A stretch of 58,291 nt of DNA, taken from the NCBI RefSeq assembly GCF_003236385.1, contig NZ_POUA01000004.1, positions 1-58,291 on the forward strand. The letters run 5' to 3'. A program made the position numbers and the translations under genes. The notes beneath the pieces were generated by a model. The model saw only the letters and a program-made list of their open reading frames with translations. It ran no database searches and had not been told where the DNA came from. This document shows positions 1-58,291 of the stretch, one piece after another. Source of the DNA: Spongiactinospora gelatinilytica. Lineage in GTDB: Bacteria; Actinomycetota; Actinomycetes; Streptosporangiales; Streptosporangiaceae. The number at the start of each line of letters is the position of its first letter. The first letter of the stretch is position 1.

Positions 1-1
1 C

Positions 2-92
2 CTGATCGGCGGTGCGCTGACCGAGTACCTGTCCTGGCGGTCGATCCTGCTTATCAACGTGCCGATCGGGCTGGCCTGCCTGGCCGCCGCCC
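2..92 (+). pseudogene. MFS transporter internal fragment (DHA2 type)
   Basis: The plus strand reads LIGGALTEYLSWRSILLINV and then PIGLACLAA, the conserved loop-and-helix region in the middle of drug:H+ antiporter-2 (EmrB/QacA-like) transporters. The homology stops near base 90, where the DNA continues as the opposite strand of a second MFS gene. It is either the end of a gene cut by the window edge and broken here, or a relic of an inversion. It is too short to function as shown. Confidence 0.6.
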
Positions 93-355
93 AGGCTCGC
101 GACGGTGAACACCACCAGGCCGGCGCTGAAGACGCGCCGGTGCCCGTACAGGTCGGCCAGCCGCCCGCCGACCAGCAGCAGCCCGCCGAGGCTCAGCGCG
201 TAGGCGTTGCCCACCCACGCCAGATGCCGCGCGTCGAAGCCGAGCGCGTGCTGGATGGACGGCAGCGCGACGTTCACCACCGACACGTCCAGCACCACCA
301 TGAACTGCGCGGCGCACAGCAGCGCCAGTACGACCGGCACCGACCACCTCCCCAT
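93..355 (-). pseudogene. MFS transporter N-terminal fragment
   Basis: Starting from an ATG at 355, the minus strand reads MGRWSVPVVLALLCAAQFMV followed by DVSVVNVALPSIQ, then GNAYALSLGGLLLVGGRLAD and LYGHRRVF. This is the first two to three helices plus motif A of a DHA2-family multidrug exporter. About 88 residues are recognisable. The reading frame then runs into the reverse of the plus-strand MFS fragment and loses homology. A head-to-head rearrangement between two MFS genes, or within one, explains the structure. The gene sits divergently from the TetR at 434 with an operator between them, so it was probably once the TetR target. Confidence 0.6.
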
Positions 356-358
356 ATT

Positions 359-408
359 TCGATGCGATCACATCGAATTACCGAGCCCCAGCATATAATC
401 CGATGTGA
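359..408 (+). promoter_or_regulatory. TetR-type operator and promoter between MFS remnant and TetR gene
   Basis: TCGATG-6 nt-CATCGA forms a perfect inverted repeat at 359-376. The half-site TCACATCG (368-375) recurs inverted as CGATGTGA at 401-408. A perfect TATAAT lies at 394-399, well placed as the -10 of the gene starting at 434, and the first repeat lies in its -35 area. This is the expected layout for an autorepressing TetR controlling a divergent transporter. Confidence 0.55.
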
Positions 409-433
409 GCACACTGAAAAGCCGGGAGGAGCC

Positions 434-1036
434 ATGGGCAGGGGGCCGGGCGCGCAGCATGTGCGGCGGCGCGGTGAGATCGCCGACGCCGTGCTCGCCA
501 TCGTCGCCGACCGCGGCCTGGCGGCGGTCTCGCTGACCGAGGTGGCCGCCCGGGCCGGCGTCTCACCAGGCAGGGTGCAGCACTACTTCCCGGCCAAGCG
601 GCAACTCATCGAGGCCGCCTTCGAGCGCGGCAACGAGCTGTCCAGCGCCCGCATCCGGGCCAAGACCGGCGCCGACCTGGAGGCCGCCGAGCCGCGCCTG
701 GTGCTCACCACCGTGCTGGGCGAGCTCATCCCCTACGACGCCGCGACCGAGGCGCACCTGCGCGTCAGGCAGTCCTTCCAGGCCATCGCCTTCGCCGAGG
801 AGGCCATCGCCGCCCGGCTGCGCGTCCTGTACGCCGACTTCCACCACCAGATCGCCGATCTCATCGCCCGCGACCAGAAGGCCGGCCGCATCCCGGCCGC
901 CGTCGATCCCCAGGGCACGGCGCTCACCCTGGTGGCACTGGCCGAGGGGCTGGCCGCCTACGTGCTCACCGGCGTCACCCCCGCGACCACCGCCCGTGAA
1001 CAGGTGCTGGCGGCCATCGCCGCCCTCTACCGCTGA
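434..1036 (+). CDS. TetR family transcriptional regulator
   Basis: The product is 200 aa. The N-terminal helix-turn-helix is clear (residues about 10-55), with LTEVAARAGVSPGRVQHYFP as the recognition region, followed by an all-helical ligand-binding domain (about 70-200) rich in Ala/Leu. ATG 434 is chosen because GGGAGGA lies just upstream; a longer in-frame extension upstream has non-coding composition. The RVQHYFPAK variant is typical of regulators with a TetR_C_6-like C-terminal domain. The partner gene is the divergent MFS, now broken, so this repressor may be orphaned. The ligand cannot be predicted. Confidence 0.85.
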   Translation: MGRGPGAQHVRRRGEIADAVLAIVADRGLAAVSLTEVAARAGVSPGRVQHYFPAKRQLIEAAFERGNELSSARIRAKTGADLEAAEPRLVLTTVLGELIPYDAATEAHLRVRQSFQAIAFAEEAIAARLRVLYADFHHQIADLIARDQKAGRIPAAVDPQGTALTLVALAEGLAAYVLTGVTPATTAREQVLAAIAALYR

Positions 1037-1112
1037 CCCGCCCCACGGCCCGGCCGATTCAGTGGCGACCCGGCACACCGGCACGCCGAATCCCGATCGA
1101 TCGGCCACGCCT

Positions 1113-1470
1113 TCACATCGCCTTGAGCGGTGCCCGTGACACACCCAGCGCCGCGGTCTTCACGGCGGGCGCCGGCCGGGGCGGGTGGAACCGGGTCGCC
1201 GGCGCCGCGATCGACACGGCCGCCACCACCGTGCCGCCTCTGAAGATCGGCGCCGCGATGCGGGCGATCCCCAGCCGCGCCTCCTCCCGCTCATAGGCCA
1301 CGCCGGTCGTCCGGATCCGCCGGATCTCGTCCTTCAGCCGGGCGGGGTCCACGATCGAGTACGGGGTGAGCCTGCGCAGCGGACGGTGGAGCACCTCCTC
1401 CAGCAGCTCCGCTTCGGCGTGGGCCAGCAGTGCCTTCCCGACGCCGGTGCAGGTCAGAGGGAGTCGCCCG
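1113..1470 (-). pseudogene. IclR family regulator, C-terminal fragment
   Basis: The minus strand encodes [17 protein letters not shown], then [28 protein letters not shown] and FRGGTVVAAVSIA. These are hallmarks of the IclR effector-binding domain (about 115 residues, ending at 1113). The N-terminal winged helix is absent: upstream of about 1470 the DNA switches to the plus-strand aldolase remnant. IclR proteins commonly control aromatic catabolism, which fits the adjacent meta-cleavage-pathway aldolase remnant, so both may be debris of one catabolic locus. It is non-functional as it stands. Confidence 0.65.
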
Positions 1471-1474
1471 CCGA

Positions 1475-2037
1475 CCGCAGACGGAAGCGAAGGCGACGTC
1501 TACGTCACCGGCTCCGGCTCCGGCTCCGGCTCCGGCGGCCGTCTCACCATGGACGGCGTACGCGACCGTGTCCGCGCCTACCGCGACGTCCTCGCCCCGG
1601 AGACCCGGCTCGGCATCCACGCCCACCAGAACCTCGCTCGCCGTCGCCGACAGCGTCGTCGCCGTAGAGGAGGGCGTGACCCGCGTGGACGCCTCCCTGG
1701 CCGGGCATGGCGCGGGCGCGGGCAACTGCCGATCGAGCCGTTCATCGCCGTCGCCGAGCCAAGGGGTGGGAGCACGGCTGCGACCTGTTCGCTTTGCAGG
1801 ACGCCGCCGACGCCATCGTCCGCCCCCTCCAGGACCGCCCCCGTCCAGGTGGGCCGCGAAACCCTCACCCTCGGCTACGCCTGCGCGTACGCCAGCTTCC
1901 TGCGCCACGCCGAGACCGCCTCCCGCAGGTACGGCGTCGACGTGCGCGCCGTCCTGCTCGAAGGCGGCAGACGCCGCCTCGTCGGCGGCCAGGAGGACAT
2001 GATCGTCGATGTCGCCCTCGACCTGCTCAACGCCTGA
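1475..2037 (+). pseudogene. 4-hydroxy-2-oxovalerate aldolase remnant (frameshifted)
   Basis: Pieces of a DmpG/BphI/MhpE-type 4-hydroxy-2-oxovalerate aldolase appear in order but in changing frames. They are a degenerate segment with a GSGSGSG stretch, then [10 protein letters not shown] (metal-ligand HxH region), then [20 protein letters not shown], then [17 protein letters not shown], then [11 protein letters not shown], and finally [17 protein letters not shown] before a stop at 2035-2037. At least three frame changes are needed, and the N-terminal TIM-barrel half is missing. The enzyme would cleave 4-hydroxy-2-oxovalerate to pyruvate and acetaldehyde in aromatic meta-cleavage. It is clearly a pseudogene. 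Confidence 0.75.
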
Positions 2038-2070
2038 AGAGTCATGGCCGCGGGCGGGCCACGCGTTCGA

Positions 2071-2693
2071 GCCTGGTCCAGCCCGCCCGGCTTGGGCAGC
2101 CGCAGCGCGTACGCGGCGAGCGCCATGGCGAGCAGGCCGAGCGGCAGGTTGACGTAGAAGATCCAGCGCCAGCCCCAGGCGTCGGTGATCGCGCCGCCGG
2201 CGAGCGGGCCGCCCACGCCGGCCACCGCGAAGACACCGCCGGTGAAGCCCTGGACCCTGCTGCGCAGCCGCTGCGGGAACAGCTCCGACAGCGCGATCGC
2301 GGGCAGTACGAACAGCGCTCCGGCCCCGATGCCCTGGAAGGTCCTGGCGGCGATCATCTGCGGCGTCGTCTGGGCCAGGCCGCACAGTGCGGAACCCACG
2401 ACGAAGACGGCGACCGCCGTGACGAACACCGGGCGCCGGCCGAACCGGTCGCTGATCCGGCCGTAGAGCGCGCCGGTCGCCGTCGAGGCCAATATGTAGG
2501 AGGTGACGATCCAGCCGATCGCGTCCATGCCGCCCAGGTCGGCGGCGATGTCGGGCAGGGCGATGGCCACCACCGTCTGGTCCAGGACCGACAGCAGCAT
2601 GCCGATCAGCAGGCCCGCCGTGGCGAGCGGCACGTTAGCGCCGCCCTTCGGGTGGGCGGCGGCGGCGTTCTGCGCGAGGTCCGCGGACGCCAT
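2071..2693 (-). pseudogene. DHA2-family MFS exporter, N-terminal half
   Basis: From ATG 2693 the minus strand encodes about 205 residues of an EmrB/QacA-like 14-TM drug exporter. Visible motifs are [20 protein letters not shown] (TM1 and motif D1), [13 protein letters not shown] (motif A), and [20 protein letters not shown] followed by VNLPLGLL (motif C and TM6 area). Homology ends near 2071, where the frame runs into the antisense of the aldolase relic, so TM7-14 are missing. Its 5' end is fused in frame to a flavoprotein N-terminus. A half transporter is unlikely to work. Confidence 0.7.
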
Positions 2694-2849
2694 GATCAGC
2701 CCTTCGCTGAGGAAGTTGTGCACACTGCCCGCGGCGGCGTTGCGGCCCTCCTCGGCATCGACCAGCAACACCGCCCGGTGAACCCGCCCGAGCGCCAGAG
2801 CACCGGCCATCCCGGCCGGGCCCCCGCCGACGATGACGACGTCGAACAT
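2694..2849 (-). pseudogene. FAD oxidoreductase N-terminal Rossmann fragment, fused in frame to the MFS remnant
   Basis: ATG 2849 begins [20 protein letters not shown], a classic FAD-binding GxGxxG dinucleotide fold of the thioredoxin-reductase-like class. [11 protein letters not shown] follows, and after about 52 residues the sequence passes in frame into the MFS fragment starting at 2693. Only the first beta-alpha-beta unit is present, with no redox CxxC or NADPH domain. The fused frame runs open for over 300 codons, but its parts are incompatible (cytosolic flavin domain, half a membrane transporter, antisense of another gene), so it is read as recombination debris. Confidence 0.6.
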
Positions 2850-3060
2850 TCCTTGCCTCCGATCAGCGATCATCGCTTGATGTGAGGACAAGTCTGCAAG
2901 TTAATGTCAACATGAAGTCAAGTGGCCGGAGCCGGCCACGAAGCAGTTCGGCCAGCCCAGGTGCCGATCAATTTGAAGCTCGGGCCCAGTGGTGCAGTGC
3001 GGCGCCACGCGCTCCGCCCGCCGTACCGGGGCCGGCAATGATCCGGTTCGTCGTGGCGGT

Positions 3061-3237
3061 TCAGGAGGCCGCCGTCGAGACGCCGCCGACGGTTTCGGGG
3101 AGGCGGGCGAAGGCCGTCGTCGCGATCAGCACCACCGCCGCCACCACGCCATTGTGCGGAATGGGGGACAGACCGATGAAGAGCCCCACCACGATCGCGG
3201 CGATGCCCAGCGTGCGCAGTAATCGCTCCCTGCTCAT
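3061..3237 (-). CDS. small membrane protein, 58 aa, function unknown
   Basis: ATG 3237 is preceded by GGGAGGG. The 58-residue product begins MSRERLLRTLGIAAIVVGLF and continues IGLSPIPHNGVVAAVVLIAT. This gives two adjacent hydrophobic segments (about 10-25 and 30-43) separated by a PIPHNG turn, and a short polar tail ending at TGA 3061. Composition is coding-like, with good third-position GC. I do not recognise a family. It lies alone between the decayed block and the DUF6204/TetR pair. Confidence 0.5.
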   Translation of the reverse strand: MSRERLLRTLGIAAIVVGLFIGLSPIPHNGVVAAVVLIATTAFARLPETVGGVSTAAS

Positions 3238-3407
3238 GTCCCTCCCGGGGAGTCACATGAAATGAGTCTCCTTCCCCCGCCCCCTTCTGGCAAGATCACC
3301 GGCCCGTCATCTCGCGCCTTGCCCAGCGGGAGCGACGATCGCCCCCCTGACCAGCGCCATGATCGGCGGCGCGTCGCGTGTGCGATCCATGGGTGGCTCC
3401 GACCGGC

Positions 3408-3737
3408 TCACGTCGCGACCGTGACAGACCGTGACATCGGTGACGCCCGGCGCCCCTTGGTGCGGATCTTGATGTCGCCCATGTCGGTCACAGCGAGCTT
3501 CAAGATCTCATGCGGGTGCCCGTGCGCCTCCAGCGCGGCCATCGCGCCGAGCCCCGCCTCGTCCTCGCCGTCGTCCGGGCCCGCCGGCACCTCGCAGCGG
3601 AAGGTGAAGGCCGTCACACTCGAATCGTGGGTGAACGTCCCGGCCTCGGTGTAGGCGGTGCCGCCCGCGGCCAGCACGGCCGCCCGCCCGGCGTCGTCGA
3701 GCCCGGTGAACTTCCCTCTGATCGTCACTCTGAACAA
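3408..3737 (-). CDS. DUF6204-like small protein
   Basis: The product is about 109 aa with the pattern LFRVTIRGKFTGLDDAGRAA, then TFTHDSSVTAFTFRCEVPA, then a C-terminal LAVTDMGDIKI. It matches my memory of the actinobacterial DUF6204 family, small alpha/beta proteins of unknown role. TTG 3737 is preferred as start: it lies 4 bp after the upstream TetR stop and has GAGAGG about 9 nt upstream, whereas ATG 3761 would overlap the TetR gene by 20 bp and has no ribosome site. The pair is surely co-transcribed. The C-terminal tail after KIRTKGRR looks unrelated to the family and may follow a late frameshift. Confidence 0.7.
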   Translation of the reverse strand: MFRVTIRGKFTGLDDAGRAAVLAAGGTAYTEAGTFTHDSSVTAFTFRCEVPAGPDDGEDEAGLGAMAALEAHGHPHEILKLAVTDMGDIKIRTKGRRASPMSRSVTVAT

Positions 3738-3741
3738 CTGC

Positions 3742-4380
3742 TCATTCCTCTCGTACGGCATAGCCGAGCAGGCGCTCCCCCATGAGGCCCTCCACGACGT
3801 CGATCAGCTCCAGCACGTCCGCGGCGATGACGCCCGGCCGCTCGCCGGCCGCGGTACGCCTGCCGATCTCCGAAAAGACCAGGCTGTGCAGGCTCCCCAG
3901 CTGCCAGGCGACGGCCCGGGGCAGTGGGTCGCCGGGCGCGGCGCCGGTCTCGTGGGCCAGATGGGCGGCCAGTTCGGCGGTCATCTGGTGGGCGAGCCGC
4001 TCCAGCCGGGCGGTCAGCGTGGGCGCGGCCCGCATCATCTCCAGCACCCGCCCGAACCCCTCGCTCAGCCCGACTGTGCGCTCACGTCCGCGCACCTCCT
4101 GCCGCAGCCGCGCCAAAACCGCATCGGCCGCCGACCGGCCGGGCCCTCGCCCGCGCACGATGTCGGCCAGCCGCTGCGGGGAGGCCTCCTCCGGCGGGAG
4201 GACGAGGTCCTCTTTCGCCTGGAAGTAGTTGTAGACGGTGTTGACCGACACCTCGGCGGCCGCGGCGACCTCGGCGATCGTGACGTTGTCGAAGCCGCGC
4301 GCGACGAACAGGCCGATGGCCACATCGGAGATGCGTTGCCGGGTCTGTCGCTTCTTGCGCTCGCGCAGCCCTTCGGTCAT
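3742..4380 (-). CDS. TetR family transcriptional regulator
   Basis: The product is 212 aa. The HTH is at about residues 15-60 (VTIAEVAAAAEVSVNTVYNY), with a typical N-terminal RKKRQTRQRISDVAIGLF helix, and the rest is a helical effector domain. It is the first gene of a two-gene unit with the DUF6204-like gene. The sequence upstream of ATG 4380 has a short quasi-palindrome at 4395-4403 (CAAAGTTTG) and the direct repeat TGGAGTC (4384-4390, 4402-4408), plausible operator elements for autoregulation. No transporter or enzyme target adjoins it. Confidence 0.85.
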   Translation of the reverse strand: MTEGLRERKKRQTRQRISDVAIGLFVARGFDNVTIAEVAAAAEVSVNTVYNYFQAKEDLVLPPEEASPQRLADIVRGRGPGRSAADAVLARLRQEVRGRERTVGLSEGFGRVLEMMRAAPTLTARLERLAHQMTAELAAHLAHETGAAPGDPLPRAVAWQLGSLHSLVFSEIGRRTAAGERPGVIAADVLELIDVVEGLMGERLLGYAVREE

Positions 4381-4448
4381 ACGTGGAGTCTATTCAAAGT
4401 TTGGAGTCGATTGCAGAATTTGCCCCTGCGCGAGGGCTCCCTGGGGTC

Positions 4449-4495
4449 GTGGGCGTGATCGTCGCAGTCGGACCGGTCGCGACGATCACGCCCAC
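4449..4495 (-). terminator. 17-bp perfect stem, transcription terminator
   Basis: GTGGGCGTGATCGTCGC (4449-4465) pairs perfectly with GCGACGATCACGCCCAC (4479-4495) across a 13-nt loop. It sits 15 bp past the stop of the giant minus-strand gene and just before the TetR promoter region. There is no clear T-tract, which is common for actinobacterial terminators. Confidence 0.75.
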
Positions 4496-4509
4496 GGTTC
4501 ATACCAGGG

Positions 4510-7500
4510 TCAGCTCAGCGGGCGCCAGGGGCCGCGTGGATCGCCCGGTTGCTGGTTGCGGGTCCACCATGCGGCCCTGTACCGGTGGCCACGGTGTTCC
4601 ACCACGTCACCGGCCACGAAGATGCGGGTCGGTGTCCAGGCGGCGGTGCCGTCGGCGGTCGCGGCGATCTCCTGCCACGGCCCGTTCGGGTCGCCCGGCG
4701 CCTGGTCGCGGGTCCACCACGCCGCCCGCCAGAGCGCACCGCGGTAGGTCACCTCACTGCCGCCGGTGTAGACGGTCCCGGCGGCCCAGGCGGGCGCCTT
4801 CGCCACGGTGAGGGCGCTGACGGCGCTGCGGGTCACGTGTCCCGCGGGGTCGCGCAGCTCGGCGTACCACTCGTAGGAGCCGCCGCGCGTGAGGCCGTTG
4901 AGCACCACCGAGACCTGCTGGGCGCCGACCGCCGGCCGTACGGGCCCGACCTGCTGCCGCGCGCCGGCCGCGACGGTGAGCGATTCGGCGGCGAGGGTCC
5001 GTGTCGTGCTGCCGCCGAGGTCGATCTCCAGGGCGAAGTTCTCCGTGTCCGCGCCGTGGAAACCGGGGATCGCGCCCTGGGGGACCTTGTGGTGCCAGTT
5101 CCCGTCGGACGTCGCCTTGCCCAGCAGGGGCGACCAGGTGTTGAAGTAGATCAGGTCGTTCTCGGCATCGACGCTGATGTGCTTGAGGTACTCCTGCCCG
5201 CCGTAGACGCGCGACTGGTAATCGGTCAGTACGCCGTAGACGTGGTTGCCGCCTGCGGACTGCCGCGAGGCGACGCCGGTGCCGGCGATGTGGCCGCCGA
5301 GCACCAGTTTGACGTTCGGGTACGGATCGACCAGCGCCTGGGTGACGTTGCCGTTCGACCAGCCGTTGACGCCCTGGTTCACCGAGTTGTGATTGGCGAT
5401 GATCACCGCGTGGTCGGGATGGGCCTCGATGACGCGCTTGGCCCAGGCCAGTCCGGGGTCGCCGGCGTTGTCCGCGGAGAAGAAGCCGACGGTGATCAGC
5501 AGGAGCTTCGCCCCGTCGATCTCGGCCGTGTAGTAGTAGTTGTCGATGTTGTCGCTGCCCCCGAACCGCCAGGGGCCGCCCTTGAGACTCTTCTCGAACC
5601 GCTCCATCGGGAAGTACTTCGGCAGCATGATCCGGCCGTTGCGCGCGTCCGAGTAGTCGTGGTTACCCCACGAGATCATGTACGGCAGGCCCGCCTTCTC
5701 CAGCGCCCGCGCCGACGGCTCGGCGTTCTCCCACTGGTACTCCTGCGACAGGTACTCACGGTTGACCCAGTCGCCCGACTGGAGCACCAGCTTGGTCTTG
5801 CGCTCCGCCGCGACGTCGGCGACGTACTCGAACTGGTGCGTCATGAGGTCGGGCGTCGCCTGCGCGTAGAGCTGGGAGTCCGGCACGTGGTCGAAGGCCC
5901 AGTCGTACCGGTCGGCGGCGGGCATGGACTCGATGTCGTCGCCCTCCTGCCCCGGCAGCGCGGTCAGGCCGCGCCAGACCAGCAGGTGCAGCTTCCCGCC
6001 GGCCACGACGTTCTCGCCGGCGCGGGCGGTCACGTCCAGCTCGACTGCGGCACCGGACGGATCGGCCCCTGCGTCCTTCAGGATCCAGCGGCCGGCCGCG
6101 TGGTCGTACACGTGGGCCGAGACGGTGCGGTCGTCCCCGGAGCCCGTCCAGGTCAGATGGAACTCCTGCTGCTTCGCCTGCTCGCCGGTCAGTGAGATCT
6201 CATAGATCTGGAACGGGTTCTCGTTCGTTCCCTTCGTCGTCGGCAGCGACTCCTTGCCCACGGTGCCGCTACCGGGCTTCAGCGCGTCGGGCACCCGGTC
6301 CGGGGTGGTCCCGGTGCGTACGACGACGTTCGAGGCGCTGAGCGGGATGGTCGGGCCCGCGTAAAACCTGGCCTCGACCGGCTCGCGGTCCTGGGTCTGC
6401 GGCGTCGCGCTCAGCGTGACGCGGTTGCCTGAACCCGAGGCGGCGTCGCTCACCTTCGGCGCGGCGGGCGCCACGGTGTCCTTGACCGTGACCCGGATCT
6501 CGACCGGCTCGGCCACGTCTCGCGACCCACCGGAAGCGGGCTTACCCGACTTGCCGATGGCGGCGGCGCCGACGGTGAGCGTGTGCTCGCCGATCCGGTT
6601 CACCGGCACGCGTACCGTGAACGGCCCGGCATCGACCCGCTGGGCGAGCACCTGCTCGCCGCCCACCCGCGCGGTGAGCTCGGCGCGCCGGCTGACGGTA
6701 CCGGTCACCTCGACCAGGCCCGCTTCCAGCGAGCCGCCCGCGCGCGGCGTGCCGACCACCAGCGTCAGGCGCTCGCGCGCACGCTCGACCCGCTCGCCGA
6801 AGGTCACGGCATCGCCGAACAGGTTCGCATGCCGGAATGACTCGAAGGCGGGAGTGAAGGCCACGCCCGCGATCTGCACCTCATCGACCAGTCCGTGGAA
6901 CGGCGTCCGGAGGGTGCCGTCGTTGGTGTAGTAGTCGCCGATCGTCGTCTGCACGGCCGGGTCCGAGAAGGTGCTGCGGTACTCGACCATCTGGCTGTGC
7001 ACCTCGCGCCCGTCGACGAACACCGAGTACGTCATGCCGTCGTAGGTCTGGGTGACCAGGTGCGGCCTGCCGTCGGCCGGGAAGCCGAACCGGTTGCTCA
7101 GATCGACGTTTCCGAACTCGAAGCTGTTGCCCGAAAGGCGCGTGCCGACCTGCTTCTCGTCCGGCCGCACGCCCTGCCAGAACGTGAGCTGCCCGTCACC
7201 GGTCGCGCTCTCCTTCGCGACCACGGGGGCCGGTGCGCCCAGCGCGGCCAAATCCTCCTCGGTGAGGGAGTACACGCCGCTGATCGCTATACGGTCGTGA
7301 CCGCCGCCGACGTCGCCCGCGTACTGCAGGCGCGACGCGCCGAACCGCGCCTGGCCGGTGCCCCGCTCCGAGGGGCCGGCGGTCAGGTCGCCGCCCACCA
7401 CGAGGCCGGTCTGCCGCCCCGTGGAGTCGGTGCGGCGCTCGCCGCTCGCGGTGTCGCCGCCGAAGTGCTCGACCAGGGAGTACGCCTCACCCCACACGGC

Positions 7501-10500
7501 GGTGGGGTCGTTGCCGGGCGCCCCGCCGCCGAAGTAGGCCCACACCTGGCGCGCCGATCCGGCGGGCAGGCTCGGCACCCGGACCCACACCGTCGAGGTG
7601 GTGCCCGGCCGCCAGGTCTCCACCTCGAACGGCAAGGGCGCGCCGTCGGCGGCGAAGAAGGCCAGCTCGTCCCGCTTGACGTCGGGTGCCGACGGGATGC
7701 GGAGCTGGACCGGCGTGCCGGTGAAGTCCGACGCGGTGTCGTTGCGGACGGTGACCATCTGGCGGGCGGTCGCGCCGGGGTCGGCCCAGGCCACGGTCTT
7801 GCCGTCGGTGGACACCAGCCCGCCCAGCTCGCGCAGCCGGCGCTCGGCGTCCGCAAGGCGCGCCAGCCCGGTCAGGGCGCCACGCTGCGCCTCGGTGAGC
7901 CCGTTCACGGCATCGCGCACCGCGGCCACCGCCTTGGCGTCCTTCAGCGTGATGTCGGGGGCGGCGGGCAGTTCGTCGATCCGGGCGGCGACCGGGGAGA
8001 TCGCGCGGTCGATTCCGAAGCCCTCGAACAGGCGCGGTACGCCGCGGTCGCGGATGTCGTAGACGTTCACCGTGAGGCGGGCGGCCGTGACGTTCACCGA
8101 CGTGAAGTTCTCGCCCGCCTGCTCACCGGTGCGGTCGAACAGCCGCAGGTAGGGCTCCAGGTCCACGCCCTGCGGGTTGGTGGCCTGCTTGTAGTGCTTG
8201 GCGCCGGCGGTGTTCGGCAGGAAGTAGATGGAACCCTTGGGGTCCACCGCGTACTCGACGCGCTTCCCGGCGCGGACCTCGGTGATCTTGGTGGTCTCGA
8301 CCGGCCGTGCGCCCTGGACCCCCTTGGGGTCGGCGGCCAGCACCTTGGACCGGCTCATCACATGGTCGTGGCCCTGCAGCACCAGGTCGATGTCCAGCTC
8401 GTCGATCACCGGCACGAGAGTGCGGCGCATCGCCATGACGTCGCCGTCGTCCAGGTGGTTCGCCGTCGTGTAGGTGCCCTTGTGCATGGACAGGACGAGC
8501 CACCTGGCCCCGGCGTCGCGCGCGGCCTTGGCGTCGGTCCGGAGCCAGTCGATCTGCTTCCGGGAGATCCCCTCGGGCCCGCCCTCGTTGGTGTTGAGCA
8601 CCATGAAGTGCGCGCGGTTGTAGGTGTAGGAGTAGTACACGCCGCCGGACCGGTCCTGGTCCTGCGGGCCTTCCAGCGTGAAGTGGTCGGCGAACGCGTT
8701 CGCCGCCGCGTCGTGGTTGCCCGACGCCGGCGCGAGCGTGGTCTTCAGCAGGCTCGGGCGGGCGGCGTCGAGCAGGTCCTTCCAGTCCTGCTCCCGGCCG
8801 CCGTCCTCGACGACGTCGCCGTTGTGCATGACGAACTCCGCGTCCGGCACGTGCCGAAGCGCCTTGGCGATGGTCTGCGCCGACAGCTCCGCCTCGGCCA
8901 GGTTCTGCGACTGGGTGTCGGTCAGGTCGATGAACGTGAAGTCCTCGTCCCCGCCCTTCGCCGTGACGAACGTGCCGGTGGCGCTCCACACCTGCTCGCC
9001 CGCGCTGCCCACGCGGTAGTAGTACGTGGTGCCGGGCCGCAGGTCGCGGGCGACGGCGCGGTAGAAGGTCTCCCCGTCCGCGCTCTCCTCGCGCTGCGCC
9101 TGGACGGTCACCGTGGCCGAGCCCTCGGGGAACTCGCGGTCGGTGCTCAGCACGGCGACGGCGCCGTCCGTGTCCAGGGTCGAATACCAGGTGAAGGCGC
9201 GCTGCGTGCCCGGGTCGCCGTGGAAGGTGGTGGTGATCCGGTTCGGCGCCTCGGCCGAGGAGACGTACTTCGGCACCGGATGGCCGAGCTTGGCGTCCCA
9301 GCTCCACTTCTCGGCGAAGTCCCAGCCCAGCTTCTCGTACGTCGCCCGCTGGGCGAGCAGGTCGGCCGTGGCGTCCGTGCCGTGCTGGTTCTTGGCGCCC
9401 GGCCCGCTGACGGCCTGCCCGCCGATGGTGATCGCGGCGTTGGCCAGGTTGTTCTCGGCCGTCCAGCCGTCATAGCCGGTGTAGCCGACGACGCGACCGG
9501 CGAACCCGTCGATCCTGCCCCGGTAGGCGATCGAGCCGGACAGCGCGACGTTGCCGGTGAACGAGCCGCCCGCGCTCGGGTTGCCCGGGTAGGCCACGAT
9601 GTTCGCGGCGTCGATGCCGCGGGTGCCGCCCGCGCCGCCGTCGGCCGCCACGCTGAGGGTCGCCTCGGCGAGGTTGTTGCGGATCGTCACGCCGCCGTTG
9701 GAGTAGGACACGAGGCCCGCGGGCATCTTCTGCGCGCTGATCGCGGCGCGTACCCAGTTGTCGGTGACGGAGCCGCCGCGCAGCTCGGCGACCAGGCCCG
9801 CCACCTTCTCCGCGCCGGTGGCCGTGAGACCGGCGTCGAGCACGGCGTTGCCCGTCAGGGTCGCGTTGGTGGCGACGACGGCGAGGCCGGCCACGAACCC
9901 GCCGCGCGTGCCACCGTCGGCCTTGACGTTCGTCAGGGTGAGGCCGCGGATGGTGCCGCCGACGAGCTGCCGCACCAGGCCGAGCCGGTCGGCCTCGCCG
10001 CCGGCGCTCGACTGCGGGGCGTAGACCAGGCCGCTGACCTTGTGTCCCGCGCCGTCCAGCACGCCCTCGAAGCGGTTGATGCCGCCGAACGGCTCGCGTC
10101 CGGCGAAGTCGAGGTCGGCGGTCAGGGCGAAGTGCCTGCCGCCGGTGTACCGGGCGTTGCCGGCGTTGAGCTGGGCGGCGAGCAGTTCCAGGTCCTCGGG
10201 GGAGGCGATCTCGTAGGGCTGCTCCGCGGTGCCGCTGCCGAACAGCGTCGGGGTGTACTGCGGCACCGGGTGGCGCAGTGCGTCGTCCCAGCGCCAGGCG
10301 TTGGCGAAGTCCCAGCCCAGCTTCTCGTACGTCGCCCGCTGGGCGAGTTGGTCGGCCGTGGCGTCCGTGCCGTGCTGGTTCTTGGCGCCGGGCCCGGTGA
10401 CCGGCCGGCCGCTGATGGTGATCGCGGCGTTGGCCAGGTTGTTCTCGGCCGTCCAGCCGTCGTAGCCGGTGTAGCCGATGATGCGGCCGACGAACCCGTC

Positions 10501-11349
10501 GGCCTTGCCCGTGTAGGCGATCGAGCCGGACAGCGCGACATTGCCCGCGAAGGAGGAGCCGTTGGGCGAGCCCGGATAGCCGGCGATGAGCCCCGCGTCG
10601 ATGCCGCGCGTGCCACCGTCCCCGCCCGGGGCGTTGATCGTCAGGTCGGCCGCCGCCAGGTTGTGCCGCACCTGGGAGTTCTGGTTGACATAGGCGGCGA
10701 TGCCGGCGGGCATCTTGGCCGCGCTCAGGGAGCCGGTCACGAGGTTGTCCTCGATGGTTCCGTTGTGCAGCTCGGCGACGATGCCGCCCACCTTCTCGGC
10801 GCTGTTCGCGATGAGCCGCGCGCCCTTCACGGAGTTGCCCGTCAGGGTGGAGTCGGTGGCCACCACGGCGACCGCGCCGATCCAGCCGCCGGTGCTCGTC
10901 CCGGCGTCGGCCTGCACACGGTCGAGGGTGAGGTTGCGGATCGTGCCGCCGTCCAGGCGACGGACCAGTCCCAGGCGGTCGGCCTCGCCCCCCGCCGACG
11001 CCTCCCGTACGAGCCGGATGTCGCTGATCGTGTGACCAGCGCCTTCGAGTGTTCCAGTGAAGGAGTTGATACCGCCGAAAGTGCTTCCGCCGAAGTCGAT
11101 GTCGGCGGTCAACCGATAGGCCGCGCCGCCGAAGCCGCCCGGGTTCCCGTTGATCGCGCCGGCGACCGTGCGCAGGTCGTCGGCCGAGTCGATCTGGTAC
11201 GGGTCCCGGGGCGTGCCGCCACCGTCGATCCCGGGCAGCGGGTCCGCCGCATGGGCGGCGGGCACAGCCGCCCCGAGGGCGAGGACGACGCCTAGCGCGG
11301 CGGTCACGCGTGCGAGGGCACGGGTGCGTGACAGGACATGGGATTGCAT
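4510..11349 (-). CDS. giant secreted two-metallophosphoesterase mosaic protein
   Basis: The product is 2279 aa. A signal peptide ends AAHA|AD at about residue 34. Two tandem beta-helix/GLUG-like modules of 330 aa follow (about 40-370 and 370-700; DIDFGG, FGGINSF, AGHTISDI). Next come a purple-acid-phosphatase-like Fn3 domain (about 700-790) and a calcineurin-like phosphoesterase (about 800-1000; HNGDVVED, SGNHDAA, GHDHVMSR). DUF2341-like (1185-1290) and LamG-like (1290-1500) domains and Ig-like linkers come next, then a second phosphoesterase (about 1810-2060; SGDWVN, WGNHDY, NHNS, GGHIAG). An Fn3-like region precedes two C-terminal CBM5/12 chitin-binding modules, each with an AAWWTR motif. 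It is probably an extracellular nucleotidase or phosphodiesterase held on chitin or polysaccharide. The second catalytic domain lacks the final His of GHxH (GGHIAG) and may be weakened. Expression is likely monocistronic. Confidence 0.85.
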   Translation of the reverse strand: MQSHVLSRTRALARVTAALGVVLALGAAVPAAHAADPLPGIDGGGTPRDPYQIDSADDLRTVAGAINGNPGGFGGAAYRLTADIDFGGSTFGGINSFTGTLEGAGHTISDIRLVREASAGGEADRLGLVRRLDGGTIRNLTLDRVQADAGTSTGGWIGAVAVVATDSTLTGNSVKGARLIANSAEKVGGIVAELHNGTIEDNLVTGSLSAAKMPAGIAAYVNQNSQVRHNLAAADLTINAPGGDGGTRGIDAGLIAGYPGSPNGSSFAGNVALSGSIAYTGKADGFVGRIIGYTGYDGWTAENNLANAAITISGRPVTGPGAKNQHGTDATADQLAQRATYEKLGWDFANAWRWDDALRHPVPQYTPTLFGSGTAEQPYEIASPEDLELLAAQLNAGNARYTGGRHFALTADLDFAGREPFGGINRFEGVLDGAGHKVSGLVYAPQSSAGGEADRLGLVRQLVGGTIRGLTLTNVKADGGTRGGFVAGLAVVATNATLTGNAVLDAGLTATGAEKVAGLVAELRGGSVTDNWVRAAISAQKMPAGLVSYSNGGVTIRNNLAEATLSVAADGGAGGTRGIDAANIVAYPGNPSAGGSFTGNVALSGSIAYRGRIDGFAGRVVGYTGYDGWTAENNLANAAITIGGQAVSGPGAKNQHGTDATADLLAQRATYEKLGWDFAEKWSWDAKLGHPVPKYVSSAEAPNRITTTFHGDPGTQRAFTWYSTLDTDGAVAVLSTDREFPEGSATVTVQAQREESADGETFYRAVARDLRPGTTYYYRVGSAGEQVWSATGTFVTAKGGDEDFTFIDLTDTQSQNLAEAELSAQTIAKALRHVPDAEFVMHNGDVVEDGGREQDWKDLLDAARPSLLKTTLAPASGNHDAAANAFADHFTLEGPQDQDRSGGVYYSYTYNRAHFMVLNTNEGGPEGISRKQIDWLRTDAKAARDAGARWLVLSMHKGTYTTANHLDDGDVMAMRRTLVPVIDELDIDLVLQGHDHVMSRSKVLAADPKGVQGARPVETTKITEVRAGKRVEYAVDPKGSIYFLPNTAGAKHYKQATNPQGVDLEPYLRLFDRTGEQAGENFTSVNVTAARLTVNVYDIRDRGVPRLFEGFGIDRAISPVAARIDELPAAPDITLKDAKAVAAVRDAVNGLTEAQRGALTGLARLADAERRLRELGGLVSTDGKTVAWADPGATARQMVTVRNDTASDFTGTPVQLRIPSAPDVKRDELAFFAADGAPLPFEVETWRPGTTSTVWVRVPSLPAGSARQVWAYFGGGAPGNDPTAVWGEAYSLVEHFGGDTASGERRTDSTGRQTGLVVGGDLTAGPSERGTGQARFGASRLQYAGDVGGGHDRIAISGVYSLTEEDLAALGAPAPVVAKESATGDGQLTFWQGVRPDEKQVGTRLSGNSFEFGNVDLSNRFGFPADGRPHLVTQTYDGMTYSVFVDGREVHSQMVEYRSTFSDPAVQTTIGDYYTNDGTLRTPFHGLVDEVQIAGVAFTPAFESFRHANLFGDAVTFGERVERARERLTLVVGTPRAGGSLEAGLVEVTGTVSRRAELTARVGGEQVLAQRVDAGPFTVRVPVNRIGEHTLTVGAAAIGKSGKPASGGSRDVAEPVEIRVTVKDTVAPAAPKVSDAASGSGNRVTLSATPQTQDREPVEARFYAGPTIPLSASNVVVRTGTTPDRVPDALKPGSGTVGKESLPTTKGTNENPFQIYEISLTGEQAKQQEFHLTWTGSGDDRTVSAHVYDHAAGRWILKDAGADPSGAAVELDVTARAGENVVAGGKLHLLVWRGLTALPGQEGDDIESMPAADRYDWAFDHVPDSQLYAQATPDLMTHQFEYVADVAAERKTKLVLQSGDWVNREYLSQEYQWENAEPSARALEKAGLPYMISWGNHDYSDARNGRIMLPKYFPMERFEKSLKGGPWRFGGSDNIDNYYYTAEIDGAKLLLITVGFFSADNAGDPGLAWAKRVIEAHPDHAVIIANHNSVNQGVNGWSNGNVTQALVDPYPNVKLVLGGHIAGTGVASRQSAGGNHVYGVLTDYQSRVYGGQEYLKHISVDAENDLIYFNTWSPLLGKATSDGNWHHKVPQGAIPGFHGADTENFALEIDLGGSTTRTLAAESLTVAAGARQQVGPVRPAVGAQQVSVVLNGLTRGGSYEWYAELRDPAGHVTRSAVSALTVAKAPAWAAGTVYTGGSEVTYRGALWRAAWWTRDQAPGDPNGPWQEIAATADGTAAWTPTRIFVAGDVVEHRGHRYRAAWWTRNQQPGDPRGPWRPLS
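9313..9490 (-). repeat. intragenic repeat copy 2 of the beta-helix module
   Basis: This segment is nearly identical at DNA level to 10303-10480, exactly 990 bp (330 codons) away. It covers the KNQHGTDATAD and RATYEKLGWDF motifs. Most differences are single bases, so the module duplication is recent or is homogenised by gene conversion. Confidence 0.8.
10303..10480 (-). repeat. intragenic repeat copy 1 of the beta-helix module
   Basis: This is the partner of 9313-9490, corresponding to residues about 290-349 of the secreted phosphoesterase. Protein-level similarity extends across the full 330-aa modules, but the DNA identity is concentrated in this part. Confidence 0.8.
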
Positions 11350-11617
11350 GCGGCGAGTTCATCGATCAACGTTGAATGCGCTCGGGCCGACCGGCAACGC
11401 CACGATGAACATCGTAGATTCGGCTCGTTGAATTCTGGATTTTCGGCCGGTCTGGCGATCCGCGCGGGCGGCGACCCCGAGTTCGGCTCAGCCGTGGCGG
11501 CCGAAGCCGCCCGCCTCCGGGAGCCGATCGCTCAGGGACCCGCCCTGGCCCAGCGGACCGCGCCGATGATGCACAGCTCGACCTTACGCGCGGGTGTGCT
11601 GGATGCGGCGGTCGCGG
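11350..11617. other. intergenic region between divergent-facing blocks
   Basis: This 268-bp stretch holds the promoter side of the secreted phosphoesterase gene. No strong ribosome site precedes ATG 11349 and no clear -10/-35 pair was found. The segment 11460-11600 has coding-like GC but no recognisable product. Confidence 0.4.
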
Positions 11618-12172
11618 TCACGGCCCGGGGGCATCGTCGCCGACCTGACCAGGGCGTTCGTCGGCGTCGAGGCGTTCGATGAGGCCGTCCAGCAGGGTGC
11701 GGAGCAGGACGGTGAGGTGTTCGCGTTGGTCCTCGTCGAGGTGGGCGATGAGCGCGTCTTCATGGGTCAGCAGGGCATCGACGGTGTCCTCGACGAGCCG
11801 GTGCCCGGCATCGGACAGGGTGACCGTCTGGGTGCGCCCGCGCGGACCGCGTGTGGTGTGGACCAGGTCCGCCTTCTCGGCGCGGGTGACGCGCTGGCTG
11901 ATGGCGCCCGCCGTGACCAGGCACGAGGCGCGCAGCTCTGCCGGGGTCATGGTGTACGGGGAGCCGCTGCGCCGCAGCGTGGACAGCAGGTCGAGGGTGG
12001 CGCCGTCGATGCCGAGTCGGGCCAGCGTGCGGCGGCGTTCATCGCCGAACAGTTTGGCGGCCCGCCATACGCGGGTGACGATCCCGATCGAGGCGACAGG
12101 GGTGCTCGGGCGCTCCCGGCGCCAGGCCAGTTGGATCTCATCTACGGCGTCGGGTTTGCGGTGCTGGGTCAC
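11618..12172 (-). CDS. MarR family transcriptional regulator
   Basis: The product is 184 aa. The winged-helix core spans about residues 55-130: MTPAELRASCLVTAGAISQR is the recognition helix region and RGPRGRTQTVTLSDAG is the beta-wing, flanked by dimerisation helices. It is transcribed divergently from an SDR gene across a short gap that contains a perfect 14-bp palindrome, the standard arrangement for a MarR repressor controlling itself and one enzyme. The N-terminus before about residue 25 is poorly conserved-looking, so the true start could lie a few codons downstream. Confidence 0.85.
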   Translation of the reverse strand: MTQHRKPDAVDEIQLAWRRERPSTPVASIGIVTRVWRAAKLFGDERRRTLARLGIDGATLDLLSTLRRSGSPYTMTPAELRASCLVTAGAISQRVTRAEKADLVHTTRGPRGRTQTVTLSDAGHRLVEDTVDALLTHEDALIAHLDEDQREHLTVLLRTLLDGLIERLDADERPGQVGDDAPGP

Positions 12173-12194
12173 GTTTCCTATTCTACGAGGAGAA

Positions 12195-12208
12195 GTTTAG
12201 ATCTAAAC
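12195..12208. promoter_or_regulatory. perfect palindromic operator GTTTAGATCTAAAC
   Basis: The 14-bp perfect palindrome lies midway between the MarR start (12172) and the SDR start (12222), immediately before the SDR ribosome site AAGGAG. Its position suggests the bound repressor would block SDR expression. Confidence 0.8.
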
Positions 12209-12221
12209 AAGGAGTCAGGGC

Positions 12222-12947
12222 ATGACGCGTACAGCCGTGGTGACGGGTGGCGGCACAGGGATCGGGAAGGCCACTGCGGCGGCGCTGGCAGCCGCCGGCC
12301 TGGAGGTGGTGATCACCGGCCGCCGCAAGGACGTCCTGGACAGGGCGGTGGCCGAGTTGGGAAACAGGGTGCGGGCCGTGCCGTTCGACGTGACGGTTCC
12401 CGCCGAGATCGAGGCCGCGTTGCCCGAGCTGCCGCAGCGGGTGGAGGTGCTGGTCAACAACGCGGGCGGCAACACCGACTTCAGGCGTCCCGAGCCCCGG
12501 GACCTGGCCGGGCTGCGGGACGCGTGGCTGGCCAACCTGGAGGCCAATCTGGTGAGCGCGTTGCTGGTGACCACGGCGCTCACGCCGCGGTTGACGGACG
12601 GGGGCCGCGTCGTCACCCTCGGCTCGATCGCCGCGGCCAAGGGCGCGGCGGGCTACGGCGCGGCCAAGGCCGGAGTGCTCGCCTGGAACGCCGAACTGGC
12701 GTTCCAGCTCGGCGGGCGCGGCATCACCGCCAACGTCGTGGCACCGGGGCTGATCGAGGAGACCGAGTTCTTCGGCGACGGGCTGCCCGAGCAGCGCCGT
12801 ACGGCGCTGGTCGCCCAGACCGCCACCGGCCGCGCAGGCCGGGTCGAGGACGTCGCCGCCACGATCGCGTTCCTCGCATCCCCCGGCGCCGGTCACATCA
12901 CCGGCCAGGTCGTACACGTCAACGGCGGCGCGCACCTCGGCGGCTGA
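12222..12947 (+). CDS. short-chain dehydrogenase/reductase
   Basis: The product is 241 aa, the usual length for a classical SDR. The cofactor motif TGGGTGIGKATAAA is at about residues 8-21, NNAGG near 83, and the catalytic set Ser (TLGSIAAAKG) with YGAAK near residues 145-150. The C-terminus has the usual ITGQVVHVNGG. The Arg-Arg at the end of beta-2 (TGRRKD) suggests NADP(H). It was probably repressed by the divergent MarR. Substrate is unknown; homologues are commonly annotated as 3-oxoacyl-ACP-reductase-like. Confidence 0.88.
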   Translation: MTRTAVVTGGGTGIGKATAAALAAAGLEVVITGRRKDVLDRAVAELGNRVRAVPFDVTVPAEIEAALPELPQRVEVLVNNAGGNTDFRRPEPRDLAGLRDAWLANLEANLVSALLVTTALTPRLTDGGRVVTLGSIAAAKGAAGYGAAKAGVLAWNAELAFQLGGRGITANVVAPGLIEETEFFGDGLPEQRRTALVAQTATGRAGRVEDVAATIAFLASPGAGHITGQVVHVNGGAHLGG

Positions 12948-13021
12948 CATCTGGAGGCGACCTGTGATCGTGCCGGTGTCCCGGCTCGGGAACGTGACGC
13001 CGTCGCCGGATGCCGCCTCAC

Positions 13022-13250
13022 TCAGGGGGTGAGGGCGTATTCGGTGAACCGGCCACAGGACTGGAAGCCCAGACGGTGGTAGACGGGTTCGCCGTCCGTC
13101 GATGCCTGGAGGACCGCGATGCGGTGGTCGTGGCTCCGGGCGGTGTGGAGGGCGGCGAGGGTGATGGAGCCGCCGTACCCGCGTCGACGGTGGGTGGCCA
13201 GGGTGGAAATGTTGTAGATTCCGGCGACCTGTGCGTGGTGGAAGACCTCT
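13022..13250 (-). pseudogene. GNAT acetyltransferase C-terminal fragment
   Basis: The minus strand reads [20 protein letters not shown], then ITLAALHTA and [20 protein letters not shown] before a stop at 13022. This is motif A (the acetyl-CoA loop RRRGYGG) and motif B of a GNAT N-acetyltransferase, about 75 residues. The N-terminal half is missing: at about 13250 the DNA changes to a plus-strand hydrolase fragment. Confidence 0.7.
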
Positions 13251-13416
13251 CAACTCGCTCGGCGGCGCGCACGCCATCGTCGTGGCCGCGGACGATCCGG
13301 AGGTTGCCGCCGTGGTCGCGCAGATCCCGTTCAACGGGTTCCCGAAATCGGTCGAGAACCGCAGCACCGCCCAGGCCCTGCGGCTGCTGACCGCCATCGT
13401 GTGGGATGCCGGCTGA
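13250..13416 (+). pseudogene. alpha/beta-hydrolase fragment
   Basis: The plus strand reads NSLGGAHAIVVAADDPEVAA and VVAQIPFNGFPKSV, which resembles the nucleophile-elbow region and following strand of a dienelactone-hydrolase or acyl-hydrolase type enzyme. Only about 55 residues remain, ending at TGA 13416. It is joined tail-to-tail with the GNAT remnant. Confidence 0.5.
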
Positions 13417-13433
13417 CCCTCACCCAACGGGCC

Positions 13434-13447
13434 ATACCATATGGTAT
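13434..13447. promoter_or_regulatory. perfect 14-bp palindrome ATACCATATGGTAT
   Basis: It looks like a TetR-class operator. Just downstream (about 13450-13530) a short plus-strand frame, AAHPDWLHTGLRVLTQNGAP, resembles the start of a TetR regulator and then decays. It is a probable operator of a dead regulator gene. Confidence 0.45.
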
Positions 13448-13893
13448 TGTATGGTCGCTTGCATGGCGGCACACCCGGACTGGCTGCACACCGGGCTCCG
13501 CGTCCTCACCCAGAACGGGGCCCCGGGCGCACCACGCACTTCGAGCCCGAGCACGCGCGCGCCTCATCTTGGCGGTGGAGGACTCCGCCGTGCGCGACGA
13601 CCGGAACCCGCATCGACCAACCGCGCCTGCTGTGGCGCGACCTCGGCGGCCCGGAAAACGACGTCACCCTCCATGGCCCACCCGCTCTACCTGACCCTCA
13701 TCGACGCCCCGGCCACACGACACCTGCCGGCGCGCACCGCGCCTGGCCCCGCACGAGGAGGCGTCATCTACTTCCGGGTCACCGGCGGCTGGCCGCTGCT
13801 CGCCATCGGCGTGCTCAGCCTCATCGCGTCCCGCCGCGCTCCCCAGGCACGTACCCGCCGACACTGACCAGACCATCAGACGCCCGCTACGGC

Positions 13894-14583
13894 TCACTCA
13901 CCACCACGGCGTCGTCGCACGAGTTCCAGGAGATCTAGGGCAGCGTGGATGTCAAGGTGGTTGGTCGGTTCGTCGAGCACAAGCAGCGGGCTGTCCTGGG
14001 CGATGGCGCGAGCCACAAGCGCGCGCTGCTTTTCACCGCCGGACAGAGTGCTGATTTGACGCGACCGGTACTCGAGCAGGCTGACGCGTGCGAGCGCTTC
14101 GGTAACCGCAGCGCGATCCGCCAGAGCAGCCGAACCGGCAACGATCACGACTGAGGCCAGCAGCCCCGCGCCCGCCGATACGCCGAGCACATACGGGTCG
14201 GCGAGTGGATTTCACACGGTAGCCTGCAGAACCGTCCCTACAAGCGCCAGGCCCGCCCCGACCACACAGGCAAGCAGCACGCGGGGTACCCGAAGGTTCC
14301 AAACGATCTGGTCGCCAACGCCTCCGACATGCCGGGAACCGCCGGCCATGCGATGCCAGAGCACGTCTCCGACCGTTGACATGTCGATCCCGACCGCCCC
14401 GAAGGCGATTCCAAACGCCGTCATCGCCACGAGTACGAGGCACAGCACCGGCACGACTGCCCATGGTGACGACCTGAGCCGTGGCGTGTGGACCGGTTCC
14501 CGACCGCCGACGGCTGAGGGCTCGCCGCCCGCAGCGCGATCCTGTGGTTCGCTCAACCGCGCGGAGCCCCCGCGCAGGCTCAT
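13894..14583 (-). pseudogene. siderophore ABC permease (FecCD) fused to ATPase (FepC-like), broken
   Basis: From ATG 14583 the first 123 codons encode the N-terminus and first TM segments of a FecCD/BtuC-family permease (GDQIVWNLRVPRVLLACVVG and AGLALVGTVLQATV). A TGA at 14212-14214 interrupts it exactly where the family has Arg in [11 protein letters not shown]. Reading through gives [18 protein letters not shown], so one C-to-T change (CGA to TGA) is enough. After about 28 more codons the frame jumps to the C-terminal half of a FepC-type ATPase ([20 protein letters not shown] and [17 protein letters not shown]). A deletion has therefore fused permease to ATPase. The pair once imported a ferric siderophore. 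Confidence 0.8.
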
Positions 14584-14586
14584 CGC

Positions 14587-16150
14587 CTACTCCTCACCGA
14601 AGGCTCCGGGATGAAGGAAGCGAGCGAACGTCTCCACGATGTACACCGGGCGCACGCTTGTCCTCGCGGCCGTATCCGCGGCCACGAGATGAATCCCGTC
14701 GGTCCGCAACAGGTCGTCGGGTGAACCGGCTTCCGTGACCTCGCCGGCATCAAGGGAGACCACCTGGTCCGCGGCGGCCAAGGTGGCAGGGCGATGCGCG
14801 ATCACGATGACCGTACGGCCAGGGTCGGCACCGAGGTTGACGATGGCCTGGGTGATGGCGGCTTCGTTTTCGGGGTCGAGTGCCGAACTGGCCTCGTCGA
14901 CGAGCACGATCCGGGCCTGTTTGAGGATCGCGCGGGCGATTGCGACACGTTGCCGTTCGCCGCCGGACAGTTGCGCGCCGGCCTCACCGACGCGGGTGTT
15001 CCAGGCGTCCGGGAGGCGCTTGATGACCTCGTCAAGGCGTGCCGCGCGGGCCGCCTCCCTGAGTTCATCCCAGGTCGCCTCGGGGCGGGCGAGCCGCAGA
15101 TTGTTCTCAATGGTGTCATCGAACAGATAGACGTCCTGAAAAATGATGGCGATCTGGTCGAGCAAGGTCTCGGGACCGAGTTCGCGCACGTCGATGCCTC
15201 CGACGCACACCTGCCCGGCATCGACATCGAAGAAGCGCGCGACGAGTCGGGTCACGGTCGTCTTTCCCGAGCCCGATGGCCCCACCAGTGCCGCAGTCGT
15301 CCCTGATGGGCATCGCATCGAAACCGCGCGCAGCGCCGGTGCGTCACCGCCCGGATAGGTGAAGGTGACGTCAGAGAGTTCGACGTCTGCGCCGTCGATC
15401 CTGCGCACCGGATCGGCTGGAACGGGCAGGGCCGGCGAGGCGAGCAGTTCCTCAATACGGGCGATCTTGTTGGTCATCGCCCGCAGGGCGCCGATGAGGT
15501 CGATGAGATTGCCGAGCGGTTGCAGAAAGCGCGTGGCCAGCACGAGCAGGGCGATCGCCTCGGCGACGCCGGCGTGCCCGCTCAGCAGGAGCCAGGCGAT
15601 CAGTCCGAGAACCGCGGCGAATCCGCAGGCGATCACAGCGGTGTAAAGGAAGAACGGGCGGCGCGCCCGGTCCATACCGTCGCGGTAGGTGTCGCGGTGG
15701 TCCTCCAGCGCGGCGTTCATCCGAGGCGTGCCTTCGGCCTGGTCGGCGGCACGCAGAACCGGCTGTGCCTGACCCAGTTCGATGGCACGGACGGCCACTT
15801 CGGCCGCAGCCCGCTCCAGCTCGACTTCCGCTTCGGCCGCCACTTTCGCAGCGTGCCGCAACGCCGAGGCCGCCAGGAGCGCGATGACACAGAGCAGCAC
15901 GGCGACGCGCCAATCGACCGCCAACGTCACCACGACGACCGTCGCGGGCAGCAACGTGGAGGTGATGACGGGCCCTCCGATCGTCACGGCCAGGTTGGCC
16001 GCGTCCGCCGCACCGCCCGCTCCGACAGCGACCCACGTCCAGACCGCGCCGACTGCTCCGGAGGTGTGTTCCAGCAGGATACGAGCGATCTGGGCGGCTG
16101 CGATGTACGGCACGATCCCCGCGGCTGCGGACAGAGCCGACAGAACCGAC
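14587..16150 (-). pseudogene. ABC transporter, membrane plus ATPase (siderophore-type), N-terminally truncated
   Basis: About 508 codons follow an internal ATG at 16113. They cover TM segments 3-6 of an ABC type-1 exporter fold, then a complete nucleotide-binding domain: Walker A GPSGSGKTTVTRLV, Q-loop IIFQDVYLFDD, signature LSGGERQRVAIARAIL, Walker B IVLVDEASSALD, H-loop IAHRPATL. Homology continues upstream of 16113 (LSALSAAAGIVPYIAAAQIA) to about 16150 and is cut there by the MerR remnant on the other strand, so the first two TM helices are lost. It sits 3 bp before the FecCD remnant, which suggests an IrtA/IrtB-like siderophore unit. Loss of function is likely but unproven. Confidence 0.75.
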
Positions 16151-16158
16151 CTGGCCCC

Positions 16159-16744
16159 CTCAACGTTGAGATGGTGGGAGTCGCAGCAGGTCCTTCCGAA
16201 GCCGCCACGGGTGAACGGGCGCCGCGTCTACACCGAGACGGAGCTCCGTCGCATCGGTCTCGCGTATCTGTGCTGCGTCACGGGATCGATGCCCCTTGTG
16301 CAGGCGGCCGTTGTGACGTCGGGAAAGTATCGAAATCAGCAGTGGAGGAGCACCGTGCAGCAGCACGCGGATCTGCTCGAAGAGCAGATCCGCATGCTTC
16401 AGAACACCCATGGATACCTGCTGCACCTGCTGCGATGTCCAGACGACGACATCATCAGCGAGTGCCCGGACCTTGATCAGGAATTGGCCGACCATACGCC
16501 GTGCGGGCGCGTTCTCACGCACAGCCTTGTTGACGCGGCGCAGTCGATCCAGCGAGGCCGGACACCCCGCGAGAAGCGTGATGAAAAGAGGGCGCCGCGT
16601 GATGAAACCGTCTCGGTCCTGAGCCGCTGCGCCGTGTGCGCGACACCGATCACCCAGCCGACTCAAGGACGACACCGCAAGTACTGCTCACGTGCGTGCC
16701 AGCAACGACGGCACCGGCAGAACAAGCGACAGCGAAAGGCGTAA
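16159..16744 (+). pseudogene. MerR-family regulator with C-terminal zinc-ribbon-like tail, N-terminus lost
   Basis: The frame reads APSTLRWWESQQVLPKPPRV and NGRRVYTETELRRIGLAYLC, the second half of a MerR HTH. Then comes a dimerisation coiled coil (LLEEQIRMLQNTHGYLLHLL) and CPDDD. The end carries CAVCATPI and HRKYCSRACQ, a four-Cys cluster in a basic context (RQNKRQRK), like a zinc ribbon. The first HTH helix is missing where the DNA meets the ABC-transporter remnant, and no good start is available. The zinc-ribbon addition is not usual for MerR proteins. Confidence 0.6.
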
Positions 16745-17029
16745 GACCGGGCCAGACGACCAGCAGGGGAGCTCACGATCGCCGGGACGCCGACCTGCCC
16801 GACAACGTGAGCCTGACGCAAAAGGCGGGTCCATTACCGGGCCCCGTCCGCCGCATGTCGCCAGAGGGGCGACCAGAAAGTGAGCAACGAAACGGCCTGT
16901 TGGATGGTCAACGCCCTGGTGCAGGGTCTTCGCGGGCGGGGACCGCGGATCGACTTCCGGTCCCCGCCGCAGGGCGGGGCGGACCACGTCCCGCGCACCT
17001 GGAAGTTCGCCTTATCAGAAGGAGAACGC

Positions 17030-19534
17030 GTGCCCCATCCCCCACACCGCCGGTGGCCGACCCTCGGCCGACTGCTCATCGGCCTGCTCGCCACCTTCAG
17101 CCTGATCTTACCGGAGGCCATAGCACACGCCGAACCCGCCAACGAAAAGATCGACAGGGCGGTCGTCGCGGACCTGAAGGACGGCAAGGCCAGTTACCTG
17201 GTCCGGCTCAAGGGCGAGGCGAGCCTCGCCACCGCCCGCACGGCCACCACCAAGGCGGCCAAGGCCCAGGCGGTTCATGACGCCAAGTCCGCCCACGCGA
17301 ACAAGTCCCAGGCCGGGCTGCGCCGGCTGCTGACCGAACGGAAGGCCGAACACACCCCGTTCTGGATCGTCAACGCCGTCAAGGTCACCGCCGACGCGAA
17401 GCTGACGAGCGAGATCGCCGCGCTCCCCGAGGTCGCCGCCATCGACCCCATCGACGAGATCGAAATGCCTGAGCCCAAGCCGGGTAAGGCCCAGCCGCGG
17501 GTCAAGGGGAAGGCGGCCAACGCGGTCGAGTGGAACATCGACCGCGTCAAGGCGCCACAGGTTTGGAACGAGCTGAACAACCGCGGTGAGGGCGTCGTCG
17601 TCGCCATCATCGACACGTGGCCGGACTTCGACCACCCGGCGCTCGCCGCGCAGTACCGCGGCAGGCATGCCGACGGACGCGTGGATCACAACTACAACTG
17701 GTTCGACCCTCACAAGGAATGCGCGACCTTCGGCCCGTGCGGCACGGAGGAGCACGGCACCCACGTGACCGGCACCGTCGCCGGCGAGAACGGCATCGGA
17801 GTCGCGCCCGGTGTCAAGTGGATCGCCGCCAGAGGGTGCGCGCGGGGGAGCTGCGCGGAGACCTCGCTGATCGCGGCCGGGCAGTGGCTGATCGAGCCGA
17901 CCGACCTGAACGGCCAGAACGTCCGGTACGACCTGGTACCCGACATCGTGAACAACTCCTGGAAAATCCCTGCGGACACGAGCTACGAGCACATCGTCGA
18001 CAGTTGGATCGCGGCGGGGATCTTCCCGATGTTCGCCAACGGCAACGGCGGCGAAATGGGCTGTGGATCGAGCGACACGCCGGCGGTGTACCCCCAGAGC
18101 TACAGTTCGGGCTCCTTGAACATCGACGGCGAACTCGGGCGCGGCTCGGCCACGGGCCCTGGGCGGGACGGGGACATCAAGCCGAACATCTCCGCCCCGG
18201 GAGTCGATATCCGTTCCTCGGCCCCCTACGGGGACTATCGGCTGATGAGCGGCACCTCGATGGCGTCGCCGCACGTGGCCGGCGCGGTGGCGCTGATGTG
18301 GTCGGCGGCGCCTTCGCTCCGGGGTGACATCGACGCCACCCGGCGGCTGCTCGATGACACCGCCATCGACATGCCCGCGTCCGACTGCGGCGGGACGCCG
18401 GACGACAACAACGTCTTCGGCGAAGGCGCGCTGGACGCGTACGCCGCCGTGCGGGCCGTGCCCGACGACGCGCTCGGCGACCTGCGCGGCACGGTCACCG
18501 CGGGCGGCATGCCGCTGCGCGACGCCGAGGTGCGGGTCACGGCCTCCTCCGGTCGTAAGGTGGGCACGGCGGCGAACGGCGGCTACTCGATGCTGCGCCT
18601 ACCGCCGGGCCAGTACGAGATCACGGCGTCGAAGTTCGGTCACCGGAGTGCCAGCCGGACCGTGACCATCGTGGACGGGCAGGTCGCGACCGGGGACTTC
18701 GACCTGCTCCGGCTGCCGCACGGCACGGTGACCGGCACGGTCACCGCCGGCGGCGCAGCCGAGCCCGGTGCCACGGTGCTGGTGCCCGGCACGCCGGTCA
18801 AAGCGGTCACCGACACCTCCGGCCGTTATCGGATCACCCTCCCGCACGGGTCCTATCGGCTGGAGACCTCCGGTGCCTCACACTGTGTGACCACCGCCGC
18901 CCACCAGGTCACGGTCGCCGGGAACGTGACGAGGGACGTCGGACTGGATGTGCGGCGGGACACGTTCGGGTACACGTGCGAGGCCGGCACCGAGCCGTAC
19001 ATCGCGGGCACCGACCGGCTCTCCTTCCCCATGCAGGCGAGGCTGCCGTTCGCGATGCCGTTCTACGGCAAGACCTATTCCGAGGTCTGGATCGAGCCCA
19101 GCGGGGTGATCTCCTTCGCGACCATCTCCGACGGCGGCCACACCCCGCTGCCGAATCCGAACGCCCCGAACCTCGCCCTCTATCCGTACTGGGCGACCCT
19201 GAACGTGGACGCGGAGGCCGACATCTACACCGGTACGGTCGGCACCGCCCCTAACCGAACCTTCGTGGTCGAGTGGCGGAACGTCCGCATCGACGACCCA
19301 GAGGGCAGCACCGACCGTCTGTCGTTCTCGGTGCTGCTCACTGAGGACGGCACGATCAGCTACCGCTACAAGGACGTGGACGGCACCGGTGACCACGGCG
19401 TGGGCGCGACGATCGGCATCGAGAACGCCGATGGCACCGACGCGTTCCAGTACTCCTACGACAGCTCGTCGATCAAGAACGGGCAGAGCCTGACCTTCAC
19501 CGCCGGCACCCGCGGCACCGTACACGGGCGGTAG
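17030..19534 (+). CDS. secreted S8 (subtilisin-family) serine protease
   Basis: GTG 17030 is chosen because AAGGAG lies 6-7 nt upstream and it begins a good signal peptide (LLIGLLATFSLILPEAIAHA|EP). An open extension back to 16880 lacks these. The product is 834 aa. An inhibitor-I9-like propeptide comes first, then the peptidase with Asp in VVAIIDTWPDFDHPA, His in EEHGTHVTGTVAG, the oxyanion Asn in NNSW, and Ser in SGTSMASPHVAGAVA. Two carboxypeptidase-regulatory-like beta-sandwich repeats follow (GTVTAGGMPLRDAEV, GTVTAGGAAEPGATV), then a C-terminal beta-domain (about 650-834). The usual Gly after the catalytic Asp (DTG) is Trp here, but the triad is intact. The protein is exported and probably self-processed. 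Confidence 0.9.
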   Translation: MPHPPHRRWPTLGRLLIGLLATFSLILPEAIAHAEPANEKIDRAVVADLKDGKASYLVRLKGEASLATARTATTKAAKAQAVHDAKSAHANKSQAGLRRLLTERKAEHTPFWIVNAVKVTADAKLTSEIAALPEVAAIDPIDEIEMPEPKPGKAQPRVKGKAANAVEWNIDRVKAPQVWNELNNRGEGVVVAIIDTWPDFDHPALAAQYRGRHADGRVDHNYNWFDPHKECATFGPCGTEEHGTHVTGTVAGENGIGVAPGVKWIAARGCARGSCAETSLIAAGQWLIEPTDLNGQNVRYDLVPDIVNNSWKIPADTSYEHIVDSWIAAGIFPMFANGNGGEMGCGSSDTPAVYPQSYSSGSLNIDGELGRGSATGPGRDGDIKPNISAPGVDIRSSAPYGDYRLMSGTSMASPHVAGAVALMWSAAPSLRGDIDATRRLLDDTAIDMPASDCGGTPDDNNVFGEGALDAYAAVRAVPDDALGDLRGTVTAGGMPLRDAEVRVTASSGRKVGTAANGGYSMLRLPPGQYEITASKFGHRSASRTVTIVDGQVATGDFDLLRLPHGTVTGTVTAGGAAEPGATVLVPGTPVKAVTDTSGRYRITLPHGSYRLETSGASHCVTTAAHQVTVAGNVTRDVGLDVRRDTFGYTCEAGTEPYIAGTDRLSFPMQARLPFAMPFYGKTYSEVWIEPSGVISFATISDGGHTPLPNPNAPNLALYPYWATLNVDAEADIYTGTVGTAPNRTFVVEWRNVRIDDPEGSTDRLSFSVLLTEDGTISYRYKDVDGTGDHGVGATIGIENADGTDAFQYSYDSSSIKNGQSLTFTAGTRGTVHGR

Positions 19535-20936
19535 CCGAACCCGAACCACCAGTGCGGCGGTGTCATCGGATCACCACCGCCGTCTCCGAATTCGCCGAAC
19601 CGGCGGAACGCGGGCGCCTTCCCGGCAGCGCTCCGCCGGTCCGTCGAAGACCACCGGCGGGCAGGGCCACCACCCGGCCCCGCCCGCCGCGTGGCGTCAC
19701 ACGTTCACGTACACGTTCACGAAGAAGGCGATGCCCACAGGCCGAGTGCCGACAGAATGAACTGCCGCACCTCGCCCTTCCGCCAAGTACTCCCTATGAG
19801 ACCGAGAACAACACGACCCCGAATGCGCAGTTGACGGCCATTATCGTTCCGAATTCCAACCAGGACCCTCCAGTTCGGCGATCACCTCACGCGCCGCGGC
19901 TCGTCCCGATCAACCGGGGTAGCCGTCCCAACCCTGACCAGCACAAATGCCCCTGGGACGGCCCCACGTAGACGACGGCCGGCGACGACCGCTGCCATCG
20001 AGTTGAGCGCGTACTTCACCGCTCACGCGCTGGTCCTTCGCCGTGCCGAATTCCTCCAAGCGCGCCCGTGCATCGACAGGCAAGCCCACCGCTGGCGGGG
20101 CCTGATCGACGACGCTCTCGGCGCCTCGACCGGACCGGACGGGAACGGCGACGGCGAAGCCGTGTAACACCAGGTAGACCAGCGGAGAGGGGCCAGGCCC
20201 TTGGAGAGCGGTACACGAGCGGTACGTGATCAAGGCATTCGGCTGCTCACGGTGGCACTCGGCCGCACACCCCAAAAACGCGAACGGTCTGCGTTTCCGC
20301 AGGCCAGCGCGCGTTTCCAAAGGAAGATCAGCGGTGCCCCCTGCGAGACACCCGACAAATCTACGTCCCCCAATCCCCCGCTTCCGCGCGGTTTCCTGAC
20401 CGTTCAGGCGCGCATTAAAGTGGCCAAAGGGCGCTCACGAGCTTGAAGCACTAGTGCCGATCACAGGATGCCGCTGCCCATCTCGCAGTGTCCATAGCGT
20501 TGGATCCAGCGGACCACGACCATGGGCGTCCTGCTGGTCGCGCTGATCGCCGCCATCGTCTCCTTGCTCCACATGCACAAACTGTGCCTCTGTCACGGCT
20601 AAGACCACCTGGCCGCAGCACTCATTCCTCTCGCTGTCGACGGCGCGATCGTCGTCGCGTCGATGCCCGTACCGCTCGATCGCCCGAGGAGACCTTCGCC
20701 GACGGCTCGCTTGCACGCCAAAGTGCGCCCACCATGGCTTATGCTCCTGCTCGGACCCGCGAAAGCTCGATGGCCACGCCCGGCGCCGCGAACTCCGCCC
20801 GTCCTGATCGCCTCGTCTGCCCTCGACCTGCCGTGAAGAGACAACGGATGGTGATGGAGGGTAAAGCGTGGCTTCGTGTGTATGTTTCCTGGCTGCCGTC
20901 CCTTTGAACGGTCGGGGATTCATGGAGGCCCTGAAG
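19535..20936. other. 1.4-kb gene-poor region with eroded sequence
   Basis: I see no intact recognisable gene. A plus-strand stretch ending at TAA 20165-20167 (AHALVLRRAEFLQARP, DRQAHRWRGLIDDAL) has good coding composition but no clear start. A 26-codon ORF with ATG 20522 encodes MGVLLVALIAAIVSLLHMHK then LCLCHG, a single hydrophobic segment with a CxC end. Both could be relics of an integrated plasmid-like element, but this is unproven. Confidence 0.35.
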
Positions 20937-20954
20937 CCAGCATGATCATGCTGG
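20937..20954. repeat. 18-bp perfect palindrome at the head of an IS3 remnant
   Basis: CCAGCATGATCATGCTGG lies 21 bp upstream of the transposase fragment start. In RNA it would form a hairpin just ahead of the ribosome-binding region, as found at the leading edge of some IS elements. The IS end itself may lie near TGAACGGTCGGGGATTC at about 20905. Confidence 0.6.
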
Positions 20955-20975
20955 TGGAAGGGAGAACCACACCCG

Positions 20976-21158
20976 GTGCCGGCCCCGAGGAAGTACTCGC
21001 AGGAACTGCGTGAGCTCGCAGTGCGGATGGTGTTCGTGGTCTGTGAGCAGCAGCGGCCGGCCGCCTCAACCGCCGATGCGCAGCGGATCGCCGAGCTGAA
21101 GCGGGAGGTCCGTGAGGGTCAGGCGATTGAGATTCGGGACATATTGGACATTGCTTGA
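20976..21158 (+). pseudogene. IS3-family transposase OrfA remnant
   Basis: GTG 20976 begins PAPRKYSQELRELAVRMVF, the standard N-terminus of IS3-group OrfA (HTH_Tnp_1), then VVCEQQRPAAS and ADAQRIAELKREVRE, the leucine-zipper region. The middle of the HTH domain is deleted and the C-terminal part decays after about residue 50. No OrfB catalytic domain follows. Confidence 0.7.
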
Positions 21159-21225
21159 GTCATTCCGCAGCAGCCTCGGGCCGACCGGCCCACTCTTACG
21201 TGCCCTAGATTAGATGATTGTTTTA

Positions 21226-21253
21226 TTTGACTCCCCTCTAATTAGGCATCAAA
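21226..21253 (+). promoter_or_regulatory. ArsR-like operator/promoter of the flavoprotein gene
   Basis: TTTGA (21226-21230) and TCAAA (21249-21253) form an inverted repeat whose left arm contains a -35-like TTGACT. The same arrangement (ATTTGAC, then CTCTAA, then ATTCAA) occurs on the minus strand at 35337-35310, upstream of the paralogous flavoprotein. The two sites are plausibly read by one ArsR. Confidence 0.5.
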
Positions 21254-21364
21254 CTAGTACACGGGCTGTCATCGCACCGCTACCCTGCGGTTGCCCTGTG
21301 CTGCCTGCTGCGCTCAGGGAGTGACCTCGGCAGCCCTGAGATGCCCGATACGGGAGGTACGTTT

Positions 21365-22786
21365 GTGATCAGTGGATGCTGCAACTCTGCGGCGGCGAGT
21401 GACGAGCCCTCCGCACTCGAATCCTCGCTGGACCAACTGCCGGTCGTCGTAATCGGCGCAGGCCCCGTAGGGCTGGCCGCGGCTGCGCACTTGGCGGAGC
21501 GGGGAATGAACTACCTCCTCCTTGAGGCAGGGGCCCAGGTGGGCGCCAGTATCGCTCAATGGGGACACGTACGGACCTTCAGTCCATGGCGCTACAACAT
21601 CGACCCCGCAGCCCGCCGCCTGCTGGACACGCGCGGTTGGAGCTCCCCGGATTCGGACTGGCTGCCCACCGGTGCCGAAATCATCGAGCACTATCTCTCG
21701 CCCTTGGCCGCCCATCCTGCGATCGCGCCCCGCCTTCGCCTGGGGACGAAGGTCACCGATATCAGCCGTGTCGGTCACGACCGCGTGCGCACGGCGGGCC
21801 GGGAACTATCGCCCTTCGTCGTCCGACTGGCCGGGGGCGACGAAGTGCTAGGGCGCGCGATCATCGACGCCACTGGTACTTGGCACAGCCCAAACGTGCT
21901 GGGTGCCAGTGGCCTGCCCGCATACGGCGAGGCTGAGGCCTCCGAACTTATCGACCATGCCTTGCCCGACGTTCTGGGCGCTGATCGCGATCACTACGTC
22001 GGCAGACACACCTTGGTCATCGGTGCCGGGCACTCGGCTGCCACGACGTTGCTGGCCCTGGGCCGCCTCGCTGAACAGTTCCCACACACTCAGGTCACAT
22101 GGGCAATCCGCGCTGGTAGTGCGGCTCGCTCGTATGGCGGCGGCGCGAAAGACGCCCTTCCGGCACGAGGTCAGCTCGGCACCCGCCTGGAGGAGCTGGT
22201 TCGTTCTGGGGTGATCGCGTTGCGCACCGGATTCTTCACCCATTCCCTTATCAGGGATACAGACTCGGTCGCGGTGATCGGTCGTGACCTTTCCGGCGCC
22301 GAGCAGAAGATCATCGCGGATCGCATCGTGGCCGCCACCGGCTATCGTCCGGACCACTCGATAACCACCGAACTGCGGCTGGATCTGGATCCGATATTGG
22401 GCGGCCCTCGGGCGCTCGCTCCACTGATCGATCCCAATGTCCATTCCTGTGGCACCGTACCCGCGCATGGCGCCGCCGAACTCGCCCACCCTGAACCGGA
22501 CCACTACACCGTGGGAGTCAAAAGCTACGGGCGAGCGCCGACATTCTTGATGGCGACAGGATACGAGCAGGTTCGCTCCGTGGTCGCCGCGTTGGACGGT
22601 GACTGGCAGGCCGCTCGCGAAGTTCAGTTGGAGCTGCCCGACACCGGGGTGTGCTCCTCCGATCTGGCCGAGGCTCAAGAGTCCAGAGTCGGATTGGCCA
22701 CCGGAATAAGCGGAGGTCTGCTGGGGACTCCTTTGGCGATGGCCGACTCGGAGGCGGCCGATCCTGACGGCTGCAGTTGCGGCTGA
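21365..22786 (+). CDS. Cys-tailed FAD/NAD(P) flavoprotein of arsenic loci (ArsO-like), copy 1
   Basis: GTG 21365 is preferred over ATG 21341 because GGGAGGT lies 6 nt upstream and the product then begins VISGCCNS, parallel to its paralogue MSDGCCG. It has 473 aa. The FAD motif VVVIGAGPVGLAAAAHLAER is at about 25-45, a second NAD(P) Rossmann motif VIGAGHSAATTLLAL lies mid-protein, and a late ATGYRPDHSI matches flavin monooxygenase or thioredoxin-reductase-like folds. Distinctive features are Cys-Cys at the N-terminus, CSS near the end, and a terminal CSCG. Cys pairs at both ends suggest arsenical or metal binding, which is inference. Families like this sit in actinobacterial ars operons, with oxidation of trivalent arsenicals proposed. 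A 68-80%-like paralogue by eye lies at 33749-35176. Confidence 0.8.
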   Translation: MISGCCNSAAASDEPSALESSLDQLPVVVIGAGPVGLAAAAHLAERGMNYLLLEAGAQVGASIAQWGHVRTFSPWRYNIDPAARRLLDTRGWSSPDSDWLPTGAEIIEHYLSPLAAHPAIAPRLRLGTKVTDISRVGHDRVRTAGRELSPFVVRLAGGDEVLGRAIIDATGTWHSPNVLGASGLPAYGEAEASELIDHALPDVLGADRDHYVGRHTLVIGAGHSAATTLLALGRLAEQFPHTQVTWAIRAGSAARSYGGGAKDALPARGQLGTRLEELVRSGVIALRTGFFTHSLIRDTDSVAVIGRDLSGAEQKIIADRIVAATGYRPDHSITTELRLDLDPILGGPRALAPLIDPNVHSCGTVPAHGAAELAHPEPDHYTVGVKSYGRAPTFLMATGYEQVRSVVAALDGDWQAAREVQLELPDTGVCSSDLAEAQESRVGLATGISGGLLGTPLAMADSEAADPDGCSCG

Positions 22787-23637
22787 TCCTTACTGCGGCG
22801 AGCCGGCCCTCGTGGGCGCGAGCCTGACCAGCCCATTAGGGTTGGCCTCGCGCCCAAGCCTGCATGAATTCCGCCGTACCGCCCAGCGCAGTGAGACGTG
22901 CCTCATCTGGGCCATGGCCGTGTCGAAGACCCGTCGCATGACTCCACGGACGCCATTGCATGGTCGGAGCGTGTAGGCCCTCCGCTCGGGTTCGTGCGAC
23001 TTGGGGAAATGGAACTGAGGGTTACATATCGGGATCACTACGTGGCGGTCACGAGCCGGCGATACCAGCAGTAGTCGTATGGTCACGCTTCATACTTATT
23101 TCGGCGTTCGGTGCATTCCGGGGAGAAGGGGACGCTCAGCCGCTTGCGCACAGGGTCCGGCCCTGGTTTTCGTTGTTGACGGCCGAGCGTGCCGACCTGC
23201 CGGGGACGTGGCCGCAGGTGTGCGCGTAGGGATTGCGGTAACCCGACATCTGCCCGCCATAGTCGGCCTCGGGCCAAAAGCAGACATGCTCGGCCGGACA
23301 CTCCTGCGGCCCGCCGCGCGGGCCGTCCTTCGGCATGCGCCGCACCGAACCGGTGCTCGGCCCCCAGATCAAGGTGAAACAGAGGGAGTCCCCCGGGGGG
23401 ATGGCAGCACAGCTCTCCGGGTCGGCGGGAAACGCCCCCTCTTCTCCGTTCAGACCGCCCGGGTCGGTCCCTCGCTAGGGTCCGCGCGACCAGCCCCAAA
23501 GTAGCCTTCGGTAATCACGGTGACGGTCTATGCTGCGGCCCACGAGGAAGATGAGTGCAGAAATTGGCTGCAGCGATGGCCTGTCGTGTGACGGCGGCTC
23601 AACGCGCTCGCCGCTGAAGCCGCTGAAGCCGCTGAGA
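22787..23637. other. 0.85-kb region without a recognisable gene
   Basis: Frames in both strands are short and have mixed composition, and the GC content drops locally. I found no conserved motif. It separates flavoprotein copy 1 from the first serine recombinase remnant and may be the scar of an insertion. Confidence 0.4.
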
Positions 23638-24532
23638 TCAGGCGATCGTTGTTGCTGCGTCGTCGTGGTCACGGAGCATGCGCAGCACGGTGGCCGGTGA
23701 GGGATGCCGGCTCTTCTTCTTGCCGTGGGTGATGATGAGGCGCGCGGCGATATCGCGCAGGCTGAGGTCCTGGTCGCGTAGGTGCAGGGCCATGGACAGC
23801 ATGGCCGGGTCGGTGACGGTGGCGCCGCCGATGTGCTTGCCGCGGATACGGGCCGATTCGTGGCCTTCCAGGGTGCGGACGCGGATGTATTCGCGTTCCA
23901 TGCCGCACAGTGCGGCCAGGACGGTGAACACCACGCCGGAGGGGTCGTGGGTGCCCTGCAGGTCGCCGGTGAGAAATTCCAGGCCGATGCCGGCGGCGCG
24001 GAGTTGCTCGGCCAGGGCGGCCGGATCGAGGCCGCGGCCGAGTCGCTTGCGCTCGTGCACTACGAGGGTGACCGCGACGCCCGCGGCGCGGAACTCGTGG
24101 GCCAGGGTGATGGCCTTGTCGAGTTCGGGGCGGGTGGTGGCGCGGGTGGAGATCTTCTCCGAAAAGACGCGGGAGATGCCGGCGGCCTTGAGTGCATTCA
24201 GCTGGGTCCAGGGACTGGCGGATGGTGGAGGCGCGGGCGTAGCCGATGCGTACGTGCCCCGCGGGTTCGGCGCCGGCCGCGGCGGGGCGGGGCAGTTCGA
24301 TCCAGGCCGTGCCCGGCTTGCGGGCGGATGGGGTGGGGGCGGCCAGGGCCTTGGCGAGCGCGGGGACGAGCCGGAAACAGGCGGTGTGGTACTGGACGGC
24401 CACCTTGCCCTTGCCGGTGCGGCAGGGCGAGTCGGCCGGAGCGGCGCAGGAGGTCATCGGGCAGTCGTGGGCCTCCACGCGGTAACGCCTATGAAACAGA
24501 ACCCGGCGCCGGGCACCGGATGGATCGTTCAT
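23638..24532 (-). pseudogene. serine recombinase (resolvase family) with Cys-rich N-terminal domain, frameshifted
   Basis: ATG 24532 opens with a zinc-ribbon-like domain (CPMTSCAAPADSPCRTGKG, then QYHTACFR), then a linker, then the catalytic start RIGYARASTIRQSLD with the nucleophilic Ser region. Directly after SLD, two bases appear to be missing: the expected QLNALKAAGISRVFSEKIST continues in another frame. It then runs through VHERKRLGRGLDPAALAEQL and LTGDLQGTHDPSG to an HTH ending at 23638. It is a close relative of the recombinase at 31170-32152 and is transcribed away from the ars operon. It is inactive unless the shift is bypassed. Confidence 0.75.
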
Positions 24533-24568
24533 CTGCCGTTCGCCTGGCAGCCCATAGGCGTATGTCAA

Positions 24569-24600
24569 ATCGATAAAGCTCTAAATAGGCGGACATCGAT
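24569..24600 (+). promoter_or_regulatory. paired ATCGAT motifs before the arsC operon
   Basis: ATCGAT occurs at 24569-24574 and 24595-24600, flanked by A/T (AAATCGATAA, ACATCGATAT), just upstream of arsC ATG 24621. It resembles the TCGATAT/ATATCGA pair before arsR at 25296-25331, so the same ArsR probably represses both. Confidence 0.5.
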
Positions 24601-24620
24601 ATGTAGTTGGGAGGGTGCTC

Positions 24621-25274
24621 ATGACCAGCACCTACAAGCGCGAGGACCTGACCATCGACCAGCAACTCGCCCTGACCACCGCCGCACGTCGCCTGGGCGG
24701 GGAGTTCGCCGGTGTGTTCGGCACCGAGACCATCGAACGCTTCCTGCACAGCAGCTACGAGCAGTTCGCCGCCAAGGCGGCGGTGGCGAACTTCCTGCCG
24801 CTGCCGGCCGAACGGTTCGCCCGCCAGCGGTTGCACGCCCTGGCCCGGGTCGAGGGCAAGGGCGACGGACGGCCGATCGTGCTGTTCTTGTGCGTGCACA
24901 ACGCCGGGCGCTCGCAGATGGCGCTGGGGTTCTTCACTCACCTGGCCGGTGAGCACGCGGTCGGCTGGTCGGGCGGTTCGGAGTTCGCCGGTGAGATCAA
25001 CCCGGCCGCCGTGGCCTCGATGGCCGAGCGGGGCATCGACATCTCCCGCGAGTTCCCCAAGCCGTGGACCGAGGAGATCGTCCGCGCCGCCGACGTCGTG
25101 GTCACCATGGGCTGCGGCGACGCCTGCCCCGTCTACCCCGGCAAGCGGTATCTGGACTGGGAGCTGGACGACCCTGCGGGGCTTTCGGTCGAGGAGGTGC
25201 GGCCGATCCGCGATGAGATCGAGCGCCGGGTCCGGGCGCTGCTGGCCGAGCTGGAAGTCCCGGCCAGGGCATAG
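24621..25274 (+). CDS. arsC: arsenate reductase, LMW-phosphatase type, with N-terminal helical domain
   Basis: The product is 217 aa. Residues 1-80 form a helical domain (TTAARRLGGEFAGVFGTETI, FLHSSYEQF) like the three-helix N-terminal extensions of actinobacterial ArsC proteins. Residues about 85-215 form the LMW-PTP-like catalytic domain. The P-loop CVHNAGRSQMA has nucleophile Cys91, and further Cys165 and Cys169 lie in MGCGDACPVYPGKRYLDWEL. It would reduce arsenate to arsenite, passing electrons via thioredoxin or mycothiol; which one is not decidable here. ATG 24621 has GGAGGG upstream. It is the first gene of arsC-arsR-acr3-arsC. Confidence 0.92.
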   Translation: MTSTYKREDLTIDQQLALTTAARRLGGEFAGVFGTETIERFLHSSYEQFAAKAAVANFLPLPAERFARQRLHALARVEGKGDGRPIVLFLCVHNAGRSQMALGFFTHLAGEHAVGWSGGSEFAGEINPAAVASMAERGIDISREFPKPWTEEIVRAADVVVTMGCGDACPVYPGKRYLDWELDDPAGLSVEEVRPIRDEIERRVRALLAELEVPARA

Positions 25275-25295
25275 ACATCTGATGATAGGCAAGGG

Positions 25296-25331
25296 TCGAT
25301 ATAGACTGGTTTCGACTTCGATGAATATCGA
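25296..25331 (+). promoter_or_regulatory. ArsR operator, inverted TCGATAT/ATATCGA
   Basis: TCGATAT (25296-25302) and ATATCGA (25325-25331) form a perfect 7-bp inverted repeat 22 nt apart, right before arsR ATG 25348. This is the probable autoregulatory site and an internal promoter region between arsC and arsR. Confidence 0.6.
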
Positions 25332-25347
25332 TGCGGAAAGAGGTAGA

Positions 25348-25689
25348 ATGGAGCTGCTGCAACTCCTGGAGTGCAGCCCCCCGCTGGCACGCGAGCCGCT
25401 GAACGCCGAGCAGGCCGCCGGCGTCGCCCGGGTGTTCAAGGCGCTGGGCGACCCGGTACGGCTGCGCATCCTGTCGATCGTGGCCTGCCGCGAGGGCGGC
25501 GAGGTCTGCGTGTGCGACATCACCGGCGCCTTCGAGCTGTCCCAGCCCACCATCTCCCACCACCTCAAGGTGCTCAAGGAGGTCGGCCTGCTGACCTCCG
25601 AACGGCGGGCCTCCTGGGTGTACTACCGCCTGGTCCCCGAGACGCTGGGTGAGCTGTCGGCCATCTTGGGCACCCCGGCGGTGGTATAG
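25348..25689 (+). CDS. arsR: ArsR/SmtB arsenite-responsive repressor
   Basis: The product is 113 aa with the standard ArsR winged helix: VFKALGDPVRLRILSIV, then GEVCVCDITGAFELSQPTIS, HHLKVLKEVGLL, and the wing RRASWVYYRL. The classic As(III) motif CxCD is present as C54-V-C56-D in the helix before the recognition helix, and Cys9 and Cys47 are extra potential ligands. ATG 25348 is chosen for AAAGAGG upstream; an in-frame ATG at 25321 is weaker. It is followed 3 bp later by acr3. It probably represses the whole operon through the ATCGAT-type sites. Confidence 0.92.
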   Translation: MELLQLLECSPPLAREPLNAEQAAGVARVFKALGDPVRLRILSIVACREGGEVCVCDITGAFELSQPTISHHLKVLKEVGLLTSERRASWVYYRLVPETLGELSAILGTPAVV

Positions 25690-25692
25690 CCC

Positions 25693-26805
25693 ATGGCCAC
25701 CCGTACCCCCGCCCCGACGCCCGCACCGACAGCCGTACCGGGCCAGGGCGTGATCGCCGGGCTGTCCCGGCTCGACCGCTTCCTGCCCCTGTGGATCGGC
25801 CTGGCCATGGCCGCCGGGCTGCTGCTGGGCCGCCTGCTGCCCGGCCTGAACACCGCGCTGGACACGGTGAAGATCGGCCAGATCTCGCTGCCCATCGCGC
25901 TCGGCCTGCTGCTGATGATGTACCCGGTGCTGGCCAAGGTCCGCTATGACCGCCTGTCCACCGTGACCGGCGACCGCCGCCTGCTGATCTCCTCCCTGGC
26001 ACTGAACTGGATCGCCGGGCCGGCGCTGATGTTCGCCCTGGCCTGGATCCTGCTGCCCGACCTCCCCGAATACCGCACCGGGCTGATCATCGTCGGCCTG
26101 GCGCGCTGCATCGCCATGGTCCTCATCTGGAACGACCTGGCCTGCGGCGACCGCGAGGCCGCCGCCGTCCTGGTCGCGATCAACTCGATCTTCCAGGTGG
26201 TCGCCTTCGGCGCGCTCGGCTGGTTCTACCTGCAGGTGCTCCCCGGATGGCTCGGACTGCCGCAGGCGGCGCTACAGGTCTCGGCATGGGACATCGCCTT
26301 CTACGTGCTGATCTTCCTCGGCATCCCGCTGGCCGCCGGATACGCCTCGCGCAGGCTGGGCGAGCGCGCCCGCGGCCGGGACTGGTACGAGAGCCGGTTC
26401 CTGCCCCGCATCGGCCCGATCGCGTTGTACGGGCTGTTGTTCACCATCGTCATCCTGTTCGCCCTGCAGGGCCGCACGATCAGCGAGCGCCCGCTGGACG
26501 TGGCCCGCATCGCGCTGCCGCTGCTCGCCTACTTCGCGCTGATGTGGGGCGGCGGCTTCGCCCTCGGCAAGGTCATCGGCCTGAACTATGAGCGCACCAC
26601 CACGCTCGCCTTCACCGCCGCGGGCAACAACTTCGAGCTGGCCATCGCGGTCGCGGTCGGGGTGTTCGGCGTCACCTCCGGCCAGGCGCTGGCCGGGGTG
26701 GTCGGCCCGCTCATCGAGGTGCCCGTCCTGGTCGCCCTGGTCTACGTCGGCCTGGCCGGCCGGCGCCTGTTCGGCAAGGAGCCCGCCCATGCCCCTGCTG
26801 CCTAG
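25693..26805 (+). CDS. acr3: arsenite efflux permease, ACR3 family
   Basis: The product is 370 aa with ten predicted TM helices. Family signatures are LGLLLMMYPVLAKVRYD in TM2, GLARCIAMVLIWNDLACGD with the essential Cys in TM4, and the C-terminal FTAAGNNFELAIAVAVGVFG and ALAGVVGPLIEVPVLVAL. It exports arsenite from the cytoplasm using the proton gradient. The start is 3 bp after arsR, and the end overlaps the next arsC by 17 bp, so the unit is translationally coupled. An N-terminal Pro/Thr-rich extension (about 17 aa) precedes the membrane region. Confidence 0.93.
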   Translation: MATRTPAPTPAPTAVPGQGVIAGLSRLDRFLPLWIGLAMAAGLLLGRLLPGLNTALDTVKIGQISLPIALGLLLMMYPVLAKVRYDRLSTVTGDRRLLISSLALNWIAGPALMFALAWILLPDLPEYRTGLIIVGLARCIAMVLIWNDLACGDREAAAVLVAINSIFQVVAFGALGWFYLQVLPGWLGLPQAALQVSAWDIAFYVLIFLGIPLAAGYASRRLGERARGRDWYESRFLPRIGPIALYGLLFTIVILFALQGRTISERPLDVARIALPLLAYFALMWGGGFALGKVIGLNYERTTTLAFTAAGNNFELAIAVAVGVFGVTSGQALAGVVGPLIEVPVLVALVYVGLAGRRLFGKEPAHAPAA

Positions 26806-27196
26806 CGTGCTGTTCGTCTGTGTCCACAACGCCGGACGCTCCCAGATGGCCGCCGGATGGCTGTCGCATCTGGCCGGTGATCGCATCGAGGTCCGCTCGG
26901 CCGGATCGCGGCCCGCGGCGGAGATCAACCCGGTCGCGGTGCAGGCCATGCGCGAGGTGGGCATCGACATCACCGGCCACCAGCCCAAGATCCTCACTGT
27001 TGACGCCGTCGAGGGCTCGGACGTGGTGATCACCATGGGCTGCGGCGACGCCTGCCCGATCTTCCCCGGCAAACGCTATGAGGACTGGGCTCTGGCGGAT
27101 CCCGCCAGGCAGGACATCGAGGCCGTGCGGATCATCCGGGATGAGATCCGCGAGCGGATCGAAAAGCTCATCGCCACCCTCACCACGGCCCGCTGA
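26789..27196 (+). CDS. arsC: arsenate reductase, LMW-phosphatase type (second copy)
   Basis: The product is 135 aa, the typical single-domain length. CVHNAGRSQMAAGWL carries nucleophile Cys11, and Cys85 and Cys89 lie in TMGCGDACPIFPGKRYEDW. The start ATG lies inside the acr3 3' end, with AAGGAG upstream. It lacks the N-terminal helical domain of the first ArsC in this operon, so the two may differ in partner reductant. Function is cytosolic arsenate to arsenite, feeding Acr3. Confidence 0.93.
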   Translation: MPLLPSVLFVCVHNAGRSQMAAGWLSHLAGDRIEVRSAGSRPAAEINPVAVQAMREVGIDITGHQPKILTVDAVEGSDVVITMGCGDACPIFPGKRYEDWALADPARQDIEAVRIIRDEIRERIEKLIATLTTAR

Positions 27197-27299
27197 TCCG
27201 CCCGGAATGCTGGGCGGGTTACGGGGCCCGCCCACCGGCGCGGACCCCTGGCCGCAGGCGAGCACGCCCTGACCCCACGCCACCACAGGAGGCTGGACA

Positions 27300-27629
27300 T
27301 GATCTCCCAACCCGCCCCAGGGCCAACCGCCGATGAGCGGCGCGCCGTAGGGAAACCCGCCCGGCATGCCGTTGAGGTCGTCGGCCCGGCTGCGTACGCT
27401 GGCCGAGCACATGCGCACCCTCGGCTGGCGGACCGGCGACTACGTCCCGGCGCATGTGGAAGGCCTGGCCGACATGCTGCACAAGATGTCGATCCACGCC
27501 GCCATGACCAGCGACGACGCGGCCGTCGCGGGCGCGGTCCTGGGCCGGAACCTCACCCGGGTGGGCCCTAACGTGTTCGTCGTGCAGCCCGAGGACGCCC
27601 CCGGCGCGCCATCCCGTGACCTGCAGTAA
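27300..27629 (+). other. hypothetical gene, apparently frameshifted
   Basis: GGAGG stands before ATG 27300 (MISQPAPGPTADERRAVGKP), but the frame then turns into low-likelihood sequence. A second frame beginning near 27366 gives SARLRTLAEHMRTLGWRTGD, then YVPAHVEGLADMLHKMSIHA, ending at TAA 27629. Joining them by a one-base shift near 27350 would give a protein of about 108 aa. I do not recognise it. It is the last gene after arsC on the same strand and may belong to the operon. Confidence 0.35.
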
Positions 27630-27733
27630 CGCGTTGGCAGGTGCCGGGTGACAGCACCCCTGACGCTTGTCTTCGAACCGGAACTCGATCACCTGGGTCG
27701 GGCCGCTCAGCCACCGCACCCTCCGGTGGCACC

Positions 27734-28075
27734 CTATCCCCCGGCGTCGGCGGGCTCGCCATTGCGAAACTCGCGGCGGGTGAACAGATCAAGCAGCGCC
27801 TGGACGGGAATGGCAGGATGACCGGGATCTGGCAGGTACCGGCCCGGCACGATGGCGTAGAGGTTGTGCCGCCCCTGGCGTACTTGTCCGATGTACCCGG
27901 CCTGGCGCAGGTCGCCCACGATACGCCCGGCCGCCCGCTCGGTGATTCCGGTCCCCGCGGCGATGTCGCGCAGCCGGATGCGCGGGTCGGCGGCGATGAG
28001 GCGGAGCACCCGGGCGTGGTCGGTCAGGAACGTCCACCGGGGATGCGGCTGCGCGCCATCGGCGGTGTCGGCCAT
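27734..28075 (-). CDS. winged-helix transcriptional regulator (MarR/ArsR-like)
   Basis: ATG 28075 gives 113 aa. The core is WTFLTDHARVLRLIAADPRI, then RLRDIAAGTGITERAAGRIV and GDLRQAGYI with a beta-wing GRHNLYAIVPG. Its architecture is that of small helix-turn-helix proteins found beside actinobacterial transporter genes. It has no Cys, so it is not an arsenic sensor of the CxCD type. It lies convergent to the arsC operon. Confidence 0.8.
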   Translation of the reverse strand: MADTADGAQPHPRWTFLTDHARVLRLIAADPRIRLRDIAAGTGITERAAGRIVGDLRQAGYIGQVRQGRHNLYAIVPGRYLPDPGHPAIPVQALLDLFTRREFRNGEPADAGG

Positions 28076-28533
28076 GCCCCGCCCGTCCCCTCCTCGCCCT
28101 GACCGGCCCTCAGACGGTGGCACAGCCGAAGGTGATGTGAGGAAATCATTATTCCGGCATCGGCGCATTCGTGACGGTGGCGCCGTTCACCATGGTGCGG
28201 GCGGGCGGCGCACGCCGCCAGGCGTCCCCTCTGCCCGCGTGCGCGCCGGGCAGGTCCGCGCCGGAGCGGGACGGTTGCCTTCGCGCCCGTCCCACCCGGG
28301 TGTTGTGGCGGTGTCCTGGTGGCGTTCTACCCGCTGAAGGCATTTCACCAAACCGGGTACCGATAGGCGTGCGATGAGCCGCCGAACAGGAGTGGCGACG
28401 GAAAGCCGGTGTGCCGGCGTTCGAGGGGGTTGACCAGCAGGCGGAGGAAAAGTCTCGTTTAGCCACCTCTAGAGCCCCGCTTGGCGTGGCTTGCTGTTCC
28501 GATGCGGTTGACTTGCAGAATCGTGCTGCTCAG

Positions 28534-28571
28534 AGGGTCGTCTAAGCTGTTTCCCCGTAACAGTTCGATCT
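28534..28571 (+). repeat. possible Tn3-family terminal inverted repeat
   Basis: GAGGGTCGTCTAAGCTGT followed by TTCCCCGTAAC resembles the GGGGTCGTCTAAG-type ends of Tn3 elements. It lies 80 bp before a Tn3 transposase start, where a left end is expected. No matching right end was found in the window. Confidence 0.35.
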
Positions 28572-28615
28572 TGAGCCTGGCCCGCGCTGATGGATGAGTC
28601 CTACTTTCCGGGCCC

Positions 28616-29020
28616 ATGCCAGTTGAGTTCTTAAGCGATGAAGAGGCGCCGCCTACGGCCGCTACGTAGGGGCACCGACGCGGGCCGAGCTGGAAAAGAT
28701 GTTCTTCCTCGACGACGCGGACCGGAAACTGATCGGGCGCCGCCGTGGCGATCAGCACCGGCTCGGGTTCGCCCTGCAACTGACCACGACCCGGTTCGTG
28801 GGCCGGTTCCTGCCGGACCCGCTGGAGGTCCCGGCCGAGGTGATCGACTACCTGACCGATCAGCTCGGCGTGGCCGACGTCTCGCAGATCAAGCAGTACA
28901 CCGAACAGCGCCAGACGCAGTTCGACCACCAAGACGAGATCAAGAAGGCATACGGTCTGCGGGAGTTCTCTGCTGTGGAGGCGGAGTTCGCCACGTGGGT
29001 GGACGCGCGGGCGACACAGC
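28616..29020 (+). pseudogene. Tn3-family transposase N-terminal fragment (DUF4158)
   Basis: ATG 28616 starts PVEFLSDEEAPP, and a frameshift near 28650 brings YGRYVGAPTRAELEKM into the downstream frame. It continues FFLDDADRKLIGRRRGDQHR, LGFALQLTTTRFVGRFLPDP and EIKKAYGLREFSAVEAEFAT. This is the conserved DUF4158 N-terminal domain of Tn3 transposases. Homology stops at about 29015 (VDARA), so over 800 residues including the catalytic DDE region are absent. Confidence 0.8.
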
Positions 29021-29235
29021 AGCCGGTTACGGACCGAGCCCGCCACTCGCGGGCCTCATCGTCCCATCTCGCGCACGCGTCGCAGATCCGCTCGATCTGC
29101 CGCCCGCGGCAGTGACGCCGCCGTCCTTTCCATGCCTGGCATCGAGCTGATGCCGGGAGGGTAGCGGGCGGCGGCACCGGACAGGCTCGCCGGCGCATCG
29201 GGTGGCCAGGAGCTCGGCCATTCGGCCATGAGGAC

Positions 29236-30420
29236 TCACCACGTGACGGGCAGCGCGGCCAGGCCGCCGGTCAGCGTGTGGGTGTTGAAACTCACCTCCT
29301 CAGGCGCGCAACCCAGCTTCAGCGTCGGCAGGCGGGTGGCCAGCTGGGAGAAGACGACGTGCAGCTCGATGCGGGCCAGCGGCGCCCCGATGCAGTAGCG
29401 GGCGCCGTGCCCGAAACTCAGATGCGCTGCGGCGGGCCGGGCGAGGTCGAAGCGGTCCGGGTCGGCGAACACCGCGCCGTCGTGGTTGGCCGCACCGGTG
29501 TCCAGCAGCACCAGATCGCCCGCGCGGACCCGCGCCCCGGCGACCTCCAGGTCGGTGCGCGCGTAGCGGGGGATGCCGCCGCCGCCCAGGCCGGGCGCGC
29601 GCAAGATCTCCTCCACCGCGGCGTCGACCTGTGACGGGTCGTCGACCAGGGCCCGCCACTGGCCGGGGGTGGCCAGCAGCCACAGCGCCCCCTCGCCGAT
29701 CGCGGCGACCGTCGTCTCGTGGCCGGCGAACAGCAGGAACATGCCCATCGCGGCGGCTTCCTCGTCGCTGACGCCCTCGGTGGCCACCAGCCGGGAGATC
29801 ACGTCACCGCCCTCACCCATCTCGCCGATGAGGCCCTGCTCGCGTTTGCGCGCCACCAGGGCCTGGCCGTAGCCGAACAGCTCGGCCAGCCCTTGCTCGG
29901 AGCGGGCCCGGTCGGTGACGTCGCCCGCCGCCTGCGTCCAGGCGCGGAACTGCGCCCGATCTTCGAATGGGACGCCGAGCAGCTCGCAGATCACCGTGAT
30001 CGGCAACGGCAGCGCCAGCGCGGCGTGCAGGTCGGCGGGCGGCCCGGCGGCTTCCAGCTCGTCCAGCAGCTCCGTGGTGAGTTGCTCGACGCGGCCGCGC
30101 AGTGCCCGCATCCGCCTGGGCGAGAAGTGCGGCTGCAGCAGTGCGCGCGTGCGCCGGTGATCGGCCTGCTCGGTGGCGAAGTCGCCGAGCGGCCCGCCGA
30201 AGATCGCCGACTCGCCGGTCCGGCTGGCCGTCTCCGGCGCGGGGTGGGAGCGGCCGAGCCGGTCGTCATCCAGCAGAGCGCGCACCTGCGCGTACCCGGT
30301 GACCAGCCAGGCCGGGTCGCCGACCGCGGTGCGGATGGCATGGATCGGCCCCTGCTGCTGAAGCCTGCGCAGGCCAGGTGCGGGACGCATCGGATCGGGC
30401 TGCTCGAACGGCAGCTGCAC
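29236..30420 (-). CDS. cytochrome P450 (bacterial class I)
   Basis: GTG 30420 has GAGGAGG about 5 nt upstream and gives 394 aa, the normal soluble P450 length. Visible motifs are the I-helix LLFAGHETTVAAIGEG (A/G-G-x-E/D-T-T), the K-helix EEILR, the PERF-like region FADPDRFDLAR, and the heme loop LSFGHGARYCIGAPLARIEL with the axial Cys. It would need a ferredoxin and reductase encoded elsewhere. A divergent TetR gene with GTATAC operators between them implies ligand-inducible control. There is no sign of a biosynthetic partner next to it, and a link to arsenic chemistry is not supported. Confidence 0.9.
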   Translation of the reverse strand: MQLPFEQPDPMRPAPGLRRLQQQGPIHAIRTAVGDPAWLVTGYAQVRALLDDDRLGRSHPAPETASRTGESAIFGGPLGDFATEQADHRRTRALLQPHFSPRRMRALRGRVEQLTTELLDELEAAGPPADLHAALALPLPITVICELLGVPFEDRAQFRAWTQAAGDVTDRARSEQGLAELFGYGQALVARKREQGLIGEMGEGGDVISRLVATEGVSDEEAAAMGMFLLFAGHETTVAAIGEGALWLLATPGQWRALVDDPSQVDAAVEEILRAPGLGGGGIPRYARTDLEVAGARVRAGDLVLLDTGAANHDGAVFADPDRFDLARPAAAHLSFGHGARYCIGAPLARIELHVVFSQLATRLPTLKLGCAPEEVSFNTHTLTGGLAALPVTW

Positions 30421-30445
30421 AACACCCTCCTCAGTAGACGTGATT

Positions 30446-30495
30446 TTGTATACTCTAATGTGTACTAACCTACTTATAGACTCTCGCGTATACAA
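30446..30495. promoter_or_regulatory. twin GTATAC operators between P450 and TetR
   Basis: TTGTATAC (30446-30453) and GTATACAA (30488-30495) form an inverted repeat, each half centred on palindromic GTATAC. The intervening DNA is AT-rich, as expected for two face-to-face promoters. It is probably bound by the adjacent TetR. Confidence 0.6.
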
Positions 30496-30508
30496 GAGAG
30501 AGGGTGCG

Positions 30509-31147
30509 GTGACCAGCAGCCCGGACGGCGACACCAGCCAGACCACAGCGGAGACCACTACGGTGGGCGCGTCGGCAAGCCCGGTGCCGGTGCGGCGGAT
30601 GCGCCGGGCCGAACGCCGCGAGCAGATCCTCGACGCCGCCACCCGCGCCTTCGCCCGCGCCGGATATGCCGCCACCGGCCTGGACGACATAGCCGCCGAG
30701 GCCGAGCTCACCCGGGCGATGCTGTACCGGCACTTCGACTCCAAGGCCGACCTGTACCGGGCCGTGCTCGATCGCGCCTGCCTACGGCTGGCCGACGCCA
30801 CCGGCGCCGACGACTTCGACGAACACGCCATCCCCGCACTACTGCGCGCCGCGGCCGCCGACCCCGACGGGTTCCGGCTCCTGTTTCGCTACGCGGCCCG
30901 CGAGCCCGACTTCCGCGACCTGATCGACTCCATCACCGCCGCCTCCCGCGAGGTCGCCCACCGCAACCTCGCCCGGCGCATCCCCGCGGGCCCGTGGCTG
31001 GACTGGGCGGCCGACCTGATCCCCGCCTTCACCCTGGACGCCGTCATCGCCTGGCTGGACGCAGGCCAGCCCGACCCCGGCCCAGCCGCCGACCGCATCG
31101 CCGCGGCCGTGCACGGCGTCATGGCCGCTGCCCACCCCCACCCCTGA
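30509..31147 (+). CDS. TetR family transcriptional regulator
   Basis: The product is 212 aa from GTG 30509 (GAGAGAGGG upstream). The HTH is at about 45-90 (TGLDDIAAEAELTRAMLYRH with FDSKADLYRAVL), after a Thr/Ser-rich N-terminal extension. The effector domain contains an Asp/Phe-rich patch (ADDFDEHAIPALL). It lies divergent to the P450, which is presumably its main target. Confidence 0.87.
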   Translation: MTSSPDGDTSQTTAETTTVGASASPVPVRRMRRAERREQILDAATRAFARAGYAATGLDDIAAEAELTRAMLYRHFDSKADLYRAVLDRACLRLADATGADDFDEHAIPALLRAAAADPDGFRLLFRYAAREPDFRDLIDSITAASREVAHRNLARRIPAGPWLDWAADLIPAFTLDAVIAWLDAGQPDPGPAADRIAAAVHGVMAAAHPHP

Positions 31148-31169
31148 CCGAGACGGCCGGACGTAGGGC

Positions 31170-32152
31170 TCAGCTCTCGGCCAGGGCCCGGTAGACGCTG
31201 GCCACCGAGGGATGCTCGCCTTTGTTCTTACCCCTGGGAATGACCAGGTGGCCACGATCTTGGGCACCGGCACACCGCGTTCGCGCAACGTGCGCGCGTA
31301 GGCGATCATGTCGTCGTCGAACACCTTCGGGCGGCCGCCGTGGCGGCCGCGCTCGCGGGCCGAGGCCTGACCCTCCAGGGACTTCTCCCGGATGTACTCT
31401 CGCTCGGATTCGGCCATGCCGGCGAAGAAAGCGAACAGGGCGGCGCCGTGCCCGGATGGGTCGTAGAGGCCCTGCGGCGGGCCGGTGAGCAATTCCAACT
31501 GGAGATCGGAGCGGCGCAGGTCCTCGGCGATGGCCAGCAGCTCAGCCGCGCCACGGGCGAGGCGTTTCATCTCGTGCACGGTAAGGATCACCCGCTGGCG
31601 CGGGACGGCCTGCTTGATGGTGCGGGCGTACTCCATCGCCTTGGTGAATTCTGGCCGTACCTTGATCCGGGTGCTGATCTTCTCGGAGAAGATCGGTTCG
31701 CAGCCCGCCTTGCGCAGGGCGTCGAGCTGGCTGTCCAGTTCTTGCTGGGCGCTGCTGCAGCGGGCATAGCCCACCCGGGTCGGCTTCGCCGCGACGTCGG
31801 CGGGCAAGGCTTCGCGCGGCGGGCCGGGCTCCCAGGCGCGGCCGGGGCCGCGATCGGCGGGCGTGCGCACCTCCAGCTCGGCGCGCAACTGCGGCGCCAA
31901 CATGAAGCGCGGAGTGTGGTACTTCGGCGCGACGTTGCCGCCGCGGGTACGGCAGGCGCTGCCCGTCGGCGCCTGGCACATCGGGCAGTCGAAGGACTCG
32001 ACCGTGACGGCCGGGTCGGCAAGATCGCTCGTCGCAGAACCTATCGCGCCCCGGGTTCTGCGAGGAAGGTTTTGCGAGAGGTCTTGATAACGAAGATTGA
32101 GGACAAACCGGACGCGCGACGACGGCTGTCCGGCTCTCGCAGAACTGACCAT
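31170..32152 (-). pseudogene. serine recombinase with Cys-rich N-terminal domain, C-terminal frameshift
   Basis: It resembles the recombinase at 23638-24532. The zinc-ribbon-like domain is CPMCQAPTGSACRTRGG and KYHTPRFML. The catalytic domain follows (RVGYARCSSAQQELDSQLDA, IFSEKISTR, LTGPPQGLYDPSG, ESEREYIREKSLEGQ), then an HTH. Near 31250 the frame breaks after PVPKIVA: the natural ending HLVIPRGKNKGEHPSVASVY and RALAES lies in another frame, stopping at 31170, and two bases seem lost. The nucleophile position has CSSAQQ. The start is uncertain: ATG 32152 is the first usable one in frame, but residues before the Cys domain do not look conserved. Confidence 0.7.
32033..32062. repeat. inverted repeat CGCAGAACC / GGTTCTGCG upstream of a recombinase
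   Basis: The two 9-bp arms (32033-32041, 32054-32062) are separated by 12 nt. A further CGCAGAAC copy lies at 32138-32145. It could be a recombinase crossover or binding site, or the element end. Confidence 0.4.
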
Positions 32153-32281
32153 TCCTGAGAACAAGATCAGCCCAACTCGAGGACTCACGAGGTCGTTCTC
32201 ATCCAGATGAGTCCGGAACGGAATGTCACGCCAAGCCGCTTCGGCCCGGCCCGCTAACGCGACTTTTCGTTCGCATGCTGG

Positions 32282-32374
32282 TCAACCTGCTTGGACGGCC
32301 GGCTCGGCGGCCTCGGTCTCCTCCAGCAGCCGACGGGCGATCGGCGGGCAGCACTCGATCGTGACGGCGGCCAC
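32282..32374 (-). pseudogene. ArsR N-terminal remnant with its operator
   Basis: A GGGAGGGG ribosome site precedes GTG 32374, which begins VAAVTIECCPPIARRLLEET. The Cys-Cys-Pro-Pro-x-Ala-Arg pattern resembles the N-terminus of arsenic-responsive ArsR proteins (compare LECSPPLAREPL in the ArsR at 25348). The frame stops after 30 codons, before any HTH. Immediately upstream, ATTTCGA (32392-32398) and TCGAAAT (32415-32421) form a perfect 7-bp inverted repeat, an ArsR-type operator. Confidence 0.45.
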
Positions 32375-32420
32375 GATCCCACCCCTCCCATATTTCGATG
32401 CCTATCGAAGCTCGTCGAAA

Positions 32421-33677
32421 TCATATGCGGTGGTAGGCGACCAGGGCCACCGCGGCGGTCACGCAGCCGGCGGCCACCGCGGCCATCACCCAGGCGTACC
32501 CGGCCGCCTGGGCCAACGCGACCGCGCCCAGCGGGGCCAGGGCCTTGTCCGCGACCGAGAACACGGCGATCCGCCCCGACAGCGAGGCGTAGGCAACCGT
32601 GCCGTACCGCTGTACGAGCAGATGCGGCAGGGTGATGGAGGCGATGCCGAAGCCGAGGCCGAAGCCCAGCACACAGCCGATCGCCCCGGCGACGGTCGAG
32701 CCGAACACCGGCAGCAGCAGGGCCGCGACGCCTTGGAACGCGAAGATCGCGGCGGCGATGAGGGCGGCGGGCAGGCGGCTTCGCAGGCCGGTGGTGATCA
32801 GGCGGCCGGTGACCGACAGCACGCCCAGCAGCCCCGCCATCGTGGCCGCCAGGAGCGGGCTGTGGCCGAGGTGGATGAGGTAGGTGACCAGTAGGACCGC
32901 CATGGTGGCCACCGCGCCGCCGCTGGCGGTGAAGGCGATCACCAGCAGCCAGAACGGGCGTCGGCGCACCGCCGCCTTGACCAGGCCGGCGCGTTCTTCG
33001 GCGGTCTGGCGCGTGCGGGCCGCGGCGGGGCGGCGCCGGATGACCAGGGCGTGCAGCGGGATCGCGGTGATGCCGTGGACGAGCGCGAGGACGACCAGGG
33101 CCTGGCGCCAGCCGTACCCGTCGACCAGCAGGCCGGTGAGCGGGATGAAGATCGAGGAGGCGAAGCCGGCGACGATGGTCAGCGCCAGGATGCCGCCCGC
33201 ACGTCCCTTCTCGTCGGCCCCGTACCAGGCGACGATGACGGCGAAGGCGGCCTCGTACAACACCATCGCGCAGGCGATGCCGATGACGGCGAACACGGCG
33301 TACAACTGCCACAGGTGCTGCACGGCCGACCAGGCCGGCACCGCCGCCGCGCCGAGGACGGAGCCGATGGTCATCAGGCCGCGCGCGCCCCGCGCGTCCA
33401 GCCACCGGCCTGCGGCCGGAGCGCACACGGCGGCGATCAGGATCGACAGGGTGAGCGCGGCGGCGACCTGGGTGGGCGAGGCGCCGAGGTCGGCGGCCAT
33501 CGGGGTCAAGAACACCGAGAAGGCGTAGTACAGCACGCCGTAGCCGATGGTCTGGGTGATGGCCAGGGCGGCGACGAGCCGCCGCCCGTGCCGGGACCGC
33601 GCCCCCGAAGGCGTTCCCGAAGGATCCCGGCCGCCGCCCCCGATCTCGGGGGCGGCGGCCGGGGTTGCGGTGCTCAC
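32421..33677 (-). CDS. MFS transporter, 12-TM, in the arsenic region
   Basis: The product is 418 aa from GTG 33677, the first start after which homology-like sequence begins; the ribosome site is weak. Twelve hydrophobic segments are visible, with TM1 at GYGVLYYAFSVFLTPMAADL, motif-A-like GRWLDARGARGLM, and the TM4-5 region EAAFAVIVAWYGADEKGRAG typical of the monocarboxylate-transporter branch. It follows the flavoprotein gene by 71 bp on the same strand, so the two are likely co-transcribed. MFS exporters of organo- or phospho-arsenicals (ArsJ, ArsK) exist, but I cannot assign this protein to either. Substrate is unknown. Confidence 0.75.
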   Translation of the reverse strand: MSTATPAAAPEIGGGGRDPSGTPSGARSRHGRRLVAALAITQTIGYGVLYYAFSVFLTPMAADLGASPTQVAAALTLSILIAAVCAPAAGRWLDARGARGLMTIGSVLGAAAVPAWSAVQHLWQLYAVFAVIGIACAMVLYEAAFAVIVAWYGADEKGRAGGILALTIVAGFASSIFIPLTGLLVDGYGWRQALVVLALVHGITAIPLHALVIRRRPAAARTRQTAEERAGLVKAAVRRRPFWLLVIAFTASGGAVATMAVLLVTYLIHLGHSPLLAATMAGLLGVLSVTGRLITTGLRSRLPAALIAAAIFAFQGVAALLLPVFGSTVAGAIGCVLGFGLGFGIASITLPHLLVQRYGTVAYASLSGRIAVFSVADKALAPLGAVALAQAAGYAWVMAAVAAGCVTAAVALVAYHRI

Positions 33678-33748
33678 AAGGGCCCGCCGAGCCGGTGGGT
33701 GATGCGCATGTCGTTCGTCTTCTCCGGGTCTTGTCTGGGGCGTGGCGG

Positions 33749-35176
33749 TCAGCCGCAGCAGTCGCCGCCGTCGGCGGTCGTGGTGACAGCGGCACCGGTT
33801 GTGACAAGCGGAAGCGGGGCGGCGAGCAGGCCGCCGCTGATGCCGGTGGCCGGCCCGATCCGCTGCTCTTGGGCCTCGGCGGCCGAGGAGGAGCACACCC
33901 CGGTCTCGGGCAGGTCCAACCGCACCTGCCGGGCGGCCTGCCAGTCCCCGGCGAGTGCCGCGACCACCGAGCGGACCTGCTCATATCCGGTGGCCATGAG
34001 GAACGTCGGGGCGCGGCCGTAGGACTTGACGCCGACGGCGTAGTAGCCCGGCTCGGGATGGGACAGTTCGTCCACCCCGTGGGCGGGCACGCTGCCGCAG
34101 GAATGGGCGTTGGGGTCGATCAGCGGTGCCAGGGCGCGGGTGGACCCCAGGATCGGGTCCAGATCCAGCCGCAGTTCGCCGGCGATGGAGTGGTCGGGGC
34201 GGTAGCCGGTCGCCGCGATGACCCGGTCGGCGACGACGGACCGCTCGAACCCGGACGGGTCACGGCTGATCACGATGATCCGTTCGCCGTCCCGGCGGAG
34301 CGCGTGGGTGAAGAACCCGGTCAGCAACCGGATGCGGCCGGAATCGACGTGCGCCCGCAGACGGGTGCCGAGCGCACCGCGCGCGGGCAGGGCGTCGGCC
34401 GCGCCGCCGCCGTAGGCGCGGGCGGCGCCGCTCGCGCGGATCGCCCAGGTGATCCGGGTGTCGGCGGGGAGTCCGGCCAGCGCGAGCAGGGTGGTGGCGG
34501 CCGAATGGCCTGCGCCGACGACCAGGACGTGCCTGCCCTGATACCGGTCGCGGTCGGCGCCGAGCACGTCGGGCAGCGCGTGGTCGACCAGTCCGTCCGC
34601 GATGGCCTGGGCCTCCCCATGGGCGGGCAACCCGCTCGCGCCGAGCACGTTGGGGGTCTCATAAGTGCCGGAGGCGTCGATGACGGCGCGGGCGCGCAAC
34701 TCCTCGCCGGTTCGCAGGCGGATGAGGAAGGGGGCGTCCTGGCGGCCGTGGGTGCGGACCCGGTCATAGCCCAGGCGGCTGATGGCGGCCACCTGGGCGC
34801 CGAGCCGGACCCGCTGCCCGAACAATGTGGCCAGCGGGGCGAGGTAGCCGTCGATCAGTTCGGCCCCGGTGGGCAGCCACTCGGGATCGGGCGCGTCCCA
34901 GCCGGTGGCCTCAAGGAGGCGGTGGGCGGCGGCGTCGATGTTGTATTTCCACGGGCTGAATACCCGTACGTGCCTCCATCGCGCCACGGAGGCGGCGACC
35001 TGGTCGCCGGCCTCTAGGACGAGGTAGTCGATGCCGCGTTCGGTCAGGTGCGCAGCGGCGGCCAGGCCGGCCGGCCCGGCACCGAGCACCACGACCGGCA
35101 GCGTGCCGGCGTCGGGGCCGTTGACCATCTGCTCCAGTTCGAGGGCGGTGGTGGTGCCACAGCAGCCGTCGCTCAT
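33749..35176 (-). CDS. Cys-tailed FAD/NAD(P) flavoprotein of arsenic loci (ArsO-like), copy 2
   Basis: The product is 475 aa, a close paralogue of 21365-22786 along the full length: VVVLGAGPAGLAAAAHLTER, FSPWKYNIDAAAHRLL, VVGAGHSAATTLLAL, KSYGRAPTFLMATGYEQVRS. It starts MSDGCCG and ends DGGDCCG, so Cys pairs again flank the protein, with CSSSAAEAQ near the end. Its promoter carries the same TTTGAC...CTCTAA...TCAA arrangement as copy 1 (35337-35310). It is probably a cytosolic flavin enzyme acting on arsenicals; this is inferred from context. It forms an operon with the downstream MFS transporter. Confidence 0.82.
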   Translation of the reverse strand: MSDGCCGTTTALELEQMVNGPDAGTLPVVVLGAGPAGLAAAAHLTERGIDYLVLEAGDQVAASVARWRHVRVFSPWKYNIDAAAHRLLEATGWDAPDPEWLPTGAELIDGYLAPLATLFGQRVRLGAQVAAISRLGYDRVRTHGRQDAPFLIRLRTGEELRARAVIDASGTYETPNVLGASGLPAHGEAQAIADGLVDHALPDVLGADRDRYQGRHVLVVGAGHSAATTLLALAGLPADTRITWAIRASGAARAYGGGAADALPARGALGTRLRAHVDSGRIRLLTGFFTHALRRDGERIIVISRDPSGFERSVVADRVIAATGYRPDHSIAGELRLDLDPILGSTRALAPLIDPNAHSCGSVPAHGVDELSHPEPGYYAVGVKSYGRAPTFLMATGYEQVRSVVAALAGDWQAARQVRLDLPETGVCSSSAAEAQEQRIGPATGISGGLLAAPLPLVTTGAAVTTTADGGDCCG

Positions 35177-35309
35177 GACGGTGTCTCCTTGGGTTCAGTT
35201 GAGAGCGGGCGATGAGAGGGGCGGGTGCTCCGGGCGCGGCCGACCGGCGTGACGCGGCGCGCAACCACACCCACCCTCTGTTTAGAAGGATGTCGAACTA
35301 GTAGTCATC

Positions 35310-35337
35310 TTGAATCATTGCTTAGAGAGCTGTCAAA
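35310..35337 (-). promoter_or_regulatory. ArsR-like operator/promoter of flavoprotein copy 2
   Basis: On the minus strand ATTTGACA (with a perfect TTGACA -35) is followed by CTCTAA and ATTCAA. The arms TTTGA and TTCAA mirror the site at 21226-21253 before copy 1. ArsR-type control by one of the neighbouring repressors is likely. Confidence 0.5.
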
Positions 35338-35379
35338 TTAGCTGGCCGTCGAATCAGGCGTGCCGCAGGCGTCGGCCGG

Positions 35380-35754
35380 TCACAGGCCGACCCGGCCCGG
35401 GGCGTCGCGGACGTGCGCGATCAGCGGGCCCATGACGTACTCGGACGGCCTGCACCCGGGTGCCGGTGCGGATCTCGGTGTCCAGGGTGGCGGCGTAGCG
35501 GCGCAGGTAGGCGGCGACCTCGTCGCGGTGCGGGTAGTGGTGGGTCGCCGAGGGAAGTCCAGGCCGGGCATCGCGCTGAATCGGGCGGGCGAGAAGGCGG
35601 TGAGGCTGTCGTAGTGGTGCGGCCAGGAGCCGCCCGGCTCGCCCGCGGCTTCCAGGATCAGTGGGCGCAGGCCCGAGTTCCGGGCGGCGCGGGCGGCGGC
35701 CAGGCCGGACTGGCTTGCGCCGATGACGACGACGGGGGATGGGGATGTGGTCAT
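35380..35754 (-). pseudogene. flavin monooxygenase (ArsO-type) N-terminal fragment, frameshifted
   Basis: ATG 35754 gives VVVIGASQSGLAAARAARNS and GSWPHHYDSLTAFSPARFSA, the FAD-binding start of a YUC/ArsO-like monooxygenase. At about residue 70 the natural sequence HHYPHRDEVAAYLRRYAATL moves to another frame. Near residue 110 homology ends in a short unrelated tail (APGRVGL). The gene diverges from an intact ArsR at 35833 across operator-like DNA and was probably its target. Confidence 0.7.
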
Positions 35755-35766
35755 GGCCGGGGCCGT

Positions 35767-35802
35767 ATATCGCTATTTTTAGATATGTCAAAGTAACGAT
35801 AT
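35767..35802. promoter_or_regulatory. ArsR operator ATATCG/CGATAT
   Basis: ATATCG (35767-35772) and CGATAT (35797-35802) are inverted across 24 nt of AT-rich DNA between the monooxygenase remnant and arsR. This is the same TATCGA-type core as at 24569-24600 and 25296-25331. Confidence 0.5.
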
Positions 35803-35832
35803 GGTGAGATATCCGGCGAGAGGGGAGGACGC

Positions 35833-36180
35833 ATGACGTCGCAGGGCGCTGCGGGCACCACCGGCGGACCGGCGGGCGGCTGGCAGCAGGCGGTGACCGA
35901 GCTCAGCCCCGCCGTGCACGCCTTCCTCAAAGCCCTGGCCAGCCCCGCCCGCCAGCGCGTCATGCTGCTGTTCGCCCGGGGGGCCGAACTCAGCGTTGGC
36001 CAGGTCGCCGAGGTCACCGGCCTAGCCCAGCCCCGCGCCAGCGAGCACTTGGCCGAACTACGGCGCGGCGGCATCCTCACCTCCCGCAAGGACGGCAAGA
36101 CCGTGCTCTACCGCGCCGACAAACACGCCGGCGCCGCCGCGCTCGCCGAGCTCCAGGCCTTCCTGCAGCACTGCTGCTGA
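35833..36180 (+). CDS. ArsR/SmtB family repressor (Cys-Cys terminus)
   Basis: The product is 115 aa. The winged helix is FLKALASPARQRVMLLFARG, then SVGQVAEVTGLAQPRASEHL, AELRRGGILTSRKDGKTVLY. It lacks the CxCD motif, and the only Cys residues are the last two, QHCC at 114-115. Arsenic sensors with C-terminal ligand Cys pairs are known in actinobacteria (Corynebacterium-type ArsR places its ligands differently from the E. coli type), so As(III) sensing remains possible. GGGGAGG precedes ATG 35833. It is divergent to a dead monooxygenase. Confidence 0.85.
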   Translation: MTSQGAAGTTGGPAGGWQQAVTELSPAVHAFLKALASPARQRVMLLFARGAELSVGQVAEVTGLAQPRASEHLAELRRGGILTSRKDGKTVLYRADKHAGAAALAELQAFLQHCC

Positions 36181-36365
36181 CCCGGTCGACAGGCCATCAT
36201 GATGACGCGGGCCGTCTTCCTTGACCGCTCATCTTTCCGCACTGTCAGATGGGTGGGCGGAGCGGGACGCCGTCCAGCTCCAGGTGGCGGCTCATGTCGA
36301 GTTCGATGCGGCCATACAGGTTCAGATGGGACCAGAACAGGGCGGTCAGCCCGCGCCGGGTCGAA

Positions 36366-36443
36366 GGTAATATGCTGCCGCCGGGTCTTCTGCTTGTCGG
36401 TGCTGACCCGGACCAGGCCGATGAGCGCCACAGCGGCCGCCAT
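36366..36443 (-). pseudogene. resolvase N-terminal fragment
   Basis: The minus strand reads MAAAVALIGLVRVSTDKQKT and RRQHIT, the first strand and active-site Ser loop of a serine resolvase, about 26 residues, before homology is lost. Sequence beyond (ALFWSHLNLYGRIELDMSRH in another frame) looks like the end of another mobile-element protein that I cannot name. Confidence 0.55.
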
Positions 36444-37294
36444 CCGTTCATCAAACGCCGTGTGTGAAGTAGATGAACCCTAGGGGAAAACGAACGGCCA
36501 AATGAACGCCCGAACCGGACACGGCGGTATCCCCAGCGCACCCCCTGCGCGCGTTCATCAAACGACCGTTAGACGAACGCCCGAGCGAAAAGCCTGGCGG
36601 GCTTCCGCTGATTTCTGCACTCGGCCTCCTCGCGGGCCAACTCACCACTTCTGCGAGCACGTCCCGTGATCACGGTTACGCACAGCTACCTTTCCCCGTA
36701 TCGCACGGACCCGAGTGGAGGGCCGTGTAGGCGGAAGCGGCCTATGTCGTGAAGTCGGCACAGATAAGCGATGGACCCGATTCTACGGCAGCCAGGCGAT
36801 TCCAAACCGTGTTCAAAGACCGCCTCCCCATGGCACCGTCGTCACAACGCCCGCGCTCGACCTTGGCCGCCTCCTAAGAGCTGTCCTGACGAGGCCCAGG
36901 TCGAGGAGGAGCAGCGCGACCTGGCGCCTACCGGTCTGTGACACGAGCCACGCGCCGGCTCGCTCATGGATCAGCCGCTACCACGTCGGCGCCTCTCCGG
37001 AACTTCACTACGACTGCGCTTCACGAAGCCGGAACATCGGCGAATCCACAGCACAACCTGCATTCACTTCCTGATCAGCGAACTGCAGTGCAGGTACAGA
37101 GACCGGTATCGACGGGGTTCAGAGGTTGCCCTCTCTCCTGCGAGACCGTAATTGCCGTGCATCGTAGCATGTCACATCCGAGGCGGTAGTCCATCTGGAG
37201 CCAGCACAGATTTCGTGTCGATATGGCTGTCCATTATATGCTGACCATATTTCAGCAGGAAAGGTCTTGCCTACCGATTCAACGGCGAATACTG
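36444..37294. other. 0.85-kb gene-free region upstream of the ArsP locus
   Basis: No recognisable coding sequence. Base composition is lower in GC than the neighbours and frames are short on both strands. It contains an isolated TCGATATGG at 37218-37226, similar to the ArsR cores. It probably marks the junction between the first arsenic block and the ArsP/biosynthetic block. Confidence 0.4.
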
Positions 37295-37323
37295 TTGACA
37301 TGAGCGAACCCTGTTGATACTTC
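37295..37323 (+). promoter_or_regulatory. promoter of the arsR-arsP operon
   Basis: TTGACA (37295-37300), 17 nt, TACTTC (37318-37323), with ATG 37331 close behind. The bases TGTTGA just before the -10 also occur in the promoter at 40142-40170, and TTCAAC (37278-37283) faces GTTGAC across 10 nt as a likely operator. The nearly leaderless distance to ATG and the absence of a ribosome site suggest a very short leader. Confidence 0.65.
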
Positions 37324-37330
37324 TAGATTC

Positions 37331-37732
37331 ATGGTAAGAGAACTGGACGTGCGCCTTCTTGAGGGCGAGGAACTGTCCAACCAGGAGCGGGCCCGTCGGC
37401 TCGTTCCGAAACTTAGGGCCCTGGCCGATGAGAACCGGGCGGTTTTGGCGCTCCTGATCGCTGAACGCCCTCGCACCGTCAGGGAATTGCAAGACGCGAC
37501 CGGGATGAGTCAGACGCTTGTCAGCCATCATCTGCGGCCGCTCCGTGAGCAGGGGCTTGTAAAAGTCATACCGCGAGGGCGCTCGAACGTCTACACCCTC
37601 TGCTGTGAAGAACTGGGAACGCCGGTCCGCTGGCTCGCGTCGCTGGCGGCCCTCACTCCTGAAGGAGCCCAGGCGTGCTGCCTCAGCGACTTAGACGACG
37701 AGAAAAGGGAGAGTATGGACGATGTCGGATAA
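37331..37732 (+). CDS. ArsR family repressor with two Cys-Cys pairs
   Basis: The product is 133 aa. The HTH is RTVRELQDATGMSQTLVSHH with LRPLREQGLVKVIPRGRSNV as helix and wing. There is no CxCD in the recognition region. Instead Cys91-Cys92 (TLCCEELG) and Cys116-Cys117 (QACCLSD) lie after the wing, a layout suited to binding trivalent or methylated arsenicals. The gene overlaps the permease start by 11 bp, so it controls that gene, and probably the small Cys protein at 40362 through a matching promoter. Confidence 0.87.
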   Translation: MVRELDVRLLEGEELSNQERARRLVPKLRALADENRAVLALLIAERPRTVRELQDATGMSQTLVSHHLRPLREQGLVKVIPRGRSNVYTLCCEELGTPVRWLASLAALTPEGAQACCLSDLDDEKRESMDDVG

Positions 37733-38606
37733 GTGGATCGAAACCTTCCGGACCTTCGGAACCATCCTGGTCGAGCTTGTTGTCTTGTTCCTCGTCGTCG
37801 CATTTCTGGTTGCCCTGCTCCAGCGCCGTGTGGGCGACGAGAGGCTACAGAGGTGGATGGCGGGCGGAACCCTACTCGCGCCGATCAAGGGGATCGTGCT
37901 GGGGGCGCTGACCCCATTCTGCTCTTGTTCGACACTTCCCATGCTCATGGGCATGATCAAGGTCGGCGCACCCTTCACCGGCGCGGCCGCCTTCCTGCTC
38001 GCTTCTCCATTGCTTGACCCGATCATCCTCGGGGTCGTCTGGATCTTATTCGGCTGGCAGCTCATGCTGGGGTACGGGCTGATCACCTTCGTCGCGATCA
38101 TCCTCGTCTCCCTGCTGTGGGGCAAGTTGGGGCTCGAACGCTACGTCCGGCGCGTCAAGGTTCAGGCTGAGCATGACGGATCGCCCTGGCAAGGGCTGCG
38201 CCGTGAAAGTCGCCCCGCCTGGAACCAGGCCAAGTCGTTCTTCAAGCCGCTGGTCATCCCGCTCCTGCTCGGCGTCTCCGTCGGTGCGTTCATCTACGGG
38301 GCGGTTCCGGAATCCTTCCTGGTCTCGGTGGCCGGTCCGGGCAACTGGCTCGCGGTACCGACGGCGGCCCTGATCGGCATACCGCTGTACATTCGGACCG
38401 AATCCATCCTCCCCATCGGCCTGGCGCTAAGTTCTGCAGGCATGGCGCTCGGACCCGTATTCGCCCTGGTAATCGGTGGTGCGGGAGCGAGTCTTCCTGA
38501 GCTGTCCATGCTGTCCGCGATCTTCAAGCCCCGGTTGGTAGCCGCGTTCGTCCTGTCGGTGCTCGTTGTAGCCGTGACAGGCGGCATTATCATCCCGATG
38601 CTCTGA
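37722..38606 (+). CDS. arsP: ArsP-type permease (DUF318), organoarsenical efflux
   Basis: The product is 294 aa with about eight TM helices. The family signature is GALTPFCSCSTLPMLMGMIK with Cys67 and Cys69 in a membrane-embedded loop, then SPLLDPIILGVVWILFGWQL. The C-terminal half repeats the fold (GIPLYIRTESILPIGLALSS, GGAGASLPELSML). Characterised ArsP proteins export trivalent methyl- and aromatic arsenicals, not inorganic arsenite. That specificity suits a host making a C-As compound next door (41.6-52.4 kb). It is translationally coupled to the upstream ArsR. Confidence 0.85.
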   Translation: MSDKWIETFRTFGTILVELVVLFLVVAFLVALLQRRVGDERLQRWMAGGTLLAPIKGIVLGALTPFCSCSTLPMLMGMIKVGAPFTGAAAFLLASPLLDPIILGVVWILFGWQLMLGYGLITFVAIILVSLLWGKLGLERYVRRVKVQAEHDGSPWQGLRRESRPAWNQAKSFFKPLVIPLLLGVSVGAFIYGAVPESFLVSVAGPGNWLAVPTAALIGIPLYIRTESILPIGLALSSAGMALGPVFALVIGGAGASLPELSMLSAIFKPRLVAAFVLSVLVVAVTGGIIIPML

Positions 38607-39059
38607 GCCACGTCGAGCAGGGGCTCCCATTCGGGCCGGTCCTCATGGCCGCCTGTGGGCACCCGAGCCGGCACGCTATCGGTCATCGACCGAACCAAGC
38701 GGCCCCCGGAGAGCGATCCGCGACCGGTCGTTCTTCGGGGGCGCATCTTCTTCGCCAGACTCCCACAGGGCGGCCCCCGCACAGAGTGCGCCGTAGATCC
38801 GCTCCCTTAACGCACACCTCGCGGACCGGGCCGACCGATGCCGCCAGCGGGCAGACCATCTCCCTGGCGCGCCGTCGCGACCTGATTGGGTTCAAGCGGG
38901 ATGGTGTCCAATCGATGAGGGACGACCGTTGGGACAGTAGCTCCCAGCGGGAGTCGAGCACCTTTTGTAAAAGCAGGCCAGCGGCGGCAAGAGGTACATG
39001 GTCCAAGGATGGGCGGCCCATCTGTCCAGGAAATAGGTGAAGGCAGAAAGGAGGATCAT
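38607..39059. other. 0.45-kb spacer before an IS256 remnant
   Basis: No recognisable gene. It contains CGGTCATCGACCG (38680-38692), a small hairpin that could help terminate the arsR-arsP transcript, and probably the left flank of the insertion sequence. Confidence 0.4.
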
Positions 39060-39866
39060 GTGGCCGCGAGGGACATCGTACCCGTCATCAGAGAGCGTTT
39101 TCAGGCGACCTTGGCGTCGGTATCCCCAGATGTGATGCGAGCGCTGATCAGCGCATTCACACAGCAGATGATGGATGCCGAAGTTGACCGGCTGTGCGGA
39201 GCCGCCTATGGCCAGGTCCATGCTCGTCGGATGAACTCCCGAAACGGGTACCGCTGGCGCGAGTGGGACACTCGTGCAGGGACGGTTGAACTCGCCATCC
39301 CACGTGTACGTTTTGGCACATACTATCCACGATGGCTACTCGATCACCTTGGGTCTGCAGAGCGAACCTTGGCCGATGCGTCAGCGACTTCCTATTTGCT
39401 TGGGGTGTCCGTCGGACGTGTGGAGCGACTGGCAGATGCACTGGGCCTGGACGCATTGTCGCGACTCCAGATCACCCATATCGCTCGCGAAATGGATGAG
39501 CTGGTCGATGACATCCGTAACAGGCCGCTCAGCGATGGTTTGTACACGTTCCTCTGGCTCGATGCGGTCAGCCAGCAGGTGGAAGAGGACGGCCGCACAG
39601 TCGAGTTGTACGCGTTGATCGCTATCGGGGCGAAGGCCCAAGAGCCTGGGGGGATCCTCGGGGTCGACATCGTGTCCGACGAGGCTGACATCGGCTGGCT
39701 CATGTTCCTGCGCGGCCTACGAGCACGAGGACTGCGCGGAGTGAGGCTGGTCGTGTGCGAATCGCATACCGGATTGAGGGAGGCGATCGCCTCCGCATTC
39801 CCTGAAGCCTGGACAGTGCCACCAGGCGCATTACGCCGGGCAGAGGACTGTGCGGCAACTCGATGA
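39060..39866 (+). pseudogene. IS256-family (mutator) transposase, truncated
   Basis: GTG 39060 has AAAGGAGG upstream. About 245 residues of the IS256 fold follow: the zinc-like N-terminal region NSRNGYRWREWDTRAGTVEL, then AIPRVRFGTYYPRWL, the first catalytic Asp in FLWLDAVSQ, and the second in LRGVRLVVCESHTGLREAI, where the usual Asp (SDAHxGL) is replaced by Glu-Ser. A frameshift at about 39800 replaces the QRC(R)TH motif, and only a short tail (HQAHYAGQ in another frame) remains, so the third catalytic residue is lost. It is inactive. Confidence 0.8.
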
Positions 39867-40141
39867 CTCCTTAGCACCAAGCATCATTCAGCCGGAGGGT
39901 CACTCATAGCCCGATCGCGGCATGGGTCAGGCTGCGAGGCCATCCCTACACCAAGACGGCGACGTCATCCGAGGAGGAAAGGGATCTACAGGAGGGCCTC
40001 CACGCATCCGTCGACGGCCGGCCAAGCCTCCAGAGCGATACCGCGGGCCGTTATGCCGAAAACGATCTTTTGGCCGGTCCAAATTATGCGGGATGCTGGA
40101 AGAAGTACAGGCATTACGCTGCATTGATCCAATCTTCACGA

Positions 40142-40170
40142 TTGACACCTGCAAATATTGTTGATACTAA
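40142..40170 (+). promoter_or_regulatory. promoter matching that of arsR-arsP
   Basis: TTGACA (40142-40147), 17 nt, TACTAA (40165-40170). TGTTGATACT overlaps the -10 exactly as at 37311-37321. It is a consensus-like sigma-70 promoter, probably under the same ArsR, with a leader of about 190 nt before the small Cys protein at 40362. Confidence 0.6.
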
Positions 40171-40361
40171 TGGGATGTGTTGAAGGGTCAGGCAGTCGTT
40201 CGGCCTTGGAGGCAGCACGGCGCATCCGGTGTTGTGACCGGTACGTTCAAGCTCGGCCTTGACTCCACGTCTCCAGATGCTGAACGCTGGCGCCGGCCAA
40301 CGACAGGAAGCGAATTCATGCACCACAATCGCTTCGACATCACGGATTGGAGAATTTGGGC

Positions 40362-40529
40362 ATGGTGAAGCTCCTAGGCAAGCTCTTCGGCGGCGGCGAG
40401 AAAGAGGAACAGCAGCTGAGCAGTTGCTGCGGCTCCGTCAACGTGACGGCTGAAGAGGAAACGGTCGAGGCTCAGGTCGAGCCACAGGCCGAGCCGACTC
40501 CGGCACCGGTTTCACAGACGTCGCGCTAG
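40362..40529 (+). CDS. 55-aa Cys-Cys protein of ArsP-type loci
   Basis: ATG 40362 follows GGAGA by 8 nt. The sequence begins MVKLLGKLFGGGEKEEQQLS then SCCGSVNVTAEEE, with Cys22-Cys23, and continues as an acidic, Pro-rich tail. Short proteins with an amphipathic KLLGKLFG start and an SCC motif occur next to DUF318/ArsP permeases, possibly as a metalloid-binding partner or chaperone; I cite this from memory. The shared promoter motif supports co-regulation with arsP. Confidence 0.6.
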   Translation: MVKLLGKLFGGGEKEEQQLSSCCGSVNVTAEEETVEAQVEPQAEPTPAPVSQTSR

Positions 40530-40882
40530 CGCTCTTCCTGCGCCGCACAATATGCAGAAAGCGTGTGGCCCTGCTAGCCGTTTGACCTCGGTGCGCGGCG
40601 GCCGGGGTTTCGGCTGGGAGGGCCACTGCGTATCGGCCTTGGGCCTGACCCCGACGAGCGCCCCCAGCCGACCGCTTGGCCCATACCAGAGGATGCCTCA
40701 TCGACCTCGAGCCAGCGGCGTTCTGTTAGGCGGTGCCGGAAGGCTCCCCCGTCTGCCGCTGGCTACCAGCGAGCGAATGCGAGTATCGAAGTTATGGCCT
40801 GCCTTGCTTCGCCTTTTCTGTATCACCGCACACTTCCCTCGATCGAGTCCCAGAGCCGACTGTTAAATGCAGAGAGGGTAGT
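40530..40882. other. 0.35-kb spacer, no gene seen
   Basis: No conserved frame. It contains C-rich and G-rich tracts and no convincing promoter for the thioredoxin-fold gene that follows, which may be read from the 40142 promoter. Confidence 0.35.
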
Positions 40883-41452
40883 ATGGTATTCACCTATTCG
40901 TTCATGGTCCCCCTCGGAACCCCTGTTCCGGACTTCAGCCTGCTCGCTGTCGATGGCCGTAAAGTGGGCGTCGCCGACCTCGCCGACGCCTCCGCTCTCC
41001 TGGTCGTCTTTCTTTCCAACCGCTGCCCGTACGTGCTGCACATCGAAAGGCAGTTCGCTCACTTTGCTGATCAGTACCACGGCCGAGGGCTGGCTACGGT
41101 GGGTATCTGCTCCAGCGACACAGAAAGTCACCCAGAAGACCGGCGCCAGGGCCTGGCTCAGCAGGCGCTTCGCGCGGAGTTCGGATTTCCCTACCTGATC
41201 GATGGGGGCCAGGAGGTTGCCAAAGCCTTCCGGGCCGCCTGCACTCCGGACTTCTTTTTGTACGGCAGCGACCGGCGACTGGCCTACCGTGGCCAATTCG
41301 ATAGCGCACGCCCGGGTAACGGTGTTCCTGTGGAGGGTAGTGTTCTGCGGGCGGCGGTCGAGAATGTGCTGGCCGGTCGCCCTGTCCCGGAACCCCATAC
41401 GCCCAGCGGCGGATGCAATATCAAGTGGCGTCCAGGCAACGAACCCGCCTAA
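40883..41452 (+). CDS. thioredoxin-fold (AhpC/TSA-like) protein
   Basis: ATG 40883 has AGAGAGGG upstream; product 189 aa. The fold is TPVPDFSLLAVDGRKVGVAD, then ALLVVFLSNRCPYVLHIERQ with the single redox Cys48 in the CPY motif (no CxxC), then FRAACTPDFFLYGSDRRLAY. The conserved C-terminal block PSGGCNIKWRPGNEP characterises a thioredoxin-family subgroup of unknown substrate. It is convergent with the phnE-like gene and stands at the edge of the biosynthetic set. A role in reducing arsenic species is possible but unproven. Confidence 0.8.
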   Translation: MVFTYSFMVPLGTPVPDFSLLAVDGRKVGVADLADASALLVVFLSNRCPYVLHIERQFAHFADQYHGRGLATVGICSSDTESHPEDRRQGLAQQALRAEFGFPYLIDGGQEVAKAFRAACTPDFFLYGSDRRLAYRGQFDSARPGNGVPVEGSVLRAAVENVLAGRPVPEPHTPSGGCNIKWRPGNEPA

Positions 41453-41587
41453 GCCCGCGAAAAGTTCCTTCGCCCTGTGGTGACCGTTCCCCTTGGGGTG
41501 GATGCGCATGCCGTCGTGTGCTGTGGGCAGTATTGCGGATCGGCCGGCATGCGCCTCCCCCTTTTCGTGGCGGCCTAGCGTCTTCAC

Positions 41588-43309
41588 TCAGGCCAGTAGT
41601 CGCCGGATGGTCATCGCGAAGATTTCGAGTGCGAAGACCACCGCGAAGATGGCCAGAACAATCCAGGTGATCACTTCGTATTCTCGGGTGTGGGAGGCCT
41701 GTAGGAGGTAGAAGCCGACGCCTCCTCCGCCGACGAGGCCCAGCAATGTCGCGTACCGAATATTGACGTCGAGCTGATACAGAGTCGCGCCTATGATCGC
41801 TCGTGCGGCCTGCGGCAAGATCGCTGTGAAATATATCTGTGTCCGTGAGGCGCCGACCGCGTTCAGGGCTTCGAGGGGGCCATGATCGACCTCTTCCAGG
41901 GAGTCGGCCACGAGTTTGCCCAGGAGGCCGATGGACCCGATGGCCAGAGCGAGCGCGCCGGCGACCGGACCGAGACCGATGATCACGACGAACAGAATGG
42001 CGAGCACCAGCTCGGGTATTCCTCTTACCAGCAAGACGATCCCGCGGAAGGTGGTGTGGATCATTCGATGGCCGGAAACGTTGCGCGCGGCGAGCGATCC
42101 TAGGGGGATCGCCAGCAACGCGCCGATGAGCATCGAGGCGAGGCCGATCTCGAGGGTGACGAAAAGTGCTCGCAAAAGGTCCGGAGCCACACCCGCCGTT
42201 CCGGGGGGCCAGAACAGGCCAAGCGTCGTCAGGAAGCCGCGCAGGCCGCCGCTGAGGCTGAGGTCCAGTGCACCGCTGCGGAGCAATGACCATAGAACAA
42301 CGGCCACCGCGATCGCGGCGTAGACGATCCGCCGAGCGCGGTCGAAGGACCACGCAGGAAAGATCGGCCGGTCCGCCGTAGGGAGTGTCGAGAGCTGTAC
42401 CGGGGCGGGCGCATAGAACGACCGGCGGCGCAGCAGCGCGGGCAGCCGACGCAGGGCGCGTTGTTCCGCTGATGTCGTCATGCGCATTAGAGACCGGCGC
42501 ACGACTGCGGACAACAGCTCAGAAAGGAGGCACAGGAGGAGCAGAATGACAGCCCAAACGATCCCGAGCCCGAACTGCAGCGCTCCGAAAGCCTTCGACA
42601 TTTCAAAGCCTATGCCGGTGACGCCGACGAATCCCAAGAGTGCCGAGTGACGCAGGTTGATGTCGAATCGATGCAAGCCGATCGCGATGAATGCCGGTAA
42701 CGCTTGTGGGAGGATCGCGGTGCTGAGCTGCTGGCCTCGACTGGCGCCGATGCTGCGCAGGGCCTCGCGGGGCTTATCACTGACCTGCTCGAGCGCGTCC
42801 GCATAGAGTTTGCCCACCATTCCGACCGAGTGCAGGCCCATGGCGAGGATGCCGGGGACCACGCCCAGGCCGAACAGCCGCACGAATAGGATGGCCAAGA
42901 CGATGTCCGGGACGGCGCGTGCCGCCACGATCACGCCCCGCGAGCCGAGGCGAAAGCCGGTGCCGCGCGTGGTGTTGGCCGCGGCCCACACGGCCAGTGG
43001 AAAACTGATGGCCACCGACAACAGGGTGGCCAGCAGGGTAGTGGCCAGGGTGAAGCCGGTCTGCTGGACCACCTCTTCGCCGCTGGGCAGTTCAGGAGGC
43101 CAGATTCGATCAATGAAGCCGATCGCATTGGCGTAGCCGTGCACCACCGTGGCGAAATTGATTTCCAGGTGGATGACCGACGCGGCGCCGAGACCCAGAA
43201 GAGCCAGCAACAAGGCGCCGACCGTGGCACTGCGACGGCGCCCCGGGCGTCTGCGCCGCGGGGTTTGCGCCACTGACGAAGTTGCCGACAACTCGGCCGA
43301 TGCCGTCAT
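41588..43309 (-). CDS. PhnE-like ABC permease, two permease domains fused
   Basis: ATG 43309 overlaps the phnC-like stop by 4 bp (ATGA). The product is 573 aa: two PhnE-type BPD_transp_1 domains in tandem (about 35-270 and 310-573), each with six TM segments and an EAA loop (EALRSIGASRGQQLSTAILP and EALNAVGASRTQIYFTAILP). A normal PhnE is about 270 aa and dimerises, so this gene encodes the full channel in one chain. The Pro-rich, positively charged joint near 270-300 is cytosolic. With PhnC and PhnD it would import a phosphonate-like oxyanion, here plausibly an arsonate or arsenate ester. Confidence 0.88.
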   Translation of the reverse strand: MTASAELSATSSVAQTPRRRRPGRRRSATVGALLLALLGLGAASVIHLEINFATVVHGYANAIGFIDRIWPPELPSGEEVVQQTGFTLATTLLATLLSVAISFPLAVWAAANTTRGTGFRLGSRGVIVAARAVPDIVLAILFVRLFGLGVVPGILAMGLHSVGMVGKLYADALEQVSDKPREALRSIGASRGQQLSTAILPQALPAFIAIGLHRFDINLRHSALLGFVGVTGIGFEMSKAFGALQFGLGIVWAVILLLLCLLSELLSAVVRRSLMRMTTSAEQRALRRLPALLRRRSFYAPAPVQLSTLPTADRPIFPAWSFDRARRIVYAAIAVAVVLWSLLRSGALDLSLSGGLRGFLTTLGLFWPPGTAGVAPDLLRALFVTLEIGLASMLIGALLAIPLGSLAARNVSGHRMIHTTFRGIVLLVRGIPELVLAILFVVIIGLGPVAGALALAIGSIGLLGKLVADSLEEVDHGPLEALNAVGASRTQIYFTAILPQAARAIIGATLYQLDVNIRYATLLGLVGGGGVGFYLLQASHTREYEVITWIVLAIFAVVFALEIFAMTIRRLLA

Positions 43310-44121
43310 CCTGGCGAGCCAAGCCGCGTCGGCGCCTGCAACGTCATCGGCTCCGGCGACCCGTTGTTGTAGACCTCCATCACAGTGTCGGCGTTCATGA
43401 GGCAGGCAGGAGTGTCGAGCACGATCGCACCGCGCTGGAGACCAATGATCCTGTCCGCGCACGAGAGGGCCAAGTCCAACTGGTGCAGGCTGCTGACCAG
43501 CGTCATTCGCTGTTCGCGAACGATGTCCTGCAGCAGGCCCATGACCATCTTGGCGCTGTCGGGATCAAGGGACGCCACGGGTTCGTCGGCCAGCAGGATC
43601 GCCGGACGCTGCATCAGCGCCCTGGCGATCGCCACACGCTGCTGCTGCCCACCGGATAACGTATCGGCACGCTGGAAGGCTTGATCGGGCAAGCCGACGC
43701 GATCAAGATGTTGCAGGGCTTCGCGCCGTAGGCGTGAGGAATAGGCCAACAGGCCCAGGCGTGGCCCGCGAAGGCGGCCAAGGGCGCCGCTGCACACGTT
43801 TTCCAGGACACTTAGCTGACCAACGAGGTTGAACTGCTGGAAAATGAACCCGATATGACGGCGCAGGGAGCGTAGGGTGCGTTCCCGTGCGGTTTCCACA
43901 TCGGTGCCCAGGACGGACACCTTCCCAGAAGTCGGCTTGTGGAGCCCAGAGATATGCCGGAGCAATGTGGACTTCCCCGCTCCGGAGCTTCCTAATAGAA
44001 CACAGAACTCCCCCGGCGGAACAGTGAAGGTGACATCCCGCAGTCCGACAATTCTCTTATCAAAGGTTTTGGTCACTCGATCTAATGATATAACTGACGC
44101 ATTTCGCTCGCTCGCGGTCAT
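43306..44121 (-). CDS. phnC: PhnC-like ABC transporter ATPase
   Basis: The product is 271 aa from ATG 44121; GTG 44127 is a less likely start because GAGGT stands just before the ATG. Walker A is LLGSSGAGKSTLLRHISGL, the Q-loop FIFQQFNL, the signature LSGGQQQRVAIARALM, Walker B AILLADEPVASLDPDSAKMV and the H-loop SSLHQLDLA. LRHISGLHKPTSGKVSVLG is typical of phosphonate and phosphate-ester importers. It is the energising subunit for the fused permease that overlaps its 3' end. Confidence 0.9.
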   Translation of the reverse strand: MTASERNASVISLDRVTKTFDKRIVGLRDVTFTVPPGEFCVLLGSSGAGKSTLLRHISGLHKPTSGKVSVLGTDVETARERTLRSLRRHIGFIFQQFNLVGQLSVLENVCSGALGRLRGPRLGLLAYSSRLRREALQHLDRVGLPDQAFQRADTLSGGQQQRVAIARALMQRPAILLADEPVASLDPDSAKMVMGLLQDIVREQRMTLVSSLHQLDLALSCADRIIGLQRGAIVLDTPACLMNADTVMEVYNNGSPEPMTLQAPTRLGSPG

Positions 44122-44181
44122 GTACACCTCAACGCACTATGGGCGCGGAACAACTGTACGAACGGGATGGCTTGTAAGCTG

Positions 44182-45090
44182 CTAGTCGGCTCGCGGCCGG
44201 CACGCCTCCGCCTTGGTGAGCTTGCATATCCGGCGGATGGGGTCGTAGAACTTGTCTTCGACCTTGGTGAATCCCCAGTAGCCGGCGATGTCGTCGACAC
44301 CGAGGCTGTCGGCATTGCCACGCTGCAATATGGCGGTGGTGATGGCGGTGCGCAGCTCGGGTTTGAGCCTGTTGGATATCGCCAGCGGCGAGTTGACCAC
44401 CGGCGGCGACTTCCAGAGAATGGAATAGTCTTTTATGTCGATGTCCTCCTGAAATGGCAGGACCTCCTCAAAGAGCAGGTCTCTGATCGCAGCCGCGTCA
44501 CAGTCGCCGTCGCGGACGGCGAGAAGGGAGGCATCGTGGCCGCCGGTGAACGTTTCCTTGTAGCTTCCCGGCTTAATCCCGGCCTCAAGCAGGCCCGCCA
44601 GCGGATAGAGGCGGCCGGAAGTTGAGTTGGGGTCGACGAAGCAAATGTGCTTACCGCGCAGGTCGCGCAAGGTCTTCAATCCGCTGTCGGCCCGAGCAAC
44701 GATATAGCCGTGATAGCTCGGGGTGCCGCCTTCTTTATAAAGCTCTGCTGCGATAGGTGAGATGTCGACGCCCGAGTCTTTTGCCAGTACGTAGCTGAAC
44801 GGACCGTACATCGCTATGTGTACGGTGCCCGCGCGCTGCCCTTCGACCACGGCCGCGTAGTTGGTCATGACCTCGAGTTGTACCCTTTTCCCCGAGGCCT
44901 TGGACACCAGATCGGCGAGGGGCGCATATTCGGCCTTCAAGGTGGCGGCATTCTCGTTAGGGATCAGTCCCATGACGATGGTGTCCGGATCGGACAGGTT
45001 GGTGCTCGAACCGCCACAGGCCGCCGTGGCGATGGTAGTCAAGGCACAGATCATTGCGAGGCGGACGGTGTGCGATAACGGTGAGGACAT
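44182..45090 (-). CDS. phnD: PhnD-like substrate-binding lipoprotein
   Basis: The product is 302 aa. The signal peptide ends in lipobox ATAAC with Cys25 as lipid anchor. The PhnD/PBP2 fold shows DTIVMGLIPNENAATLKAEY, then LADLVSKASGKRVQLEVMT, NYAAVVEGQRAGTVHIAMYG and FVDPNSTSGRLYPLAGLLEA. Homologues bind phosphonates, phosphite or hypophosphite; in this setting arsenate or an arsonate is the likely ligand. The gene begins 4 bp after the decarboxylase gene, so uptake and biosynthesis are co-expressed. Similar PhnCDE sets accompany the Streptomyces organoarsenic cluster. Confidence 0.88.
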   Translation of the reverse strand: MSSPLSHTVRLAMICALTTIATAACGGSSTNLSDPDTIVMGLIPNENAATLKAEYAPLADLVSKASGKRVQLEVMTNYAAVVEGQRAGTVHIAMYGPFSYVLAKDSGVDISPIAAELYKEGGTPSYHGYIVARADSGLKTLRDLRGKHICFVDPNSTSGRLYPLAGLLEAGIKPGSYKETFTGGHDASLLAVRDGDCDAAAIRDLLFEEVLPFQEDIDIKDYSILWKSPPVVNSPLAISNRLKPELRTAITTAILQRGNADSLGVDDIAGYWGFTKVEDKFYDPIRRICKLTKAEACRPRAD

Positions 45091-45094
45091 TCGG

Positions 45095-46231
45095 TCATCC
45101 TTCGGACGACGCGGACTCGGTCGTGTTGTTCAGGGTGGCGGTGAAGCGGCTCCGCAGAGACTGTGGGGAATGGGCGCTGGTTGCACGTGGTGGTAGCGGG
45201 TTCTGTCGCCGCCGGGTGGGGATTACGCACATATGTGGGCCAGGTGATGTGAGTGCCGCAGTGACCGCCTCGGTCACTTCAGGCAGAGTGCGGCACGTTC
45301 GCGTGCTGCGGTATCCGCATCCTGCGGCGACCTGGTCGAGGCGAGTCGTGGCCGATGTGGTGGCCTGGGAGCCGGTCGACTCGTGGACGCCGTTGTCTAG
45401 CACGATGTGGACGAGGTTGGGCGGGTTCAGGAAACCGATGCTCGAAAGCGCTCCAAGATGCATCAGCGCCGCGCCGTCGCCGTCCAGCACGATGACCTTC
45501 CGCTGCAGATCGGCCAGGGCGACGCCCAGGGCGATCGAGGAGGCGTGGCCCATGGAGCCTTGCATATAGAAATTGGCCGGCCGGTCGTCGATCCCGAACA
45601 GCTCCCGGCCGGTATACCCAGTGGTGGCGATGATGGGAGCATCGCCGGCGAGCTTGGCGATGACGCGTACGGCCTCACCACTGTCCAGTCGGCCGTCCTG
45701 GTCAATGTGGTTCTCGGTGACCCTGGCAACGACGCCCTTCTCAACGCAGATGAAGGGAGCGTGCCCCGCCGACATCGAGCCGATGGCGGTGTTGAGAAGT
45801 TCCCGGAACCGCTCTTCGTCATCGCCGGCCCGCAGGGTCCAGTTCGGGACCCCCAGCATGTCGAGGTAGGGCCGGGTAGTCGGGCCCATGATGGCGTGCT
45901 GGGGCTCATCGTCAGCGGGATCTGGCTGTCCGCGCAGGCTCACAAAGGTGAGGACCGGGATGCGGTAGGTCATGACCAGCGAGGTCAGAGGGTTGATCAG
46001 ATTACCTAGTCCGGAGTTCTGCAGCATGACGTAAGCGCGGCATCCGGCCAGTGCCGCGCCGACGGCCACAGCGAGCGCATTTCCTTCGTTGGCTGCGGGG
46101 ACGTAGCGTCCTGGCGTTCGGCTCAGTAGTGCGATCGGCCCGCCGAAGAAGGAGCAGGGAACGCCACTGGCCAGACTGAACCCCCGCTGTTCCAGTTCGT
46201 CGCAGAACAGTTCGGCAGAAATCATCGTCAT
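45095..46231 (-). CDS. phosphonopyruvate-decarboxylase homologue (ThDP), predicted arsonopyruvate decarboxylase
   Basis: The product is 378 aa, the normal length for Ppd/Fom2-type single-chain decarboxylases. The N-terminal pyrimidine-binding half is GFSLASGVPCSFFGGPIALL and YVPAANEGNALAVAVGAALA with the catalytic Glu. The C-terminal pyrophosphate half has VLDGDGAALMHLGALSSIGF, then LNPPNLVHIVLDNGVHESTG, the GDG-x(24-27)-N motif. It would decarboxylate a 3-arsono- or 3-phosphonopyruvate to the corresponding acetaldehyde, pulling an unfavourable mutase reaction forward. It is placed after the mutase (24-bp gap) and before phnD (4 bp). The last 35 residues are a degenerate Arg-rich tail. Confidence 0.9.
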   Translation of the reverse strand: MTMISAELFCDELEQRGFSLASGVPCSFFGGPIALLSRTPGRYVPAANEGNALAVAVGAALAGCRAYVMLQNSGLGNLINPLTSLVMTYRIPVLTFVSLRGQPDPADDEPQHAIMGPTTRPYLDMLGVPNWTLRAGDDEERFRELLNTAIGSMSAGHAPFICVEKGVVARVTENHIDQDGRLDSGEAVRVIAKLAGDAPIIATTGYTGRELFGIDDRPANFYMQGSMGHASSIALGVALADLQRKVIVLDGDGAALMHLGALSSIGFLNPPNLVHIVLDNGVHESTGSQATTSATTRLDQVAAGCGYRSTRTCRTLPEVTEAVTAALTSPGPHMCVIPTRRRQNPLPPRATSAHSPQSLRSRFTATLNNTTESASSEG

Positions 46232-46255
46232 GCTCTTTCTCGCGAAACTGATGCC

Positions 46256-47818
46256 TCACCCTTGTCGGATGGGTTGGGCGGAGTCATCGACCAGCTCGGG
46301 CGCCGACATGGCCGCGGGGATGGGCAGGCCAAGTAGCCGAAGGACCGTGGGACCGACCGAGCAGATCGCCGCCTCACCACCGCTCGGAATCTTCAAGCGC
46401 TCACCGCGCACGGAGATGAGCGCGCAGGGTACGCGGTTGGTGGTGTGACCGCCATAGCCGATAGCGGGTGCGCCGTCAGTCGGTGAGGTGAGCATTTGCT
46501 CGGCGTTTCCGTGGTCACCCACCAGTAGAGTCCAGCGCCCGCCCGCGAAGGCAGTGGAGCAGATCTGGGCGGCGGCACGGTCGACCGCCTCCACCGCCTT
46601 TCGTGTGGCATGGTAAGCCCCGGTGTGACCGACCACATCCATGTTCGCCAGGTTCGCCACCACCAGGCCGACATCGGGTCGGGCCGCGGCCTCGATGACC
46701 GCCTGAACGAGCCCGCGAAGATTCATCTCGGGATGGTCCTGAACCGGCCCCGTTGCGGCCGGCGGAACGAGTACATGCTCCTCCTGTTGCCGGGGCCGCG
46801 CGTCCCGGCCGTTCAGGTAGAAGGTGACGTGTTCGAATTTCTCCCGCTCGGCTATCCGGACGGACCGTACTTCGGAGTTTTCGAGGGCGTCGGCCAGGCC
46901 GCCCGAGGCATCGGCGCGTGGCACGAGGGCGGGAATGCCGGCATGGGTGTCGTAGTGGCCAAGGCTCAGTAGCCGGACACGGCTGCGGGCGGTGCTGGCC
47001 AGGAGTACGGCCACCATGTCCGCGAGCGGTGCCATTCGATCGCTTCGGAAGTTCATGAACACGATGGCGTCGCCGTCCCGAACCGGGGCCGGCCCACCGG
47101 TCGCACCGGTTATCACCGTCGCAGTGACAGAGCCGTCGGGCGCTCCGCCGCGCAGCGCGTCTTCGGCATTGGGGGCGCTGCGTTCGGCCCTGCCGTCCAG
47201 TACCAGAAGGGCCGCCTGGGCGGTCAAGTGGTCGGCACCGCTTTTGTCCATGGCGAAGTTGCGCCCGATCACGGTGGCGACGGCGCCCACTCCGGATACT
47301 TTGACGATTTCGTTCAGACGCGATAAGTACAAAGCGCCGGTTCCGTCTGGTACGTCACGTCCGTCCGTGATCGCATGGATCACAACCCTTTCCAGGGCAT
47401 GCGCTCGAGCGGCACGCAGGACCTCGGCGATGTGGTCGATGTCAGAGTGGATCCGGCCGTCAGAGATCAACCCGACGAGGTGCAGTGTTCCGCGCTGCTG
47501 GGCCAGTCTCACGCAGGCTTCCCGCAGCAGGGGATGGGATCGTAGGGCTCCTGACTTCACCTGCTGCTCTACCCGGAGACTGTCGTATTCGATGGGTCGC
47601 CCGGCGCCCATCACCATATGTCCGATCTCGGAATTGCCTACGGTGCCCTCTGGAAGACCCACTGCGCCTCCGGAGGCGTCCAGGAGTACTCCGCGCCTGC
47701 CGAGGACCAGCCCTTCGAGGAAGGGGCACTCCGCCTCACTGATCGCGTTGCCGGGCGCAGGCGGCGCGTGTCCCCACCCGTCGAGGACGAGCAGGACTCC
47801 TGGCATGCGGGCCCTCAT
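46256..47818 (-). CDS. cofactor-independent phosphoglycerate-mutase homologue, predicted arsenoenolpyruvate mutase
   Basis: ATG 47818 overlaps the AroA-like stop (ATGA). The product is 520 aa, the full length of the alkaline-phosphatase-fold iPGM family. Metal and catalytic motifs are conserved: VLDGWG (Asp13), GNSEIGH with nucleophile Ser63, DGRDVPDGTG, MNFRSDRMAPLAD, NMDVVGHTGAYHA, GDHGNAE and GHTTNRVP. Small departures from glycolytic iPGM (SDGRIHSDIDH for SDGGVHSHIDH, GDHGNAE for ADHGNAE) suggest a changed substrate. In the Streptomyces organoarsenic model this homologue turns arsenoenolpyruvate into arsonopyruvate, forming the C-As bond. A housekeeping role is unlikely in an operon with AroA-like and Ppd-like genes. 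Confidence 0.88.
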   Translation of the reverse strand: MRARMPGVLLVLDGWGHAPPAPGNAISEAECPFLEGLVLGRRGVLLDASGGAVGLPEGTVGNSEIGHMVMGAGRPIEYDSLRVEQQVKSGALRSHPLLREACVRLAQQRGTLHLVGLISDGRIHSDIDHIAEVLRAARAHALERVVIHAITDGRDVPDGTGALYLSRLNEIVKVSGVGAVATVIGRNFAMDKSGADHLTAQAALLVLDGRAERSAPNAEDALRGGAPDGSVTATVITGATGGPAPVRDGDAIVFMNFRSDRMAPLADMVAVLLASTARSRVRLLSLGHYDTHAGIPALVPRADASGGLADALENSEVRSVRIAEREKFEHVTFYLNGRDARPRQQEEHVLVPPAATGPVQDHPEMNLRGLVQAVIEAAARPDVGLVVANLANMDVVGHTGAYHATRKAVEAVDRAAAQICSTAFAGGRWTLLVGDHGNAEQMLTSPTDGAPAIGYGGHTTNRVPCALISVRGERLKIPSGGEAAICSVGPTVLRLLGLPIPAAMSAPELVDDSAQPIRQG

Positions 47819-49155
47819 CGGCCGCCCCGCAGGCCTTCGAAGCGCTCCCAGAAACTGGGAAAAGACTTGGTCACGCATGCCGGTTCTTCGATGACCACTC
47901 CTGGGGTACGCAGTCCAGCGATGGCGAACGCCATGGCGATGCGGTGGTCGTCGTAGGTGTGGATCCAGGCGCCTTTCGGCTCAGCGCCGCCGTGGATCGT
48001 CATCGTGTCGATGGTCGTGTCCACCCTCACGCCCATCTTGCCCAGTTCCGTCGCCACGGCCGCGATCCGATCGCATTCCTTGAAACGCAGGTTCCCGATA
48101 CCGGTTATGTGCGTACGCCCTTTGGCATAAGCCGCGACAACGGCCAGAGTAGGGACGACATCGGGCATGCGGGTCATGTCGATGTCGATACCGCGCAGGG
48201 CGTCCCCTTCCACGGTGATGCCGTCGGCACCGGCCACGCAAGTGCACCCCATGTCGGTCAACGCCTTGATCAGCCCAACGTCACCTTGCCGAGAATCTGG
48301 ACCGATCCCAGGGATGGTCACCTTACCGCCGAGAATCGCCGCGGCCGCCACGAAATACGACATCGCCGAGGCGTCGGGCTCGACGGTGATGTCCCCGCCG
48401 AGGTACTGCTGCCCCGCTGGGACGGCGAATGACGAGTAGCCGTTGACGGAGATCTCACCGATGCCGGCCTGCCGCATGGCGGCGATCGTCATGTCCACAT
48501 ACGGTCCTGAGACCAGATCGCCGTCTATATGCAGCTCGAGTCCCTGTTCTGCCACAGGAGCGCAAACAAGCAGGCTGCTGGTGAACTGGCTGCTCACCGT
48601 GCCGGAAATGTGAGTTCCTCCGCCACGCCAAGCCGGTCCCCACACTTCGATCGGAGGTGAGTCATTGCCGTGGAGTGCCCGCGCACGCACCCCGAGCGCG
48701 CGCAGCGCTTCCAGCAGGTGCCCCATCGGCCGTTCACGCATCCGTTGATTACCGGTCAGCACTGTCCGTCCGTCGGCCAGGGCCGCCATCGTGATCAGGA
48801 ACCGGATTGGAGTCCCGGCGTTGCCCATGTCGATCTCTTGTGCGGGTGCGCGCATGGGTCGGCCGTTCGGCGAGACCGTGATGCTGGGGACGTCGGGCCG
48901 TAGTTCCACATCGACGTGCCCCAGCCTGCGCAGGGCCTCGGCCAGAAGGATGGTGTCCTGGGAGTGAAGCGCGTTGTGCAGTGTGGTCGGTTGGGCGCAC
49001 AGGCCGGCGATCGCCAGGAATCGGTTGGTGTAGCTCTTGGAGCCGACCACCTCCACGACCGTGTCCAGGCCGGTCAGGGGAGTGATCGGGTAATGGGGAA
49101 GGTCGAGGATCGATGTACCTGAGGTACCTTCTGGGGTTCGGTCCATCCTGGCCAT
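47815..49155 (-). CDS. EPSP-synthase (AroA) homologue, predicted arsenoenolpyruvate synthase
   Basis: The product is 446 aa. EPSP-synthase signatures are intact: GSKSYTNR (Lys40-Ser41), GNAGTPIRFLITMAALADG, RMRERPMG, SSQFTSSLLVCAP, EPDASAMSYFVAAAAILGG, LRFKECDRIAAVATELGKMG, YDDHRIAMAFAIAGL and VTKSFPSFWERF. The chromosomal aroA normally sits elsewhere. Association with the mutase (4-bp overlap) and decarboxylase marks this as the specialised paralogue proposed to condense PEP's enolpyruvyl group with arsenate. Substitutions such as KSYTNR for KSVSNR lie in the shikimate pocket. A resistant or extra EPSP synthase is the alternative, disfavoured by context. Confidence 0.88.
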   Translation of the reverse strand: MARMDRTPEGTSGTSILDLPHYPITPLTGLDTVVEVVGSKSYTNRFLAIAGLCAQPTTLHNALHSQDTILLAEALRRLGHVDVELRPDVPSITVSPNGRPMRAPAQEIDMGNAGTPIRFLITMAALADGRTVLTGNQRMRERPMGHLLEALRALGVRARALHGNDSPPIEVWGPAWRGGGTHISGTVSSQFTSSLLVCAPVAEQGLELHIDGDLVSGPYVDMTIAAMRQAGIGEISVNGYSSFAVPAGQQYLGGDITVEPDASAMSYFVAAAAILGGKVTIPGIGPDSRQGDVGLIKALTDMGCTCVAGADGITVEGDALRGIDIDMTRMPDVVPTLAVVAAYAKGRTHITGIGNLRFKECDRIAAVATELGKMGVRVDTTIDTMTIHGGAEPKGAWIHTYDDHRIAMAFAIAGLRTPGVVIEEPACVTKSFPSFWERFEGLRGGR

Positions 49156-49201
49156 CCTTTGGTCGTACCGGTCGCGAAAGGTCCGCGGTGGCTGCGGGAG
49201 G

Positions 49202-49975
49202 CTACGGCCGCCGATGCACTTTGTGCTGGGCCGCCTGCGCGCGGGGGCGCAGAACGAGTAAGTCGACGTTGACGTATGACGGTCGGGTTATGGCCCAGGC
49301 GATGGCGTCCGCCACGTCGTCGGCGACCAGTGGATGGTCCACACCGGCGTAGACGGCGGCTGCCTGCTCTGCGTCTCCCCGGTACCGGTTCAACGAGAAC
49401 TCTTCGGTGTGAACCATGCCGGGGGCGATGTCGATGACACGGACCGGTTCCCCACATAGTTCCAGGCGCAGAGTCGCGGCTAGAACACGTTCGCCGTGCT
49501 TCGCGGCACTGTAGCCCCCGCCGCCCTCATAGACGGTGAACGAGGCCGTCGAGGACACGATGACGATCGTTCCATCACCGCTGGCGATAAGGTACGGCAG
49601 CAATGCCTGCGTCATGTGCAGCGCGCCCAATACGTTTACCTCGTACATCGCACGCCAGTCCGATGGCAGTGCATCGGAAATCGGCTCGGTCCCGAAGGCA
49701 CCACCAGCATTGTTGATCAGGACATCACACCGGTCCAAATTGCCGGCCATGGCCTTGACAGCTGCTTCGTCGGTGACATCCACCAGCAGCGCCTCCGCTT
49801 GCCGCCCCTCCGCAACCAGCTGCCGTACGAGAAACTCCAGGCGGTCGATTCGCCGGCCGACGAGTAAGACCCGATAACCTTCATTCGCCAACCTGACGGC
49901 CGTCGCCGCTCCGATTCCGCTACCTGCTCCGGTTATAAGCGCGGTGGCCGGCCCGTTCTCCGGGCTCTCCCTCAT
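49202..49975 (-). CDS. short-chain dehydrogenase/reductase of the biosynthetic operon
   Basis: ATG 49975 shares one base with the upstream gene's TGA. The product is 257 aa. Cofactor motif LITGAGSGIGAATAVRLANE, with VGRRIDRLE pointing to NADP(H); NNAGGAFG; catalytic VSSTASFTV with GGYSAAKHG (Ser-Tyr-Lys). It ends in a basic tail (AAQHKVHRRP). It lies 46 bp upstream of the AroA-like gene. The natural role in this pathway is reduction of the arsono- (phosphono-) acetaldehyde made by the decarboxylase to a 2-hydroxyethyl product, the job done by a different family (FomC-type) in fosfomycin biosynthesis. Confidence 0.85.
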   Translation of the reverse strand: MRESPENGPATALITGAGSGIGAATAVRLANEGYRVLLVGRRIDRLEFLVRQLVAEGRQAEALLVDVTDEAAVKAMAGNLDRCDVLINNAGGAFGTEPISDALPSDWRAMYEVNVLGALHMTQALLPYLIASGDGTIVIVSSTASFTVYEGGGGYSAAKHGERVLAATLRLELCGEPVRVIDIAPGMVHTEEFSLNRYRGDAEQAAAVYAGVDHPLVADDVADAIAWAITRPSYVNVDLLVLRPRAQAAQHKVHRRP

Positions 49976-50424
49976 CAATTCGAAACACCATGTGTCGGCG
50001 AGGAGTCGTGATCGGGTGACGTGCCGCCCATGCCTTGATTGCTGGCCTGAGCAATCCACACATGCGCGCCCGGCTGTAGCCGGAATACCGTGGGCTCATC
50101 TGCGGAACCTGTGGTCTCCACCTGGCCCCCTACGAAAAGCAAGTGCGCCAGTCCGGCGACGACATCCGGGAAATATTGATCGACCGTGAACCCTTGGGCG
50201 CTCGCCGACTGATTGTGGACTCCGAGGATCGGGCCACCATAATCGAGTGGCGACCACAATATCGCGCGTAGCCCGGCGCCGATGTCGACATGGGTCCTGT
50301 CCGCCGATCCGATGGATTCGTAGTGGGTTCGGCCCGCCACACACGCCCTGATGTAGGCGTCTGACAGGGGATCGCCGGCCGAGGCGCCGAGTTGGCCTCG
50401 TGCCGATCTAGTGGAATCGGCCAT
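49975..50424 (-). CDS. unknown 149-aa protein, first gene of the core biosynthetic operon
   Basis: ATG 50424 has GAGG about 9 nt upstream. I do not recognise a family. Readable features are a polar N-terminus (STRSARGQLGASAGDPLSDA), a beta-rich middle (VDIGAGLRAILWSPLDYGGP, ILGVHNQSASAQGF, VAGLAHLLFVGGQVETTG), a terminal FRLQPGAHVWIAQA and a Ser/His tail. It has no TM segment or signal and one Cys. Overlap of its stop with the SDR start (TGATG) shows co-translation, so it probably serves the pathway, perhaps as a small cupin- or GAF-like ligand binder. That last point is speculation. Confidence 0.7.
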   Translation of the reverse strand: MADSTRSARGQLGASAGDPLSDAYIRACVAGRTHYESIGSADRTHVDIGAGLRAILWSPLDYGGPILGVHNQSASAQGFTVDQYFPDVVAGLAHLLFVGGQVETTGSADEPTVFRLQPGAHVWIAQASNQGMGGTSPDHDSSPTHGVSN

Positions 50425-50772
50425 CTTCGAATACCTCGCGATCAACGGTGGTCGTTCCGATGCTCATGGTAATTCAATGTCCCGCGTACGTGCATCCCAG
50501 GATCGTCGCGTTACCGAACTGTATCGGTTGGCCCATGATTGGAGGGGAGCACGATGCCACTCGGCCCTTTTTAGACAGCAAAAGATGGGCAAGCCGCTAC
50601 ATGCGTATGAAACCTCTCATCCCGCCTATAACGCCCGGCCTTGCTAAAGTCGCTAGCACTTAATAGATTTGTCGCATTCAGGTGCCTTTGCTAGCCAATC
50701 GTCCCTTCTGACAACAGAGCCCCCCAAGAAAGAGGGATCTAGCAATTCATCCGCGACAAGGGCGAACTGACA
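50425..50772 (-). other. 0.35-kb intergenic region, likely promoter of the core operon
   Basis: No gene is seen. It is AT-richer than average around 50600-50680, and on the minus strand TTATAG near 50630 could be a -10, but no good -35 stands at the right distance. It separates the two minus-strand units. Confidence 0.35.
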
Positions 50773-50808
50773 CTCCAGTGCCTTGGCGGATGGCTCAAGG
50801 CACTGGAG
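50773..50808 (-). terminator. 13-bp perfect stem terminator after the HppE gene
   Basis: CTCCAGTGCCTTG (50773-50785) pairs perfectly with CAAGGCACTGGAG (50796-50808) across a 10-nt loop, 9 bp past the HppE stop. It closes the kinase-HppE unit and separates it from the core operon. Confidence 0.8.
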
Positions 50809-50817
50809 GTCTCATGA

Positions 50818-51411
50818 TCAGAAGTTGATCGAGATGACCTTGCCAGGGCCGGAGCCCTTGGTCGTCGTCAGGGTGTGCGGGACGCCGGGCGAGATGTAGA
50901 AGCTACTCCCCTGGGGCAGTATGACCTCCCGGGGGTTAGCCGGGTCGCCCCACTTGAAGTGGATGTCGCCCTCCATGCAGTAGATCACCTCGTGAGCGTC
51001 GTGTCCGACGTTGAAGGCGGCCGCGTCCGGGTCGTCGACGTTCACCTCCAGCAGGAGGGGCACGAGCTTGGGCACGGTCCGCGTCCGCACCAGGCAGTGG
51101 TAGGTGTAGTAGTTGGTCCCAGCCCGCAGTCCCTTGATGATGGGGTTGTCCTGCGGTAACTGGTAGCTGACGCCGTCGTCGAGGTCACTGACGAATTCGG
51201 GAGTGAGTTCGGCCAACGACGTCCCGAGCACGCCGGCGATGGCGGTCAGGGTGTCCAGGGTGAGGGGGGCGCCCTTGTTCTCCTCCAGCGCCTCGATGTC
51301 CTGGGTGGGCTTTCCGAGCGCGGCCGCGAACGCCGCTCGGTCCATCTTGATGTGCTCCCTGCGTGCCTTGATCTTGTCGCCGTAGGTCTCTTCCAGGACT
51401 GGTGCGGTCAT
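50818..51411 (-). CDS. HppE-like (S)-2-hydroxypropylphosphonate epoxidase homologue (Fom4 family)
   Basis: ATG 51411 has AAAGGA 8 nt upstream. The product is 197 aa (Streptomyces wedmorensis HppE is 198). It aligns over its whole length at an offset of one: a helical HTH-like domain (1-75; IKARREHIKMDRAAFAAALG), then DLDDGVSYQLP and the cupin. Iron ligands His137, Glu141 (GHDAHEVIYC) and His179 (PGVPHTLTTTKG) match His138/Glu142/His180. Substrate residues Lys22, Arg96, Tyr102, Tyr104 and Asn134 match Lys23, Arg97, Tyr103, Tyr105 and Asn135. HppE uses Fe(II) and peroxide to close an epoxide on a 2-hydroxyalkylphosphonate. Here the substrate is inferred to be a hydroxyalkyl-arsonate. It follows the FomA-like gene by 110 bp. 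Confidence 0.92.
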   Translation of the reverse strand: MTAPVLEETYGDKIKARREHIKMDRAAFAAALGKPTQDIEALEENKGAPLTLDTLTAIAGVLGTSLAELTPEFVSDLDDGVSYQLPQDNPIIKGLRAGTNYYTYHCLVRTRTVPKLVPLLLEVNVDDPDAAAFNVGHDAHEVIYCMEGDIHFKWGDPANPREVILPQGSSFYISPGVPHTLTTTKGSGPGKVISINF

Positions 51412-51521
51412 TGGTAGATTCCTTTCATCTCTGTCACGAGACGGTCTGGAAGTTCGGACTGTACGTGTCGGCAAGCGATCTTGCCTGAACCTACGAAATT
51501 CGCCGCTATCACCCCGCTTCT

Positions 51522-52412
51522 CTACTCGGCGGTGCTGACTGCTGCGGCCGGAGAGCGCGCGATCCGGGTACAGTGGAGCTTGTTGGACCACCCGCTGTAC
51601 GGTGAGAGCAGATATGCCCACTCGGAGTCTTGCGCAACTCCCTCAAGAATGAAGCACTCCGCGCCCTCCGCTGCACATCGAATGAGCGCGTCCACCTTGG
51701 TCTTGAAGCCCCCTGTGGTGTCCCATTCACTGTTGGTCCACAGTGCTTCATAGGCTGCCTGGGGGGTCATGGGGTCCACGTAGCGGAGCGTTTCCTTTCC
51801 GCCCGGTCCTCCCAGCACAATGCCCGGGACATCAGTGAAGCTCGCGACCCGCAGGGGTGTCTGCAAGGCACGTACAAGGAATTCTGGTACGCGGTCACTC
51901 GACAGGCCGTGCAGGTTTCCATTGGCGTCCAAGACGCTGTCGCCCGATAGGATCGGAAGCGCGCCGCTCGCCAGGACCCGCTCGACGATATCGGCCCTCA
52001 CGCGGAACGACAGATCGTCATCCAATGTCGCCATCGCGCCAAGCTGGAGCGGAAACGCCCTTACCCCGAGACCTACCAAAGCTTGCGTCCATGCCCACCG
52101 GACGTCCGCGAGCGCCTTGGTCAAGCCGATTGCGGCGAAGGGGTCTGCCGGATCGATTCCTCGTAGTGCGCCGTGCCCGATGGCACCGCCTCCTGTGATA
52201 AGGACGACCTGGCCGGGAAAACGCTCATGAAGGCTGGAGATCACTCGAGCGAACCTAGCAATACGACCTTTATCCAAGCTGCCGGCGACACTCTTATCAG
52301 AGAAAAGACTGCCACCGATCTTCACCGCAAGCACGCGATCTGACGCCGAGCTCTCACGGGCGCGCTGCGTGGAGCGCCATGTTCTATCGACAGCCGGACT
52401 ACTCAACCCCAT
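51522..52412 (-). CDS. FomA-like kinase (fosfomycin-kinase branch of the amino-acid-kinase fold)
   Basis: ATG 52412 gives 296 aa (TTG 52421 is possible). Conserved blocks match FomA rather than generic acetylglutamate-type kinases: VLAVKIGGSLFSDKSVAGSL, LITGGGAIGHGALRG with the substrate-side His, FPLQLGAMATL, GALPILSGDSVLDANGNLHG, LSSDRVPEFLV, SFTDVPGIV, NSEWDTTGGFKTKVDALIRC and AEGAECFILEG. FomA phosphorylates the phosphonate of fosfomycin with ATP for self-protection. Here it would phosphorylate an arsonate or phosphonate product. Isopentenyl-phosphate kinase is the nearest alternative fold, but the EWDTTGG and LSSDRVPE blocks favour FomA. An N-terminal extension of about 28 aa is extra. 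A CCAATG-3 nt-CATTGG hairpin (52418-52432) overlaps the ribosome site. Confidence 0.9.
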   Translation of the reverse strand: MGLSSPAVDRTWRSTQRARESSASDRVLAVKIGGSLFSDKSVAGSLDKGRIARFARVISSLHERFPGQVVLITGGGAIGHGALRGIDPADPFAAIGLTKALADVRWAWTQALVGLGVRAFPLQLGAMATLDDDLSFRVRADIVERVLASGALPILSGDSVLDANGNLHGLSSDRVPEFLVRALQTPLRVASFTDVPGIVLGGPGGKETLRYVDPMTPQAAYEALWTNSEWDTTGGFKTKVDALIRCAAEGAECFILEGVAQDSEWAYLLSPYSGWSNKLHCTRIARSPAAAVSTAE

Positions 52413-53394
52413 CGCCTCCAATGCTTCATTGGAATGAAATGAAAGGCAGCCCGCACGACAGGGTTGACAATCGCGCAGAGGCAGTCACGTCGAGTGATTA
52501 TTGTCGACCTGGGGTGTTTACTGCCACGTACGCTAGCGGCTCATATTGAGTGCGTCTAGGGGGGTGAGGAAGAGATTTTCGAACTCCACGAAAAGTGTGT
52601 ATGGCCAGCGATTATGGACACCTATTAATATCTATTATTGACATCAGCAACTGCTATTGCAACCATGTGTGATCGAACGAATCCAAAGTGCAGCCGAATT
52701 GGGGCGGCTCGGGAACCGTCTGCTGAAGGGCCGAGCGGTCTCCGAGACGGGCCAACGCGCGTCTGTGCCGGCGTAGGCGGCAGCAGTGGCTGCAGGCCCC
52801 CAGCGCGGGGCCGGTCTCTAACGTACACGGGATTGTCTGGTGAACTCGCCCATGTTGATGTGTGGGCGTACAGCGACTCCGCACTGGGAAGCCAGGCCGA
52901 GCCGGCCTTGCCGGCAGAGCCGTGGATAGAGATCCTGTGCGTGATGGATCGGCCGGAAGTACCGCACCCCACCCGAAGAGTGTGTGTCGTCGGGGTGCCC
53001 CCAAGCCGAGGCTCGTCGGCTCGCCTGCGAGCGACTGCGACCGAGAATCAGTTGAACCGTTATGCCCGTGTGGCCCGCTGCGGGCGGCTGATCGGTTCCC
53101 CGCATGGTGGTCAACGGACGCCGCAGTGATGAATGCGCAGGCTAAGGCCTGCGCAGTGTGTAAGTGTATGGGAATTTCATCGCTCACTGGCATGATCAAG
53201 CTCCGATTACACGATATGGGCCTGGTCACGGTGATACTGGGACAGGCCGGTGGGGGGTGGACACGATGTTCGCGGCATCATGGGCAGGAAGGCGTGATCC
53301 GGGAGCCCGCCGGATCAGCGTTCACTCTGTCCGGGCAGGATTTTCCAGGGCACGAGCCCGCCCCTCATGTGGCTGCTGAGCCATGTATCTGAGT
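52413..53394. other. 1-kb region upstream of the kinase, promoter candidate but no recognised gene
   Basis: On the minus strand TTGCTG, 17 nt, TAATAG (near 52642-52614) is a plausible promoter for kinase-HppE, in markedly AT-rich DNA (52560-52660). The plus strand has an open frame over about 52640-53130 with biased composition but no motif I know, so it is not called. DNA at 52750-53130 may be relic coding sequence. Confidence 0.4.
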
Positions 53395-54084
53395 TCAGGC
53401 ATCGGAGTCCTTGTGTCGGAGACGTACGACAGGGGCGAGGCGGTCGATGCGATCGGCGATGTCGGCGAAGGCGCTATCAAAAGCGGCGTCATCGTCGATG
53501 GGAACCGGATCTGGAATGGACCAATGCAGGCGTCCCTGTCCGCGTAGTTGCTCATGCACGTTGTCGCAGACGGTGATGAGGAGATCACCGGGCCCCAGGA
53601 CATCGTCCATGTGCGCGGTGGAGGCCTTGTCCATGGACAGGCCATGGCGTTGAGCGACGGCGATGGCACGGGGGTGAACCCGCTCGGCGGGTATCGTGCC
53701 GGCTGAGACCGCCGGAACAAGACCTTTGCTGTCCCACAGCGCGGCGGCGAGCTGAGAACGGGCCGAGTTGTGCGTGCAGATGAACAGGACCCGTGGCGCA
53801 TAGTATGTCTGGCTTAGCAGCGGAGCGGTGAGGGTGCTTGTGGTCAGTCGCAGGTAGGTTCGGCGCCGATCGCCCTCAGATGGGCGCCGCTCGATGAGCC
53901 CGGCATCCTGCAGAGTGGTGACATGGTGGGCGAGTAGATTGGCAGGCAGGCCGATCAATGCGCCGAGCTCGCTGGGCGACGCGTCACTCACGGCCAACCG
54001 TTCAATGATCGCCAACCGTGCGGGCTCTCCCAGCGCGGCGTGCACACGCGCTCGTTTCACCAGTTCCGCATCATATTCAACCAT
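53395..54084 (-). CDS. ArsR-ArsC fusion: repressor domain plus arsenate reductase domain
   Basis: The product is 229 aa. Residues 1-90 form an ArsR winged helix (HAALGEPARLAIIERLAVSD, SPSELGALIGLPANLLAHHV, TTLQDAGLIERR). Residues 95-229 form an LMW-phosphatase-type reductase with P-loop CTHNSARSQLAAAL (nucleophile Cys103), the acid loop IPDPVPIDDD, and VCDNVHEQ. No CxCD motif is in the ArsR part. Fusion of sensor and enzyme would let arsenate reduction occur on, or release from, the operator; such fusions are known in actinobacteria and elsewhere. ATG 54084 abuts the palindrome ATTGAATCAAT, its likely site. Confidence 0.9.
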   Translation of the reverse strand: MVEYDAELVKRARVHAALGEPARLAIIERLAVSDASPSELGALIGLPANLLAHHVTTLQDAGLIERRPSEGDRRRTYLRLTTSTLTAPLLSQTYYAPRVLFICTHNSARSQLAAALWDSKGLVPAVSAGTIPAERVHPRAIAVAQRHGLSMDKASTAHMDDVLGPGDLLITVCDNVHEQLRGQGRLHWSIPDPVPIDDDAAFDSAFADIADRIDRLAPVVRLRHKDSDA

Positions 54085-54085
54085 G

Positions 54086-54106
54086 ATTGAATCAATGATA
54101 ATTGAA
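54086..54106. promoter_or_regulatory. ArsR-type operator ATTGAATCAAT
   Basis: The 11-bp odd palindrome (54086-54096) lies immediately upstream of the fusion gene's ATG, with a further ATTGA half at 54101-54105 and AT-rich flanks. The palindrome and its position suggest autoregulation. Confidence 0.55.
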
Positions 54107-54463
54107 CAAAAACGCCATGGTCAACTGATGCAGCGACCTCGCCGGCCTGCGAACCCCTTCCCAGGCCCTGCGGTGTGTCTGAACGGCTTTGCGAGACGGT
54201 TCTGCGGCGCCTCCTTGTGGGCCCCACGGTCCGGCAGTGGTGCAGTCGCTCGTCAGGCGAGGCGTGCGCCTCGTGAACGCAACCGGACGACCTGGCCGAG
54301 CGCGCCAAGGTGGTGCCGCCGGCCCACACGCGAACGAATGCAGCGAAGCCCCTCTCCCAAGGGGACTGCTCCTCCAGGTGCGGTTGCCCGAACCGGCGAC
54401 CTGCGCTTCACACACATCGCCTCAACCGTCGTGCGGCAGCAGCTCGGCGATCAGTTTCTCCAC
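54107..54463. other. spacer between the fusion gene and truncated arsC
   Basis: No gene is seen. The last part (54422-54463, minus strand) still encodes VEKLIAELLPHDG, the lost C-terminus of the adjacent ArsC. The rest has no recognisable content. Confidence 0.4.
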
Positions 54464-54832
54464 TTAGGCGCGGATTTCATCGCGGATCGAACGTACTTCG
54501 TTTATGTCGCGTCCGGCGGGATCGTCCAGTTCCCAGTCCTCATAGCGCTTGCCGGGGAAGATCGGGCAAGCGTCTCCACAGCCCATGGTGATGACGACAT
54601 CAGATACCTGGACAGACGCAGGCGTCAGCACCTTGGGATGCTGATCAGAGATGTCGATTCCCACTTCGCGCATTGCCTGGGTGGCCACGTGGTTGACGCT
54701 GTCGGCGGGTATGGAACCGGCGGAGCGAACTTCGATCCCACCATCGGCCAAGTGTCGCATGAAGCCGGCTGCCATCCGTGAGCGTCCCGCGTTGTGTACG
54801 CAGACGAACAATACGCTCGGCCTGTCATTCAC
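54464..54832 (-). CDS. arsC: arsenate reductase, C-terminally truncated by a premature stop
   Basis: GTG 54832 overlaps the upstream acr3 remnant's TGA (GTGA). The product is 122 aa with CVHNAGRSRMAAGFM (nucleophile Cys11) and MGCGDACPIFPGKRYEDWEL. It stops at TAA 54464-54466 after IRDEIRA, while reading on gives VEKLIAELLPHDG and a normal stop at about 54422. One base change therefore removes the last helix, about 14 residues. Catalytic parts are complete, so activity may remain. It is very similar to the ArsC at 26789-27196. Confidence 0.82.
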   Translation of the reverse strand: MNDRPSVLFVCVHNAGRSRMAAGFMRHLADGGIEVRSAGSIPADSVNHVATQAMREVGIDISDQHPKVLTPASVQVSDVVITMGCGDACPIFPGKRYEDWELDDPAGRDINEVRSIRDEIRA

Positions 54833-55150
54833 GGCGCATACTCCTCCGCGATCGAAGACGTCGCGGGCGCAGGGCAGAAGCGTCGCCGCGCCCACAGTGA
54901 AATGTAGACCAGGGCAACGAGAGCCGGCACCTCGATCAGCGGCCCGACCACGCCGGCGAGGGCCTGCCCCGAAGTGGCGCCGAAGACGCCGATGGCCACT
55001 GCGATGGCAAACTCGAAGTTGCTCCCGGCCACAGTGAAGGCCAAGGTCGATGTGCAGTCGTGCGGCAGGCCGAGGCTCCTCCCCAAGGCGAAGGAGCCGA
55101 CCCAGACCAGCGTGAAGTAGGCGAGCGACGCCAGGGCGATACTGCGCCGG
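54829..55150 (-). pseudogene. ACR3 arsenite permease, C-terminal remnant
   Basis: The minus strand reads ALASLAYFTLVWVGSFALGR, then FTVAGSNFEFAIAVAIGVFG and GVVGPLIEVPALVALVYISL, the last three TM helices of ACR3, ending at TGA 54829 in the arsC start. About 250 N-terminal residues are missing upstream of about 55150, where the arsM promoter region begins. It is likely a deletion created when arsM or its neighbour inserted. Confidence 0.82.
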
Positions 55151-55264
55151 TGCCGCAGGTTCGCGTCCGGCCGAGTGTCGCCCCAGCCGACTTCCTGTGG
55201 CCGCTTGACTGATTCGACTAACATCTATTTAGGTGGGCTTCTCATCGGCTCCAGGGAGGTAGCC

Positions 55265-56023
55265 ATGGTTCAGTCGAACGATCTACGCGAGCAGGTCCGT
55301 ACCCGCTACGCCGCCGCTGCACAGGCCGTCGCGGCGGGTAACTCCACCGGATGCTGCGGTACCGGAGGGTGTGACCCCCTCGAGATCACCGATCCCGTAT
55401 ATGGCAGCGGCTTGTACGGCCCGGCCGAGCGGCGCGGCCTGCCTGCCGATGCGGTGACTGCGAGCCTCGGGTGTGGAAACCCCGTCGCGGTCGCCGAAAT
55501 CCGGGAAGGCGAAACGGTATTGGATCTCGGATCGGGCGGTGGCATCGACGTCCTGCTGTCCGCCCGGCGAGTAGGACCCGGCGGCAAGGCCTACGGCTTG
55601 GACATGACCGACGAGATGCTCGCCCTGGCCCGGGCGAATGCCGCAAAGGCCGGTGCGGACAACGCCGAGTTCCTCAGGGGCACCATCGAGGACATTCCGC
55701 TGCCGGACGACAGCATCGACGTTGTCATCTCCAACTGCGTGATCAACCTATCGGTCGACAAGACAGCTGTTTTCGCCGAGACGTTCCGTGTCCTGCGCGC
55801 CGGAGGCCGGTTCGGCGTCTCGGACGTGGTGGCCGAGGATCGCCTCTCCCCTCAAGAGCGAGCTGCCCGCGGGGACCACGCCGGCTGCATCGCCGGAGCC
55901 CTGTCCACCAGCGAATACCATGAGGGGCTGGCCGCCGCTGGATTCATCGACATTGAGATCACCCCCACCCATCAGGTCGCCGACGGAATGCACTCGGCCG
56001 TCATCAAGGCACTCAAAGCCTGA
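55265..56023 (+). CDS. arsM: arsenite S-adenosylmethionine methyltransferase
   Basis: ATG 55265 has AGGGAGG upstream; product 252 aa. SAM motif I is [20 protein letters not shown] (85-104), followed by [16 protein letters not shown]. Cys70 (SLGCGNP), Cys158 (ISNCVINLS) and Cys208 (HAGCIAGAL) correspond to the As(III)-binding cysteines of characterised ArsM; the 50-residue distance between the last two is the same as in Cyanidioschyzon ArsM (Cys174/Cys224). An extra N-terminal TGCCGTGGC cluster (Cys30, 31, 36) is present. It methylates trivalent arsenic to mono-, di- and trimethyl species. It is divergent from the acr3 remnant. Confidence 0.92.
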
Positions 56024-56084
56024 CGATCGAACGAAACGGCGTGTGTTCGGCAGGACAAGGTCAAGCCAGGGTGAGAATGTACAG

Positions 56085-57275
56085 ATGCACCATCTTCTCG
56101 ATGATGACCTGCTCGACGGTCCCCACGAGATCACCACGCGCCTTCGTCCCGAGCGCTACGCGCGTCCGGTCGCAGCGGGTGACATGCAGGGGCTCCTCAC
56201 CGAAACCCAACAGCTCTGCCAGGTGTGGGGCGGCGCCGGTCAGCCGATCGTCCCGGTGACCGCCGGACACCTTCCCGAACCCTACGTCGCGCTACTGCAG
56301 ACCCAGCAGGTCGACTATATCGGCGGTTTGCAGAAAGACTTGGAGGTGCAGGTGCCCGCATGGGTCGAGCGGGCACGCCCCCGAGACTACCCCGTGCTTG
56401 TTATCGCGACCTGCGACAGCATCGACAAGTGGAAGCCGGTCGATGTCGCGGATCTCGCAGACGACGATCCCTGGCTGGCGATCTACGCCGCGACTCTCGG
56501 AAACTGGCCGGTGGCCCCGGAGCCGAAGCTGGCGAGGTTCGCCGGCATCGGCGATGACTTACGCTTCGAAGACTTCGTGCCCGCCACAAGGCACGATACC
56601 GTCGGCTCGCTTGACGATCTTCTCTCGCGCTTGACCGATTCCGGGCGATTGGGACCTCGGAGGGTCAGCAATATGTATCTCGCTTCCGGCCAACGCCTCG
56701 ACACCGGATACATGGGAGCTAGCGGCATCATTCCCGAGCCGGGCTCGCTTCGCCGGGCCGCCGGACCGAACATCATCGTGATCACTTCGCCCGGATCTGT
56801 GGAGGACATCGCGCTTCTCTGGAACCTGCGCGCGGCACACGGCGATAGGCGAGCGCTCCCCATCGGCATTCCCCGCGAGGCTGTCAACGCCGATGCCGTG
56901 CAAAGGCTCCAGGAACCCGAGTACGCCACGTTCTTCGGCTGGAGCGGAGGTAAGTGCCACATCGCCAGCGCTTCCTTGAGCTATGAGGAGTTGTGCGCGC
57001 TGGCGGAACTGTCGCCCACGGCCATCGCGGTCCGATACAAGGACGTGCTGACGTTCGGGCCCGCTCCCGCGAGGCCCCGCACTCACGTGGTCGGGATCTT
57101 CCCCGATCGGGTGGCGGTCATCCGCCTCGTGGGCGCAGTGCTGGCCGAGCAGACCGATGAGTGGGTGGAAGGCCGTCGCTACATGGGCCTGGATGTGCTG
57201 GCCAAGGCCAGGCTCCGGGTGATCGACGGCGACACACCCGCTCAAGACCCGCTGCCGCGAACCCTTACCGCTTAA
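56085..57275 (+). CDS. unknown 396-aa protein
   Basis: ATG 56085 is the first sensible start; the ribosome site is weak. Composition is clearly coding. I do not recognise a family. Readable features are an N-terminal [20 protein letters not shown] with a helical region, a middle [20 protein letters not shown], an alternating helix/strand C-terminal half ([40 protein letters not shown]), and [20 protein letters not shown]. No signal peptide or TM segment. The next gene on the same strand, in the same frame 45 bp after TAA 57273, has a nuclease-like domain, so the two may act together or once formed one larger protein. Confidence 0.65.
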
Positions 57276-57320
57276 CCTGGCGGGCAGGATCACGCGCAGG
57301 CTGTTTCATACACCACCTCC

Positions 57321-57770
57321 ATGGACGTGACCATTCCCATGGGGTCGTTGCCGCCGCCCATCACGTGTATAGGGTGTGAGCGGCAGATCCACCAGCCATA
57401 TGGGGCTCAGGATCTAAAGTTCACCTACCGCATCGGAGAGTCCCTACGGCGCGTGCTGGAAAAGGACAGCCTCGGGCATATTCTCGCGCTGGCGTGGCTC
57501 ATCAAAATCTTCGCTGGGCGTGGCCTCGTGGGTGCCCATCCAGGCGTCACGTTCATCGATTCGGCAAGCGGCGGAGCCGTGGGTGAAGCCGACGTTCTTC
57601 TTCTGTTCGCCGATGGCAGTCTCGTTCCGGTCGAGGTGAAGCGTAGTGCCGGGGGCTTCGATGAGGACGGCCGCAAGCGGCTCGATGCATTGTCCGACCT
57701 AGTCGGGGCACATTTCGACATCGTCGCCGTGACACAGCCCGCCAGAGAGTGCGAGCCTCTTGCGGATTAG
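57321..57770 (+). CDS. PD-(D/E)XK nuclease-like protein (possibly the 3' part of a split gene)
   Basis: The product is 149 aa from ATG 57321, without a clear ribosome site. CIGCERQ (one half of a zinc ribbon) is followed by helices and then GGAVGEADVLLLFADGSLVP with VEVKRSAGGFDEDGRKRLDA. The E-x-D and E-V-K pattern in consecutive strands is the core of PD-(D/E)XK nucleases, and the following helix and VAVTQPARE strand complete the fold. It stands in frame with the gene at 56085 and is separated from it by one stop and 45 bp. The target is unknown. Confidence 0.6.
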   Translation: MDVTIPMGSLPPPITCIGCERQIHQPYGAQDLKFTYRIGESLRRVLEKDSLGHILALAWLIKIFAGRGLVGAHPGVTFIDSASGGAVGEADVLLLFADGSLVPVEVKRSAGGFDEDGRKRLDALSDLVGAHFDIVAVTQPARECEPLAD

Positions 57771-57806
57771 GCCGCGTTCGGCTGAACCGCCCCTCGGGGC
57801 TTGCTT

Positions 57807-57882
57807 GAGCCGTGTGCCGCGAGGAGTGGCACGCACGGTTCTGAGGGGCCCCGGTGCAGCAATGCACCGGGGCTACCCGGCG
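57807..57882 (+). ncRNA. group II intron 3' end: domains V and VI
   Basis: GAGCCGTGTGCC (57807-57818) pairs with GGCAC-GC-ACGGTTC (57828-57841), leaving the two-base bulge and a GAGG-containing loop. This is the domain V fold with its catalytic AGC triad. TGAGGGG leads into domain VI: CCCCGGTGCA-gcaa-TGCACCGGGG, with an unpaired A in CTACCC, the branch-point position. The canonical 3' end (CTACCCGGC) lies at about 57882. Domains I-IV and the maturase are absent, so this is a truncated intron relic. Confidence 0.7.
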
Positions 57883-57993
57883 AGAACACCCTCGAACAAG
57901 TCCGCCGACAACCCCAGTGCCTTGGCCCGCCGCAGCTTGCGAATCTCCTCCAGCAGGACAAGATGTGTCCGAAGGTGTTCACGGAGAAGGGGC
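57874..57993 (-). pseudogene. 3' end of an unknown ORF cut by the intron relic
   Basis: The minus strand encodes REHLRTHLVLLEEIRKLRRA, then KALGLSADLFEGVLAG and a TAG that lies inside intron domain VI. A Leu/Arg-rich helical C-terminus of good coding composition with no usable start. The stop is supplied by intron sequence, so the original reading frame probably continued. Confidence 0.4.
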
Positions 57994-58007
57994 CGCGAGC
58001 GGCGCTG

Positions 58008-58291
58008 CTAGCGCGCTGCCGGACTGATCGGCTCAGGGAATCTGATGCGAAGAGGGCCGGCGGGACCGCAGACGACGAGACCCAACTGGGGGTTTTCGCA
58101 CACGAGCGCGACGTCGGAGACGCTATTCAGAAGGCCGGCGACGTCGTCCATGTTGCAGTGGTATTCAGTGCCTCGCATTTCACAGGGAATGGTGGGCTGC
58201 ACGATGGCGGTGCGGCCGGGCCGTACGGCGGCGGTGATGCGAGCGGCGGGGACCATGACGGCGGCGGCGAGGCCCGTGTTCGCCCTGACCC
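58008..58291 (-). CDS. unknown protein, partial at window edge
   Basis: The minus-strand frame stays open to the window end and stops at 58008. Readable text is RANTGLAAAVMVPAARITAA, then IVQPTIPCEMRGTEYHCNMD, DVAGLLNSVSDVALVCENPQ and LGLVVCGPAGPLRIRFPEPI. ATG 58256 could be internal. No family is recognised; four Cys are present. Confidence 0.5.
   Translation of the reverse strand, partial: VRANTGLAAAVMVPAARITAAVRPGRTAIVQPTIPCEMRGTEYHCNMDDVAGLLNSVSDVALVCENPQLGLVVCGPAGPLRIRFPEPISPAAR

Follow-up and report, generated by a model that had tools for sequence, protein, structure and literature searches.

The locus examined here raises the question of which product could call for both fosfomycin-type enzymes and enzymes associated with an organoarsenical. 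To our knowledge, arsenic natural products are few, and one of them, bisenarsan, arises by an arsenate/enolpyruvyl route. Our analysis of the window (the whole 58,291-nucleotide stretch of Spongiactinospora gelatinilytica contig NZ_POUA01000004.1) indicates that the product is probably a small fosfomycin-like arsenic compound, apparently undescribed so far. The fuller reading, that a small arsonate is built and then tailored by fosfomycin-type enzymes through to an epoxide, has about an even chance of being right.

Gene content of the locus

Pfam and NCBIfam profiles (bit scores read against the model cut-offs) and PDB matches bore out the families of the ten-gene minus-strand set described in the first-pass annotation, and the ORF reading of the window placed ten minus-strand ORFs at 41588–52421, encoding proteins from the double PhnE permease through to the FomA-like kinase in the order of Table 1. 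The earlier gene list overlooked the tenth protein, the conserved ORF8, which had no match in Pfam or NCBIfam and whose AlphaFold model (pLDDT 74) showed a weak fold resemblance to the C-terminal domains of amylase-family proteins (no E of 0.001 or less); an assignment of ORF8 as a cupin was rejected, the model being nearer, weakly, to these domains. The alignment placed the start of the HppE gene at 51411, replacing 51621.

Table 1. Cluster genes and flanking genes of the window, with the evidence for each family
Feature	Position	Strand	Evidence and remarks
ACR3 and ArsC	25.7-27.2 kb
ArsR-family regulator, Cys-Cys in C-terminus	37331..37732	+	HTH_5 ArsR; orthologues adjoin cluster in 5 other genomes
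ArsP-family permease (organoarsenical efflux family)	37722..38606	+	PF03773, 169 bits; orthologues adjoin cluster in 5 other genomes
Cys-Cys peptide, 55 residues (MVKLLGKLFGGGEKEEQQLSSCCGSVNV...)	40362..40529	+	Beyond the range of the first-pass annotation
Peroxiredoxin-like (AhpC/TSA) protein	40733..41452	+	Redoxin and AhpC-TSA
PhnE-PhnE fused permease	41588..43213	-	TIGR01097, 434 bits; fusion of two permease domains; uncertain start, as far as 43462
PhnC-like ATPase	43306..44127	-	TIGR02315, 281 bits
PhnD-like binding protein	44182..45090	-	TIGR01098, 206 bits; PF12974, 213 bits; PhnD also quoted at 220 bits
Phosphonopyruvate decarboxylase family (Ppd/BsnJ-like)	45095..46231	-	TIGR03297, 362 bits (cut-off 312)
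iPGM-like mutase (BsnN-like)	46256..47806	-	TIGR01307, 372 bits (cut-off 331); family signature
EPSP-synthase-like (AroA-like, BsnM-like)	47815..49155	-	TIGR01356, 417 bits (cut-off 287)
SDR reductase (YdfG-like)	49202..49975	-	adh_short, 162 bits; proposed arsonoacetaldehyde reductase
ORF8, small beta-rich protein	49975..50424	-	Conserved among clusters
HppE-family non-haem iron enzyme (HTH + cupin)	50818..51411	-	PDB match and alignment
FomA-like kinase	51522..52421	-	FomA model and PDB match; start uncertain, 52334 or 52421
ArsR-ArsC fusion	53395..54084	-	Similar genes near four Nocardiopsis clusters
ArsC	54464-54895
ArsM arsenite methyltransferase	55205..56023	+	PRK11873, 298 bits; orthologue adjoins cluster in genome G333

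As the first-pass annotation had stated, ars genes lie on both sides of the set (ArsR with ArsP, ACR3 and ArsC on one side; the ArsR-ArsC fusion, ArsC and ArsM on the other), and they surround most cluster copies; that inventory had missed the Cys-Cys peptide, which is encoded in every cluster copy combining HppE with the AroA/iPGM/Ppd trio. We had regarded the peptide as exclusive to HppE clusters, a claim withdrawn on finding a diverged copy in a plain ars operon of genome G716, after ArsR-ArsP in an ArsR-ArsP-ArsO-ACR3 neighbourhood. ArsR, ArsP, ArsM and the peptide may sense, bind, modify or export arsenicals. G333, too, has an AhpC/TSA gene, there placed after Ppd (L049:3843-4412). Molybdopterin oxidoreductases of two relatives, considered as arsenite oxidase (AioA), were rejected, being nearer to formate dehydrogenase/PhsA (328–334 versus 67–76 bits, NCBIfam).

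Probable arsonate assembly without PEP mutase

In alignments, the AroA-like and iPGM-like proteins keep their catalytic residues, with the EPSP site and the mutase site intact. The genome encodes a housekeeping AroA at C101, 41% identical to the cluster protein, and a strong dPGM at C92 (357 bits), so that the AroA-like, iPGM-like and Ppd genes stand together with separate housekeeping AroA and dPGM elsewhere, the arrangement expected of a bsn-type cluster. The cluster iPGM-like gene is the sole iPGM found in the genome, which might suggest that the pair are housekeeping enzymes clustered by chance, but this is scarcely credible beside the separate AroA and dPGM and the make-up of the 12 cluster iPGM sequences, all of which have Lys in place of Arg191 and lack the DNRW motif. 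An objection anticipated earlier, that the paralogues might complement housekeeping mutants, is made unlikely by the separate copies.

The bisenarsan (bsn) cluster of Streptomyces lividans and S. coelicolor shares the EPSP-synthase-like, phosphoglycerate-mutase-like and phosphonopyruvate-decarboxylase genes (BsnM, BsnN, BsnJ) and ars genes, and its expected common intermediate with the S. gelatinilytica cluster is (2-hydroxyethyl)arsonate (2-HEA), which restored the bisenarsan lost in bsnM, bsnN and bsnJ disruptants (PMC12159101). By homology to bisenarsan, the steps as far as 2-HEA very probably operate here too: arsenate would enter via the Phn-like transporter (Pst-like elsewhere), the AroA-like enzyme would transfer to it an enolpyruvyl group, probably from EPSP, the iPGM-like enzyme would convert the arsenoenolpyruvate to arsonopyruvate, Ppd would decarboxylate this to arsonoacetaldehyde, and the SDR (68–77% identical to its counterparts in other clusters) would yield 2-HEA. 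The first-pass proposal that arsenate plus PEP gives arsonopyruvate is thus upheld by homology for the arsonate route but not for PEP as direct donor, the published proposal naming EPSP instead (PMC12159101). No polyketide synthase was found among the large window ORFs scanned, and therefore this is not a bisenarsan cluster but shares its core only; unlike bsn, to which its likeness is by gene families, it carries HppE, a FomA-like kinase and Phn-type transport. A 2279-aa window ORF considered as a polyketide synthase proved to be a phosphoesterase/carbohydrate-binding protein.

The claimed absence of PEP mutase from the window was confirmed, and a copy elsewhere, which had been named as evidence against the arsonate route, was likewise not found in the 96%-complete assembly, where none of the genome's matches had the EDKx5NS motif; of the seven cluster genomes tested (S. 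gelatinilytica and six relatives), none scored above 83 bits for TIGR02320, in contrast to genome G305, where a PEP mutase with this motif was detected. The window also has no radical-SAM gene, in keeping with the reported lack of a Fom3 methylase, and across five genomes none adjoins the cluster: PF04055 gave no match in four draft genomes on the contigs that carry the cluster, nor in G333 over a distance of 400 kb. In other settings HppE, FomA, Ppd and Phn-type transport belong to phosphonates, arsenate closely resembles phosphate, and a stable phosphorylated product would account for FomA, all of which would suit a phosphonate (fosfomycin or desmethylfosfomycin) made by a PEP-mutase-independent route, with the ars genes as accidental neighbours. 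Such a product is improbable, since the AroA-like step would be superfluous for PEP chemistry, genetic evidence connects the AroA/iPGM pair with an arsenical (PMC12159101), both the Cys-Cys peptide and ars genes turn up repeatedly, and a Fom3-type radical-SAM gene is missing nearby.

Recurrence of the gene set and related clusters

This rare gene set is not a chance assembly, because it recurs in at least seven actinomycete genomes of four genera (besides S. gelatinilytica, four Nocardiopsis, one Streptomyces and one further complete genome). A search for co-occurrence of the trio with HppE, as the first-pass annotation had proposed, across 347 genomes of the order gave six HppEs of at least 70% identity, each accompanied by the AroA/iPGM pair and all within the 11 genomes with a cluster-type AroA gene; co-occurrence P-values take no account of relatedness here, four of the six HppE matches being from Nocardiopsis. 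An HppE of 48% identity goes with PEP mutase instead. The same six genomes held the Cys-Cys peptides at E < 1e-19. Among plasmids, HppE as query found nothing closer than distant matches, annotated as regulators. The first-pass reading stands in part, as regards a conserved arsonate-building unit with HppE and without PEP mutase; it overlooked the recurrence in other genomes.

The AroA/iPGM pair occurs without HppE in five genomes, and the modules are accordingly separable; it is very improbable, nevertheless, that an arsenate detoxification or 2-HEA module simply adjoins an unused HppE/FomA pair from a fosfomycin cluster, as all seven HppEs of the cluster clade keep intact ligands and are accompanied by the trio, SDR and FomA, and as HppE is joined with either of two separate AroA/iPGM lineages (on supported branches of the iPGM tree, two changes are required).

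The Streptomyces fosfomycin cluster (Fom1, Fom2, FomC, Fom3, FomD, Fom4, FomA) shares HppE (Fom4), FomA, Ppd (Fom2) and an aldehyde reductase step, for which the SDR stands here in place of FomC, an alcohol dehydrogenase; the S. gelatinilytica cluster has neither a PEP mutase/cytidylyltransferase (Fom1), replaced by the AroA/iPGM pair, nor the radical-SAM methylase (Fom3). A plasmid cluster of Streptomyces sp. NBC_01708 (NZ_CP109189.1) shares AroA (59%), iPGM (51%), an ORF8-like protein and ars genes, but has a Pst-type transporter and no match to HppE, FomA, Ppd or the Cys-Cys peptide in the 33 kb covered. The G305 cluster (L053/L054) has HppE and FomA 46–48% and 45–46% identical to the S. 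gelatinilytica type, but with its PEP mutase, phosphoglycerate-kinase-like and semialdehyde-dehydrogenase genes and no AroA/iPGM pair.

HppE and the FomA-like kinase

The best PDB match of the HppE homologue was S. wedmorensis HppE (1zz6/4j1x, E 2e-59), and the alignment showed that it keeps K23, R97, Y105, N135, H138, E142, H180 and N197, including the 2-His-1-Glu iron site (H138, E142, H180) and the phosphonate-binding residues R97, Y105, N135 and N197. In a tree built without a long-branched Pseudomonas sequence, the cluster-linked HppEs formed one group (100/100), separate from the PepM-linked and S. wedmorensis HppEs. Action of this enzyme on 2-HEA is likely. HppE is known to act on (S)-2-hydroxypropylphosphonate, a secondary alcohol with a methyl group that 2-HEA lacks, and epoxide formation on 2-HEA cannot be assumed because the homologues HEPD and MPnS catalyse C-C cleavage of 2-hydroxyethylphosphonate.

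HppE may instead carry out another oxidation of 2-HEA, giving a product other than an epoxide: hydroxymethyl- or methylarsonate by C-C cleavage in the manner of HEPD or MPnS, or the outcome of alcohol dehydrogenation. HEPD and MPnS, relatives retrieved in the same PDB search, use substrates with two carbons, of the kind expected from this pathway, and positions 146, 181, 182, 193 and 195, which lie close to the iron ligands, are fixed differently from the phosphonate HppEs in all seven cluster HppEs (including Leu for F182, Cys for V146 and Val for L/I193). We consider this outcome rather unlikely, as the protein is clearly an HppE by sequence (204 bits, against 53 to MPnS and 38 to HEPD) and by length, and has a FomA homologue as its partner, a pairing seen in fosfomycin clusters. 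The five positions are not known as a requirement for HppE activity. Closure of an epoxide, the outcome we put at roughly even overall, would give oxiran-2-ylarsonic acid, a desmethyl arsenic fosfomycin, the methyl group being absent because there is no Fom3-type methylase.

The FomA-like kinase matched FomA best in the PDB (3d40, 8.5e-74) and has all of the active-site residues K9, K18, H58, T210 and K216, while its 255 bits to the FomA model, against a cut-off of 550, lie under equivalog level. It might serve in self-protection or act transiently; masking of the product by phosphorylation is doubtful, since rapid hydrolysis would be expected of arsono-phosphate anhydrides and is hard to square with the conservation of FomA. 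The role of the kinase is the weakest part of our explanation. The most specific form of our proposal, a PEP-mutase-free arsenic counterpart of fosfomycin, oxiran-2-ylarsonic acid, with the Cys-Cys peptide and a repurposed FomA as protective functions, is put forward tentatively, at somewhat less than even chance.

Our literature search, outside the scope of which lay the key 2016 and 2023 papers, returned no paper joining fosfomycin or HppE with arsenic biosynthesis. The cluster is directly testable, since the located genomes include public Nocardiopsis and Streptomyces strains. If our reading is true, the arsonopyruvate pathway would have a second product, HppE would call for testing on arsenic substrates, and a MurA-directed arsenical would be suggested: an arsenic epoxide antibiotic in which phosphorus is swapped for arsenic throughout a known pathway, evolution having rebuilt the pathway of a clinical antibiotic around arsenic.

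Gene content and recurrence of the set

Gene families were checked against Pfam, NCBIfam and PDB, and the ten minus-strand genes stand where the first-pass annotation had placed them, transcribed in the order FomA-like kinase, HppE, ORF8, SDR, AroA-like, iPGM-like, Ppd, PhnD, PhnC and a double PhnE. Scanning the HppE protein against one genome per species (84,980 species) returned four relatives with 71–78% identity, from Streptomyces verrucosisporus and three Nocardiopsis, and all four genomes carry the same gene set (divided between two contigs in N. lucentensis); a search of the order added two further HppEs, in the complete genome G333 (79%) and in G124 (72%). The Nocardiopsis order is ORF8-SDR-AroA-iPGM-Ppd-PhnD-PhnC-PhnE-peptide-FomA-HppE and that of G333 is peptide-FomA-HppE-ORF8-SDR-AroA-iPGM-Ppd. 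HppE is rare, being found in 1 of 393 sampled Streptomyces, the known S. verrucosisporus.

The proposed co-occurrence of AroA/iPGM with HppE was borne out among 347 genomes of the order: cluster-type AroA is present in 11 and HppE of at least 70% identity in six, all within those 11 (hypergeometric value 2e-10, which is too favourable because the genomes are related to one another). G333 also holds a second, decayed copy about 68 kb from the first.

Features of the window and of related loci
Feature	Location	Strand	Remark
Full ACR3	window 25693-26805		
ArsK-like MFS transporter	window 32421-33677		recurs, like the FAD oxidoreductase, near these arsenic clusters
FAD oxidoreductase	window 33749-35176		72-84% identity near the AroA/iPGM pairs of G218, G045 and G042 (G042 over 45 residues only)
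Mutator-family transposase sequence	window 39009-39866		between ArsR-ArsP pair and Cys-Cys peptide
Cys-Cys peptide	window 40362-40529	+	55 residues, acidic, invariant SCCG; in all cluster genomes
Ten-gene set	window 41588-52421	-	
HppE start	window 51411	-	alignment to solved HppE
ACR3-like fragment	window 54829-55224		short, between ArsC and ArsM; no Pfam match; groups with full ACR3
ORF, second Mutator match	window 56085-57275		weak
Decayed cluster copy, G333	L050:11466-19115		Cys-Cys peptide and AroA intact; Pst-type transporter; HppE C-terminal part only; SDR gapped; iPGM and Ppd remnants
HppE/FomA cluster, G305	L053:10360-19998, L054:1-5667		distinct, with PEP mutase; aminotransferase, phosphoglycerate-kinase-like, semialdehyde-dehydrogenase-like and glycosyltransferase genes
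Second FomA-like gene, G305	L054:11163-12001		
ars locus, G716	L102:12131-18043		ArsR-ArsP-Cys-Cys peptide beside ArsO, ACR3, ArsC
Molybdopterin oxidoreductases	L024:8602-11211, L051:890-3265, L083:29962-32487, L067:10892-13237		beside AroA/iPGM pairs

Arsenic or phosphorus chemistry

Bisenarsan formation needs each of bsnM (AroA-like), bsnN (iPGM-like) and bsnJ (Ppd) and is brought back by (2-hydroxyethyl)arsonate (2-HEA); bsnMN homologues are widespread, in diverse gene surroundings (PMC12159101). The window AroA is a paralogue, 41% identical to the housekeeping copy on contig C101 of the source genome, and a strong dPGM lies on C92. Aligned to a solved EPSP synthase, the cluster AroA retains the lysines, arginines, serines, Asp and Glu that we take to bind EPSP. 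The catalytic serine and metal ligands are kept in 12/12 cluster iPGMs, and in all 12 Lys replaces the canonical Arg191 and the following DNRW is missing.

A PEP mutase elsewhere in the genome had been named as evidence against an arsenic route; none of the four PF13714 matches in the source genome carries EDKx5NS, and TIGR02320 scores at most 83 bits across seven cluster genomes. The genome G305 (TIGR02320 297 bits, EDKx5NS present) serves as a phosphonate control, since its HppE (48% identity) and FomA (46%) stand in a PEP-mutase genome; its cluster may encode a phosphonate route, not yet described, to a product like fosfomycin.

Ten HppEs have H138, E142, H180, R97, Y103, Y105, N135 and N197 in common, with roles presumed from S. 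wedmorensis structures, while Cys146, Thr181, Leu182, Val193 and Ser195 occur in 7/7 cluster HppEs and 0/3 phosphonate-linked ones, and these five may be significant for the pocket. Cluster HppEs form one group (100/100) in a tree built without the long-branched Pseudomonas row. In the Streptomyces fosfomycin route, Fom3 methyl addition precedes the HppE step (PMC8158854); four draft genomes have no radical-SAM gene on their cluster contigs, and G333 has none within 400 kb, so unmethylated 2-HEA is the expected substrate.

FomA-like sequences keep K9, K18, H58, D150 and K216 in 10/10 cases and T210 in 9/10. Masking of the product by this kinase is the weakest step of the proposal, because the anhydride formed by phosphorylating an arsonate is expected to hydrolyse fast; a literature search found no paper on hydrolysis of such anhydrides. 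The kinase might instead target a different oxygen, have a transient role or give protection from phosphonates.

Arsenic genes, the Cys-Cys peptide and ORF8

ArsR and ArsP adjoin the cluster in six genomes. The Cys-Cys peptide is present in 7/7 genomes and in the decayed copy of G333, and within the order only the six HppE genomes match it at E <1e-19. A diverged homologue in Streptomyces G716 lies directly 3' of ArsR-ArsP, beside ArsO and ACR3, and AroA, iPGM and HppE are unmatched in the surrounding 30 kb; the peptide is therefore probably an arsenic-handling one that works with ArsP and would bind arsenic, and the G716 form is a small arsenic-operon protein, perhaps undescribed.

The L024 molybdopterin oxidoreductase is 69–73% identical to the L067 and NBC_01708 copies; assignment as arsenite oxidase was rejected, as formate dehydrogenase/PhsA models match better. 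ORF8 is kept in six HppE clusters, and relatives lie near some HppE-free AroA/iPGM pairs; its AlphaFold model has a beta-rich core (pLDDT 74), for which Foldseek favoured amylase-family C-terminal domains with no strong score.

Two AroA/iPGM lineages with HppE

S. verrucosisporus matches the window in HppE (78%) and SDR (73%); its AroA and iPGM, adjoined by a Pst-type transporter, fall outside the window's lineage and group with those of NBC_01708, G218, G045 and G042 (100/100 in both trees). The HppE label requires two changes, on supported branches, of the iPGM tree, so that HppE has been kept with, or joined to, two AroA/iPGM lineages, a pattern that speaks for a link in function. No description of this HppE-arsonate cluster was found in the literature searched, a set exclusive of two primary bsn-pathway papers. 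There is good support for an arsonate gene cluster equipped with fosfomycin tailoring enzymes; its product is inferred.
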